Below are positions 1-46,317 of a stretch of 46,317 nucleotides of DNA, in pieces. Position 1 is the first letter of the stretch; every line of letters starts with the position of its first letter. The notes under the pieces are model-generated. The model saw nothing but the letters and a program-made list of their open reading frames with translations. It ran no database searches and was not told where the DNA came from. Origin of the DNA: a virus. Where the stretch lies: the IMG/VR virus record IMGVR_UViG_3300021962_000188, positions 1 through 46,317 of that record, one strand, 5' to 3'. The position numbers and the translations under genes were made by a program.

Positions 1-207
1 ACCGCTAACAATTTTAGCTGTTGCAGTATATGTAGAACCATCGGTAGAAAAAGGAATTTGACCAACAGCAGAAGGCGATGCTAAAAGTTGTGATGTTAAA
101 GCAACAGTTCCGCTTGTGGCTGGTAAGGTCAATACAGTAGTACCAGCAACGGCTGGTTCTTGTAATGTAACGCTACCTGATGTGCTTCCTTGAAGAATGA
201 TGCTCAT
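1..207 (-). CDS. tail-tip/fibre protein, N-terminal part (cut by window edge)
   Basis: An open frame of 69 codons runs off the left edge. It starts at ATG 207, with AAGGA about seven bases upstream. The product opens MSIILQGSTSGSVTLQEPAV and is nearly identical to the N-terminus of the tail protein at 37061..37726; only the first few residues and one or two later ones differ. This Gly/Ser/Thr-rich segment looks like an attachment module placed in front of variable receptor-binding domains. It follows the fibre gene at 217..1563 by nine bases. If position 1 continues into 37519, as the matching sequence suggests, the gene is completed in frame down to 37061. Role inferred: virion tail tip. Confidence 0.75.
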   Translation of the reverse strand, partial: MSIILQGSTSGSVTLQEPAVAGTTVLTLPATSGTVALTSQLLASPSAVGQIPFSTDGSTYTATAKIVSG

Positions 208-216
208 GTCTTATCC

Positions 217-1563
217 TTATAGAACTACCCAACGACTACCAGAACTTACAGTAACAGTAACTCCACTATTAACTGTAACAGCACCAGTACTCATTGCATT
301 TTGACCAGAAGCGATTGTGTAGTTTGCTGCGATGGTTGCACTATTAGCAATGATTCCATTCGTAGCAACTAACTGAGAAGCCTTTAATTCACCAGTGCTT
401 GGCTTATATAGTAACTTAGCATTGGATGTATATACGGTTGTAGGAGTTCCACTAGTTGCAGCAGCAAACATTGGATATAAATCACTAGCCGTAGAAGTAT
501 CGTTGCTAAGAGCTGCACCACCAGAAACACTAGCAGTAGAAAGACTTGTAATTAAACCCTTAGCAGTAACTGTGATGACTGGAATTGCAGTAGAGCTTCC
601 ATAAGTATTAGCAGTTACACCAGAATCATTTAAGCTAATTGCAGGAGTACTGCCACCACTAGAAGCAATCGGAGCAGTTCCTGTTACTGAAGTTACACCA
701 GAAGCAGGGAGTGCAGAAGAAGTCCAGCTAGTACCGTTACCAATAATAGCGTAGTTGTTGGTAGGAGTTAACCCAGCAATCGTAGCTAAGTCAGCATCGT
801 ATGCTTGGACATTCGTACCAATTGCTAATCCTAGGTTAGTACGAGCAACACTAGCGTCAGGTAAGTCAGATAGGTTATTTGCTTTAGCTAAGAAAGATGA
901 ACCAGCAGCGTAGGCATCTACCCACACAGAGCCAGTATATACCTTCATTGATCCCAAAGAACTATTAAAGTAAAGTGCTCCAGCAACTAAGGCATTACCA
1001 TCATTATCTACTGAAGGATCAGAAGTCTTAGCTCCTAAGTACCTATCATCAAAGTTATCGTATGCTGTTAGGGTTTGATCTCTTGCTGTCTCAGCAGCAG
1101 TCTGAGCATTAGCAGCGTTAGTCGCTGAAGTAGCTGCGTTGCTTGCAGAAGTACTTGCATTAGAAGCAGACGTAGAAGCAGCAGTAGCTGAGTTACTTGC
1201 GTTAGTTGCTGAGGTACTTGCTGCGGAAGCAGAGTTACTAGCGTTAGTTGCTGAAGTAGACGCAGCAGATGCTGAGTTAGAAGCGTTTGTAGCGGATGTA
1301 GAAGCTGCACTTGCAGAACTTGCAGCGTTAGTAGCAGCAGTTTCAGCGTTGGTCTCTGCTGTTTCTGCATTAGTCTCTGCAGTCTCTGCATTAGTCTCTG
1401 CAGTCTCAGCGTTAGTCTCTGCTAATTCAGCAGCTACTTGTGCTGCCTCTGCAGCAGCCTGTGCAGCTATAGCAGCATCTTTAGCAGCGAGGGCTAATAA
1501 GACTTCACTAGAAGCGTCTCCTACAGCGTCCCCTGCACCACCTGCTCCTCGGTAGATAGCCAA
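217..1563 (-). CDS. tail fibre protein with tandem Ala/Thr/Asn/Glu repeats
   Basis: Product of 448 aa. The start is TTG at 1563, supported by AGGAG seven bases upstream; the first residues are MAIYRGAGGAGDAVGDAS, a common opening of phage fibres. Residues about 45-80 form a 7-residue repeat (ETNAETA) and residues about 80-150 a 14-residue Ser/Ala/Thr/Asn repeat, both predicted to form a trimeric coiled-coil or fibrous shaft. The segment from about 155 (AQTAAETARD, YDNFDDRYLG, LYFNSSLGSMKVYTGS, NNLSDL) is shared with the fibre at 37723..39345. The C-terminus ends SGSRWVVL, matching SGQRWVIL there. The N-terminal T7 gp17-type domain of that paralogue is absent. It lies downstream of the coat gene behind a terminator. 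Role inferred: host recognition. Confidence 0.8.
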   Translation of the reverse strand: MAIYRGAGGAGDAVGDASSEVLLALAAKDAAIAAQAAAEAAQVAAELAETNAETAETNAETAETNAETAETNAETAATNAASSASAASTSATNASNSASAASTSATNASNSASAASTSATNASNSATAASTSASNASTSASNAATSATNAANAQTAAETARDQTLTAYDNFDDRYLGAKTSDPSVDNDGNALVAGALYFNSSLGSMKVYTGSVWVDAYAAGSSFLAKANNLSDLPDASVARTNLGLAIGTNVQAYDADLATIAGLTPTNNYAIIGNGTSWTSSALPASGVTSVTGTAPIASSGGSTPAISLNDSGVTANTYGSSTAIPVITVTAKGLITSLSTASVSGGAALSNDTSTASDLYPMFAAATSGTPTTVYTSNAKLLYKPSTGELKASQLVATNGIIANSATIAANYTIASGQNAMSTGAVTVNSGVTVTVSSGSRWVVL

Positions 1564-1608
1564 AATTTATCTCCTATATTTGTTTAAATACACTCAGCGA
1601 ATGCACTT

Positions 1609-1639
1609 AAAAAAAGACTCCCCAGCCGAAACTGGGAAG
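1609..1639 (-). terminator. Rho-independent terminator after the coat gene
   Basis: On the minus strand an 8-bp stem (1639-1632 with 1625-1618, one G-U pair) closes a 6-base loop and is followed by a run of T (1615-1609). It sits between the coat protein stop at 1654 and the fibre start at 1563. It probably lowers fibre transcription relative to coat protein. Confidence 0.75.
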
Positions 1640-1653
1640 CCTAGGAACTACTA

Positions 1654-2616
1654 TTAAGCGTTTACAGCTAATACAAAACCAGTCTCAGGACGTACTACTT
1701 TAACACCGTAGAGGGTGTCAGCAGTGTACAGAGTGGATAAATATTCCTGTTTATATTGCGTCTGTGAACGAACAGACATTTGCTCAGCAAGAACCATGGT
1801 ATCTTTATGAGCCAAAATAGCTGCCTTGATGTCGCCACCAGCGGTTGCTGTATTTTGAGCATCGGTCTCGATAACTGGGCTGTTGCTTGTTACATAGATG
1901 TCGATACCATAAAGCGTACCGATTTGACCATTTTGAACACCACGACCATCAACGAAGTCAGAGCTGTTGTAACGATCAATACCCATGATAGCTGCACGTA
2001 GTGATGGAGGAATTGCAAAGAAGCGACCATCCATTGGGGTATCAGCATCGTCCATCAACTTGATCAAGGCACGGAAGCCAGCGTCAGTGAATACGTCAGC
2101 AGGAACTACAGTGTCTTCAGCGTAAGCTGTGAGACCAGTAGAAGCGTCGATGTAATAGCTGGTGCTGTGTGTCCAGTCAGAAGCGTCACCGTTACCAAAG
2201 GACTTGCCTAATTGGAACAATGTGTCGTCAACTTTCTTAGCCAAAGCGTAACCAGCATCTTCGGTGTAGAAGCGACGGAGTGATGCCAAAGCCTGAACTT
2301 CAACGATGTCCTCGATGAAACGTGAGTACTCAAAGTGCTGGTCAATCGAGACTAATACTTCGGTCTCGGTGTCAGCTTGGATGGTAACTGCTGTGTTTGC
2401 TGCTTTAGCTGTTGCTACGCCACGAGTTGGCTTAGGAATATGAAGAGTATCGCCCTTCTTACCACGCATCGTCATTTTATTGACGAGGTTTGCCAATACT
2501 AGGTTTTTCTGATATGCAGCGATTACTTCGTCAGACCAGATTTCTGGGATAAACTTGTCTGCTGCTGTTTTGTTGACAATAGATGTACTACCGCCGGGAT
2601 ATGCTGCTGTTGCCAT
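1654..2616 (-). CDS. major capsid protein
   Basis: Product of 320 aa. It begins MATAAYPGGSTSIVNKT and continues through FIPEIWSDEVIAAYQKNLVLANLV, a segment characteristic of phage coat proteins of the HK97-fold type. AGGAG precedes ATG 2616. There is no long acidic N-terminal delta domain, consistent with a separate scaffold encoded just upstream (2643..3455). The position after portal and scaffold and the strong terminator downstream fit the most highly expressed late gene. Family recognised from sequence style and synteny; the fold is inferred. Confidence 0.9.
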   Translation of the reverse strand: MATAAYPGGSTSIVNKTAADKFIPEIWSDEVIAAYQKNLVLANLVNKMTMRGKKGDTLHIPKPTRGVATAKAANTAVTIQADTETEVLVSIDQHFEYSRFIEDIVEVQALASLRRFYTEDAGYALAKKVDDTLFQLGKSFGNGDASDWTHSTSYYIDASTGLTAYAEDTVVPADVFTDAGFRALIKLMDDADTPMDGRFFAIPPSLRAAIMGIDRYNSSDFVDGRGVQNGQIGTLYGIDIYVTSNSPVIETDAQNTATAGGDIKAAILAHKDTMVLAEQMSVRSQTQYKQEYLSTLYTADTLYGVKVVRPETGFVLAVNA

Positions 2617-2642
2617 TTTATAAATCTCCTAAATTAATAAGT

Positions 2643-3455
2643 TTAACGGACTCGCCCTTCGGCATAAGCTGCAAGAATTTCATCTTGCAAAGCCATATAA
2701 CGATTTGGGTCTGTCATTTTCAATTTGATAAGGTCAGCTCTTCGATAGACCTTTCTACTACTTTCTCCAGTACCACCAACATCAACCGAAGCTGCCCGTA
2801 ATGCTGTATCTTGAGCTTTAGCTTGTGTTTCTGCTGCTTGTGTTTTAACTTGTGCAGTCTGAACTGATTTAATCGCCTTGTAGGTGCTTAAAAGTTCATC
2901 AGCCGAGTTAAAGTCAAATTCAGCGTCAGCTTTTGTAAACAAATCAACACGAATTGGACTTGCTTTGATCCATTCATGGAATTCAGCGTTTTGCGCTATA
3001 TCCATAAAGTCGGGATGCTTAGACTGCAGTTTCTGTGCAGTTTGCATTCTCTTTAATTCGAGTGAGGCTTGTTTAGCTTCAAGTACTGCTGGGTGCTGGT
3101 CTACTGTTTTTAGAACAGCCTGTCTGGGGTCAGCAAAGAAATCTTCTTCTTGAACTGTTTCAGCCGGCTTGCTTTGCTGTTTAGTTTCGAGTTGTTGCTT
3201 GAGGAGCTGATCTGCTAAGCTACGAACCTCATGAACCTCTTGGGCTTGTCTACCAATTAACTTCTCAGCCTCTTGGTGCATCTTTACGATGTCTTCAACT
3301 GATTTACCTTTATACTTCTCAGGTAAGTCTTCAGCTTTGGGTTCTTCTGTAGGTGCTGTCGTCGGAGTCTCTTCTTGAGGTTGGTCCGCCGGTGTATCTA
3401 TCTGATCAAAGTTTCCTTCTAGCAGTTCTTCTTTTTCAACAAAATTTGCAGCCAT
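2643..3455 (-). CDS. capsid scaffold protein
   Basis: Product of 270 aa, strongly charged. The N-terminal 50 residues are acidic and Pro/Thr-rich (ADQPQEETPTTAPTEEP). The middle is Gln/Glu/Lys-rich and predicted to be helical or coiled coil (about 60-210). The C-terminus is basic (YRRADLIKLKM ... EGRVR), the part that in scaffolds usually contacts coat protein. AGGAG lies upstream of ATG 3455. Its position directly upstream of the coat gene is typical. No protease signature is visible. Scaffolds assemble with coat protein in the procapsid and leave before DNA packaging. Confidence 0.85.
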   Translation of the reverse strand: MAANFVEKEELLEGNFDQIDTPADQPQEETPTTAPTEEPKAEDLPEKYKGKSVEDIVKMHQEAEKLIGRQAQEVHEVRSLADQLLKQQLETKQQSKPAETVQEEDFFADPRQAVLKTVDQHPAVLEAKQASLELKRMQTAQKLQSKHPDFMDIAQNAEFHEWIKASPIRVDLFTKADAEFDFNSADELLSTYKAIKSVQTAQVKTQAAETQAKAQDTALRAASVDVGGTGESSRKVYRRADLIKLKMTDPNRYMALQDEILAAYAEGRVR

Positions 3456-3523
3456 ATATTGCTCCTGTCACAAAGTGATTGTAGGATTTATAAAATAACA
3501 AAGGTGCTAATGCAGTATCTTTG

Positions 3524-3766
3524 TCACGAGTTGAGCTTACGCTCTCTAAGGCGTTTTTCTTCACGCTGTCTAGCCCACCTTGCTGTTGCTTGCGGATGAT
3601 CGCCAGAAACAGGATCGAGACTAATACGGGGTGCAGAAATCTGCCTGTGTGCGTCTTTACCGCACAACCAACAAGGAACTGTGGCTACCTCATAACTAAC
3701 CAAGTTTTCCTGCAGGTGGTCCTCTTCACAGAGGAATTCATATAGCCTACGAGTCATCCTGAGCAT
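3524..3766 (-). CDS. small zinc-ribbon protein (FmdB-like, degenerate)
   Basis: Product of 80 aa. It has one clear CxxC pair (PCWLCG) followed by a basic tail (ISAPRISLDPVSGDHPQATARWARQREEKRLRER). The phrase 'ISAP-RI-LD--SGD-P-A---WA' is familiar from small phage proteins annotated as FmdB-type regulatory zinc ribbons. The first CxxC of that family is reduced here to a single Cys near residue 13. It overlaps the stop of the upstream 86-aa gene by 20 bases, so translation is probably coupled. Function unknown; possibly a virion assembly or nucleic-acid-binding accessory. Confidence 0.65.
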   Translation of the reverse strand: MLRMTRRLYEFLCEEDHLQENLVSYEVATVPCWLCGKDAHRQISAPRISLDPVSGDHPQATARWARQREEKRLRERKLNS

Positions 3767-4007
3767 CTCCCGATGAGTCTTTTTGCAATGCCTCGTAAGC
3801 CTGTTCTGTACTTTCTTTGAGAGTTAGAACCCATTGAAGGATGTCTAATTGCCCTTTACGAAAGAATAGATCAATTTCGTTTTGAATCGGAGCTACTTTA
3901 TTCACCGCATCGAATATTCCTTGAACATCCTCGATGAATTGTTTCCACCCAACCGTAGTCATCGTGGAAAATCGCTCTTCATAGTACTTTTCTAATTGTT
4001 TATCCAC
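3747..4007 (-). CDS. conserved small phage protein (86 aa), between portal and scaffold
   Basis: Product of 86 aa, mixed charge, mostly helical in appearance (EKYYEERFSTMTTVGWKQFIEDVQGIFDAV). It has no Cys, no membrane segment and no catalytic motif. AAGGAG lies about 10 bases upstream of ATG 4007. It is the first gene after the promoter-like sequence at 4058-4086, so it may open a capsid transcription unit. I do not recognise a function. Synteny suggests a head-assembly accessory. Confidence 0.6.
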   Translation of the reverse strand: MDKQLEKYYEERFSTMTTVGWKQFIEDVQGIFDAVNKVAPIQNEIDLFFRKGQLDILQWVLTLKESTEQAYEALQKDSSGDAQDDS

Positions 4008-4057
4008 AGTTTTCTCCTTTATTGGGAACTGTGTTGCTTGGTAACAACACTATGGCA

Positions 4058-4086
4058 ATACTACCACAGTTTTGTTAAAATGTCAA
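4058..4086 (-). promoter_or_regulatory. sigma-70-like promoter for the capsid genes
   Basis: On the minus strand TTGACA (4086-4081), a 17-base spacer and TAGTAT (4063-4058), with an extended -10 (TG one base before it). The -35 overlaps the end of the portal gene and the predicted start falls near 4051, in the gap before the gene at 4007. It would add transcripts for scaffold and coat. Exact TTGACA hexamers are common by chance; location and the extended -10 are what support this one. Confidence 0.5.
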
Positions 4087-6083
4087 GCACTTTTTGATTG
4101 TTTTTGCAACATTTGTAGCGTAGCGATACGTTCGTTGCTCTTAATATCTTCTTCTTTTAATGCTAATTCAGCAATCTTAGCTCTTTGAGCGAACTCTCCT
4201 GAGCTGTCTTGACCACGAATATTCTGGCTTAGACCGCTAATAATCTTCGCTTGCGTCTCTTGTGGCATCAATTGAGCCTCAACCACATCTTTCTGAGCAG
4301 AAGCGTTGTTTCTAGTGGCTTCGGACTGTAATTTAGCGATTTCAGCCTGTGCTGCAGTGATTTGGAGCTGTGTATTAGCCTGTTGGAGCTGTTGTTGCTC
4401 TGGGTTAGGCTGCATCATAGCGTCTAATTGCTGGATCATATCTGCTCTATTTGGTAGACTAGAACTAGCAATAATGCCTTTGAGGATCATTGGCAATACT
4501 GGAGTGTCGGGACCGAGAGTCTGTAGCAATGCGATAAGTTGTTGTTGCTCGTATTCACGGGCAATGATGCCTAGTGTAGCCATTGGAATAAACTTAAAGT
4601 CTGCTGCAGGATAACGCTCAGGATCAAACTGCATGAATCTCCACGCTGCCTTACGAATCAATGGCACGAGGAAGTCTTCTTGGAAGTTTGTTAGGGTACG
4701 CTTGTACTTCTTGATAATACCAGCAATCGACATTGAGAACTGAGCAGCCCCGTCACGGGTAAACTGTGTTGGTTGACCAGAAGCATCGACAGTACCGGTA
4801 GCCTGTAGCAGCATTCTTTCAAAGTTCTGGCTAATAGCGAGGTTGCCGGGATCAGTAGAACCGAACTTAAACGGGAACAGGATCTCTGCTGGGTTGCCAT
4901 TGGTAAGGATTGCTTTACCGGGCTTGACTTCAAACTTAGCGCCACGAGGTAGACGAGTAGCATCCATTGCAATCATTGGAGCCGTTGTCAAGGCAAGGCT
5001 ATCTAGGTGACTACGCAACTGAGCGTCAATGCCCTTTTGCATATTGTAAGCCTTCTCGACTGTGCCACGACCCCAGAAGCGGTTCGGTACTGTATCATCC
5101 TGATATGCTACGACAGGACGATCCTTCATCATGTAAGGCGTTTTCTCTGCCTTGAGTAGTAGGTCGCCATTAGCAATAACAACGATGGCTTCGACGAGGT
5201 CGCTATACTGATCCGCAGTGCTATCCTCCGGAAATAAGTCAACAACTTCTTCACCTTCTTTGTTCTCCAATTGCTCAATGTATTCACGAGGTACTAATCC
5301 ATAATATTTCAAGAGTACTACTTTGTCATCGGTATACTGGATTTCTTCTTGTGTTGGCTCTAGGTCATCATCTTGTCCGTAGGGTTGGATGTCTACTTTA
5401 CGATAGATACCCTTTTCCATACCAGCAACAACCTGATGAATTGAGACATAAGACTCTACTGCAACTCCCATTGCGTCATCAACCGAAACAGCATTGGGGT
5501 CAATTAAGAAGTTCTTAGGATTAATAGGATTTAACTTAATGCAAGTGTAATCCTTTTCCATCACGCCATATGCGGCAGTACCGTCAGCCATTGGCATTGT
5601 TTGTGGATACATTTCTGTTTTCTTAGAAACAGACAACTCACCGATACCAGTACCATAAATCTCAGCCATTAACTCAACTTGAGTAATAGCCTTCTTGATA
5701 TTCTCTTTCTCTAGGTCTTCTTTGAGCTGGAGTTTAATTGCTTCCACATCGAAGCGTTGTTGATCCACAAGGTCATCAGTGATGTCAAACCATTCTCCAT
5801 TTCCGAATATAGCTTCGCATATCTCTGCGTGTCTTGTTTCCACAGCTTGCTGAGTCGCTGGGGAGATAATACGGCTGCGTTCAGATTCTCTAGTACGGTC
5901 TTCTGCAGCCCACTTGCCTCTAAATATTCTTTCATATTCTTTCCATTCTACAAGATAATTATCATCACGATGATCACGCCAGCGATCACAGTGACTGACA
6001 ACGAACTCAACAATCTCTTTGTCTGATTCGGTTGGTTGGTCAAACTCGTTTTGTGAGAGTTCTTCTTTTTGAAATTCTGCCAT
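4083..6083 (-). CDS. portal protein
   Basis: Product of 666 aa, within the range of podophage portals. The N-terminus has long charged helices (SHCDRWRDHRDDNYLVEWKEYERIFRGKW), followed by SRIISPATQQAVETRHAEICEAIFG. The core includes QDDTVPNRFWGRGTVEKAYNMQKGIDAQLRSHLD, a pattern seen in portals of short-tailed phages. The C-terminal third is a Gln-rich long helix (QQQLQQANTQLQITAAQAEIAKLQSEATRNN), likely the barrel. It forms the dodecameric ring through which DNA enters and leaves the head. It lies directly downstream of the 187-aa gene in the terminase-portal-scaffold-coat order. Confidence 0.88.
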   Translation of the reverse strand: MAEFQKEELSQNEFDQPTESDKEIVEFVVSHCDRWRDHRDDNYLVEWKEYERIFRGKWAAEDRTRESERSRIISPATQQAVETRHAEICEAIFGNGEWFDITDDLVDQQRFDVEAIKLQLKEDLEKENIKKAITQVELMAEIYGTGIGELSVSKKTEMYPQTMPMADGTAAYGVMEKDYTCIKLNPINPKNFLIDPNAVSVDDAMGVAVESYVSIHQVVAGMEKGIYRKVDIQPYGQDDDLEPTQEEIQYTDDKVVLLKYYGLVPREYIEQLENKEGEEVVDLFPEDSTADQYSDLVEAIVVIANGDLLLKAEKTPYMMKDRPVVAYQDDTVPNRFWGRGTVEKAYNMQKGIDAQLRSHLDSLALTTAPMIAMDATRLPRGAKFEVKPGKAILTNGNPAEILFPFKFGSTDPGNLAISQNFERMLLQATGTVDASGQPTQFTRDGAAQFSMSIAGIIKKYKRTLTNFQEDFLVPLIRKAAWRFMQFDPERYPAADFKFIPMATLGIIAREYEQQQLIALLQTLGPDTPVLPMILKGIIASSSLPNRADMIQQLDAMMQPNPEQQQLQQANTQLQITAAQAEIAKLQSEATRNNASAQKDVVEAQLMPQETQAKIISGLSQNIRGQDSSGEFAQRAKIAELALKEEDIKSNERIATLQMLQKQSKSA

Positions 6084-6091
6084 GATTTTCC

Positions 6092-6655
6092 TTACTTAGT
6101 GGTATCGCCAAAGGGATCAGTGTAAAACGGAGATACTGGTTCTACTTGCATAGGTCGTTTTAAATACTGCTGTAAACCCATTAACATTTCTTCTTGCTGT
6201 GGAGTATAAGCACCAGCCCACTCATTATTACGGTCTGGGGCAAGAAACCCACGCAAATACGCATCTTGTCTGCTAATACGGAACCAATCTTCAAAAGATC
6301 GTGTTTCTTTATTTTCTTTCTTGGCTCTTTCGTAAGCTGCTTTATCAATTGCTAGTTGTTCAGGTGTTAAAGAACCAATAATTGTTTCTCTAGCTTTAGC
6401 AAACTGAGGATCAACTTCTGGTAGATAATGAAGCATATCGCCAAAAATAGCTCGTTTTAATTCATCGCCTTTTAAGTCTTTGGAGAATACTTCTAAAGTA
6501 GGTACTCCCGGATTGGGATTATATTTCTCATCAGGGCTATAGAATTCTATTACTCCGCCATACGGAGATTTTTTACCACGAGAATCAATTACCTTAAACG
6601 GGTATTGATTCAGTATTGGGTATTCAGCGTAGATTTGTTTTAAAATGTCTTCCAT
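6092..6655 (-). CDS. hypothetical protein between large terminase and portal
   Basis: Product of 187 aa. Its ATG (6655) overlaps the terminase stop. The N-terminal half is globular with aromatic and Pro-rich segments (YGGVIEFYSPDEKYNPNPGVPTLEVFSKDL). The C-terminal half is helical and charged, ending PVSPFYTDPFGDTTK. It shows no Cys clusters, signal peptide or membrane segment. A FGDMLHYLPE segment is the only His-containing acidic motif and is too weak to call an enzyme. I do not recognise the family. Position suggests a head or packaging accessory. Confidence 0.6.
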   Translation of the reverse strand: MEDILKQIYAEYPILNQYPFKVIDSRGKKSPYGGVIEFYSPDEKYNPNPGVPTLEVFSKDLKGDELKRAIFGDMLHYLPEVDPQFAKARETIIGSLTPEQLAIDKAAYERAKKENKETRSFEDWFRISRQDAYLRGFLAPDRNNEWAGAYTPQQEEMLMGLQQYLKRPMQVEPVSPFYTDPFGDTTK

Positions 6656-7926
6656 TAGTATCCGCTTATTACATCTAAAGTTTGATAAGGCTCGTCTTCG
6701 TAATCCTGCTGATAGCTAGTCAAAGCCATCTGATCAACATACGCCAGTGCGTCCACAAGGTCATCATGGACATTAGCGGTAGGGAACTGGAGTAACTGAT
6801 CTACAAACTCTTTCCAGTCTTCTTCTTCGTTTAGGGTAATCCTACCGTGTTCGAACCTACCCTGTAACGCCCAAGCTATTCGCTCGGTCTTTTTCTTGTT
6901 GCCGTGCGTCAAATCCGTGATATGGAAATAGACATTGTTCTTACGCATCAAATCGTTTAAGTAGGGATGCACTGCATTCTTTAGCGCCCCTCGTTCAATG
7001 CCTACAGCCATCGGCTGGTATTCTTGTACAAGTCGAAGTATCTTTCCCGCTGTCTCTTTAATGTCCCAACGACCATGTACAATCTTCTCAACGAACCAAT
7101 CTCCAGTGTCTTCTACTTTTACAATTGCAATAGCGGATTCGTCTAAGCGTTTCTTTGTAGCGCCAGCGTTCTTCGCCACCTCTTCAAATCCTGCCAAATC
7201 GATAGCGATAATGTAGTCCCCGTACTGCGGGGCTTCGCCATACTTAATCCATTCTTCCTTGAAGATTTCTTGACCGGCGTTGTCAAAAGATGCTTCGTAC
7301 TCTTGCTTGAACGCAAAAGACGAGAGCGTCTTCCTTGCTGCGTCCACCTCTTTCGGGTCAATCGTCTCATTATCTTTAGTGGTGAAGTGCCATGCTTTCC
7401 ATTCTTCGTCTTCTTCTTCCATCCCTAGTTTATACATATCGTAAAACCAGTTACGCCCTGACGGAGTGGAAATGAACATAGCCTCTCCTTTTTTATCCGA
7501 CAGAGAAGCACGAACAATCTTCTCCCACGTCTCCTGCTTAATAAACGCACACTCGTCTAGGACTGCGTAATACAGACTCAGACCACGAAGGGTATCACTG
7601 TTGTCTGCACCACGAACATGAATCTTACGACCATTCACCAAGGTGATGTCCAGATTGTTAATGTGAGCAGACTTAATAACAGGTCTACCAATCTCTAGGA
7701 GGCTATCCCAGATGATTTGTCTGGACTGTCCTAGGGTCGGGGACACATACAGCACTGCAGACCCTTCGGGAGCCTCTAATGCCTTTATAATGAGCATCAT
7801 GGTAGCGAGTCTGCTTTTGCCACATCGCCGCCCTGCTGCTATCACTTTAAAGCGAGTCTTATCCTTAAAGACCTCTTGTTGCCACTTTAACAACTCAAAG
7901 TTAAGACTCGTCACTGTCAACCTCAC
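6655..7926 (-). CDS. terL: terminase large subunit (packaging ATPase-nuclease)
   Basis: Product of 423 aa. Residues 30-39 hold the Walker A motif AAGRRCGKSR. Residues 119-127 hold Walker B YYAVLDECA with catalytic D124-E125. FISTPSGRNW (about 151-160) is the coupling motif. The RNase H-like nuclease domain starts at AIDLAG (D243) and ends with DDLVDALAY near 380-388. It drives DNA translocation into the procapsid through the portal and cuts the concatemer. It overlaps the small subunit gene by 26 bases, indicating coupled translation. Confidence 0.95.
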   Translation of the reverse strand: MRLTVTSLNFELLKWQQEVFKDKTRFKVIAAGRRCGKSRLATMMLIIKALEAPEGSAVLYVSPTLGQSRQIIWDSLLEIGRPVIKSAHINNLDITLVNGRKIHVRGADNSDTLRGLSLYYAVLDECAFIKQETWEKIVRASLSDKKGEAMFISTPSGRNWFYDMYKLGMEEEDEEWKAWHFTTKDNETIDPKEVDAARKTLSSFAFKQEYEASFDNAGQEIFKEEWIKYGEAPQYGDYIIAIDLAGFEEVAKNAGATKKRLDESAIAIVKVEDTGDWFVEKIVHGRWDIKETAGKILRLVQEYQPMAVGIERGALKNAVHPYLNDLMRKNNVYFHITDLTHGNKKKTERIAWALQGRFEHGRITLNEEEDWKEFVDQLLQFPTANVHDDLVDALAYVDQMALTSYQQDYEDEPYQTLDVISGY

Positions 7927-8332
7927 CCATGTCTACGACATTGGCATCTACGCTAGGACTATTCAGTCCAGTGATGTTAATGCTAATTTGCGGTGATTGT
8001 CCGCTGTTTTTCGCCGCATCGAATACCGACAGCGGTAAGACACGATCAACGCACATCTTTAGTGCAGCGATTTGATCCTTATCGTTAGGATCTAATGCTT
8101 TGTGAATCAATGTCTCAATTATCTTATCTCCGGAGGTTCCAAGCAATCTGGCTTTGAATTCAGCAATTCGTGCTGAGTCTCCGGCTGGTCTTCCGACCTT
8201 ACCTCTATTACCTTTTTTCTTAGCCTCGATGTCCTTCTTTAGGGGACGACCTAACTTACGACGTTGTATCTTAGGGCGAGGAGGTTTCTCTAATACCTCG
8301 GTGGTAACGACATGGGGAATACTATTAGACAT
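7901..8332 (-). CDS. terS: terminase small subunit
   Basis: I prefer the ATG at 8332 (143 aa) because AAGGA lies about nine bases upstream; the in-frame ATG at 8356 lacks a ribosome site. The N-terminal 50 residues are very basic and contain two AT-hook-like cores (KLGRPLKK and KVGRPAGD). The rest is helical (KIIETLIHKALDPNDKDQIAALKMCVDRVLPL). Small subunits recognise the packaging site and load the large subunit. It is the first gene after the minus-strand promoter at 8519-8547. Identification rests on position, size and basic N-terminus. Confidence 0.8.
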   Translation of the reverse strand: MSNSIPHVVTTEVLEKPPRPKIQRRKLGRPLKKDIEAKKKGNRGKVGRPAGDSARIAEFKARLLGTSGDKIIETLIHKALDPNDKDQIAALKMCVDRVLPLSVFDAAKNSGQSPQISINITGLNSPSVDANVVDMGEVDSDES

Positions 8333-8437
8333 TGTCTTTTTCCTTACGGGAGACATTCTATATAGAAGGTTTTCTATATGATTTATTTATATGGTTATTA
8401 GCTATACAGACACAGAGACCTGTAGTCATGCTAAAGA

Positions 8438-8449
8438 GTGCTATAGCAC
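8438..8449. promoter_or_regulatory. 12-bp perfect palindrome, operator candidate
   Basis: GTGCTATAGCAC is a perfect palindrome in the predicted leader of the terminase transcript (start near 8512). Its core CTATAGC recurs at 8584 and 8766 in the same intergenic region. A dimeric repressor or transcript-level hairpin could act here. No matching regulator is recognised in the window. Confidence 0.4.
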
Positions 8450-8518
8450 CGCATCAGATGTCTAGAGACTGTATCGAAGTTTCCCTAACACTTCGTTACC
8501 AGCTTCTACATAGGTAGA

Positions 8519-8547
8519 ACTATATCATACTTTTTCTTTTTTGTCAA
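8519..8547 (-). promoter_or_regulatory. sigma-70 promoter for the terminase-led late operon
   Basis: On the minus strand TTGACA (8547-8542), a 17-base spacer rich in A and TATAGT (8524-8519). The predicted start is near 8512, giving a leader of about 180 bases before terS at 8332. This is the best promoter match in the window. The same -35 and -10 hexamers with the same spacing occur before the DNA polymerase gene (16642-16670). Confidence 0.7.
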
Positions 8548-8859
8548 GTACTTTATTGCTTTTTTTCTTTGGAGAGCACTTAACTATAGCGACCCTATGG
8601 TGCGCAGATTCCACTCTAGAGGCTACTTAGACCAGCCTACGACTGTGTCCCTTTTCTGACTACTCTGTCCCTATTTATTTCTTCTTTTGTTATCAGGGAC
8701 TTACATTGCAGTGCAATATAGTCTATTTTTACTATTTTATATGCTTGTTTTTACTCTTTTGTATGCTATAGCGGCTACAGCAAATTACTGTCACTACACA
8801 GACCCCTCCCCCCCGATAGCGAAAAACTATCGATTTTATAGATCTTCATAGGTTTTGAC

Positions 8860-8865
8860 TATAAT
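8860..8865 (+). promoter_or_regulatory. candidate early promoter -10 element
   Basis: A consensus TATAAT lies about 195 bases before the first plus-strand gene of the early operon. No good -35 is found at 16-18 bases upstream, so it would need an activator or a different contact. It is offered because nothing else in the gap resembles a plus-strand promoter as well. Confidence 0.3.
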
Positions 8866-9060
8866 AGCTTAAAAGTTAGGGAATGAGGGCTTAGGGTGCA
8901 CCTATATATGCACTATCAAGCATATATCAGATTCTATATATTAGACACCTAGTATATTACTAAAGATTCTATGCAATATCTCTAAAACTATGATCCATAA
9001 GCTAATTAAGGGCTTAGAATCGATAGTGCCAATATCGGCATATTCTATAAAGGGTTTTAT

Positions 9061-9162
9061 ATGAATCAATACACTAAAGATAAGTTATGGAATGTAGTGT
9101 TATTCCTATGTGTGGCTTATGTCATTATTCAAGCTGTAAGAGCTGTCATTCATTCTATCTAA
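9061..9162 (+). CDS. 33-aa single-pass membrane peptide
   Basis: A short frame starts at ATG 9061, with AAAGGG seven bases upstream. The product is MNQYTKDKLW followed by a hydrophobic stretch (NVVLFLCVAYVIIQAV) and a short basic/His tail. That is one predicted membrane helix of about 18 residues with a charged N-terminus. It is the first gene of the early amidoligase operon and its stop lies at the start of the 22-bp repeat that leads into the next gene. The coding case rests on the ribosome site, the clean hydrophobic profile and tight spacing. Function unknown. Confidence 0.55.
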   Translation: MNQYTKDKLWNVVLFLCVAYVIIQAVRAVIHSI

Positions 9163-9181
9163 TCAACTTATAAAGGATTTA
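9160..9181 (+). repeat. 22-bp intergenic repeat, copy 1 (ribosome site of amidoligase)
   Basis: An exact 22-base sequence (TAATCAACTTATAAAGG and five more bases) precedes the amidoligase start. It recurs at 10545-10566 before the amidotransferase. It includes the AAAGGA ribosome-binding core, and in copy 1 also the stop codon of the upstream peptide. Confidence 0.85.
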
Positions 9182-9186
9182 ATACC

Positions 9187-10542
9187 ATGAATTTAATTCA
9201 AACTTATAAACACTATAAAGACAATTACAGATCAGAGCATGCGAAAGAGCAGATCAGAAACCGCATGAAAGACAATGTTGCAGGGCATAGAAAATATCAT
9301 AGGGACATTGGCTGTGCCTTATCTGCTGTCTTGAATCGTAAAGTATTAAGAAAACAATTTGCTGTCCTATTCTCGCAAGCTGTAAAGGATAACGATCAGG
9401 ATCGAGCATTAGAGTTAATAAACGATTATGACTATCGAATTATTAGATCCTCTATGAATGATGTAATCGATCTATTTAATACTAAGTTTAGCTATGAATT
9501 TGGAATTTGTGAGGATTGTGGATTAATCGAGATCGATAGCGAATTTCATAGTGCCTATGATGGAGATAGAGCCGTATGTAATTCATGTTTCGAGGAATAT
9601 TACTATCATGATCGATCGGGGCAATATGTCCATCAAGATGATGAAAACTATTCAAGTGATGATGATGACGAAGAATCGGGGATCATAGGTGAATACCATT
9701 CTTCAAGCGAGAATCTAGGCAAAATCCCGTCATTATTCGATAAACGAAAATCTCAGATATTCCTAGGTTTAGAATTAGAAATTGAAGTAAACGAAGATTA
9801 TTCGAGATCCGATAAAGCAGAAATCATTTTAAGCAATATTGGCGTATATACAGATAATAAAAATGATCGATATACATATTGCCTAGCAGAAGATGACGGG
9901 TCATTGAATCATGGGTTTGAATTGGTAACGGGATATACAGGTTTAGATGTGCATGAAAAGCAATTAGCATATTTCAAAAAACCAATTCGAGGATTAAGAT
10001 CCCATGATACTTCTACCTGTGGTTTACATATTCATATTGATAAAAGGAATATGACATTAAATCATGCGACAAAAATGATTCTATTTATGAATGATTCGGG
10101 TAATCAAAAGCTGATTAAAACAATAGCTAGAAGATCTAGTAATAGATTTTGTAAAGTATTAAACAAAAAAGCAGATTATCAATGGCTCAAATCTGCTAAA
10201 CGCTCAGGAGATCCCTTAAGACAATTAAATGATGATAGATATGAATGTCTTAATTTTCAGAATGACAATACTATTGAATTTAGATTATTCAAAGGCACTC
10301 TAAAATTTGAATCAATAATGTCTTGTTTAGAATTTACCTATGCGACATGGTTTTTTTGTAAAGATAATGGGTATCAGGATCTCACAATAGAAAACTTCAT
10401 TAAGTTTATATGTAAGCCCGAAAATAGATCAGATACTAAGTATTTAAGGGCTTATCTAAAATCACATTTATTTGATGTGCCAGAATTGGATAAACCAAAC
10501 CCAAGAATTGAAAATAATCAATTATCAACAGTAGAAATTTAA
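9187..10542 (+). CDS. predicted amidoligase (COOH-NH2 ligase, Amidoligase_2-like) with zinc-finger N-terminus
   Basis: Product of 451 aa. Residues 108-134 contain two CxxC pairs (CEDC, CNSC), a zinc-ribbon-like knuckle, followed by an acidic linker (SSDDDDEES). The catalytic domain runs from about 190: GLELEIEV (194-201), EDDGSL with a downstream Glu (235-245), CGLHIHID (278-285), a basic RR-SNR patch (315-320) and NTIEFRLFKGTL (361-372). This order of Glu-rich strand, DGS, G-H-H and EFR motifs matches the ATP-dependent amidoligase family related to glutamine synthetase folds. Such enzymes join a carboxylate to an amine. The gene follows a membrane peptide gene and precedes a class II amidotransferase, a pairing known for this family. 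The substrate is unknown. Confidence 0.8.
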   Translation: MNLIQTYKHYKDNYRSEHAKEQIRNRMKDNVAGHRKYHRDIGCALSAVLNRKVLRKQFAVLFSQAVKDNDQDRALELINDYDYRIIRSSMNDVIDLFNTKFSYEFGICEDCGLIEIDSEFHSAYDGDRAVCNSCFEEYYYHDRSGQYVHQDDENYSSDDDDEESGIIGEYHSSSENLGKIPSLFDKRKSQIFLGLELEIEVNEDYSRSDKAEIILSNIGVYTDNKNDRYTYCLAEDDGSLNHGFELVTGYTGLDVHEKQLAYFKKPIRGLRSHDTSTCGLHIHIDKRNMTLNHATKMILFMNDSGNQKLIKTIARRSSNRFCKVLNKKADYQWLKSAKRSGDPLRQLNDDRYECLNFQNDNTIEFRLFKGTLKFESIMSCLEFTYATWFFCKDNGYQDLTIENFIKFICKPENRSDTKYLRAYLKSHLFDVPELDKPNPRIENNQLSTVEI

Positions 10543-10544
10543 TT

Positions 10545-10566
10545 TAATCAACTTATAAAGGATTTA
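10545..10566 (+). repeat. 22-bp intergenic repeat, copy 2 (ribosome site of amidotransferase)
   Basis: Exact second copy of the sequence at 9160-9181. It sits seven bases before ATG 10573 and supplies AAAGGA. The amidoligase stop lies three bases upstream, so the repeat nearly fills the intergenic space. Confidence 0.85.
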
Positions 10567-10572
10567 TATATT

Positions 10573-11598
10573 ATGTGTTTACTTATTACGCAATCGAAAA
10601 TTAGCCCGAAGTTATCCCATGAATGGCTTAAGGATTTTTATTCTTACAATGCTGATGGAATAGGCGTTATGAGATCTAAAAATAATCAACTAATTATTGA
10701 AAAGATATTACCTAAAGATTCAGATGATTTTATAAACTTTTATGAAAAGCATATTTTTGGATTTGATTGTGCATTTCATTTAAGAATGAAAACTCATGGC
10801 AATATTGATTTAATCAACTGTCATCCATACGAAGTATTAAATAAAGCAGATCATGGATTAGATTTATGGCTTATGCACAATGGGATTTTGCATACAGATA
10901 ATAAAGATGATTTATCCAAATCTGATACATGGCACTATATTAAAAATTACTTAGTGCCTATGCTCGCTAAAAATCCCGATTATGCTTTTACAGAATCATT
11001 CAATGAAATAATCTCGGATCATATTGGCACAAGTAATAAATTCGTGATTATGGATAACTTAGGACGGCAAGCTGTCATAAATCAGGATCAAGGCGTTTAT
11101 TGGGCTGGTTTATGGTTATCCAATACTTACGCTTGGAGTGCCAGCAATACAGCAAAAGCTAATCCCGAAAATGATTTAAGTTTATGGGAAAGCCAGATTT
11201 TAGAAAATCCTGATAAACCTAAAATCAATTCTTATTCCTATGATTACAATTCTTATAATTATGGTTATGGTAATTATTCAAGCTATGGATCTAAAAATAG
11301 TATTGATAATGCTAATGATTATGTAGATCGAGAATTAGATCTCGCTGTGAATGATTTTTTTGATCTCGGATACGATAAAGCAGGATCACTATCATATACG
11401 CAAGCAAAAAGATTTATATCTAGATTCGGATTAGCTAGTTTTCAGGATCTAGCAATTATGGTTTTGGATAATCAAATTGATGAAAATACTTTTATCAGAT
11501 CTATATCTGATTTTGCATACGCAAAAAATATATTCGATTGGTTATCTAGCGAAGAATCTAAAATTGCAAGGGCAGAAAATGAGATCGCTTATTTCTAG
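10573..11598 (+). CDS. class II glutamine amidotransferase-like protein (Ntn hydrolase)
   Basis: Product of 341 aa. It begins MC, placing a Cys as the first residue after Met removal, the nucleophile of class II amidotransferases. Further family features follow: NADGIGVM (26-33), HLRMKTHGNIDLINCHP (69-85, with the conserved Arg) and LMHNGIL (100-106, the oxyanion-hole HNG). Residues about 205-250 are a Tyr/Ser/Asn-rich low-complexity linker, followed by a helical C-terminal domain of about 90 residues with no recognised fold. Expected role: release ammonia from glutamine, or cleave an isopeptide-like amide, for or against the amidoligase upstream. It ends 82 bases before a strong terminator. 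Confidence 0.8.
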   Translation: MCLLITQSKISPKLSHEWLKDFYSYNADGIGVMRSKNNQLIIEKILPKDSDDFINFYEKHIFGFDCAFHLRMKTHGNIDLINCHPYEVLNKADHGLDLWLMHNGILHTDNKDDLSKSDTWHYIKNYLVPMLAKNPDYAFTESFNEIISDHIGTSNKFVIMDNLGRQAVINQDQGVYWAGLWLSNTYAWSASNTAKANPENDLSLWESQILENPDKPKINSYSYDYNSYNYGYGNYSSYGSKNSIDNANDYVDRELDLAVNDFFDLGYDKAGSLSYTQAKRFISRFGLASFQDLAIMVLDNQIDENTFIRSISDFAYAKNIFDWLSSEESKIARAENEIAYF

Positions 11599-11680
11599 GA
11601 TCTATGAATTTTTTATGCGAATCCGATTATTGATCTTATTAATATTCCTTTATTAGATCTATAAACCCTTAAACCCTTTG

Positions 11681-11710
11681 CCCTGATCGCTGTATGGATC
11701 AGGGTTTTTT
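11681..11710 (+). terminator. Rho-independent terminator of the amidoligase operon
   Basis: A perfect 8-bp stem CCCTGATC/GATCAGGG with an 8-base loop is followed directly by six T. It isolates the amidoligase-amidotransferase operon from the replication genes. Confidence 0.9.
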
Positions 11711-11978
11711 ATTGCCCTAAAGCCCTGTATTAAAGCCCTATGCCCTATTCATACCTAATCAATGCCATTTATAAGCCCTTAAAACGCTCTCTATGGCATT
11801 AAAATAGGGTCAAATGAATCAGGGTATCAAAAATAGCTAAAACGGCTCAAAAGCCCTAAAAATGCCCTTAAAATTGAATTAGGGTTTACCCTAGGTTTAC
11901 AGCTCGAGATTTTTACATATTTTTCATATTATAAAATGTTTCTCATTATATACAATTTCCCACTTATATGACTAGAAT

Positions 11979-12058
11979 GGTGACTTAAGCGGTGACCTAA
12001 ATGGTAGGCTAAGGTGACCTCAATGGTGACCTAAAGGGTGACCTAAATGGTGGGTTAG
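11979..12058 (+). repeat. array of seven 12-bp iteron-like repeats
   Basis: Copies of GGTGACCT plus four variable bases begin at 11979, 11991, 12003, 12013, 12025, 12037 and 12049, so the spacing is 12, 12, 10, 12, 12, 12. Four copies are exact in the first eight bases; the others are GGTGACTT, GGTAGGCT and GGTGGGTT. Regular phasing implies cooperative binding of a protein on one face of the helix. It may be a replication origin or an early operator. Confidence 0.8.
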
Positions 12059-12072
12059 GGTTTATCCTAATG

Positions 12073-12101
12073 TTGACAAATAAAATTTATGTAATACTGA
12101 G
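12073..12101 (+). promoter_or_regulatory. weak promoter candidate before the early small genes
   Basis: TTGACAAATA (12073-12082) is identical over ten bases to the -35 region of the polymerase promoter at 16642. The -10 is poor at 17-base spacing; TAATAC lies only 13 bases after the -35. It is the best placed promoter for the operon starting at 12130. Confidence 0.35.
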
Positions 12102-12129
12102 ATCGTTGTAACTAACCTGAAAGGAAATT

Positions 12130-12402
12130 ATGAATACTAATATTGAAAACTTATCTAATAATGAATTAAATGAGATAAAAGCTTTTGTTCGAGGGTTGAT
12201 TGAGGGTATTAAAGATACTAATAAACCAGAACGAGTAGATTTTATCTTAGAAGATTATTGGAATTCTTGGGATCACACTATTGATATAAATATTTGGATT
12301 GATGAATCAGATCCTCAAAAGTATTTATGCACTTTGTATCCTGTTTTTAACAATATACGGGATGATGAAACATTTCAACGCTTAGATTATTTGAAAGGAT
12401 AA
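12130..12402 (+). CDS. hypothetical early protein (90 aa)
   Basis: Product of 90 aa, acidic (many Asp, Glu and Asn), with aromatic clusters (DYWNSWDHTIDINIWID). AAAGGAAA lies before ATG 12130. No motif is recognised. It is the first gene after the iteron array and the start of the early plus-strand series. Three bases separate it from the next gene. Early phage genes of this kind often bind and redirect host proteins, but nothing here shows which. Confidence 0.6.
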   Translation: MNTNIENLSNNELNEIKAFVRGLIEGIKDTNKPERVDFILEDYWNSWDHTIDINIWIDESDPQKYLCTLYPVFNNIRDDETFQRLDYLKG

Positions 12403-12405
12403 TAA

Positions 12406-12615
12406 ATGAAAAAGAACAAGTACCGAGTATTAGCAAGTTATCGTGCTTATGTATATGCTGATATCTATGCAGAAAATATAGATGAAGCTAAAGAAATTGC
12501 TCATAACATGGATGGTGGAGATTTCCACGAAAGTGAATTCGGTGATTGGAATATTGACGAAGTTGTAAATACTGAAACTTTAGATAAAATGTTTAGAAAG
12601 GAGAATCATGTTTAA
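12406..12615 (+). CDS. hypothetical early protein (69 aa)
   Basis: Product of 69 aa. It starts with a beta-strand-like basic stretch (KKNKYRVLASYRAYVYADIYA) followed by the helix NIDEAKEIAHNM and an acidic half. This strand-helix pattern with 'DEAKEIA' is common in small phage proteins of unknown role. GAAAGGATAA lies upstream. It overlaps the next short gene by eight bases. Confidence 0.6.
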   Translation: MKKNKYRVLASYRAYVYADIYAENIDEAKEIAHNMDGGDFHESEFGDWNIDEVVNTETLDKMFRKENHV

Positions 12616-12754
12616 ATTACTAGCTTTCCTGACCTCAATGGTGGTTTCAAGCGGAGTCTATGCTTGTAAAACTGTTATTATTGACACACCCAAAGGCACA
12701 GCAGTATGTTATATTTGTGCTGATGGTAAAATTATTACTTGCGATAAACTCTAG
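12608..12754 (+). CDS. 48-aa exported cysteine-rich peptide
   Basis: ATG 12608 follows AAAGGAGAATC in the end of the upstream gene. Residues 1-19 form a signal peptide: MFK, a hydrophobic core (LLAFLTSMVV) and SSGVYA before Cys20. The mature part of about 29 residues has Cys20, Cys34, Cys37 and Cys45, enough for two disulfides. Cleavage before Cys20 could also suggest a lipoprotein, but the -2 residue (Tyr) is unusual for a lipobox. Export of a disulfide peptide early in infection would place it in the periplasm. Possible roles, all inference, are superinfection exclusion or interference with envelope proteins. Confidence 0.6.
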   Translation: MFKLLAFLTSMVVSSGVYACKTVIIDTPKGTAVCYICADGKIITCDKL

Positions 12755-12763
12755 GAGAAAATG

Positions 12764-13006
12764 ATGCACTGCACAGTATGCGATAAATTACTTAATGACT
12801 ACGAGGCTACTCGGAAAACCCTTGACGGCAAATACTTGGATATGTGTCAAGACTGCTACACAGGTTTAGAGATCTTGATTCCAACAATCGACAGAAAAGA
12901 CCTGTTGCATGAAACCGAGATGCCTAGCCCTGACGATGAATATGATTATTATCAAGATTCTGTTGATTTAGATGACTTTCATGGTGATGTCTATGCAGAT
13001 CGTTAG
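12764..13006 (+). CDS. small zinc-finger protein with acidic tail
   Basis: Two consecutive ATG codons (12761, 12764) follow CTAGGAG; the second has the better spacing (80 aa). The N-terminus has CTVC and, about 25 residues on, CQDC, a four-Cys zinc knuckle. The C-terminal 30 residues are extremely acidic (DDEYDYYQDSVDLDDFHGD). This zinc knuckle plus acidic tail form is common in early phage proteins. DNA mimicry or binding to a basic protein is possible but unproven. Confidence 0.65.
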   Translation: MHCTVCDKLLNDYEATRKTLDGKYLDMCQDCYTGLEILIPTIDRKDLLHETEMPSPDDEYDYYQDSVDLDDFHGDVYADR

Positions 13007-13209
13007 AGCACTAAAGACCTTTATAGATAATATAGTTATATTATTTAGATTATTATTTAAACTCTAAAGCTCTAGAGATCTAAAGAACAATGCAGAATCT
13101 ATATAGTGAGGGTAGCATACTTTTATGATTCTGTCAATAGCAAGTGTTGTTTTTATGTCATTGTATTTATTATTAATCTATGATATTGTCTGAACTACAA
13201 GGAGGATTT

Positions 13210-13383
13210 ATGCACCATAACGAAGAAGCAAGATATCATTTCATCATGATGGACTTTGTCGATCTAATCGGTGATTATGGCTACGATAAGGTCATGGACG
13301 ACTTATCTACGGCTATCGCTGACAAGGTCAATCGCTTAGTCGGTAGGGCTGTTGCAGAGGAGATCGATGAAACTCCGTTTTGA
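13210..13383 (+). CDS. hypothetical small protein (57 aa)
   Basis: I choose ATG 13210 because AAGGAGG lies six bases upstream; the in-frame ATG at 13180 has none. The product, MHHNEEARYHFIMMDFVDLIG and onward, is acidic and helical with no known motif. The 200 bases before it are AT-rich and non-coding apart from a doubtful 22-codon frame. The next gene starts inside its last 17 bases. Confidence 0.6.
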   Translation: MHHNEEARYHFIMMDFVDLIGDYGYDKVMDDLSTAIADKVNRLVGRAVAEEIDETPF

Positions 13384-13546
13384 GGTCAGGGACGAATACA
13401 ACGATATTGTGCGGTGCTTTGCTAGTAAGCAAGAGGCACAGGCGCATTGTAAGTTAGATCCTAGTTTCTATCTCAAAGTCAATCAGCAAGTCAAGCCAAA
13501 CCCGTTCAAAGAGGCTTGGGAAAGGTTAGGCGAATGTCTATTTTGA
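13367..13546 (+). CDS. hypothetical small protein (59 aa)
   Basis: ATG 13367 has GAGGAG five bases upstream, inside the end of the preceding gene. The product begins MKLRFEVRDEYNDIVRCFASKQEAQAHC, a strand-turn-helix pattern with 'SKQEAQAH' that recurs in small phage proteins, and ends KEAWERLGECLF. Function unknown. Overlaps of 10-20 bases on both sides show translational coupling in this tight series. Confidence 0.6.
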   Translation: MKLRFEVRDEYNDIVRCFASKQEAQAHCKLDPSFYLKVNQQVKPNPFKEAWERLGECLF

Positions 13547-13764
13547 TGCGTGGTTTTGTTATATCAGCGTTCTTCTTCGGTATCTTGGTCGGCTATGTTG
13601 CTGGTCGTATGGAATGGGCGCATGAGGACTGTTATGACGCAACGGGCAAGTATCAGCGTTATGAGGCTTGGTTAAGTGTTAAGAATGGGATTTATCGTTG
13701 TTTTTGGATTGAGCAGGAGTTCCCGCACCGTGTTAGGGTGCAGGGTGTTATAGATGTAAGGTAA
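13534..13764 (+). CDS. small membrane-anchored protein (76 aa)
   Basis: The ATG at 13534 overlaps the upstream gene. Residues about 6-25 are one hydrophobic segment (GFVISAFFFGILVGYVAG) after a short N-terminus. The remaining 50 residues are soluble and aromatic-rich with two Cys (EDCYDAT, IYRCFW). Topology is probably N-in, C-out, putting the Cys pair in the periplasm. Function not recognised. Confidence 0.55.
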   Translation: MSILMRGFVISAFFFGILVGYVAGRMEWAHEDCYDATGKYQRYEAWLSVKNGIYRCFWIEQEFPHRVRVQGVIDVR

Positions 13765-13812
13765 CATTATCGTTACATTATAGCCTATAAGGATACATTT
13801 ATGTTACATTTT
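13761..13812 (+). repeat. four short phased repeats upstream of the 80-aa gene
   Basis: GTAACATTAT, GTTACATTAT, GATACATTTA and GTTACATTTT begin at 13761, 13772, 13792 and 13803, giving spacings of 11, 20 and 11. They fill the only gap (65 bases) in this part of the operon, just before a strong TAGGAGG ribosome site. They look like protein-binding sites on one helix face. Confidence 0.5.
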
Positions 13813-13829
13813 ACAACTTAGGAGGATTT

Positions 13830-14072
13830 ATGACAAAGTATTATGATTTAAGCAATGCGTTAGATACGCTAGAATTTCAGATGCAATCGTTTACGGCTGT
13901 ATTAGAAACATTGGCATCGGCTGATCCTGATGATCTCACTAGCGGCACGATGTGGTTCATCCACGACACAGTAAAACGCTATCAAGATCAGATTAACCTA
14001 ATTTCAGGTCAAGCGATGATGGCTCATATTGATGCACAAGAAACAGAAACTAAGAAAGGTAAGAAGAAATGA
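13830..14072 (+). CDS. hypothetical helical protein (80 aa)
   Basis: It has one of the strongest ribosome sites in the window (TTAGGAGGATTT before ATG). The product MTKYYDLSNALDTLEFQMQSFTAVLETLA is mostly helical and ends in a Lys-rich tail (KKGKKK). Its stop overlaps the next ATG (ATGA). No family recognised. High expression is likely from the ribosome site. Confidence 0.6.
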   Translation: MTKYYDLSNALDTLEFQMQSFTAVLETLASADPDDLTSGTMWFIHDTVKRYQDQINLISGQAMMAHIDAQETETKKGKKK

Positions 14073-14227
14073 CATTATTACAACTACCAAAGGTTATTGA
14101 AGCGGTGAATGAACTTGGTCAAGAGATTCAGGCATTAAAAGACAAGGTCAATGCACTTGAAAAACAGATTGAACTAGCAAAGACCATTAAGGAAACCAAA
14201 GTAAATGCTAATGCAAAAACAAAGTAA
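14069..14227 (+). CDS. 52-aa coiled-coil protein
   Basis: A short frame in an ATGA overlap with the preceding gene. Residues 8-45 form a heptad-like helix (VIEAVNELGQEIQALKDKVNALEKQIELAKTI broken by few polar residues), predicted to be a coiled coil. The last 23 bases overlap the primase-helicase start. Small coiled-coil proteins are frequent beside phage primases. Function unknown. Confidence 0.55.
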   Translation: MTLLQLPKVIEAVNELGQEIQALKDKVNALEKQIELAKTIKETKVNANAKTK

Positions 14228-15797
14228 ATTTATTAAGCATATAGCTTGTGAGAAGTGTGGCTCAAGCGATGGGAATGCTTTATACGATGATGGGCATACA
14301 CATTGTTTTGTATGTAATGCTTATGTCACAGGCGATGGAGTTGTCATTTACGATACTAAACCCATGAATAAAGATCTAGAGTTTTACCAAAAATCTGCAA
14401 CAAGTGCTATTTCTGAACGGGGTATCACTTCTGCGGTATGTGTGAAGTATGGAGTCAAGCAAGAAAACAATAAGCACCACTATCCTTATTATGACGCTAA
14501 CAGTAACTTGGTTGCCGTCAAGACTAGATTGGTGGCGAATAAAAATTTCTTAATCGCAGGTGACTTCAATGGTGCGACATTGTTCGGGCAACATTTATTC
14601 TCTAAAGGTGGTCGCTACATTACCATCTGCGAGGGTGAATTAGACGCTCTGTCAGCGTTTCAAATGATGGGGGCTAAATACCCTGTCGTATCGGTCAGAA
14701 ACGGCGCACAGGCTTCTTTAAAGGACTGTAAAGCCCAATACGAATACCTTGACTCATTTGAGAATATTGTTCTTGCCTTTGATGTTGATGAAGCTGGGCA
14801 AAAAGCATCTCAGGCGGTAGCTGAGTTGTTTGGCGGTAAAGTGAAGATTATGAAAATGCGGACAGGCTTGAAAGACGCATCTGATTATCTACAACGAAAA
14901 GCCGATTCCGCTTTTATTGAAGATTGGTGGAAAGCTGACCCTTATGTGCCTGATGGTATCATCCAAGGCTCAAGTCTCTGGGATGTAGTATCTCAGCCTA
15001 TTGACAAGGCAGAAGTAGATTATCCCTATTCTGGTATAAACAAACTAACCTATGGCATTCGTAAGGGCGAGTTAGTTATGATTACTGCTGGATCAGGCTT
15101 AGGTAAATCACAGTTCTTGCGTGAAATTGTGTGGCACATTCTGAGCAAGACCGAGGACAATATCGGCATGATGTTCTTGGAAGAAGGGGTGCGTAAGACT
15201 GCTAGATCGCTGATGTCTTTGGCATTGAATAAACCAATCCACTTACCTGATGTGGATGTTACTGAGGAGGAATTAAAAGATGGTTTTGCTAGAACTTTGG
15301 GAACTGATCGCCTTTATCTTTTCGATCACTTTGGTAGTAGTAACCTTGATAATATTGTCAATCGTGTTCGTTATATGGCAAAAGGACTCGGATGTGGCTA
15401 TGTGGTGCTGGATCACATTAGTATCATTGTTAGTGGTGGCGACGTTGGCGATGAACGGAAGGCACTTGATGCTATTATGACTCGCTTGCGGATGCTGGTT
15501 CAGGAAACAGGAATCAGTTTGCTTTGTGTGTCGCACCTAAAGCGTCCTGAAAGCAAAGGTCACGAGGAAGGAGCCGTCACTTCGCTGGCTCAGTTGCGTG
15601 GCTCTGGCTCGATTGCACAACTATCTGACATTGTTATTGGACTAGAGCGTAACGGACAGGCTAATGATCCAATCGAGAGAAACACTACTCATGTTAGGGT
15701 TTTAAAGAATCGCTTTAGCGGTTACACTGGCGGTGCTGGCGATTTGCTATATAATTCTTCAACCGGTCGTATGTTAGAAATACAGGAGACAATATGA
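14205..15797 (+). CDS. primase-helicase (T7 gp4-like)
   Basis: Product of 530 aa. The N-terminal zinc motif has C15, C18, C34 and C37 (CEKCGSSDGN ... HTHCFVC), close to T7 gp4. The TOPRIM primase domain has CEGELDALSA (about 141-150) and AFDVDEAG (about 190-197). The RecA-like helicase domain starts near 280: GELVMITAGSGLGKSQ (Walker A about 294-301), MMFLEEGVRK, GYVVLDH (Walker B) and LLCVSHLKRP. It unwinds DNA 5'-3' at the fork and makes lagging-strand primers, working with the polymerase at 16677 and the SSB at 18556. The start may be 14205 or the second ATG at 14211. Confidence 0.95.
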   Translation: MLMQKQSKFIKHIACEKCGSSDGNALYDDGHTHCFVCNAYVTGDGVVIYDTKPMNKDLEFYQKSATSAISERGITSAVCVKYGVKQENNKHHYPYYDANSNLVAVKTRLVANKNFLIAGDFNGATLFGQHLFSKGGRYITICEGELDALSAFQMMGAKYPVVSVRNGAQASLKDCKAQYEYLDSFENIVLAFDVDEAGQKASQAVAELFGGKVKIMKMRTGLKDASDYLQRKADSAFIEDWWKADPYVPDGIIQGSSLWDVVSQPIDKAEVDYPYSGINKLTYGIRKGELVMITAGSGLGKSQFLREIVWHILSKTEDNIGMMFLEEGVRKTARSLMSLALNKPIHLPDVDVTEEELKDGFARTLGTDRLYLFDHFGSSNLDNIVNRVRYMAKGLGCGYVVLDHISIIVSGGDVGDERKALDAIMTRLRMLVQETGISLLCVSHLKRPESKGHEEGAVTSLAQLRGSGSIAQLSDIVIGLERNGQANDPIERNTTHVRVLKNRFSGYTGGAGDLLYNSSTGRMLEIQETI

Positions 15798-16114
15798 AAG
15801 ACGATTTACTTGAAAAAGCATTAAAGTATGCTCAACACGATGATTACCATGTAACTAAAAAAATCATCACAGATCTTTGTAATGAGATTGATCGACTGCG
15901 TGAACTGAACAAGGATGTCTTTAGTAGGATTCAGGACAATAAAGAGATGTTTAATAATGCTGAACGATATCTCTGGCTACGCAATTCAGCTTGGGATGTA
16001 CCAACCACAGCGACTGCACCAATTGTAGTAAACTGTGATAATCGAATGTCTCAATTTGAATACTTAGATGGAGAAGTTCTTGATATTGTTATTGATAAAT
16101 GGCGACAAGCATAA
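15794..16114 (+). CDS. hypothetical protein (106 aa)
   Basis: The ATG lies in an ATGA overlap with the helicase stop. The N-terminal 60 residues are helical with a heptad pattern (HVTKKIITDLCNEIDRLRELNKDVFSRIQDN). The C-terminal half contains AERYLWLRNSAWDVP, a phrase seen in uncharacterised phage proteins. No enzyme motif is visible. It may be a replisome accessory, judged only from position. Confidence 0.6.
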   Translation: MKDDLLEKALKYAQHDDYHVTKKIITDLCNEIDRLRELNKDVFSRIQDNKEMFNNAERYLWLRNSAWDVPTTATAPIVVNCDNRMSQFEYLDGEVLDIVIDKWRQA

Positions 16115-16326
16115 TGCTACTCTTTAAATGGCTTGCTACCTGTTTCTGCCTAGTCGGTATTGCACTAACCAGTTTTAATATCTACCCACTAAATATTGTT
16201 CTTAGTGGTGTAGGTAGTGCAATGTGGGCTTGGGCAGGATGGAAGCAACGGGACAATCCGTTATTGATTGTTGAGGTAGTTGCAGTTGTGTTTTACATAT
16301 CAGGAATGATTTCGTGGATGACGTAA
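16099..16326 (+). CDS. small polytopic membrane protein (70-75 aa)
   Basis: Two in-frame starts are possible (16099, 16114). The product is almost wholly hydrophobic, with three likely membrane segments (LLFKWLATCFCLVGIAL; IVLSGVGSAMWAWAGW; LLIVEVVAVVFYISGMI) separated by short polar turns (WKQRDN). It overlaps both neighbours by a few bases. Small Trp-rich membrane proteins of this form occur in many aquatic phages without a known role. Confidence 0.6.
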   Translation: MATSIMLLFKWLATCFCLVGIALTSFNIYPLNIVLSGVGSAMWAWAGWKQRDNPLLIVEVVAVVFYISGMISWMT

Positions 16327-16652
16327 GTAAAAGAGTATTTGAGTTAGCACGGGGATGTATTGACGAACTTGAGAAACAAAAGCAATACATTCGTTTATTA
16401 GAAGAGTATATTCAGGAGTTAGAAAATGGTGTGGAAATGCCCACCCTTGAATCTGTTCAATTGGAACAACCTATGGAAATGGAGAAATCAGATGACAACT
16501 TGGACTACGGAAGACCGAGTGCAGTGCGTAGAAGAACTACAAAAGCAAGTAAAGGAACTACAGGATCAGGTAGTCAAAACACAGACGGAATTAGTGATGG
16601 CGATGGCGGAAATACAAGCTCTGAGACATCAATTAATTTCCTTGACAAATAG
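16314..16652 (+). CDS. hypothetical protein overlapping the next gene out of frame
   Basis: The frame encodes 112 aa. The first 60 residues look like a real protein: a heptad-rich helix (FELARGCIDELEKQKQYIRLLEEYIQELENG) and an acidic stretch. The last 50 residues, which lie over the next gene in another frame, are Ser/Thr/Gly/Arg-rich and look untypical. Either the long overlap is real, or the tail is just an open extension of a short coiled-coil gene. Confidence applies to the N-terminal half. Confidence 0.5.
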   Translation: MDDVSKRVFELARGCIDELEKQKQYIRLLEEYIQELENGVEMPTLESVQLEQPMEMEKSDDNLDYGRPSAVRRRTTKASKGTTGSGSQNTDGISDGDGGNTSSETSINFLDK

Positions 16653-16662
16653 CAAACATTGA
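16492..16662 (+). CDS. 56-aa coiled-coil protein
   Basis: ATG 16492 has GGAG about eight bases upstream. The product begins MTTWTTEDRVQCVEELQKQ and continues as a single long amphipathic helix (VKELQDQVVKTQTELVMAMAEIQALRHQLI), a strong coiled-coil candidate. It overlaps the preceding frame by 161 bases and ends 14 bases before the polymerase ATG. The -35 of the polymerase promoter is inside its end. Confidence 0.6.
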   Translation: MTTWTTEDRVQCVEELQKQVKELQDQVVKTQTELVMAMAEIQALRHQLISLTNSKH

Positions 16663-16670
16663 TATATAGT
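16642..16670 (+). promoter_or_regulatory. sigma-70 promoter of DNA polymerase, possibly leaderless
   Basis: TTGACA (16642-16647), a 17-base spacer and TATAGT (16665-16670), identical hexamers and spacing to the terminase promoter on the other strand. Six bases separate the -10 from ATG 16677, so transcription should begin at or next to the start codon. No ribosome site precedes that ATG. Confidence 0.6.
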
Positions 16671-16676
16671 TTCTAT

Positions 16677-18335
16677 ATGCGTATTTTATTGGACATCGAA
16701 ACCACACTAGATCATAGTAAGATCTGGTGCGTTGTTACTAAAGATTTAGACACCAACGAGGTAAAAGTATGGAAAGAAGCAAAAGACTTATCGGAGTACA
16801 TAAAGGCAGCGAGTTTGATAGTGGCTCACAATGGGATAGCATTCGATTTCTACTTACTAAACAAGTTATGGAAATGTCAGATTACATTGAGGAGAGTCAA
16901 AGATACATTAGTGCTAAGTCGCTTAGTAAATCCAAGTCTCGATGGTGGACACAGTCTAGGAAATCTAGGAAATCTCTTGGGAATCCAGAAGAGTGAGTTT
17001 GATGATTTTGATTTACAAACCAAAACCATTGAAGAGATGGTGCAGTATTGTATTCAGGATGTAGAAGTGTTGCATAGGATTTACAACTACCTTGAAGCTG
17101 AATTAAAGCGACAAGAATTTTCAACTAAATCACAGGAGTTAGAACATGAAGTGCAAACAATCATTGCAGTGCAAGAACGAAACGGTTTCAAGTTCAATGA
17201 ACCATCTGCTATGCAGTTATTGGCTCAACTTAAAGCTAAGTTGGATGCTATTACGACTGAAATGCAAAGGATTTTTCCTCCCAGAATCACTGCTGGTCGC
17301 ACCCACAAAACCACAGGAAAACCCCTCAAAGACATCATCGAGCCGTTCAACCCCGGAAGTCGCCAGCAAATTGCAGAAAGGCTCATCGAGAAGGGTTGGA
17401 AGCCGGAAAAATACACCGAAAAAGGCAGCATCATCGTCGACGAAACCACGCTCGAAGGCATCGACATCCCAGAAGCGAAAGCCATAGCAGAGTACTTGAT
17501 GTTACAAAAGCGTATTGCACAGATTGAGAGTTGGATGGAACATACAAAGACCGATGGTCGTGTGCATGGTAAAGTCATCACTAATGGGGCTGTAACAGGT
17601 CGTATGACGCATCACAGCCCTAACATGGCTCAAGTTCCTAACAGCGGTGCTATATACGGACCTGAGTGTCGTAATCTTTGGACAGTTGAGAAAGGATGTA
17701 AGTTAGTCGGTATCGATGCAAGCGGTTTAGAATTGCGGATGCTGGCTCACTACATGAATGATAATGAATATACGAATGAAGTTATATCCGGCGACATACA
17801 CACAGCCAATCAAAAAGCGGCAGGGCTTGAAACGAGGAATCAAGCTAAGACTTTTATCTACGCATTCCTCTATGGCGCAGGAGCTGCCAAGATCGGGAAG
17901 ATTGTTGGAGGCTCATCGAAAGAAGGACAGAAGCTCATTAATAATTTTCTACGAAACACGCCGAAACTTGAAAGGCTCAGAGAGCGTGTATCTAAAGCGT
18001 TTATTGAAAGGGGAGTCTTACTCGGTCTTGACGGACGCAAGTTACTCGTTCGCTCGGAGCATTCGGCGCTCAACACGCTATTGCAGGGCGCTGGTGCAAT
18101 AGCCATGAAGCAAGCATTGGTATTATTAAATAAAGACTTGACAAAACGGAAAATACCGTTTAAATTAGTGGCTAATGTTCACGATGAATGGCAAATTGAA
18201 GTACCTGTGAACTATGCAGAAGAAGTAGGTAAAGCCGGCATGAAAGCAATTGCTGATGCTGGTATTGAATTGAAAATGAATTGTCCTTTAACAGGCGAAT
18301 ATAAAATAGGTGATACATGGAAAGAGACGCACTAA
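16677..18335 (+). CDS. DNA polymerase I family (T7 gp5-like) with 3'-5' exonuclease
   Basis: I prefer ATG 16677 (552 aa, MRILLDIETT). The exonuclease has DIETT (6-10), AHNGIAFD (about 49-56) and YCIQDVE (about 123-129), all acidic residues present. The polymerase has motif A GIDASGLELR (about 344), motif B NQAKTFIYAFLYGAG (about 387) and motif C NVHDEWQ (about 499). In motif B the residue matching E. coli Pol I Phe762 and T7 Tyr526 is Tyr. It is shorter than T7 gp5 (704 aa), mainly between exonuclease and motif A. It replicates the phage genome with the primase-helicase and SSB. Its own promoter lies just upstream. Confidence 0.95.
   Translation: MRILLDIETTLDHSKIWCVVTKDLDTNEVKVWKEAKDLSEYIKAASLIVAHNGIAFDFYLLNKLWKCQITLRRVKDTLVLSRLVNPSLDGGHSLGNLGNLLGIQKSEFDDFDLQTKTIEEMVQYCIQDVEVLHRIYNYLEAELKRQEFSTKSQELEHEVQTIIAVQERNGFKFNEPSAMQLLAQLKAKLDAITTEMQRIFPPRITAGRTHKTTGKPLKDIIEPFNPGSRQQIAERLIEKGWKPEKYTEKGSIIVDETTLEGIDIPEAKAIAEYLMLQKRIAQIESWMEHTKTDGRVHGKVITNGAVTGRMTHHSPNMAQVPNSGAIYGPECRNLWTVEKGCKLVGIDASGLELRMLAHYMNDNEYTNEVISGDIHTANQKAAGLETRNQAKTFIYAFLYGAGAAKIGKIVGGSSKEGQKLINNFLRNTPKLERLRERVSKAFIERGVLLGLDGRKLLVRSEHSALNTLLQGAGAIAMKQALVLLNKDLTKRKIPFKLVANVHDEWQIEVPVNYAEEVGKAGMKAIADAGIELKMNCPLTGEYKIGDTWKETH
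18138..18166 (+). promoter_or_regulatory. possible internal promoter with an inverted repeat spacer
   Basis: TTGACA (18138-18143), 17 bases, TAAATT (18161-18166). The spacer contains a perfect inverted repeat AAACGG/CCGTTT around a 6-base loop (18145-18162). It lies within the polymerase C-terminus, where codon constraint could make this by chance. If active, it would feed the genes from 18317 on, including SSB. Confidence 0.3.
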
Positions 18336-18517
18336 AAGATAAAGAAGTAGAAGGCGAAATCATCATTACCCTGTACGCTGATCGCACCTTTTCTATCGGA
18401 ACCTCTGTTGATTTGGAGACTACTGTTGACTGCCTAATTGCAGCAGCAGATGGAATTGTCGAAGAAACAATGGAAGGGATCGATGAAATGAAGTCCTTCT
18501 CAGGAAGGCATCACTAA
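18317..18517 (+). CDS. hypothetical acidic protein (66 aa)
   Basis: It overlaps the polymerase end by 19 bases. The product begins with a charged helix (MERDALKDKEVEGE), followed by IIITLYADRTFSIGTS and a second helix (TTVDCLIAAADGIVEETM). It shows no motif. The 'TLYADRTFSI' strand resembles small phage proteins of unknown role. Confidence 0.6.
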   Translation: MERDALKDKEVEGEIIITLYADRTFSIGTSVDLETTVDCLIAAADGIVEETMEGIDEMKSFSGRHH

Positions 18518-18555
18518 GTTGTATTTATTAACGCAGTACTTTTCTAGGAGTTAAA

Positions 18556-18972
18556 ATGAGTAATCTCGAAAAACCCATTAAGCTTGAGGCAGAAATTCAG
18601 TGGGCTTTCTTAAACAAGAAGTCAGAGATGTCTGATCGTTATCAGGTAGATTTAACCAATCTTTCTGAGAAAGCAGTTGCAGCTCTCGAAGCAGTTGGTA
18701 TTAAGCCTCTTAATCGTGACGACAAGCCTGAGAAAGGCTGGTATATCACAGTTAAAAGCACTAATGAGATTAAAGCATTTGATTCTAAAGGCAATCAGAT
18801 TACAGATCTTATCGCCAATGGATCTAAAGCTACAGCTTTAGTTAAGCCTTATGAGTGGAAGTTTCAATCTCGTACTGGTATTTCACCCTCGTTACAACGC
18901 TTAGTGATTACTGATCTACGAGTTTACAATGGTTCAGCAGTAGAAGTAGAAGAGGATGATATTCCTCTATGA
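18556..18972 (+). CDS. single-stranded DNA-binding protein (T7 gp2.5-type)
   Basis: Product of 138 aa. TAGGAG precedes ATG 18556. The body is beta-rich with aromatic residues suited to an OB fold (IQWAFLNKKSEM, YQVDLTNLSEKA, GWYITVKSTNEI, YEWKFQSRTG). It ends in an acidic tail with a hydrophobic tip (AVEVEEDDIPL), the hallmark by which phage SSBs contact polymerase and helicase. It sits between polymerase and exonuclease and overlaps the exonuclease ATG (ATGA). Confidence 0.85.
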   Translation: MSNLEKPIKLEAEIQWAFLNKKSEMSDRYQVDLTNLSEKAVAALEAVGIKPLNRDDKPEKGWYITVKSTNEIKAFDSKGNQITDLIANGSKATALVKPYEWKFQSRTGISPSLQRLVITDLRVYNGSAVEVEEDDIPL

Positions 18973-19646
18973 AAGCCCTTGTCGACGCTGATATTCTAGT
19001 TTACCGATTTGGTTTTGCATCGGAAGGAGACCCTGCAGAATTCGCCTTAGCCCGTCTATCTGAATTCTTGGATAATCTCTATATAGAACTCAGCGTCGAT
19101 GAAGTTTGGGGTTATCTTACAGGTAAAGGTAATTTCAGAAATGAGATTGCCGTTACTGCTCCGTACAAAGGAACACGCATAGCTGAGAAGCCCTATCATT
19201 TCCAGCTTCTTCGTGAGTATATGGAAAGAGCATGGGGATTTGAAGTAGTAGATGGTATGGAAGCAGATGACGCTCTCGGTATTGAAGCATACCGAAACGA
19301 ACCAGATGAGACAATCATTGTCAGTATTGACAAAGACCTTAACATGATTCGTGGGCATCATTACAACTTCGTCAAGAACGAGAAGTATTACGTTACTGAA
19401 GAAGAAGGCATCCGTAACTTCTACCTTCAAATTCTTACTGGAGATAAAGTAGATAATATTATTGGATTACAAGGCATTGGTCCTGTCAAGTCTAAGAAGT
19501 TATTAGCAGACTGCAAGACTGAATTAGAGATGTACGAAACTGTATTGAAAGCATACGATGGCGATGAAGTCCGAGTGCTGGAGAATGCTCGTTTATTATG
19601 GATTTTAAGAGAGGAGAAACAAGTATGGCATCCGCCAGTAAAATGA
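18969..19646 (+). CDS. 5'-3' exonuclease (FEN/T7 gp6-like)
   Basis: Product of 225 aa. It begins MKALVDADILVYRFGF with the first metal-binding Asp. GMEADDALG (about 96-104) and SIDKDLNMI (about 117-125) supply the acidic cluster of the PIN/FEN fold. TGDKVDNIIGLQGIGPVKSKKLL (about 157-180) is the helix-3-turn-helix DNA-binding motif, with Asp. It removes primers and degrades host DNA for nucleotides. It overlaps SSB upstream and the next gene by 22 bases. Confidence 0.92.
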   Translation: MKALVDADILVYRFGFASEGDPAEFALARLSEFLDNLYIELSVDEVWGYLTGKGNFRNEIAVTAPYKGTRIAEKPYHFQLLREYMERAWGFEVVDGMEADDALGIEAYRNEPDETIIVSIDKDLNMIRGHHYNFVKNEKYYVTEEEGIRNFYLQILTGDKVDNIIGLQGIGPVKSKKLLADCKTELEMYETVLKAYDGDEVRVLENARLLWILREEKQVWHPPVK

Positions 19647-20053
19647 AATTGCAGGACTGTCCGGTGATTAAAATCACTTGGATTGATGCTCAGGCTGATG
19701 CTGGCTGGGACGAACCAAAAGTTGATATTGCACAATGCGTAACTGTTGGATTCCTTGTCGGTGAAACAGACGATGCTATCTGTGTCGCAGGAACTGTATC
19801 AGATCACGAATGCAATAATCGTATCAGTATTCCTAAGTCTTGGATTTTGACGCAACAGTTAGAGGAAACAAAGAATGAAACCGCAATCAGCAAAAGCAAA
19901 GGGAAGAAACCTGCAAAAGTGGGTAGTAGCACAGTTGCAAAAAAGGTTTCCACAACTACGCCAAGGAGACCTCGTAAGCACGTCAATGGGAGCCGGAGGG
20001 GAAGATGTCAAGTTAAGTCCAGCGGCAAGAGACGCAATACCGTATCAGTTTGA
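19625..20053 (+). CDS. hypothetical protein with long out-of-frame overlap with the nuclease
   Basis: ATG 19625 follows a strong GAGGAG. Residues 1-80 look globular: CPVIKITWIDAQADAGW, VTVGFLVGETDDAICVAGTVS and ISIPKSWIL, a beta-rich domain whose 'W-DA----W' and 'G-----DD------' pattern recurs in phage replication neighbourhoods. The last 60 residues, over the nuclease frame, are Lys/Arg/Ser/Thr-rich and may be an open extension without function. Role unknown. It is the second case here of a gene tail lying over the next gene. Confidence 0.55.
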   Translation: MASASKMKLQDCPVIKITWIDAQADAGWDEPKVDIAQCVTVGFLVGETDDAICVAGTVSDHECNNRISIPKSWILTQQLEETKNETAISKSKGKKPAKVGSSTVAKKVSTTTPRRPRKHVNGSRRGRCQVKSSGKRRNTVSV

Positions 20054-20210
20054 ATGTAAAAGCCTTGCTAAAGTAGCAGTGTATAATTACTATGAACAAG
20101 CAAAGACACACGGCAATCATGAACCGATTGCTATTGTCAAGCAAAATGGTAATAAGCCTTTAGTTGTGTTAGATGCAGAAGTATTCTTTGATTTAATAGC
20201 GAGGAAATGA
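19875..20210 (+). CDS. PD-(D/E)XK-like nuclease / Holliday-junction resolvase-like
   Basis: Product of 111 aa. It begins with a basic helix (KAKGRNLQKWVVAQLQKRFPQL). GEDVKLSPAARDAIPYQFECKSLAKVAVYNYYEQAK (about 43-76) gives the catalytic pattern: an Asp in the first strand and E-x-K (FECKS) in the next. Then come AIVKQNGNKPLVVL and FFDLIARK. This size and order fit small phage resolvase-type nucleases, which resolve branched replication intermediates before packaging. The gene lies in the replication series, overlapping its neighbour by four bases. Confidence 0.75.
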   Translation: MKPQSAKAKGRNLQKWVVAQLQKRFPQLRQGDLVSTSMGAGGEDVKLSPAARDAIPYQFECKSLAKVAVYNYYEQAKTHGNHEPIAIVKQNGNKPLVVLDAEVFFDLIARK

Positions 20211-20407
20211 TGAAAGTATTAGAGATGAAAGAGCGTGAAGACGGCGGTGCTGATCTTCAGATAGATATGACTGAAGAAGAGCGTTGCTTTATGATTGAGT
20301 TTGGTTTTAATCAGTTGTTAAAGCAATCATTAGGTATGTTTAACGAGCAGTTTGAACCCAAGAAAGGAACTAAGAATGTTAAGTCTACAAGTAAGTCTAA
20401 GCGATAA
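20207..20407 (+). CDS. hypothetical protein (66 aa)
   Basis: ATG overlap with the nuclease stop (AAATGATG). The product has an acidic helix (MTEEERCFMIEFGFNQLLKQSLGMF) and a basic Lys/Ser tail (KKGTKNVKSTSKSKR). No motif is recognised. The following gene begins 32 bases before its end. Confidence 0.55.
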   Translation: MMKVLEMKEREDGGADLQIDMTEEERCFMIEFGFNQLLKQSLGMFNEQFEPKKGTKNVKSTSKSKR

Positions 20408-20669
20408 CTCAGACAGTGTTAGCCGTACAATCGAGTTTGATGAGGAACACACATGGCTTGATATTGTCTTAGCCTGTGCTGATGTTATATCTGCTAAGTA
20501 CGGATATGATATTACTCCTAAAATGAAGTTTATTACGGATGTAACAAGCTGGACAGATAGAGCACATGAACACGCTATTCCACAGGCAGCGTGGGAAGCA
20601 TTTCTAGGAAAGAACAGTGAAGTTCAAGAAGAATTTGACTTTAATAAGATGGATGAGGAATGGTCATGA
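20376..20669 (+). CDS. hypothetical protein (97 aa)
   Basis: I choose ATG 20376, preceded by AAAGGA, over the further upstream frame extension. The product begins MLSLQVSLSDNSDSVSRTIEF, with a helix DIVLACADVISAKYGY, and ends in an acidic tail. It resembles small phage proteins with a 'W-DI---------LG' core but I cannot name it. It overlaps the next small gene by four bases. Confidence 0.55.
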   Translation: MLSLQVSLSDNSDSVSRTIEFDEEHTWLDIVLACADVISAKYGYDITPKMKFITDVTSWTDRAHEHAIPQAAWEAFLGKNSEVQEEFDFNKMDEEWS

Positions 20670-20782
20670 TGCAAATTAAAGAATGGAAAGTAGTTGGTGA
20701 TCAGACTAACTTCACTGTGCTTGGCATGGATGAACAAGGTTGGATCTATTACTGGAAAGATACTAAGTGGAATCTCCTATGA
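20666..20782 (+). CDS. 38-aa hypothetical protein
   Basis: A short frame between two ATGA overlaps (20666 and 20779). The product reads MMQIKEWKVVGDQTNFTVLG then MDEQGWIYYWKDTKWNLL, a beta-hairpin-like Trp-rich peptide. The exact overlaps at both ends and the absence of any other frame here support coding. Function unknown. Confidence 0.55.
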   Translation: MMQIKEWKVVGDQTNFTVLGMDEQGWIYYWKDTKWNLL

Positions 20783-21516
20783 AAATACTATTGCTTGATA
20801 TTGAGTCTAGTCCTAACACAGCCCATGTTTGGGGTCTGTGGCAGCAAAACGTCAGCATCAATCAGCTAATGGAATCCTCTTATGTCTTGTGCTATGCAGC
20901 AAAGTGGTTAGGCGATAAAGAAGTTGTATTTGATTCTGTTCATCAATCTAAACCTAAAACAATGTTAAAAGGCATTCATGGTCTTCTCAACGATGCAGAT
21001 GCTGTGGTTCACTACAATGGTACTAAGTTTGATATTCCTACTCTTAACAAGGAATTCTTATTACATAGTTTTAATCCACCATCGCCTTATAAACAAATTG
21101 ACCTATTGCGTGTTGTTCGTAGCAACTTTAGGTTTCCTAGTAACAAGCTGGACTATGTAGCACAGCGATTGAATCTCGGTAAGAAACACGAACACGAGGG
21201 TCATGAGCTTTGGGTTAAATGTATGAACGGAGATAAAGATGCATGGAAGCGTATGGAGAAATATAATATACAAGATGTCGTTTTACTTGAGTCGTTGTAT
21301 AACTCTTTGCGTCCTTGGATTCGGAATCACCCTAATCACAATCTCTTTGCTGACGATCATGTTTGCCCTAATTGTGGTTCGACTCGCTTGCAGAAACGAG
21401 GCACTTCGATCTCTAGTACCGGAACCTATCAACGCTATCAGTGCTCTTCTTGTGGAACTTGGTCGCAGTCTACAAAATCCATCAGGTCGTCTGTAGAGGT
21501 GAAACAATGCAATTAA
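20779..21516 (+). CDS. DEDD-family 3'-5' exonuclease with C-terminal zinc ribbon
   Basis: Product of 245 aa from ATG 20779. MKILLLDIESSPN gives the first Asp-Glu pair, VVHYNGTKFDIPTLNKEF (about 78-95) the second motif, and YNIQDVVLLESLY (about 163-175) the last Asp. This is an RNase H-like predicted exonuclease. The C-terminus has two Cys pairs (VCPNCGS and YQCSSCGTW), a zinc ribbon of the transposon/primase style that likely binds nucleic acid. The polymerase already has its own exonuclease, so this second enzyme may process recombination ends or RNA. It overlaps the DUF3310 gene by ten bases. Confidence 0.8.
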   Translation: MKILLLDIESSPNTAHVWGLWQQNVSINQLMESSYVLCYAAKWLGDKEVVFDSVHQSKPKTMLKGIHGLLNDADAVVHYNGTKFDIPTLNKEFLLHSFNPPSPYKQIDLLRVVRSNFRFPSNKLDYVAQRLNLGKKHEHEGHELWVKCMNGDKDAWKRMEKYNIQDVVLLESLYNSLRPWIRNHPNHNLFADDHVCPNCGSTRLQKRGTSISSTGTYQRYQCSSCGTWSQSTKSIRSSVEVKQCN

Positions 21517-21773
21517 AAGACTACATAGAACGCATAAACGAGTCCGTAAGCCCCGATCATAAGCAGGTCGGGGGTAACCACTACCAAGTCGCTGAGATCC
21601 AGCCTTGGGACATTTTCATGGCTTACAAGTTAGATCCTTGGACAGCTAATGTAATTAAGTACTCACTCCGATTTCCATATAAGAATGGTGTGCAAGACCT
21701 TGAGAAGGCAAAGCATTACATAGAATTTCTTATTGCGAACTACGAAACTATTGACAAAAACTACTATTCATGA
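21507..21773 (+). CDS. DUF3310 family protein (SaV-like)
   Basis: Product of 88 aa from ATG 21507 (AGAGGTG upstream). The family pattern is clear: GGNHYQVAEIQPWDI, then LDPWTANVIKYSLRF, then KNGVQDLEKAKHYIEFLI. DUF3310 proteins are widespread in phages, often near nucleotide-metabolism genes, and remain uncharacterised; a nucleotide-kinase-linked role has been suggested by annotation only. Here it lies two genes before the ribonucleotide reductase. Confidence 0.85.
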   Translation: MQLKDYIERINESVSPDHKQVGGNHYQVAEIQPWDIFMAYKLDPWTANVIKYSLRFPYKNGVQDLEKAKHYIEFLIANYETIDKNYYS

Positions 21774-21779
21774 TACACT
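21751..21779 (+). promoter_or_regulatory. promoter candidate for the ribonucleotide reductase unit
   Basis: TTGACA (21751-21756), 17 bases, TACACT (21774-21779) preceded by TGA, giving an extended -10. It overlaps the end of the DUF3310 gene. The predicted start is near 21786, just before ATG 21792. Confidence 0.45.
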
Positions 21780-21791
21780 TAAAGGTTCCCC

Positions 21792-21947
21792 ATGGCGTTA
21801 ACATTGATTGAGATCAAAGATCGATTAAAGCAGATCGATGAGGTTGATTTACTCGAATTGCTTGAAATATCCTCTGAAGACCTCGTGGAAAGATTTACAG
21901 ATTTAATTGAAGATAATTTTGATAAACTAGAAAGAGAAGTCGAATGA
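21792..21947 (+). CDS. 51-aa acidic protein upstream of ribonucleotide reductase
   Basis: A short frame from ATG 21792 ends in an ATGA overlap with the reductase. The product is an acidic, leucine-rich helix pair (LIEIKDRLKQIDEVDLLELLEIS then SEDLVERFTDLIEDNFDKL). Small acidic helical proteins directly before phage reductases occur often. A regulatory or chaperone-like role is possible but unshown. Confidence 0.6.
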   Translation: MALTLIEIKDRLKQIDEVDLLELLEISSEDLVERFTDLIEDNFDKLEREVE

Positions 21948-23848
21948 CATATAACACACCATTTAGCACTGTAGGATACATTACATATAAACGAACATAC
22001 GCAAGGAGATTAAACGAAGGAGATCCGAAGTCCCGAACAGAAGAATTTACAGATACAGTTGAACGGGTTATTAAAGCTGCTAACGATCAGTTAGGATGTA
22101 ACTTTGATGCAGATGAGCAAGAGCGTCTGCGTAAGTATTTAATGGAATTGAAAGGCACTGTTGCTGGACGATTCTTGTGGCAGATGGGAACTGACACAGT
22201 TGGTCGTTTAGGGCTGGCTAGTTTGCAGAACTGTGCGTTCACCGTTATCGATCAACCTGTCCGTCCTTTCACATGGGCGATGGACTTGCTGATGCTTGGC
22301 TCTGGCGTTGGCTATAATATTCAGAGGCAAAATGTTGATAAACTTCCTCCGGTCAATGCTGACTTTAGTGCTCCTACTCGTGTTACTACCGCTGATGCTG
22401 ATTTTATTGTGCCTGACTCCCGTGAAGGCTGGGTCAAACTTCTCGGCAAGACGCTCAAAGCGGCGTTTCTAGCGGATACTAATCCTACCTTTAGCTATAG
22501 CACAATCCTAGTTCGTGGGCGTGGTGCTCCAATTAAAGGCTTTGGTGGTACTGCATCAGGTCCAGAGGACTTGTGTGATGGCATCGCTAAGATCAGCAAT
22601 ATCCTTGAGAAGCGTAAAGGCAAGAAGTTGCGTCCTATCGACTGCTTAGACATAATGAACATTATCGGTTCTATTGTCGTTGCTGGTAATGTACGCCGTT
22701 CTGCTCAGATTGCCATTGGTGATCCTGACGATGTTGAGTATCTATTAGCCAAGCGTTGGGACATGGGAAACATTCCTTCATGGAGAGCAATGTCGAATAA
22801 CAGCGTTGTCTGTAACGACATCAAAGACCTGCATGAGTACTTCTGGGATGGCTACGAAGGCAAAGGAGAGCCTTATGGACTTATCAATCTGAAACTCTCT
22901 CGTAAGATTGGTCGTTTAGGTGAGACTGACTATCCTGATCCAGATGTCCAAGGATATAATCCCTGTGCAGAACAGTCTTTAGCTGCTTACGAGACTTGCT
23001 GTTTAGCAGAAGTATATCTGCCTAACATCGAGAGCAAAGAACAGTTATTAGATGTTTGCCAATTGCTGTACCGCATCAACAAGCATAGCCTTGCATTGCC
23101 TTGCCATCTCAAAGAGACAGAAGACATTGTTCACAAGAATATGAGAATGGGTATTGGTGTTACAGGTGTGCTACAGGCAACAGAAGAGCAACGTAGCTGG
23201 TTAAATGAGACTTATCGCCGACTTCGTGAGTTTGACTTTAAGTACAGCCACGCACACAACTTCCCTGAGTCTGTAAAGTTAACAACAGTTAAGCCTAGCG
23301 GTACTTTGTCGTTGCTTCCGGGAGTTACTTCAGGATGTCATCCAGCATACTCACAATACATGATTCGTCGTATTCGTATCGCTGCAGATCATGCTTTGGT
23401 GCAAGTATGTCGTGAGCATGGGTATCCAGTAGAATATCAGCGTCACTTCGATGGTTCTGAGGATCACAGCACAATGGTTGTATCATTCCCATTTTGCTAT
23501 CCTGAAGGTACTAAGATTGCTGCTGAGATGACCGCTATCGATCAGTTGGAAGTAGTGAAGTGGCTACAGGCTAACTGGTCAGACAATAGCGTATCCTGCA
23601 CAGTGTACTATCGTAAGGAAGAATTGCCTGAGATTCAGAAGTATTTAGCAAAGAACTACAAGAACAATCACAAGTCCTTGTCATTTCTGCTACATAACGA
23701 ACACGGCTTTCACCAAGCGCCTTTGGAGGAAATTACTAAAGAAGCGTATGATGCTTTGGTAGCTTCGACACAACTAATTACTCATGTTGATGAAGCGTTG
23801 TTTGATGGTGGCGACGAGTGTGCCAGCGGAGCTTGCCCAGTCAAATGA
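21944..23848 (+). CDS. ribonucleotide reductase, class II (adenosylcobalamin-dependent, monomeric RTPR type)
   Basis: Product of 634 aa. NCAF (Cys about 96) and ETCC (Cys about 353) are the active-site dithiol. NPCAEQ (about 340-345) carries the radical Cys and the Glu, with the 11-residue gap to the second Cys found in the Lactobacillus RTPR enzyme. PSGTLSLLPGVTSGCHPAYS is the phosphate-binding loop. CASGACPVK at the C-terminus gives redox Cys626 and Cys631. It converts ribonucleotides to deoxyribonucleotides using B12, so the host must supply cobalamin. It is about 100 aa shorter than bacterial RTPR. It is the last large early gene. Confidence 0.93.
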   Translation: MTYNTPFSTVGYITYKRTYARRLNEGDPKSRTEEFTDTVERVIKAANDQLGCNFDADEQERLRKYLMELKGTVAGRFLWQMGTDTVGRLGLASLQNCAFTVIDQPVRPFTWAMDLLMLGSGVGYNIQRQNVDKLPPVNADFSAPTRVTTADADFIVPDSREGWVKLLGKTLKAAFLADTNPTFSYSTILVRGRGAPIKGFGGTASGPEDLCDGIAKISNILEKRKGKKLRPIDCLDIMNIIGSIVVAGNVRRSAQIAIGDPDDVEYLLAKRWDMGNIPSWRAMSNNSVVCNDIKDLHEYFWDGYEGKGEPYGLINLKLSRKIGRLGETDYPDPDVQGYNPCAEQSLAAYETCCLAEVYLPNIESKEQLLDVCQLLYRINKHSLALPCHLKETEDIVHKNMRMGIGVTGVLQATEEQRSWLNETYRRLREFDFKYSHAHNFPESVKLTTVKPSGTLSLLPGVTSGCHPAYSQYMIRRIRIAADHALVQVCREHGYPVEYQRHFDGSEDHSTMVVSFPFCYPEGTKIAAEMTAIDQLEVVKWLQANWSDNSVSCTVYYRKEELPEIQKYLAKNYKNNHKSLSFLLHNEHGFHQAPLEEITKEAYDALVASTQLITHVDEALFDGGDECASGACPVK

Positions 23849-23973
23849 TAATAAACTTATATTTTATTACTGGGTTCAGCATAGGATTTGAGTATGTTCC
23901 TGACTTTGATGAAGAATCCCATCTCGCTATCGATTTGGGAATCATCAGAATCATGTTCAGTAGACCTCACTGA
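23845..23973 (+). CDS. 42-aa protein after ribonucleotide reductase
   Basis: ATGA overlap with the reductase stop. The product is MIINLYFITGFSIGFEYVPD then FDEESHLAIDLGIIRIMFSRPH. The pattern 'G-E------H-IDLGIIRI' is one I associate with short phage proteins of unknown role that follow nucleotide-metabolism genes. The precise overlap supports coding over the alternative frame at 23888..24082, which runs through the terminator. Confidence 0.6.
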   Translation: MIINLYFITGFSIGFEYVPDFDEESHLAIDLGIIRIMFSRPH

Positions 23974-24019
23974 CGCTGCTGGTTCACCTAATACCCAAAA
24001 GTACATATTTATTCCTTTT

Positions 24020-24045
24020 AGCCCCGCTTCGGCGGGGTTCTTTTT
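24020..24045 (+). terminator. Rho-independent terminator ending the early plus-strand genes
   Basis: Stem AGCCCCGC/GCGGGGTT with a TTCG tetraloop, followed by C and five T. It lies where plus and minus transcription converge, next to the endolysin stop. On the minus strand no T-run follows, so it acts for the plus strand. Confidence 0.9.
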
Positions 24046-24478
24046 AACTAAAATTCCTAGTACCAGCTTTGTCAATAATTAGGGCTTGTTTACGAGGCTT
24101 ATCAGAAGCACCGTTAGGAACGCTTATATGCGTCCAAGAGCCGAATTCTTCGATGATTTGGTCAAAGGGTATATCCGAAGCTAAACACGCCTCTACGACC
24201 TGTTTAGGGGTCATGCCGGGGACTCTTATATCAGCAGCACAACCTATCCTATGTTGGCTAGTGTCCTTGCTACCGACAGAGTCATTGACTGGTTTAGAGC
24301 GAAAGCCAGAATTAATCATGATTGGCTTGTTTAGGAGACTTCTAACCTGCTCAAGCAAGGCTGCCAATCGAGTTAGATTAGCAACCTCACTGGCGTTAGG
24401 GGTATTATCTAGGTTCTTACGCTCTGCTACTTCAGAGTGAGTTAGTTCTTCTAGGGTGAAATTAGGGCTTAGGTTCAT
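24044..24478 (-). CDS. endolysin, M15-family peptidase (D-Ala-D-Ala carboxypeptidase type)
   Basis: Product of 144 aa. The M15 zinc motif is visible: NSGFRSKPVN (56-65), SQHRIGCAADI (74-84, ligands His76 and Asp83) and WTHIS (His117). The N-terminus (NFTLEELTHSEVAERKNLDN) is typical of phage M15_3 enzymes. It cleaves peptide cross-links in peptidoglycan for lysis. It has no signal peptide, so it depends on the holin encoded just upstream, with which it overlaps by 17 bases. Confidence 0.92.
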   Translation of the reverse strand: MNLSPNFTLEELTHSEVAERKNLDNTPNASEVANLTRLAALLEQVRSLLNKPIMINSGFRSKPVNDSVGSKDTSQHRIGCAADIRVPGMTPKQVVEACLASDIPFDQIIEEFGSWTHISVPNGASDKPRKQALIIDKAGTRNFS

Positions 24479-24875
24479 CTTTATCCTTCTTCATTTCCAT
24501 AATCTTTTCTAAGGTACGACCACCGAAATATGCACTCATAATAAGCATACCCCATTGACCTAACAGATTGACATATGATTCCTTGGCATCATAGCCAAAG
24601 GCAGACATCATTGCAAAGAGGAAGTAACCAGCAAAGATAGCTACTAATGACATAGGTCGTATGTTCTTAGACAACCAAGAATCACTAGCAAGGTCAGCCT
24701 TCCAGCGATCAGAGATATTATTCTGTTCGTTCATGTCAGCCTGTAGTTCAGCTAATTTGCCTTCTTGTTGCATCTTAAGAAGTTCCTGCTGAGCCTTTGC
24801 CTTAGCTTCTGGATCAGGGATAAACTTATCTAGGACTTTCATCCCAACATCAAATAGTGCCATTAATGGTAACAT
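24462..24875 (-). CDS. holin of the 3TM/GTA-like family
   Basis: Product of 137 aa. A helical, charged N-terminal half (DPEAKAKAQQELLKMQQEGKLAELQADMNEQN), then SWLSKNIRPMSLVAIFAGYFLFAMMSAFGY and a second hydrophobic segment (LLGQWGMLIMSAYFGGRTL). The phrase 'R-WKADLASDSWLSKNIRPMSL' is characteristic of holins of the 3TM superfamily. It forms lesions in the inner membrane that release the endolysin. It overlaps both neighbours by a few bases. Confidence 0.85.
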   Translation of the reverse strand: MLPLMALFDVGMKVLDKFIPDPEAKAKAQQELLKMQQEGKLAELQADMNEQNNISDRWKADLASDSWLSKNIRPMSLVAIFAGYFLFAMMSAFGYDAKESYVNLLGQWGMLIMSAYFGGRTLEKIMEMKKDKDEPKP

Positions 24876-25327
24876 TATTGTTTAACTCCCCAAGTTAGAT
24901 ACCAAGCAATGACCGCAGCCACTGCATAGCACATGAACATTGCTCTACGAACCTTTGCCAAATCTTGTTTAAACTCTCTAGTAAGTTCATTATCCTGTTT
25001 CTCTATCTTTTGTTTAATGGATTCAATTTCACTCCAGCGTTTAGCTCCATGCTTTCTAATGAAATCAGCTTTGACTTTAGCTTCCTCGATTCGGCTGGTT
25101 TCTTGGCGTTGCCATTCCATCATTGCTCTCTTGAAGTACTGCTCTTTAAAGACCTGTGCTTCTCGTATCTGTCTTTTACGCTCTAGGTCTTTCTGCTGTG
25201 CTACTGCTGCTGCGTCCTTCTGTACATCGACAATACTCTTAGTGATGGACTTACTAGCCTCACGGCTGGCATCCATGCTACCTGTTACGGATTTTGCTCC
25301 TTCGATAAAACCAAATTGGTCGGACAT
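24875..25327 (-). CDS. coiled-coil protein with C-terminal membrane anchor, lysis cassette
   Basis: Product of 150 aa. Residues about 30-125 are one long charged coiled coil (KDLERKRQIREAQVFKEQYFKRAMMEWQRQE ... EIESIKQKIEKQDNELTREF). Residues about 128-147 form a single membrane helix (AMFMCYAVAAVIAWYLTW). It lies directly upstream of the holin. It may be a spanin-like or tail-anchored virion protein; an i-spanin normally has its anchor at the N-terminus, which argues against that name. Confidence 0.6.
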   Translation of the reverse strand: MSDQFGFIEGAKSVTGSMDASREASKSITKSIVDVQKDAAAVAQQKDLERKRQIREAQVFKEQYFKRAMMEWQRQETSRIEEAKVKADFIRKHGAKRWSEIESIKQKIEKQDNELTREFKQDLAKVRRAMFMCYAVAAVIAWYLTWGVKQ

Positions 25328-25338
25328 GGAATCATATT

Positions 25339-28032
25339 CTATTGTTGTTCAAAATCACCAAATTCTACGATAGGCTCAGATGGAGCTGCTGCAGGCTCTG
25401 TAGCTTGAATCGTTGCTTCTTTAGCTCCGCCATATCCATATCTAGGAATAATTGAAAATAGACTGTCTTGGAACTTTTTGAAACTTGCAGGATTATTAAT
25501 CTTAAAGTCTAAAGTTCTAGCTGTATTTTGTAGTTTCTTTAGTCCTTGAGGATCTAATAGTAAATCAGAAATAGCCTTATCTGTTTCTGTTTTTAACTGT
25601 GCAGTATTAATACGAGTTGCTATACGCACAACTTTTTGAGGTAAACTTGCAATACGATCACGGAATGTAGAAGTAGCAAAAGGAATATCTAATCCCGGAA
25701 CATACTTAGCTAACGCATCCAATTCAGTTCTTGTAATAACAGCACTTAAATCATCCACATTAGCGGTGTTCACAGCATCGGATAACTTAACTAAGTCTTT
25801 AACAGCGGACTGATATCCTTTACCAAACATCTGATTAATTACTTTAGCATTTTTTGGATCAGACAAGAACTTTAATCCGCCACCGGGAAGCTCACGAGCT
25901 TTATTTACAATCTCTGCACGAATAGCATTTCTTACTGCTGTCGAAGTTGCTGGACCTAGATCTTTTAAATCATTTGTAATTTTATCGTAAAAGTTAGGAT
26001 CACGAAATAAACTATCTGTTATTTCAGTATAATTAGGAACAGCTACGCCTTTAGAATCTTTAACACTTAATACAAAGTTATCAGCTACACGCTTTTCTGA
26101 TACTTTAACAGCGTCATCGATATTAGCTCTAGCAATTTTTAAAGCACTATCATCCAGCACAGATTGCTTTAATAGTGCCTTCATATCCGGCAACTGATCT
26201 AGTACAGCTTCTTTTTGACGAATATAGTTCTGTAATGCTTTACGATTTAAAACATCATTCTTAATTACTTTGCTATAAACATCAGCAATAACAGCATTAT
26301 TAGCAATAGGAATACCTTGATCGCCTACAGCACCTAAAAACTGGTTTAAAGAAGAACTGTTCTTGATAATTACAGGAGCAACCTGTTCAGCATAACGCTT
26401 AGAATCAATATCTTTAATCCCTTGAGCAGAGAAAGGAATACCTACTTTCTCGTAGAATACTCGGTCTACATCCGCTAATCGCTGGCTGTAGTCTCCGGGA
26501 ATGCTTTTACGAGCATCATTAACAAAGTTTTCTAGCTGATTAATACGACGAGATTCATCTAGCGTTAGTCTCTCACGCTGGAATTCGTTAATGGCTCTCT
26601 TTAGGGAATCTACATTCTCAAAAGATAATGGTTTAAATACATCTTTAGTAACTTCTTCGCCTAAGTCATTAAGTGATTTTTCCTGAGTTGGAGATAGTCT
26701 AGATAGAATCTGACGATCAATTGGCGTATTACGACCAAAGATATCACGAAGATTATTAGCTTCTACAAATCTATAAATACTAGCTACTTGATCGCTAGGC
26801 AATTCAGCTTTAGCAGCAGTGGCATCATCAATAATTTTTTGATAAGTAGGACTAATCTCGGCTGCGGCTGTCTTACGACGAACTTCAACTAGATTCTCAA
26901 TTGCTTTACCAATCTCTGTTTGTTTTTCTGTTGGAACAAACTTGTTACTTAAATTTTCAATTTGATCATCGATAGCTTGGCGACGAGCATATAAAGGTTT
27001 GATATTAATGCCTTCAGCACCTGTTACGGGTACATAGCGTTCTCCGAATAGCAGATTAGATCTTTTATCAATAGCACCAGCAAGATTCTCTAGTTCAGTA
27101 TTGACACGCTGACGGAAAGCTGGATTCTCTTTAGCAAGACGCTGAACTTGGTTACGAACAGCAGGATTGTCAGCCATTGCAACCATTAAAGGAACATCTT
27201 CTTTATTGATAATGTTACTGATACGATTAAAATCAGTTACAATATCGTCTAGCTTTGTGCCGGATTGTTGCTGTGCAATATTCTCTAACAGACGCTTTGC
27301 TGCACCAGAAGCATAGGCTTCGTTGGCTGCGGCTGGGTCAGTTTTAACAAACTTATATTTGTCATACAGTTGCTTTATAACATTACTTCCACCGCTAATA
27401 GTTTGTTCAATAACTGCAGCAGAAGGAATACCAGCAACAGCAGCCCCGAAAGAACCTATAGCTCTTCCCGTTCCTGTCGTTTCGCCAGTGACTGCTTTTT
27501 CTACCTTTTCTCCGACAATACCGCCAGTTTCTGCGGTGGCGCCTAGACCAAATAAACTAGTAACACGACCAGTAACGGCAGCAGCAGTATCCAATAAAGG
27601 ACGACCAGCTTTAACGATACCACCACCAACATAACCAATTGGATCGGAAAGCATCCGAGCACCGCCACCAGTGATTTCAGCTAAAGTGCTTGGTGGTTTA
27701 ACTCCTGTTTCTGCGCCAGTTATATTTGCTGCAGTCTTTTGTAGACGCTGTACATTACGGCTAAAGCGTTCTCCAATACCACCTTGTTCGCCTTTACCTG
27801 TAACTAAGCCTTTTACTGGCTCAATTAAGAAAGTATCAAGGATAGCTTCTCCTAATACAGCCGTATCAGTTAAACCTAGTTTAGCTTGATTAGCAATGTA
27901 ATCAAAAGTACTGACAGCTTTAGCTGCTTGTACATCTTCGTTTGCTTTTGTATACTCTGACCAAGGACCTACAGAAGGAGCTGGTTCAGCAGTTACAGAA
28001 GAAGACTTATATTGTTCCCAAGGACCTGCCAT
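25339..28032 (-). CDS. large internal virion / DNA-ejection protein (897 aa)
   Basis: It begins with two copies of a short motif (MAGPWEQYKSSS, VGPWSEYTKAN), then Gly/Ala-rich amphipathic segments (about 100-215: GYVGGGIVKAGRP, SFGAAVAGIPSAAV) suited to membrane insertion. A long helical body with many charged residues runs to the end, near PRYGYGGAKEA. The GPW-x-x-Y opening is common in large ejection proteins of podophages. I see no lytic transglycosylase Glu motif. Placed after 374-aa and 346-aa proteins, it matches the three-protein ejectosome layout (T7 gp14-gp15-gp16). Confidence 0.75.
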   Translation of the reverse strand: MAGPWEQYKSSSVTAEPAPSVGPWSEYTKANEDVQAAKAVSTFDYIANQAKLGLTDTAVLGEAILDTFLIEPVKGLVTGKGEQGGIGERFSRNVQRLQKTAANITGAETGVKPPSTLAEITGGGARMLSDPIGYVGGGIVKAGRPLLDTAAAVTGRVTSLFGLGATAETGGIVGEKVEKAVTGETTGTGRAIGSFGAAVAGIPSAAVIEQTISGGSNVIKQLYDKYKFVKTDPAAANEAYASGAAKRLLENIAQQQSGTKLDDIVTDFNRISNIINKEDVPLMVAMADNPAVRNQVQRLAKENPAFRQRVNTELENLAGAIDKRSNLLFGERYVPVTGAEGINIKPLYARRQAIDDQIENLSNKFVPTEKQTEIGKAIENLVEVRRKTAAAEISPTYQKIIDDATAAKAELPSDQVASIYRFVEANNLRDIFGRNTPIDRQILSRLSPTQEKSLNDLGEEVTKDVFKPLSFENVDSLKRAINEFQRERLTLDESRRINQLENFVNDARKSIPGDYSQRLADVDRVFYEKVGIPFSAQGIKDIDSKRYAEQVAPVIIKNSSSLNQFLGAVGDQGIPIANNAVIADVYSKVIKNDVLNRKALQNYIRQKEAVLDQLPDMKALLKQSVLDDSALKIARANIDDAVKVSEKRVADNFVLSVKDSKGVAVPNYTEITDSLFRDPNFYDKITNDLKDLGPATSTAVRNAIRAEIVNKARELPGGGLKFLSDPKNAKVINQMFGKGYQSAVKDLVKLSDAVNTANVDDLSAVITRTELDALAKYVPGLDIPFATSTFRDRIASLPQKVVRIATRINTAQLKTETDKAISDLLLDPQGLKKLQNTARTLDFKINNPASFKKFQDSLFSIIPRYGYGGAKEATIQATEPAAAPSEPIVEFGDFEQQ

Positions 28033-28041
28033 GTTATTCCT

Positions 28042-29166
28042 TTATTGTGCTGTAGGTGTAACTAACTTCCAATTTTCTTGCTTTGAAGGATCTCCGCCGG
28101 AGAATGAATATCCATTTACAACAGTTCCTACTGCAGGAGCTACTCTGCCTTGGGCTTTTTGTCCTGATGTTTGGTACGCTGGAGGAATTAAATCACCTAC
28201 AATTTTAGGATCAAACTGAGAATTTAACAATACTCGTTCAGCTTGATTACGTCCTGAATTATATTGTCCTGCATAATATGTTTCAATAGCTTTTACGCCT
28301 TTAAGTAAATCATTAAGTTTTACATTAGTAGGTTTACCCTCAAGGAACATATTTAAACCTTCAATAATATTTCCAGCAAAGCCGCTAGAGCCAAGAATAT
28401 TACGAACTTCGTTCTGACCAATTTGATTGTCGCCAGCAAGTTTTACAAGTTCACGAAGAACTTGAGGATTAGCCGTAGTATTTCCTGCTAATACTTCATT
28501 TACATATATACCAATACGCTTGACAGTATCAAGACGAGCTTTAGGAGCATCGGTAAAGTCTTTAACAATATCTCTACCAGTACGAAGATCTGTAACTTTA
28601 GCTGTTCCGGGCATAACAGGAGCACCAGCAGCAGAAACTTTAGCTTTTTGTTCAGTTTTCCATTTAGCAAAGTCATCAGCAGCCTGTGCACGACCTTCTA
28701 CTGTGTCTGGATACTTAGATAATAAGTTATTATAATAAGCCTGTTCTGCTTGATTCTCTGGAGTACCTACTTTTTCTCTGAGTTTAGCCTGAGCATTAGC
28801 AATTAACTCAGTCTGTTTTAATCCAGTTGTGATAATCTCATCAGAACGCTTAACAGCCTGTTGAGCAACATCTGGAGCAAACGGAGCAACTGCTTGAGCA
28901 AACTGACGTAATCCATCAGCACTGGTCATATCAAACTGTGAGGTTAACTCACGAACCTTAGTAGCACGATTAAGCTGCTCATCTCCGCCAAGAAGCTGAT
29001 TAGCTGCACGACCTAATCCAGCACTACCTTGGTAGATTGACAGATTAGCTCGTTGTAGCGGATCTAATTGAGCAAACTTAAATGCGTTAGCAAAGTCAGT
29101 GGCAGCTCGTTGCTGTTGCAACGCTGCTGGGTCTACTCCGAATAAATTACTTACAATATCAGCCAT
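28042..29166 (-). CDS. internal virion / ejection protein (374 aa)
   Basis: The N-terminus MADIVSNLFGVDPAALQQQRAATDFANAF is helical and Gln/Ala-rich. Residues 60-170 are long helices. The C-terminus (GRVAPAVGTVVNGYSFSGGDP ... NWKLVTP) is a small module often found at the end of phage structural proteins. No membrane helix. Size and position suggest the second protein of an ejectosome set, between the 346-aa and 897-aa genes. Confidence 0.65.
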   Translation of the reverse strand: MADIVSNLFGVDPAALQQQRAATDFANAFKFAQLDPLQRANLSIYQGSAGLGRAANQLLGGDEQLNRATKVRELTSQFDMTSADGLRQFAQAVAPFAPDVAQQAVKRSDEIITTGLKQTELIANAQAKLREKVGTPENQAEQAYYNNLLSKYPDTVEGRAQAADDFAKWKTEQKAKVSAAGAPVMPGTAKVTDLRTGRDIVKDFTDAPKARLDTVKRIGIYVNEVLAGNTTANPQVLRELVKLAGDNQIGQNEVRNILGSSGFAGNIIEGLNMFLEGKPTNVKLNDLLKGVKAIETYYAGQYNSGRNQAERVLLNSQFDPKIVGDLIPPAYQTSGQKAQGRVAPAVGTVVNGYSFSGGDPSKQENWKLVTPTAQ

Positions 29167-29181
29167 GATTATTCCTGTTAA

Positions 29182-30222
29182 TTAAAATGCAGAAGAGCCG
29201 TAATAACCGCCTTGATAGCTACCGAAACCGGGATTGGTTGGAGCATAGGGAGCTGCCGAATAACCACCTCCACCACCGCCAAAGAGACTACCAAAGCCTC
29301 CACCGCCACTCATTGCACTACCTAAACCACTAAAGGCTGTTCCTAATGGGCTGTAACCTTGATACTTAGAATAAGCATCTGCAGCAGCAGCTTGTGGTCT
29401 TAAATATAATTCACCTGCTCTTGCGCCAGCCCCTGCTTGTGCATTAGCTAGATCAATACTCATCTGATATGGGTTCTGTCCTAATGATTCAATATTCTTA
29501 GCCAAGTTAAGCTGTGTCTCAATCGGTAAGAACGAACCACTAAACAACGATGGAATACCTGAAGCAAGTTTACCGCCAGCACCATACAGTTCTCCACCAA
29601 ACCGAATACGATTCATGGCTTCTGTATCTGCTTCTGCAGCTAATTGTTTATCTTGTTGGAAGATAGAATTGTAGTATGCTTGTAATGCGGGATTTGCTGG
29701 CGCTCCGCCTGTCCCTGTCTGGACACCTAGACCACCACGACCAGTAGCAAAGTTACGGGCATTGATTCTGCCGAACTCAGCAGCACGGCTAGGTTCTAAT
29801 AATCCTCGTCTATCTGATATATATTTAGCTGCCACATCTTGCGGAGTTGCACCTAAATAGCTACCACCTAAGTTAAATAGCGATGTTGCACCGCCGTAAA
29901 TAGGTTCTGTTAGTTGTTGTAAACGAGTAGGATCGTATCCAGTAGCTCCTGTCGTAAAGCGATTACGCAGAGCTTCTAGTTCTGGATTTAATGTATAACC
30001 AGCCTCAGTTACTTGACCAAGATCGTTTACTTGAAAGTTAGAACTTCCAAAACCAGTTCTCAGTCCAATAGGACGAAACTGTGCCATTTCGGAAGAACGA
30101 ATTCCTGCAGCACGAAGCGTTTCCGCCTGTCCTTTGGCAGCATCTGCTCCCTTGCTTCCTGAAATTAATCCGCCGATGGTTCCTAAAACGGGACCTGCGA
30201 TTGCACTAACAAAGCTACCCAT
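29182..30222 (-). CDS. internal virion / ejection protein with glycine-rich C-terminus (346 aa)
   Basis: It opens MGSFVSAIAGPVLGTIGGLISGSKGADAAKG, a hydrophobic Gly-rich segment able to enter membranes and typical of the first ejection protein. The central region is helical. The last 50 residues are Gly/Tyr/Ser-rich (GGGGFGSLFGGGGGGYSAAPYAP). Its ATG overlaps the stop of the gene at 30222. The set 29182-28042-25339 resembles the three-component ejectosome of short-tailed phages. Confidence 0.7.
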   Translation of the reverse strand: MGSFVSAIAGPVLGTIGGLISGSKGADAAKGQAETLRAAGIRSSEMAQFRPIGLRTGFGSSNFQVNDLGQVTEAGYTLNPELEALRNRFTTGATGYDPTRLQQLTEPIYGGATSLFNLGGSYLGATPQDVAAKYISDRRGLLEPSRAAEFGRINARNFATGRGGLGVQTGTGGAPANPALQAYYNSIFQQDKQLAAEADTEAMNRIRFGGELYGAGGKLASGIPSLFSGSFLPIETQLNLAKNIESLGQNPYQMSIDLANAQAGAGARAGELYLRPQAAAADAYSKYQGYSPLGTAFSGLGSAMSGGGGFGSLFGGGGGGYSAAPYAPTNPGFGSYQGGYYGSSAF

Positions 30223-30509
30223 TATTTACTCCTACTGTAGATGTCATACATTTGTTTATCATTACCTAAAAAGGGTTGTTCATATTTAAAACCAATTACT
30301 TTTGTAAATTTAGTTAGTTTCTTGTCTCGTTTATTAATCATTGCCAGTAAAGGACTGTTAACCAAATACTGTAGTATATTTAAGTCTTCTAAATACTTTG
30401 TCTTTACTTCGTTTGTCCATCTATGCACATCTGTATGAAACCACAACATTCCTTCAAAGAACTCTAAGTACATTGTGTAGTCGTCTCTTAAGACTACAGG
30501 TACTTTCAT
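30222..30509 (-). CDS. hypothetical protein (95 aa)
   Basis: Product rich in aromatic and charged residues (MKVPVVLRDDYTMYLEFFEGMLWFHTDVHRW then TNEVKTKYLEDLNILQYL). The segment FEGMLWFHTDVHRW-----K-----L resembles small N-acetyltransferase-like proteins that accompany phage tail and ejection genes, but no acetyl-CoA loop is seen. It lies between the collar-type fibre protein and the first ejection protein, overlapping the latter by one base. Confidence 0.55.
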   Translation of the reverse strand: MKVPVVLRDDYTMYLEFFEGMLWFHTDVHRWTNEVKTKYLEDLNILQYLVNSPLLAMINKRDKKLTKFTKVIGFKYEQPFLGNDKQMYDIYSRSK

Positions 30510-30511
30510 AT

Positions 30512-31225
30512 CTACGTTTTCATTATGAAGGCGAGGGCGTAGTATGGAGGCAAGTTCTGATTTGTACCGCTAGAACCCTCTGTACTAATCGATGTACTTG
30601 CAGTGATGTTTGCTGTGCTTGAGTTTGTACTTGCACCAGTAACACCGACAGAAGCACCACCAGTGCCAGTCCAGTTAAAGTAAGGGTTAGTACGGGTATT
30701 AACTTCACCATCTTTAATGGTATGTGAGTGACCTGAATCAGTTGCTGTTGTTGTTGCAGTATGAGTATGGCTTACGTTAATAGCATCTTTAGTACCGCCA
30801 GTCTGCGTATTAGAACCAGTTACTGTTGTATAAGCTACACCAGCAGTATCGCTATGTGCGCCGATAATAAAACGATTACGGAGATCAGGAGTGCTGTTAG
30901 AACCATTACATAATACCCATCCTGTAGGAATCGTAGCGATTGTTCCAGACCACATCATAATCATTCCTGATGTAAACGCTGCAGACAAAGCAGTCTGTAC
31001 AAACGCAGTAGTAGCTAATTGTGTTGTATTTGTAGCAGCAGACGCTGTTGGTGCTGTAGGAGTACCAGTTAAAGCAGGACTGTTAATGTCAGCTTTAGAA
31101 GAAATAGCTGAAGCAATAGCAGTAAACTCAGTGTCAATCTCTGCGCCTTTAACAATCTTTCCTGAGTTACCAGTTGGTAATCCGTCTTTAGCTGTAAAAT
31201 TAGTTGCTTTTGTGTAATTTGCCAT
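30512..31225 (-). CDS. tail-collar domain fibre protein
   Basis: Product of 237 aa. The N-terminal 90 residues (MANYTKATNFTAKDGLPTGN ... EIDTEFTAIASAISSKADI) form an attachment segment with a SPALTGTPTAPTA linker. Residues about 95-145 are the tail-collar domain (MIMMWSGTIATIPTGWVLCNGSN, TPDLRNRFIIGA). His-rich HTHTA/GHSHTI repeats follow, known in fibres that bind metal in the trimer, and the end LPPYYALAFIMKT is the usual collar terminus. Host-contact fibre or tip. Confidence 0.85.
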   Translation of the reverse strand: MANYTKATNFTAKDGLPTGNSGKIVKGAEIDTEFTAIASAISSKADINSPALTGTPTAPTASAATNTTQLATTAFVQTALSAAFTSGMIMMWSGTIATIPTGWVLCNGSNSTPDLRNRFIIGAHSDTAGVAYTTVTGSNTQTGGTKDAINVSHTHTATTTATDSGHSHTIKDGEVNTRTNPYFNWTGTGGASVGVTGASTNSSTANITASTSISTEGSSGTNQNLPPYYALAFIMKT

Positions 31226-31234
31226 GTTATGTCC

Positions 31235-32887
31235 TTAGACTAAAGTCTTTCCTTGCTTAATTGCTACGTCTATTTTCTGAATTGAAACTGGATTACCATT
31301 AATATCTGCTTCTAATCCTAACTGAATAACTGTTCCCTGACCACCAGCATTGATGTTAAAGCGATCTAAAACGATACCTGAACTATATTCAGCAATGTTA
31401 TATTCAGATGAGCCGGGAATGGTGTCTACAGTAGAGTTATTATATTCATACACATTAGCAGCATCTAAATTATAAGTAGTAGCTTGATAGCTTTCGCTGT
31501 AATCAAAGCCCCACTTAATTGCTACAGGTTGATTTGTACCGCCAATTAATACCCAACCAACCTTCTTTAGTAATTTAAGATTTGTAGAAGCATCAAAGTC
31601 AAAGTAGTTAGTATAATAAGCTAGACGATAACTAGAAGTATTATCAGCATATCCGTAATACTTACCAATATAGCCCGGCTTACCTATATATAGATCCCTA
31701 GTTTGTGTTACAAAGAATGCTTTAGGCTCGATGCTGTCCCAAATAGTTACCCGCATTGCACCATCTTGTAACGAAGCACGAGTATCAAAACAGTATGCAA
31801 ACTTAGTTGTAGGAAGCGTTAGTAAATATATAGCGTCACGCTCATAATAGATACTCTTAATCTTAGTTAAGTCTGTCTCAGACGCTACAGCAGTCATTAA
31901 CTCATCACGAACATTCTTAGAGATGTCACGCAGAGGTAGCGACTTCTCTTGAATTACTCGTTGTAGACTACGAACTCCTGAGTCAGATAAGAATAAGACA
32001 TCCGTTGCAATATTCTGTACTGAATCTCTAGCAATACATCCTACGTTATAGATAACTTCAACAAGAGTTAATGCTCCTGTGTCTAACGGATTAGCATAGA
32101 TTGCTATATTTTTACGACCAAAGAATATAATATATCCATTGTGTGCTGCAGCAGCGACTACAGGATCTCCATTAGGGAGAACTTCTTGTAGGTTAATATA
32201 GCCAGCAGAGCCGTTCTGAAAGTCTGTACCAGCTAATAGGTCACTGAAATAGACAGTCTGAGTGTCTCCTGAGATACCGCCGCACCATATCCTGCCATAA
32301 GCGGATAGCACCCAACTAGGCATAAAGGTAGAAGTACTATGATTAGAAGGTAATGTAGCAGCATCTCCTACTCTTTGATAACCAAATGTATTACTATTGT
32401 GGGCATGAAAAGCACCACCAGAAGTAGGTAACTCATGATATATTAACATTGGGTGTGCGTCTTGTGCTAAATACACATGAGGCTGGAAGTCAGTAACATC
32501 TCCGTAAGATATCGCAGCACCCTGCCAGTTATTTGCTGTAATGGTATAAGTAGCGTTGCCACTATTATCTGCATTACGCACTGTCTTAGTAGTCATCGTA
32601 GTTGTTCCTACGAATAACTTATTATTACCAGCACTTAATAATTGATTAGCTCCTCCGTCTACTAGTTCAAACAAAAACTCCACTGCATTGCCTGATCCTA
32701 AGTCAGTATTAACTGAGGAGTTGACAGGAGTCCATCCACGTCTTGCTCCGATACGACCATACTTATCAATCACACAGTTCTGAGCTTTTAGTGCAAAGCC
32801 AGAAGACAAAGTAATACTAGACTCTTGGAGGTTAAGTCCATAGAATCCCGGTGCTGCTATTGATGATGTTAATAACTTACTAGCCAT
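31235..32887 (-). CDS. tail tube / needle-region protein (T7 gp12 or P22 gp10-like role)
   Basis: I prefer ATG 32887, which overlaps the upstream stop (TAATG), giving 550 aa. The start MASKLLTSSIAAPGFYGLNLQESS and GFALKAQNCVIDKYGRIGARRGWTPVN are characteristic of phage tail tubular B or stabilisation proteins. The body is a beta-rich series of propeller-like repeats (WVLSAYGRIWCGG, HNGYIIFFGRKNIAIYA, DVLFLSDSGVRSL). The protein extends the short tail below the adaptor ring. Confidence 0.82.
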   Translation of the reverse strand: MASKLLTSSIAAPGFYGLNLQESSITLSSGFALKAQNCVIDKYGRIGARRGWTPVNSSVNTDLGSGNAVEFLFELVDGGANQLLSAGNNKLFVGTTTMTTKTVRNADNSGNATYTITANNWQGAAISYGDVTDFQPHVYLAQDAHPMLIYHELPTSGGAFHAHNSNTFGYQRVGDAATLPSNHSTSTFMPSWVLSAYGRIWCGGISGDTQTVYFSDLLAGTDFQNGSAGYINLQEVLPNGDPVVAAAAHNGYIIFFGRKNIAIYANPLDTGALTLVEVIYNVGCIARDSVQNIATDVLFLSDSGVRSLQRVIQEKSLPLRDISKNVRDELMTAVASETDLTKIKSIYYERDAIYLLTLPTTKFAYCFDTRASLQDGAMRVTIWDSIEPKAFFVTQTRDLYIGKPGYIGKYYGYADNTSSYRLAYYTNYFDFDASTNLKLLKKVGWVLIGGTNQPVAIKWGFDYSESYQATTYNLDAANVYEYNNSTVDTIPGSSEYNIAEYSSGIVLDRFNINAGGQGTVIQLGLEADINGNPVSIQKIDVAIKQGKTLV

Positions 32888-33543
32888 TAGACCCAGTTCC
32901 ACTGAGATTCTTCAACATAGCGATTTGACTCTAAGGAGATAGCATCCGCTAAACTTTGGCGATACAGTACATATGTCTCACCAGACTGTACTCCGCCATC
33001 TTCTCCACGCTCTGCTTGCGCCCTAGCCAATGCACCTAAGATGACTGGCTCATCAGGAACCAACAATTTATCAGCGTTGACTGCTAAAGGTACTTGTGGT
33101 TTAATAATGTTGAATCGAATGTCATAAGCACCGTTAGGGATTGGGAATAAATCTACCTGAGTATCTCCGTCAGAGTTAGTACCGTTAAAGTTATAGTACT
33201 GTGGAGAACCTTTTTGTGCTGTTGTCAATAAGAATTGCTGATCCATCCAAATAGTAGGAGCATTCATGAGAAAGCCATTACTGGTATCGTTTAGGACATC
33301 AATAACCCTAAATCGCTGACCAGAGCCGACTAACACATAGTTAAAAACATCGGCTGTTGTAGTAGCAGATAGTGTCTCTGATAAAGCATTCCAGTTATAA
33401 GAATCCTCAACCTGTCGTTTTGAATCGTTTACATACTTGGCAATGAGCTTAACATAGGCGTTATCGGATACCGAGGAAGCCTCTGGCTCTCGCAGACGAA
33501 TAAGCACGTCATTAACAAGTTGGATATAGTTCATTGAAGCCAT
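32887..33543 (-). CDS. head-tail adaptor / tail tubular A-like protein
   Basis: Product of 218 aa. It begins MASMNYIQLVNDVLIRLREPEASSV and continues through YVKLIAKYVNDSKRQVEDSYNWNAL, the helical pattern of phage adaptor rings (gp4/gp11-like) that dock under the portal. The rest is beta-rich with TQVDLFPIPNGAYDIRFNIIKP. It is paired with the tube gene downstream, as in other podophages. A promoter-like element overlaps its start region. Confidence 0.85.
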   Translation of the reverse strand: MASMNYIQLVNDVLIRLREPEASSVSDNAYVKLIAKYVNDSKRQVEDSYNWNALSETLSATTTADVFNYVLVGSGQRFRVIDVLNDTSNGFLMNAPTIWMDQQFLLTTAQKGSPQYYNFNGTNSDGDTQVDLFPIPNGAYDIRFNIIKPQVPLAVNADKLLVPDEPVILGALARAQAERGEDGGVQSGETYVLYRQSLADAISLESNRYVEESQWNWV

Positions 33544-33549
33544 TGCGTT

Positions 33550-33578
33550 ATCCTATCATAGTTTGACTATTTTGTCAA
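33550..33578 (-). promoter_or_regulatory. promoter candidate for the adaptor-to-lysis segment
   Basis: On the minus strand TTGACA (33578-33573), 17 bases, TAGGAT (33555-33550), six bases before ATG 33543. The -10 also contains AGGA at ribosome-site distance, so the match may partly reflect a Shine-Dalgarno. It lies in the 43-base gap after the 81-aa gene. Confidence 0.45.
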
Positions 33579-33586
33579 GTAAAATC

Positions 33587-33832
33587 TTAACAATCCCATT
33601 TCTTTAATGCCAAGGCTTTGCGAGTAGGTCTGCCTTTTGCGTCCTTCATCGGACCTTTAACGCCTCCCATCCTTGCACAGAAGCTCTTACGTCTTCCAGC
33701 CGCTTTAGGGGACTTTGCAGCCTGTTTAGCCGAAACTGGGGGTTTGAGGTCAGCGCCTTCAGTTCGCTTGAAATAAGCCCTTCCTTTGGCGTTTAAACCA
33801 CCTTTGGGATCCTGATATACTTTCTTTACCAT
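33587..33832 (-). CDS. DUF6321-like small basic protein
   Basis: Product of 81 aa, rich in Lys and Arg. The pattern KGGLNAKGRAYFKRTEGADLKPPVS and RRKSFCARMGGVKGPM fits a widespread phage family that I know as DUF6321. Function is unknown; very basic proteins in the late region may be packaged with DNA. It is the last of four tiny basic proteins encoded end to end. Confidence 0.75.
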   Translation of the reverse strand: MVKKVYQDPKGGLNAKGRAYFKRTEGADLKPPVSAKQAAKSPKAAGRRKSFCARMGGVKGPMKDAKGRPTRKALALKKWDC

Positions 33833-33987
33833 TATTTCTTTTTCTTAGCTGTTTTAGCAGACTCGATAAAGGCTTTAGCAGTAGGAGCGCCTTTGCTGCC
33901 TACCTTACGCATCTTCTCGCCTGATCCTGCGGCAATACGCTTACGCTTTTGAGCAATGTTATAGTACAAGCCCTTTTTAGTAGCCAC
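33832..33987 (-). CDS. 51-aa basic protein (GLYYNI-type)
   Basis: Starts at GTG 33987. The product MATKKGLYYNIAQKRKRIAA then GSGEKMRKVGSKGAPTAKAF is a very recognisable small phage protein found in many aquatic phages, without known function. It is 40 percent Lys/Arg/Ala. Its stop shares a base with the next start codon. It was easy to miss because of its size and GTG start. Confidence 0.75.
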   Translation of the reverse strand: MATKKGLYYNIAQKRKRIAAGSGEKMRKVGSKGAPTAKAFIESAKTAKKKK

Positions 33988-34111
33988 GCATAGCTCCCAT
34001 CTTCTTCATGGGCTTAGCAACTACTTTAGCACCAGTCTTCTTAGCATACTGCTTAGCTTGCTTCTTACCCTTAGTTGTATAAGGGAATTTCTTATCTTTG
34101 ACCATTGGCAT
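33977..34111 (-). CDS. 44-aa Lys-rich protein
   Basis: ATG 34111 has AAAGG about eight bases upstream. The product is MPMVKDKKFPYTTKGKKQAK then QYAKKTGAKVVAKPMKKMGAMRGY. Small basic proteins with 'KFPYTTKGK--AK-YAKKTGAKV' are common in phages next to the GLYYNI-type gene. Function unknown, possibly DNA-associated. Confidence 0.7.
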   Translation of the reverse strand: MPMVKDKKFPYTTKGKKQAKQYAKKTGAKVVAKPMKKMGAMRGY

Positions 34112-34112
34112 G

Positions 34113-34256
34113 TTACTTACCTTTCTTCTTTGGTTTAGGAACTTTAGCTGTTTGTAGTGCAATTGCGACTGCTTGCTTCTGTGGTCTTCCTTCTTTAACC
34201 ATCTTAGAAATGTTCTTACTGATTGTCTTTTGAGACTTACCTTTAGCGAGTGGCAT
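34113..34256 (-). CDS. 47-aa Lys-rich protein
   Basis: ATG 34256. The product is [20 protein letters not shown] then [27 protein letters not shown]. The core [22 protein letters not shown] is widespread in phage genomes, often several genes from the head genes, with no known role. It opens the cluster of four small basic proteins. Confidence 0.75.
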
Positions 34257-34265
34257 TATTGTTCC

Positions 34266-34616
34266 TTAGTTAAACTGTTGTACGGTACTGCGTTGTTCTA
34301 ATTCTACAGTGACGATACAGGTAGTTACTGAACCTGTCTCCGACTGTACTCTGATTTCATCACCTTCGTCTAGCATTACATAAGCCTGTCCATCTATTCT
34401 GAGAAAATTCTTAGCAGTGATAGCATACTCAGACAACACTTCAATCTCAACATTCTCACTAGAGTCGTACCACCACACATCAATCCACTTAGAAGATGCA
34501 CTGTGATTAGTAGCAAAGAGTAATAACCACTTAGCCATGTTCCTAGTTGGAACAGTAAACATAGTAGTCTTAGTGTTAGCTACTAAGTTCTTACCTACGG
34601 AATGTGATCTACTCAT
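34266..34616 (-). CDS. hypothetical structural protein (116 aa)
   Basis: Product of 116 aa with beta-strand character (KTTMFTVPTRNMAKWLLLFATNHSASSKWIDVWWYD; ENVEIEVLSEYAITAKNFLRIDGQAYVMLDEGDEIRVQSE). The pattern of a WIDVWWYD strand followed by FL--DG-AYV-L-EGDEI resembles small virion decoration or completion proteins in related phages, but the name is uncertain. Its ATG overlaps the stop of the 50-aa membrane protein. Confidence 0.6.
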   Translation of the reverse strand: MSRSHSVGKNLVANTKTTMFTVPTRNMAKWLLLFATNHSASSKWIDVWWYDSSENVEIEVLSEYAITAKNFLRIDGQAYVMLDEGDEIRVQSETGSVTTCIVTVELEQRSTVQQFN

Positions 34617-34765
34617 TTAAGTACCAAGGTTAACAAGGTTATAATAATAAATCCAGCAGTACCGAGGAGAATCTGTTCTAGTCTCTTTAGTCTAGCGTGT
34701 ATTTGTTCGTAGCGAACTTTACAGACTTCTTCGTGGCTTAGGAGTTTTAATTCTGCTTCAGTCAT
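34613..34765 (-). CDS. 50-aa protein, helix plus C-terminal membrane segment
   Basis: ATG 34765. Residues 1-30 are a charged helix (MTEAELKLLSHEEVCKVRYE) with a heptad run (IHARLKRLEQIL); residues 31-49 are hydrophobic (GTAGFIIITLLTLVL). This XhlA-like arrangement (soluble helix then membrane anchor) is often linked to lysis or superinfection functions. It overlaps both neighbours by a few bases. Confidence 0.6.
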   Translation of the reverse strand: MTEAELKLLSHEEVCKVRYEQIHARLKRLEQILLGTAGFIIITLLTLVLK

Positions 34766-34923
34766 TATTCAGTTCCTTCTGCTGGTAATGGAGTATTACC
34801 TTCAGCTACCCACTTTAGGTATGCTTGGTAGTCGGTGTTGGCTGGGTCGAATGGGATGCAAGCACCGTCTGACCTTTGAACCATGTTTTTTAAATTTGCA
34901 AATATTGTGTATGTATAGTTCAT
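34765..34923 (-). CDS. 52-aa tail-associated protein following a fibre gene
   Basis: ATG 34923, one base before the fibre stop region. The product begins MNYTYTIFANLKNMVQRSDG and then ACIPFDPANTDYQAYLKWVAEGN. The phrase 'RSDGACIPFDP-NTDYQ-YL-W--EGN-P-P' is common in small proteins encoded next to phage tail genes. It probably acts as a fibre-assembly partner; that is inference from position. Confidence 0.65.
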   Translation of the reverse strand: MNYTYTIFANLKNMVQRSDGACIPFDPANTDYQAYLKWVAEGNTPLPAEGTE

Positions 34924-34924
34924 A

Positions 34925-36070
34925 TTAAAGTTCCGCAGAAGCATACCAATTGCCTAATAGCAACAATTGGCTACCAGTTGTTAGAGAACCACCTGATGTA
35001 TTTACAACACTAAAATTATTCATATTTGAAATTCCAACAACTGCTGAATTAGCGGCTAAATCAGTTCCAACATCATTAGAAATTCTGCTTGTATTTGTTG
35101 CGGTTGTGTATGGGTAAACTGTTACCGTTGGTGCAACTCTTTTTGTCACACAAAAATAACCTGTTGCGTAATAAGCATTATTTCCAACAGTTGTTGACCA
35201 AGTATTAGGTGACCAAGATGTTTGGTTGATTGCTGTAATTGAAACGCTTTGCAATGCTGATTTTTCAAAATACCTCTGACACAAAGCCAATTCAGTTCCA
35301 TAAGGTCTGTAATCAAAGCTAGTAGCTGTAGAGCCTACCTCAAGCTGAACTCCTGTGATGTAGAAAGTTGCTCCGTTTGTGCCGACTACGGATGTTGCTC
35401 CTGTAACACCCCAAGGATTAGCGGCTTGCCAAGAACCAGCACTAATATTGTTTGAAGAACCAACACCAAGACCAAAACGAATACCAATTCCTCGGCTGTT
35501 ATCAGTTGACCAAGTGCCAGTTGTATCTCCAGCTAATGTTAGCGTTTTGTATTCCCAAGTATTAGCAGAAGAAATTGTGTAAGTTAAACCATAACTTCTT
35601 GTACCACCACCATTTTGAACAATTATTCCAAAAGTTCCAGTTAAAGAACTACGCACCCAAAATGACAAGGTAACTGTTTTAGCATTAGCTGTTCCCCAAT
35701 CTAAATCAGCAATATTGTTTCCTTCAATAGGATATTGCAATACAAAATAATCTCCTGATGCAACGGAATATGCCGATGACGATGTAACACCTAAGTATTT
35801 AGTAAAACCAACAGGCGGTGTTACAGAACCAGCGTTTTGTTGAATAGTGTATTTGCTTGCCGCGGTTCCCCACGCATCCCATCTATCAACAGTCCAAACA
35901 TCACCATTAACATTTGTAACACTAGCACCAGCATTACGCTGGTCAATCACCATCGCACCGTTGATGATGCGGTTCTTAAACTGTGTAACTGGCACAAGAT
36001 ACTCAGAAGTATCTGCACCGCCATAAGTAGGGGTTGTTATTCCGTTTGTGCCGTCTAGCGTGATAGCCAT
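34925..36070 (-). CDS. tail fibre / tip protein with jelly-roll-like domain (381 aa)
   Basis: The N-terminus MAITLDGTNGITTPTYGGADTS is the usual attachment tag of such tail proteins. FKNRIINGAMVIDQRNAG and DRWDAWG follow, a well-known start of phage carbohydrate-binding tail modules. A beta-rich domain (TVTLSFWVRSSLTGTFGIIVQ ... ITGVQLEVGSTATSFDYRPYGTELALCQRYFEKS) resembles CBM-like jelly rolls. The C-terminal 100 residues are variable. Probably binds host surface glycans. Confidence 0.82.
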   Translation of the reverse strand: MAITLDGTNGITTPTYGGADTSEYLVPVTQFKNRIINGAMVIDQRNAGASVTNVNGDVWTVDRWDAWGTAASKYTIQQNAGSVTPPVGFTKYLGVTSSSAYSVASGDYFVLQYPIEGNNIADLDWGTANAKTVTLSFWVRSSLTGTFGIIVQNGGGTRSYGLTYTISSANTWEYKTLTLAGDTTGTWSTDNSRGIGIRFGLGVGSSNNISAGSWQAANPWGVTGATSVVGTNGATFYITGVQLEVGSTATSFDYRPYGTELALCQRYFEKSALQSVSITAINQTSWSPNTWSTTVGNNAYYATGYFCVTKRVAPTVTVYPYTTATNTSRISNDVGTDLAANSAVVGISNMNNFSVVNTSGGSLTTGSQLLLLGNWYASAEL

Positions 36071-36243
36071 TATTGAATCTCCGCTAATTGTTCATCGGTT
36101 GGTTTAAACAATGTAGGATGTTCCCACTTTGCTATGTAATCGCCACGACCATTGCTGTCGTTTTGTAACACCACTAAACCATTAATAAAATCCTGTGGTG
36201 TAAGGCTTGGATATAAAGCCATAATCTTTTGAAATAATGTCAT
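36070..36243 (-). CDS. 57-aa tail-assembly-type protein (XkdW-like)
   Basis: ATG 36243. The product begins MTLFQKIMALYPSLTPQDFI and then NGLVVLQNDSNGRGDYIAKWEHPTLFKPTDEQL. The pattern 'YPSL---DF----I-LQ-D--G--YI-KWEHP---PT-EQL' is a common small phage tail protein, sometimes annotated XkdW-like. It follows the 184-aa tip gene with a four-base overlap, and probably assists its folding or assembly. Confidence 0.7.
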   Translation of the reverse strand: MTLFQKIMALYPSLTPQDFINGLVVLQNDSNGRGDYIAKWEHPTLFKPTDEQLAEIQ

Positions 36244-36794
36244 GCTGCCCTCACTAAATATCCACAGAACTTACGCAAATAGTTATTAGAACCTACACCA
36301 GCAGTAGCTGAATATCCTTGATAGCCGAATATTTCAATGTAGTCAGTAGAACCATTCATATAAACAACAGCCGCTACTGTTGCAACAATATCGTTTCCGT
36401 TTGTAGAGTTAAAATTAGTTCCATCGCAATATCTTGAATTGTTTTTAAATATTGAAGCAAAACCACCGCCAGTTGCGGTAACAGAAAAATAGATAAATGC
36501 CTCGATTTGATAGTAACCAGCAACAGTTGGTGTAAACCGATTAGATGCAAAGTTATTATTAGTGTCAAAATCTTCAGTATCAAAAGTAACTTTTGTAAAA
36601 GTGTTTTGCGACATCGTTACTAAAGCACTTCCATAAACACTAAACGCTGGCATATTACCGCTAACCATCGCTGTTCCTGTAACGGATGGCACAGTAACTA
36701 AATTACCAGTTCCTGATGCTAACTGTAATACACCGCTATTATCAGCAGATTGAGTAAGTCCGCTTGTGGTTGTTGCCGTTATAACACTAGCCAT
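36240..36794 (-). CDS. tail-tip protein with C1q/TNF-like beta domain (184 aa)
   Basis: The N-terminal 50 residues (MASVITATTTSGLTQSADNSG ... VPSVTGTAMVSG) are an attachment module. Residues about 52-184 form a compact beta domain: FSVYGSALVTMSQNTFTKVTFDTEDFD, then YYQIEAFIYFSVT, then YIEIFGYQGYS and a closing CGYLVRAA. This order resembles C1q/TNF-fold domains used at phage fibre tips. It overlaps its small partner gene downstream. Confidence 0.72.
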   Translation of the reverse strand: MASVITATTTSGLTQSADNSGVLQLASGTGNLVTVPSVTGTAMVSGNMPAFSVYGSALVTMSQNTFTKVTFDTEDFDTNNNFASNRFTPTVAGYYQIEAFIYFSVTATGGGFASIFKNNSRYCDGTNFNSTNGNDIVATVAAVVYMNGSTDYIEIFGYQGYSATAGVGSNNYLRKFCGYLVRAA

Positions 36795-37057
36795 TATGCT
36801 ACTCCCTTCGGATACTTAGCTTTAACTGCTAAACAGTCAGCAATGTATTTATCAATCTGTGCTTGGTCGTTCTTTACTACACCATCGATGTAATCGGTGA
36901 TGGGTGGGTATTCTGCGGCTCGTTTAGCAATATAAGCATGAGCATCTACATAAGCCTGTTCTTGCTCTGCTTTTGCAATTTGTTCGGCAGTCATCGGTAC
37001 AACGCTTTCAGTTGTTTCGCCCGTTGTTACATTTACAGTAATTGTTTTATATTCCAT
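36794..37057 (-). CDS. tail-associated small protein (87 aa)
   Basis: Product of 87 aa: a short strand (MEYKTITVNVTTGETTESVV), then helices MTAEQIAKAEQEQAYVDAHAY and KRAAEYPPITDYIDGVVKNDQAQIDKYIADCLAVKAKYPKG. The second half is a frequent phage module (YP---DY-DG-VK-D--Q---YI--C--VK-KYPK). It follows the 221-aa tip gene and is likely its assembly partner or a tail component. Confidence 0.7.
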   Translation of the reverse strand: MEYKTITVNVTTGETTESVVPMTAEQIAKAEQEQAYVDAHAYIAKRAAEYPPITDYIDGVVKNDQAQIDKYIADCLAVKAKYPKGVA

Positions 37058-37060
37058 AAT

Positions 37061-37726
37061 TTACTCGTAAAGAATGTTAATTGAACCAGCATCGAATGTA
37101 TTTGGTGTTGCACTTGTTAGTCGAACTTGAGTTAGTACACCTGATAATGAAATATTACCAGCGGTGTGGTTGGTATTTCCATTGTTGCTTTGTCCCGTTA
37201 ATTGACCATTTACTACCCAAACATTTCCTGTTTGATTTACTAAAACAATAGTGCCAGAAAATAATTCTGTAGCAAGCGGGCTACCAGCAACTATAACAAA
37301 CGAAGAAGAATGGGCGGTGTATGAATTTGACGAAGCCGCTTGTCTAGCAGAATAACCAACATATCCACTTGTTGCAAAACCGCCCGATGTTCCAAGTCTT
37401 AACCAATAATCGCTAGTTCCGTCAGTTGACACACCTTGATACATCACAGTAATTCTTTTGACCCAAGAGGGAATGTTAGTAAAGTCAATAGAAGTACCGC
37501 TAGTAGAAGCTACAGCAGTACCGCTAACAATTTTAGCTGTTGCAGTATATGTAGAACCATCGGTAGAAAAAGGAATTTGACCAACAGCAGAAGGCGATGC
37601 TAAAAGTTGTGATGTTAAAGCAACAGTTCCGCTTGTGGCTGGTAAGTCTAATACAGTAGTACCAGCAACGGCTGGTTCTTGTAATGTAACGCTACCTGAA
37701 GTTGAGCCTACTAAAACAATACTCAT
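37061..37726 (-). CDS. tail-tip/fibre protein (221 aa)
   Basis: I choose ATG 37726, which aligns with the start of the left-edge paralogue, over GTG 37738. Residues 1-70 (MSIVLVGSTSGSVTLQEPAV ... STDGSTYTATAKIVSG) are the shared attachment module. Residues 71-221 are a beta-rich domain (PSWVKRITVMYQGVSTDGTSDYWLRLG, WVVNGQLTGQSNNGN), similar to other phage tip domains. The first 60 codons lie on the DNA repeat shared with positions 1-180, so the gene spans the presumed junction between two phages. It overlaps the fibre gene upstream by four bases. Confidence 0.75.
   Translation of the reverse strand: MSIVLVGSTSGSVTLQEPAVAGTTVLDLPATSGTVALTSQLLASPSAVGQIPFSTDGSTYTATAKIVSGTAVASTSGTSIDFTNIPSWVKRITVMYQGVSTDGTSDYWLRLGTSGGFATSGYVGYSARQAASSNSYTAHSSSFVIVAGSPLATELFSGTIVLVNQTGNVWVVNGQLTGQSNNGNTNHTAGNISLSGVLTQVRLTSATPNTFDAGSINILYE
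37520..37699. repeat. 180-bp block repeated at the left end of the window (1-180)
   Basis: Positions 1-127 equal 37520-37646 exactly. Three mismatches follow (128-130), then identity to 180, then divergence. There is no gap, so the constant offset is 37519. The match starts at the very first base of the window. See findings for the closure interpretation. Confidence 0.95.
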
Positions 37727-39345
37727 AATATTACCCACCTTTGTCCTGATGCAATCGTTACAGAGTAACCGCTGTTAATTGTGATTGGCCCAACTGACAG
37801 GCAATTGTTGCCAGATGTCGTTGTAATGTTTTCTGCAATCGTGGTGCTGTTATAAGCAATTGCTTTAGTAGCAGCTGATCCAAAGTATTGGCCACCAGCT
37901 ACGGCTGAGGTTGTAACCGATGTTACTAATCCCTTGCCGTTAACTGTAACTACAGGAATAGAACTAGACGAGCCAAAGGTTCCAGTAGTTGAGTTGACTG
38001 TTGCTAATGTCAGAGCAGACGATCCAGCAGAGCTAGTCGCATCACCAGTAAACGCTGGCAGTCTGGCTGCACCGAGTGTGCCACTAGAGATATTGCTTGC
38101 GTTAGTGGTGTCGGTTGTTGCTGATGCAACTAAGCCAAGGTTTGTCCTGGCTGTTGATACTGAAGTCAGATCAGAAAGGTTGTTTGCTTTAGCAAGATAG
38201 TCTGTGCCGGATACATAGGCTGCTACCCAAGCAGATCCTGTGTATACCTTCATGGCTCCTGATACTGAGTTGAAGTACAAAGAGCCAGCGATTAGAGCGT
38301 TGCCATCGTTGTCTAATGTTGGATCGCTAGTCTTGCTACCAAGATATCTGTCATCAAAGTTATCGTATGCGGTTAGCGTTGCATCACGAGCTGCCTCGGC
38401 TGCGGTCTGTGCGTTGCCAGCAGATACGGCTGAGGCTGCTGCGTTGGTTGCGTTGGTTGATGCGTTCTGAATAGCAACAATGTTTGTAGCGTTTGTGTTA
38501 ACCGCTGCAATGTTTGTAGCTACAGTATTAACGTTAGCAATGCCAGAGGCTACTGTGCCGATATCTGTTGCATCCGCTGCTACTGCGGTAACATCCGCAG
38601 AGATGCCAGCAACTGTGCTGACACTAGCAGACACGCCAGCGACTGTAGTAACGTTGCCTGAGATACCAGCAACAGTTGTAACGTTAGCGCTGATGCCAGC
38701 AACTGTGGTTACATTAGAGCTGATACCGGCTACTGTGGTTACGTTACTAGATACTCCAGCAACTGTATTGACGTTAGAGATATTGCCAGCAACTGTGTTA
38801 ACGCTTGCTATATTTGTAGCGACAGTATTGATGTTTGCTGACTGAGCCGCGACTGTGGTTACCGATGCAATACTTGGGCCAGCCTCTGGGTTACCAGTTG
38901 TTGCGTTAAACGCTAGGACTGTACCAGCACGAGTTGCCTTAGCTGGCAAGGTCATGTTGATGTCTGTAGGATCTACTACTGGAGCCTTGAGGCCACGCTC
39001 TGCGGTCTCGGCTACTTGCTGTGCGTAGATGGTCTGTGAGTCTAGGTCAGTATTAAGGGTGCTGGCGAACAAGTCACCGCCTGTCGTATAGTCGCTAGTG
39101 CGTTGAATTGCTCTTGCGCCAACAATCGTAATATTGCCTGTGCCAGCGGTTACTAGGGTAATTGATCCTGTGCCGTTAGCATTGATGGTTACGCTGTAAT
39201 CTGTGGTCAGAGTCAGCAATGTACTGCCCCGATATACAGCGATATCGGTATTGGCAAGAATTTCAAACGTAAACGAGTATGGCCCGACACCAGTATTGGT
39301 GTAGACCACTCGTCTTGCTACGTTAGATATCGCATAATCAGCCAT
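37723..39345 (-). CDS. tail fibre with T7 gp17-like N-terminal domain (540 aa)
   Basis: Residues 1-150 match the T7 tail-fibre attachment domain: RRVVYTNTGVGPYSFTFEILANTDIAVYRGSTLL, TTGGDLFASTLNTDLDSQTIYAQQVAETAERGLKAP. About ten copies of a 14-residue pattern (NVTTVAGISS, NVNTVAGN) form the shaft at about 165-290. The segment AQTAAEAARDATLTAYDNFDDRYLG and LYFNSVSGAMKVYTGSAW is shared with the fibre at 217..1563. It ends SGQRWVIL. Unlike the rest of the late genes it contains GGCC sites, so it marks the start of the compositionally distinct segment. Confidence 0.88.
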   Translation of the reverse strand: MADYAISNVARRVVYTNTGVGPYSFTFEILANTDIAVYRGSTLLTLTTDYSVTINANGTGSITLVTAGTGNITIVGARAIQRTSDYTTGGDLFASTLNTDLDSQTIYAQQVAETAERGLKAPVVDPTDINMTLPAKATRAGTVLAFNATTGNPEAGPSIASVTTVAAQSANINTVATNIASVNTVAGNISNVNTVAGVSSNVTTVAGISSNVTTVAGISANVTTVAGISGNVTTVAGVSASVSTVAGISADVTAVAADATDIGTVASGIANVNTVATNIAAVNTNATNIVAIQNASTNATNAAASAVSAGNAQTAAEAARDATLTAYDNFDDRYLGSKTSDPTLDNDGNALIAGSLYFNSVSGAMKVYTGSAWVAAYVSGTDYLAKANNLSDLTSVSTARTNLGLVASATTDTTNASNISSGTLGAARLPAFTGDATSSAGSSALTLATVNSTTGTFGSSSSIPVVTVNGKGLVTSVTTSAVAGGQYFGSAATKAIAYNSTTIAENITTTSGNNCLSVGPITINSGYSVTIASGQRWVIL

Positions 39346-39382
39346 AATATTTCCCTAATCTAGTTGATTTTTTCATAAAAGT

Positions 39383-42268
39383 CTATCGCTTGTAGTTCCC
39401 ATATTCACGCTTTAATTGCTCTACATCTCTTAGAGCCTCGGCAAGATCGGGGTCTTCTGCAATTAATGTTTTCTTAGCCATGCTATATCGATCCGATATC
39501 TCTTTTTTAATAATTGCCTGTGCAGCGCCAAGATTGGTAAGAGCCTTTTCCTCTAGGTTTGGTCCAAGATTTTCAATTGCCTTTGCTAATATTCCATCTT
39601 GGGTAGCCAGTTCAATCCAGCGGTTGTACTGAGTGGCAGACAATTCAATACCCTCAATACTCTTATCTGGGCCATCAAGTGGAACACCATACTCAACCAA
39701 TACAGCGTGAGCTGGGCTAAACTTTCCATCAGCTAACTTGAATGGGTTAAACATTTCATAAAGGTTACCTTTTCCAACCTTTTGTACGTCACCAGTAATT
39801 GGGTCATACTGACGTGGCAAGCTATCGGATGTCAAAGAATTGCGAGACTTGTAGTAATTGACAGCCTCATAGAATCCACGCACAGCCGCATCCATACCAG
39901 AAAACTCTGTACTCATTTTCTCTGGCATTGTATTTGATCTGGTTGGGTCTACAATGCGTTCAACAGATGCCACAAATGAACTATGAGCGCCTAATGGGGA
40001 GCCACCAACAGCAAACTCTGTTACTTGTTTGCTTGTGTTTTTAATAAAATCATAAAGTTTTGATGGGCCATCTTTAGAGCCAGATGTAAATATTTTTACA
40101 ACCTCATTAAGTCCTTGGATCGCTGGCTGCTCTGATAAGTATTGATATACACCAAGAGCAGAACCCATTGCCATCTTGTCTAAATCAGATCCACGTCTAG
40201 TCAACTGTGCATACTCACCAGCCGTAGCACCGATTCCAAGCAATGTAGCAATTGGCTCTAGGCCAGCATAAGAAATATATACTTTGTCTGGGCCATATTT
40301 AACTGACGTAATCTTTTCAAACTCAGCCAACAAGTCTGGGTCAACGTCAGACTTGTTAAACATAAATGAAAATGGCTGCCATCCAGTTCCCTCTAGCGCC
40401 TTCTTATCTTCTCCACGCATTGGGCCATAGCCTGTCAACTTACCTTCAAATACACCAGCACTTACTGAATACATCATTGCACCGCCAAGGGTAACACGAG
40501 CCATTGCTTGGTCTCTGCGAATACCGCCAGCATTGTAGTCTCCCCAGAATCGTGGGCTTGCAAAGTTTAAGCCTGGAGTTCTAGCAAATGCCTCTAGAGC
40601 AATGTTGGTTGGGGTCTTAATAAATGGTACAAATATCTTAATTAATGGATATTGAGCAACTGACTGCATACCCTGTAATGATTTCTCTAGTTCACGAGTA
40701 AACGTAACTGTACGAGATACAGCCTTAGCGGCCTCATCAACATCTGGGGTAGGATTAGCAAGCAAGCTGGCAGTTAAGTCGGATGCTTGTTTAGCTGCAT
40801 CGTCTGGAGACAAGCCTGTTTGTATTAACTTCTTATACATTCTATCGCCCTCTCGGACTGCAAGAGCATTCAATTCCATACGATAGCCAACTGCTTTGTA
40901 GAACTCATCCTCTGCCATAAGCGCTCTGCCAGGCAATGTAACGAACTTGCCCCAATAACGTAACGCATTACTAAAGGCTTTGCCTGTCTCAGAGTCACCA
41001 AAGTCAATGTCAAATGCATCTCGCCCAACTCGGCCAGTTTCAATCTTAGTGAATGGATCGGTTGACGTATTCTTGACAAATGCAGTAGCAGCTATTTCTC
41101 CACCTTCTCTGATACCTTGCAAGAACCCAGCAGCTTGAGCATATACCTCATTCATTGAGATAGCCTCTTCGCCACCCTTGAAAAATAGGTTTCTGCCTTT
41201 TCCTATAAAGGATGCAACGGCTCGCTCTGGCATCTGTAATGCGCCAAAGAATAAGTTACCCGCAATATTCTTTGCGTGGGTTACTGGGCTAGACAATAGA
41301 CCATTAATCCAAGTTGAGAACCATATGTCTTTCAATGTCCCAGATATTGTTTTTTCTGCAAGGTCTCCCATAGCAGATTTGCTTGATAGGGCTGTGTACT
41401 TGTTAGCCAAATCAAATGCAGAATTAATACCACCGGCTTCAGTCATGAGACCAGAAAGCATCTCACCTCTATTTACTGATGACTGTCTAGCTTGGGAGAA
41501 GATACCGAGGGATCTAGCAATATCAATTTGCCTACCCTTGACGGCCTTAACAACAACTCCTTCATAAGCAATGGCCTGTAAAAACTGAGAGGATAAATCA
41601 TCTGTTAATTCACCATCTTTTTTGGCTTGCTTAACTTTTAACCCAAGGTCATAGGTTCTCTTGCTGGCATCAGACTGAACCAACAGCATCTTGTATGCTT
41701 TGCCGTAGTCAGCCTCTGTGGCCACGCTTGGATCTAGCAGTCTGGCAACAAATGCCTCATCGTATCCTTCAGCGGATGCCTTAGCAGCAAAATCTGTATA
41801 GCTAATTCTTTCAAACTTATCTGCGCCAACTGACCTAGCAACAGCCTCAATGTGCTGTTTAAAAGTGTCTGGGCCATCAATTAAATCTAGATTAAATACA
41901 GTCTCCGGCACACCAGCTGCAACCTCTGTTGGTGTGGGTGAGGGTTTACCCGTAGTCGGCATGGATGGGGTAGCTTTTTCAATAGCCTCTGCCTGTGCTG
42001 GTTTGGCCTCTTTAATGACTGTATAAGGGCCTACTTTCCCTGTCTCTGTACCTTCGGGTAGGATAGGTCTTTCTGTGCGCTTAGGAGCCTTTTTAACTGC
42101 CCTCCTAATCATTGATTCAAACCCAGCTACTAGAGTTGGCTCAAACTCAGGATTCTGATCTGTTAGCGCAACTGGGTCTACTGGCTCGGATTCTGGTGGC
42201 AGCGCAGCAACATCTTGCTCTACTGTAGAGAGCTCATCTAAGCGCTCGTTTAATGGCTTTATAGACAT
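39383..42268 (-). CDS. large internal virion protein (961 aa)
   Basis: The N-terminal 110 residues are acidic and Pro-rich (disordered). Two or three hydrophobic Gly-rich stretches follow (WINGLLSSPVTHAKNIAGNLFFGAL near 320; RVTLGGAMMYSVSAGVFEG near 595). The rest is helical, including DEFYKAVGYRMELNALAVREGDRMY. This mix is seen in very large phage proteins ejected with DNA. No protease or transglycosylase motif is evident. Its ATG overlaps the stop of the 702-aa gene. It belongs to the segment with GGCC sites. Confidence 0.65.
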   Translation of the reverse strand: MSIKPLNERLDELSTVEQDVAALPPESEPVDPVALTDQNPEFEPTLVAGFESMIRRAVKKAPKRTERPILPEGTETGKVGPYTVIKEAKPAQAEAIEKATPSMPTTGKPSPTPTEVAAGVPETVFNLDLIDGPDTFKQHIEAVARSVGADKFERISYTDFAAKASAEGYDEAFVARLLDPSVATEADYGKAYKMLLVQSDASKRTYDLGLKVKQAKKDGELTDDLSSQFLQAIAYEGVVVKAVKGRQIDIARSLGIFSQARQSSVNRGEMLSGLMTEAGGINSAFDLANKYTALSSKSAMGDLAEKTISGTLKDIWFSTWINGLLSSPVTHAKNIAGNLFFGALQMPERAVASFIGKGRNLFFKGGEEAISMNEVYAQAAGFLQGIREGGEIAATAFVKNTSTDPFTKIETGRVGRDAFDIDFGDSETGKAFSNALRYWGKFVTLPGRALMAEDEFYKAVGYRMELNALAVREGDRMYKKLIQTGLSPDDAAKQASDLTASLLANPTPDVDEAAKAVSRTVTFTRELEKSLQGMQSVAQYPLIKIFVPFIKTPTNIALEAFARTPGLNFASPRFWGDYNAGGIRRDQAMARVTLGGAMMYSVSAGVFEGKLTGYGPMRGEDKKALEGTGWQPFSFMFNKSDVDPDLLAEFEKITSVKYGPDKVYISYAGLEPIATLLGIGATAGEYAQLTRRGSDLDKMAMGSALGVYQYLSEQPAIQGLNEVVKIFTSGSKDGPSKLYDFIKNTSKQVTEFAVGGSPLGAHSSFVASVERIVDPTRSNTMPEKMSTEFSGMDAAVRGFYEAVNYYKSRNSLTSDSLPRQYDPITGDVQKVGKGNLYEMFNPFKLADGKFSPAHAVLVEYGVPLDGPDKSIEGIELSATQYNRWIELATQDGILAKAIENLGPNLEEKALTNLGAAQAIIKKEISDRYSMAKKTLIAEDPDLAEALRDVEQLKREYGNYKR

Positions 42269-44376
42269 TATTTATTATCCTCTTGTTGCACAGCAGCACC
42301 ACCAGCGCCAATGGCAAATAATGGTTGACCTTTAGTTAATACTGATTCTTTCATTTTAGGGGTAACGTCAATATATTGAACAGATGGATTATCGCCAGCT
42401 AGAGCCTTAATTGCGTCAACCTTAGTTGCATATGAGTTGTAATTTATTCCATCACCAGAATCAACAAGGTATTTTCCATTTTCAAATATGATTTGATTTT
42501 CAATGTTTACATTGCTTGTTGTTATGTTGGTCATGCCAGTTTTAGCATCCCACTTTTTGGCATACTTGTCTAAGAATTTGGGTAGGATTTGGTCATAAAA
42601 CTTTTTCATTCCTTCGCCACCGACTTGCAAATCCAATCCGTCATAACTATGCTCATTTCCTGATTTATTAGCAAAGTCATCTTTAACCTTTTCGGCTAAG
42701 TCTTTTCCTACATACTCATCTAAATTTCTTAAATCAGGAACTGTTTTATATATTGCTAGTTTGCCGTTTTTATCAGTAGCCTGAATAGTAAAAACAGACT
42801 GATCTCTTTTAATAGTAATGTCTTGAATTTGTTTGCTCAAATCATAACGCTCGGCCTGAGTCTTTCCAGTAGTAAATGCTACTCGGTCATAGCCACCTTC
42901 CGCGGCTAACTGAATAGCACGTTTCATAGCAAGTTCATGCCATGTGGTTTTGAATGGAGCATCTGGTACAGTTCCCATTTGCTTTAAAAGCTCATCTTTT
43001 TTGCGCCATAAAGCAGAAAACTTTTCTTCATCAACAATCTGATTTGTTACTGGATCTCTAATATCAGCTAGATTTGACATTTGCTCCTCAATGTCAAGAA
43101 TCTGTTTTTCAACTTCTAGATTTTTGTATCCTCTTTTGCGCCCAGTTTGGTGCCAATCAGACTGTACCTCTTCTACGAATAGCACTTTCTTGCCGTCAGT
43201 ATCTACTCGGTCATTGACTCGGAGATGGGCTAGGATATTGGGTTGGTCAAAGTGGCTCGATTGATAGGTCTGTGATTTTATTTGGTCTTTTAGTGATTGT
43301 GCCGCTTCCTCTGCTTTATCTCTAAGTTTTCTTGATTCTGCAACTTTTTGATACAACGCAGCGTTGTTAGGGTCTCCAGGATTTAACTCACTTGCAGATT
43401 TCCATTGCTCCATTAAATTAGCAGTTTGTAACCTTAAATCCCCCGCCACTTTTTGAGCAGAGTCTAATTCAGTTTGCCCACGAGTAGGCAAAGTCAACAA
43501 TATCTCTCGATAGTTCTCGCCACCTGGTAAAGTGTATTTAGAGAACTTAGGCAACTCACCGCTATATGTTGCTGTTTTGTTATCAAGATTTACCTCTTGC
43601 ACATCAACTCGGTTCTTGTCCAAGAACTCTTGAACCTCAGCCTTAGTAACGGATTTCTTGGATTTTAAGAAGTCATCTAACCCAGTCCATTTAATCTCTT
43701 CTGGCTTTACTCCGGGTGTCTTCTCAATCTGTTTTAAGAACTGCTCACCAGTTCCCTTGGGTTGTTGGATAGAATTAACTGCCTCTTTAGCTGCTGAGTA
43801 AAAGCCAAGTTCGCCAACACCCTCGCCTACCATCTGCGTACTCATGCCAACTGGCATATTCTTGGTGGCTTTTACAGCCTTGGTAGCGCCTTTAACCACC
43901 TTTGGCACATCTAGCAATCCTGGTGCTGGCAAGAACTCCCCAACAGCTTGTGCTACATCAACTGTCTTTTGGCGCTCTGCTGCATTTGGTGCGTTAGCTG
44001 GTACAACTTGTGGCAAGGTATTGCTTTGCAAAACCTCTTCAGAAGTTGGGAACATACGCTTTCCCATTACAGCCTCTGCACCTTCTTGATTAATCAAGTC
44101 AACAATAGAGCGGATGTCTCCAGGCAATCCAATCGCAGCGCCTGTAGCACCACGCATTGCGCCAGCCAAGGTATCCAATAAAGCAATTAATGGCTTATCT
44201 AAACCGCCAGCCTTTGCTGACTGTTGAGGAGTAACACCAGCTCTGCCAAGACGAACCCCAGTTTGTGGAACGTCAGACGTTATTGGCCCAGCAGCCAACA
44301 TCGTATCCTCTACAGGCATCTCGGTTGGCAAGACAAAGTCTTTAGCCAAGTCATCCATAAATCGCTGGTCAATCAT
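42268..44376 (-). CDS. polyvalent-type internal protein (702 aa)
   Basis: Residues about 60-190 include a hydrophobic segment (LIALLDTLAGAMRGATGAAIGLPG). From about 215 there is a conserved block: GTGEQFLKQIEKTPGVKPEEIKWTGLDDFL, KFSKYTLPGGENYREILLTLP, VEEVQSDWHQTGRKRGY, PFKTTWHELAMKRAIQLAAEGGYDRVAFTTGKTQAERYDL, and FYDQILPKFLDKYAKKW. These motifs (E-x-Q-S-D-W-H and the TTG-Q-ER-DLS element) occur in large polyvalent proteins of phages and conjugative elements thought to enter the host with the DNA. Enzymatic activity is unknown. It overlaps both neighbours. Confidence 0.7.
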   Translation of the reverse strand: MIDQRFMDDLAKDFVLPTEMPVEDTMLAAGPITSDVPQTGVRLGRAGVTPQQSAKAGGLDKPLIALLDTLAGAMRGATGAAIGLPGDIRSIVDLINQEGAEAVMGKRMFPTSEEVLQSNTLPQVVPANAPNAAERQKTVDVAQAVGEFLPAPGLLDVPKVVKGATKAVKATKNMPVGMSTQMVGEGVGELGFYSAAKEAVNSIQQPKGTGEQFLKQIEKTPGVKPEEIKWTGLDDFLKSKKSVTKAEVQEFLDKNRVDVQEVNLDNKTATYSGELPKFSKYTLPGGENYREILLTLPTRGQTELDSAQKVAGDLRLQTANLMEQWKSASELNPGDPNNAALYQKVAESRKLRDKAEEAAQSLKDQIKSQTYQSSHFDQPNILAHLRVNDRVDTDGKKVLFVEEVQSDWHQTGRKRGYKNLEVEKQILDIEEQMSNLADIRDPVTNQIVDEEKFSALWRKKDELLKQMGTVPDAPFKTTWHELAMKRAIQLAAEGGYDRVAFTTGKTQAERYDLSKQIQDITIKRDQSVFTIQATDKNGKLAIYKTVPDLRNLDEYVGKDLAEKVKDDFANKSGNEHSYDGLDLQVGGEGMKKFYDQILPKFLDKYAKKWDAKTGMTNITTSNVNIENQIIFENGKYLVDSGDGINYNSYATKVDAIKALAGDNPSVQYIDVTPKMKESVLTKGQPLFAIGAGGAAVQQEDNK

Positions 44377-45992
44377 TTTTGAATAATCCTTACTTGTCTC
44401 ATAATCTTTTTGCGAATATCTTCGTTATCAATGCCAGCTCGTTTTAAATCTGCATCAGTCCATTTTTCGTTATATTCAATTTTATTATCTGTAGAAACTC
44501 TTTTAAGCTCTTCTCTAGCTGTTGTTTTTGCAGTAACAACATCAGAAATTTCTTTCTGTTTAACAAGAGTTTGGGCAGCATCCATAGCATTAAATGCTGT
44601 TCCAGTATCTAATGCAGTTTGTTTCATTTGAGCTAATGTTGCTTTTGCTCTAGATGATTTTGCTTTGGAATCCTCAAGACCTGGAGACATCGGATCATTA
44701 ATGCCAAGAGTGTTGTCAATAAACTGTCTAGCAGCGCCCATGTCTTTCTCGTTGCCACGAGCAATTTTTTTGAGAGTGTTTGCCTGTCTCCAAGATATCT
44801 GACCATTCTTAGCAAGGGTATCTATGTCATTCTCGCCCAACTTACCTCTGTCAGCCTGTGACTCAAATGTTCCATAGTTCTGTGGATTAGCACCAGCCAA
44901 ATCACCATTGAGCCAAGCCTTGCGCTTTTCGTCTGGCAACGTAATGCCTAATGCTTTAGTCCTTCTGTAAGCCTCTGAGCCACTAATTTTGCCAGCATAT
45001 AAATCATCTTCAATCGTATTTAATTCATCAACATTTTTTGATGCATTTAACTTACTAGCACGATCCCACATAACAGCTTCTTCACCAGCTCTTTCAATAT
45101 ATGCTTTCTTGAGCCTATCTCTATCAATTGTTTTCATTACTTCTGACAACTTACCAAAGTTACCAGACTCAATGAGTTTAATTGCTTGGGATGGGGTATC
45201 GGCAAATGTAGGGCTTAGCGTGTAATCAACAACAGCGTTCAATACTCTTTTATTAAAGTCTTCTCTGGTTGATTTAACAAACTCAGGATTTCCTGTTTCC
45301 ATAGCAATGTCAAATACTCTAACACGCTCAAGTTGTATACGATTTGCTAATATTTTTGGATCGTTTTCTGCTTTTAACGTATCAGCAATAATTGTTGCTG
45401 ACGATGCTATTAAATTATCAGCCAAAGCAATTTTTTCCTGAACAACAATCTTTGCATAATTTTCAGTAGCTTTGACATATACTGCATTGCCAGCGGTAGC
45501 CATTGAGCTTCTGAACTTTAAACCTTCTTCAGCATCTACAGCGCTAATTGCTCTAGCATATCCAGAAGTTAATGATTTAATTGTTGTTTGCACCTCATTT
45601 AAACCAAGCGCACCAGTATCTAAAGATGCACTTAATCTAGATAATTCTTGACGGCCAATAACCTCTAATTCATTCCGCAACTGACCAGCTTGTACTTTTC
45701 TAGCGGCATCACCAAATACTGTGCCTGGTTGTGCAAACAGATCAGATGGACTTTTGCCTTCTTTCATAGCCGTCATTACTTGCTCTGCGCTAGGCATATT
45801 CTCAGCGCCATACTGCAAGCCTTCTCTTTGTGCTTTTTCGGCAGCCTCTTTAAATGCAAACCCAGCCAACCGATCCAAGGCAGAATTAATCCCCTGAGTC
45901 ATGGCTACAGACTCTTTAATGTTGGCAAAGTCTAGACGTGGAACATCTGCTGGCAAATAGCCAGTTGGTTGGTAGCGTGGAAGTTCTGCCAT
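44373..45992 (-). CDS. internal virion protein, helical (539 aa)
   Basis: It begins MAELPRYQPTGYLPADVPRLDFANIKE, then almost entirely long helices of Ala, Lys, Glu and Leu (EAAEKAQREGLQYGAENM; KVQAGQLRNELEVIGRQEL; NRIQLERVRVFDIAMETGNPEF). It has no membrane segment. The opening and helical body resemble internal core proteins (T7 gp15-like role) of podophages. It sits between the smaller N-terminal ejection gene (45996 onward) and the polyvalent protein, in the order expected for an ejectosome. Confidence 0.62.
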   Translation of the reverse strand: MAELPRYQPTGYLPADVPRLDFANIKESVAMTQGINSALDRLAGFAFKEAAEKAQREGLQYGAENMPSAEQVMTAMKEGKSPSDLFAQPGTVFGDAARKVQAGQLRNELEVIGRQELSRLSASLDTGALGLNEVQTTIKSLTSGYARAISAVDAEEGLKFRSSMATAGNAVYVKATENYAKIVVQEKIALADNLIASSATIIADTLKAENDPKILANRIQLERVRVFDIAMETGNPEFVKSTREDFNKRVLNAVVDYTLSPTFADTPSQAIKLIESGNFGKLSEVMKTIDRDRLKKAYIERAGEEAVMWDRASKLNASKNVDELNTIEDDLYAGKISGSEAYRRTKALGITLPDEKRKAWLNGDLAGANPQNYGTFESQADRGKLGENDIDTLAKNGQISWRQANTLKKIARGNEKDMGAARQFIDNTLGINDPMSPGLEDSKAKSSRAKATLAQMKQTALDTGTAFNAMDAAQTLVKQKEISDVVTAKTTAREELKRVSTDNKIEYNEKWTDADLKRAGIDNEDIRKKIMRQVRIIQK

Positions 45993-45995
45993 AAT

Positions 45996-46317
45996 TTATG
46001 CCGTAGCAAAGTTAGGTGTTGATTGCATAGTTCCACCACCACCTCCACCACCTCCTCCACCACCACCGCTAGGAGCGCCACCAATCTTGGCATAAGTAAA
46101 TGCTGCTTGACCCAACTTACCAGCGGCATCAAAGTATCCAGCCTGTTCAGCAATTTGTCCAGCGCCTTCATATAGACTTGCTTGAATCAAACCGCTACGT
46201 TTTGCCATATCTGCATTTTGCAAAGCAAACGTAAATTCTTTGCCACCTTTGGTATTGTTAATTGCTTGGATTAATCCAGCTGATCCCTCAAAGCCTTGTG
46301 TGCCACCAGCAAATCCA
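45996..46317 (-). CDS. internal virion protein, C-terminal part (cut by right edge)
   Basis: An open frame enters from the right edge; no start is visible. The product reads GFAGGTQGFEGSAGLIQAIN onward through ALQNADMAKRSGLIQASLYEGAGQIAEQAGYFDAAGKLGQ and ends in a run of twelve Gly before TMQSTPNFATA. Helical Ala/Gln-rich segments with a Gly-rich end suit a T7 gp14-type ejection protein. Position directly before the 539-aa gene supports this. The TTG at 46223 is not a likely start because coding continues upstream. Confidence 0.6.
   Translation of the reverse strand, partial: GFAGGTQGFEGSAGLIQAINNTKGGKEFTFALQNADMAKRSGLIQASLYEGAGQIAEQAGYFDAAGKLGQAAFTYAKIGGAPSGGGGGGGGGGGGTMQSTPNFATA

Follow-up and report, generated by a model that had tools for sequence, protein, structure and literature searches.

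A 46.3-kb viral metagenome record that very probably joins a closed podovirus genome to part of a second phage beside a conserved adhesin-gene core

Does IMG/VR record IMGVR_UViG_3300021962_000188 describe one linear virus genome, or two phages joined during assembly? The window analyzed here is the whole stretch of DNA, 46,317 nucleotides. A sequence-only reading had proposed that it holds one circularly closing phage genome (1 to 37519) and that the assembly then overran into a different phage. Our sequence comparisons support this interpretation, and each of its predictions that they could address was borne out. The window is very probably a chimeric metagenome contig, made of a closed 37,519-bp genome of one lineage (lineage A) and 8.67 kb of another (lineage B). 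Its features are listed in Table 1.

Table 1. Features of the window, with position, strand, and basis of assignment
Feature	Position	Strand	Basis or remark
Lineage A podovirus genome, predicted as one full circular turn	1..37519		Gene-by-gene matches to lineage A; relatives G001 and G003 closed on themselves
Putative 127-base assembly node, first placement	1..127		Inside fiber-tip gene, lineage A side; exact copy of 37520-37646, from contig edge
Hyperconserved 44-bp core, A copy	131..174	-	Preferred codons in 82-99% of contexts
Fiber fibA	217..1563	-	Directly after major capsid protein gene (lineage A order); phrog_38058 tail fiber; best match G023
Head/packaging: capsid, scaffold, portal, TerL	1654..8356	-	PHROG; 85-93% to G001 except g187
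Replication: primase-helicase, DNA polymerase, exonuclease, ribonucleotide reductase	14205..23848	+	PHROG
Holin, presumed ejection genes, collar, tail tubular genes, g116	24462..34616	-	PHROG for holin, collar, tail
Cassette genes g87, g184, fib381	34925..37057	-	Similar-strength matches in lineages A, B, and C; g184 better in B and C
Fiber-tip (adhesin) gene fib2	37061..37738	-	phrog_29482, phrog_18673 (tail fiber); the reading from 37519 to 1 gives the lineage A version, joined ORF open
Putative 127-base node, second placement	37520..37646		Path should close to base 1 but would exit into phage B; mismatch first at 128
MEP301-related phage (lineage B), 8.67 kb	37647..46317		Internal virion protein and neighbors 56-93% to lineage B records, 0 lineage A records
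Hyperconserved 44-bp core, B copy	37650..37693	-	Same core as 131-174
Fiber fibB, lineage B	37723..39345	-	93% over full length to G021
Internal virion (ejection) gene set, lineage B	39383..45992	-	phrog_6651 internal virion protein at 39383-42268; absent from all lineage A records tested

Repeat at the contig edge

Bases 1 to 127 are identical to bases 37520 to 37646. Mismatches follow at 128, 129, and 130, and bases 131 to 180 are identical again. Over the whole of 1 to 180 and 37520 to 37699, 177 of 180 positions match with no gap, and similarity is gone from 181 onward. BLAST within the window reproduced this repeat as first described, including its start at base 1. The E value was 2e-88, so the match is no chance event. 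The only other internal matches of the window are a 72% match between fibers (866 to 1146 with 38171 to 38451) and short repeats. An exact 50-base pattern taken inside the 127-base block had 0 matches in IMG/VR, and the fiber tip itself is therefore not placeable elsewhere.

On the minus strand, 207..1 fused to 37519..37061 gives a single open and complete fiber ORF with a terminal stop. The frame is thus kept across the predicted closure, as had been claimed. The accompanying wording, that the gene at the left edge would be completed by the right-hand part, needs correction; the minus-strand gene at 37061 to 37738 is already complete on that side. The A version of the fiber-tip gene begins MSIILQGS...LTLPA and the version at 37061 to 37738 begins MSIVLVGS...LDLPA. 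The two differ in their first residues.

Two phage lineages in the window

Relatives in IMG/VR form two sets on separate contigs, one for the capsid protein (L003 to L082) and one for the internal virion protein (L083 to L115). Lineage A is an uncultured podovirus lineage. Across whole records, A and B have 0 to 12% of their ORFs in common, against 21 to 76% within A and 51 to 80% within B. The portal, TerL, primase, polymerase, RNR, and tail genes of A are missing from lineage B records, and the ejection genes of B are likewise missing from lineage A records. Markers of A and B occurred together in 0 of 88 distinct loci that carry the adhesin core described below.

From 1.6 to 34.6 kb, the noncassette genes tested have lineage A matches at 51 to 96%, and in lineage B they are absent or much weaker. 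The exception is g187, which matches neither. PHROG hits place a full packaging, head, fiber, tail, lysis, and replication set within 1 to 37519, as the earlier reading had it, with the content and order of closed lineage A relatives. Three genes of phage A (g897, g374, and g346) are presumed ejection genes, judged by position only. The second fiber and second ejection-type set noted after 37.7 kb both match lineage B. Genes from 37.7 to 46.3 kb match that lineage only, which agrees with an overrun into a different phage. The window contains no B head genes.

A search for complete relatives of about 37.5 kb had been suggested. Those found are about 35 to 40 kb (left part) and about 33 to 35 kb (right part), and each group closes on its own. 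The nearest A record, G001, has 39,978 bases and a self-overlap of 187, and it closes at 39.8 kb. G003, also of lineage A, has 34,821 bases and a self-overlap of exactly 127, and it closes at 34.7 kb. Self-overlaps in lineage B are 329 (G007), 476 (G010), and 123 (G021) bases. The gene order in G001 is MCP, fiber, g87, fib381, g116, and then tailA across the record ends, uninterrupted. This is the order predicted by closing the window at 37519/1, and it supports closure.

Edge blocks and the assembler

An edge block that recurs internally was present in 12 records, the window included. It is exactly 127 bases long in seven (G001, G003, G007, G015, G017, G018, and the window). The first mismatch falls at 128 in six of these (the window and five others); in G003 the block runs to the other end. 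Blocks of 33 to 126 bases, not 127, were present in G005, G010, G013, G016, and G021.

Where an assembly breaks, both metaSPAdes and MEGAHIT leave ends of length maxK; the largest k used in that work is 127, a metaSPAdes setting (COBRA paper, PMC10914622). That largest k and the recurrence of exactly-127 blocks in related records agree with the suggestion that 127 is an assembler k-mer signature. The maxK contigs of PMC10914622 likewise have branch-point ends with maxK overlap, and self-circular contigs are recognized there by end overlap. The window is unlike them in that its path runs past the 127-base overlap into another phage, and the record therefore shows no end repeat.

A de Bruijn assembler, presumably with 127 as its largest k, would have started the contig at a branching 127-mer. 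The path would have gone once round the closed 37,519-bp lineage A podovirus genome and back to the same 127-mer. From there it would have taken the second branch and continued for 8.67 kb in a co-occurring, MEP301-related phage of lineage B. Both phages of the sample would carry the whole 127-mer, that is, the same adhesin-tip start, as a branch at 128 requires. The assembly error would thus have arisen because both phages share short, almost invariant DNA at the start of a host-recognition fiber gene. The branch point adjoins the 44-bp core of that gene. The 127-base identity is a product of assembler construction, and alone it is no proof of recent natural exchange.

The related record G015 (IMGVR_UViG_3300046779_000327; L246 to L248) is 45,505 bases long, with a unit of about 35.3 kb; the segments concerned are 1 to 10242 and 35061 to 45505. 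It overruns its own circle by 10,242 bases into sequence that is 71 to 92% similar, and its 127-base edge block recurs internally. It is a second large circle-overrun record, like the window.

Such records bear on data quality. The present one would pass a 37.5-kb genome off as a linear one of 46.3 kb. Taken at face value, it would falsely tie the head genes of A to the ejection genes of B. Records of this kind, G015 among them, are detected by testing for an edge block of exactly k bases that occurs again inside the record.

Alternative readings of the contig

Gene-by-gene comparison showed matches to several lineages for fib2, g87, g184, fib381, and the lysis genes. The cassette at 34.9 to 37.5 kb fits A, B, or both, which makes the exact sequence of A in this segment uncertain. 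Relatives of the tip protein reached 56% identity at most in a scan and were of no help in assigning the cassette. In one variant of the chimera, the cassette would come from phage B only, with the switch between fib381 and g116 (34617 to 34924) and a different tip in A. The matches of fib381, g184, and fib2 to B or C records, as good as or better than those to A, point that way, and the same cassette order is present in lineage B. However, a branch at 128 needs the whole 127-mer in the A-side read path, and lineage A relatives, too, have g87 and fib381 beside g116. We consider this variant improbable.

That the record is one true genome of 46 kb or more, in which a fiber and ejection module is duplicated, is very hard to credit. 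In its favor, the contig runs without a break and both copies keep the reading frame. However, the B genes are not A paralogs; their matches lie in a different lineage that has head genes of its own, and the B ejection genes occur in 0 A-type or core-bearing contigs. The repeat begins at contig base 1, with a length as at the edges of other records, and closed A relatives reach only 34.7 to 39.8 kb.

Fainter still is the chance of an overrun into a strain variant of the same phage, of the kind G015 shows at 71 to 92% identity, since the genes from 37.7 to 46.3 kb belong to lineage B and show homology to A structural genes in the fiber regions only, and those from 39.4 to 46.3 kb were looked for and found in separately closed B genomes.

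Conserved core of the adhesin gene

The joining of A to B remains our reading of the contig, and the core beside the branch point was examined across IMG/VR. With every codon permitted for SVTLQEPAVAGTT, the search matched 106 stretches. The core occurs once in each of the 106 contigs, in 88 distinct contexts. Contigs that bear it span at least five lineages (107 contigs, 31 of 107 without lineage assignment). The preferred codon has a share of 82 to 99% in the core versus a background of 13 to 70%; GCC for alanine stands at 96% versus 13%. The core is conserved at synonymous sites and has no lineage structure. Its identity in 15-base steps is 0.91 to 0.98 between lineages and 0.92 to 0.99 within them, and about 0.3 on both flanks.

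Similarity between lineages extends from the core on one side only. Among 1,869 cross-lineage pairs, an extension of at least 150 bases was present upstream in 58, downstream in 29, and on both sides in 0 (87 one-sided); these extensions are ungapped, hence also ended by indels, and many pairs come from related contigs. One-sided extension is the pattern that crossovers at the core would leave. On this basis the core would, with slightly better than even chances, be a short homology joint for adhesin-tip exchange among phages of one host group. The gene g87 (36794 to 37057), which follows the variable tip immediately downstream, is partly conserved between lineages, with a DNA identity of at most 0.80 per 15 bases. 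It is possibly the second arm of an exchange cassette.

Doubtful, by comparison, is the view that the core is kept for some other DNA or RNA function (a hairpin or an overlapping gene) and not as a recombination joint. The core (131 to 174, minus strand) does contain a perfect hairpin, ACCAGC-CGTT-GCTGGT, in which a 6-bp stem encloses a loop of 4 bases (fold z = -1.9), and one antisense frame stays open in 88 of 88 contexts. However, stem changes are mostly uncompensated and the antisense frame is short (median, 57 codons), and both structures were set aside as unsupported causes of the core. The one-sided cross-lineage sharing fits exchange.

DNA-invertase sites were also considered. The core is single per contig in 106 contigs, which speaks against inversion. 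Contig ends lie within 100 bp of the core in 7 cases versus 2.2 expected (p of about 0.007), a moderate enrichment. We give it no weight, because the core, at 44 bp, falls short of k and near-end detection is biased.

Among isolates, protein starts that resemble the leader were confined to four Methylophilales and two Prochlorococcus phage records, which hints at a common host group for the core-bearing phages. On this reading the core would be a single 44-bp joint, near-invariant in many phages that share a host group (probably Methylophilales) and are otherwise unrelated. We regard it as an evenly balanced matter whether this joint is a common socket for trading receptor-binding tips. A near-invariant adhesin joint in at least five phage lineages would offer a testable route for host-recognition exchange between unrelated phages.

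Comparison with known systems

Six coliphage genera have a 44-nt motif before the receptor-binding domain, 63% identical on average, that was proposed as a recombination hotspot for swapping (PMC10408124). The core resembles it as a short motif beside a variable receptor-binding part, conserved above its surroundings and present across phage groups. It differs in its identity, which is 0.91 to 0.98 between at least five uncultured lineages against the mean of 63%, and in its position, where a separate tip gene begins. We class the adhesin core as a stronger instance of this already published coliphage-type swap motif, and the contig itself as an artifact.

T-even phages are related myophages. 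Their adhesins are swapped between conserved motifs, as cited in PMC10408124 (Tetart, Desplats and Krisch 1998). The present case is unlike that swapping of distal tail fiber motifs in that lineages with few common genes share one joint. Distantly related Alteromonas phages have tail fibers in common (PMC10579305).

Methylophilales phage MEP301 (MW452941.1) has a genome of 34,774 bp (PMC8024684). It encodes a homolog of the B internal virion protein, and its tail fiber start is like the leader (63% over 38 residues). It is unlike phage B in that the internal virion protein, the sole protein compared with MEP301, is only 35% identical. Leader DNA was not found in isolate phages by DNA search.

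Other observations on phage A

A 28- to 29-base repeat (93%) lies at 9157 to 9184 and 10542 to 10570. Its copies stop 3 bases short of the start codons (9187 and 10573), and it is possibly a shared phage promoter or leader. An amidoligase-like gene (phrog_2443) is present at 9187 to 10542, in an AT-rich stretch. The holin gene (24462 to 24875) is 92% identical in G013 (lineage C) and 94% identical in G022 (lineage A), so the lysis module, too, seems to move between lineages.
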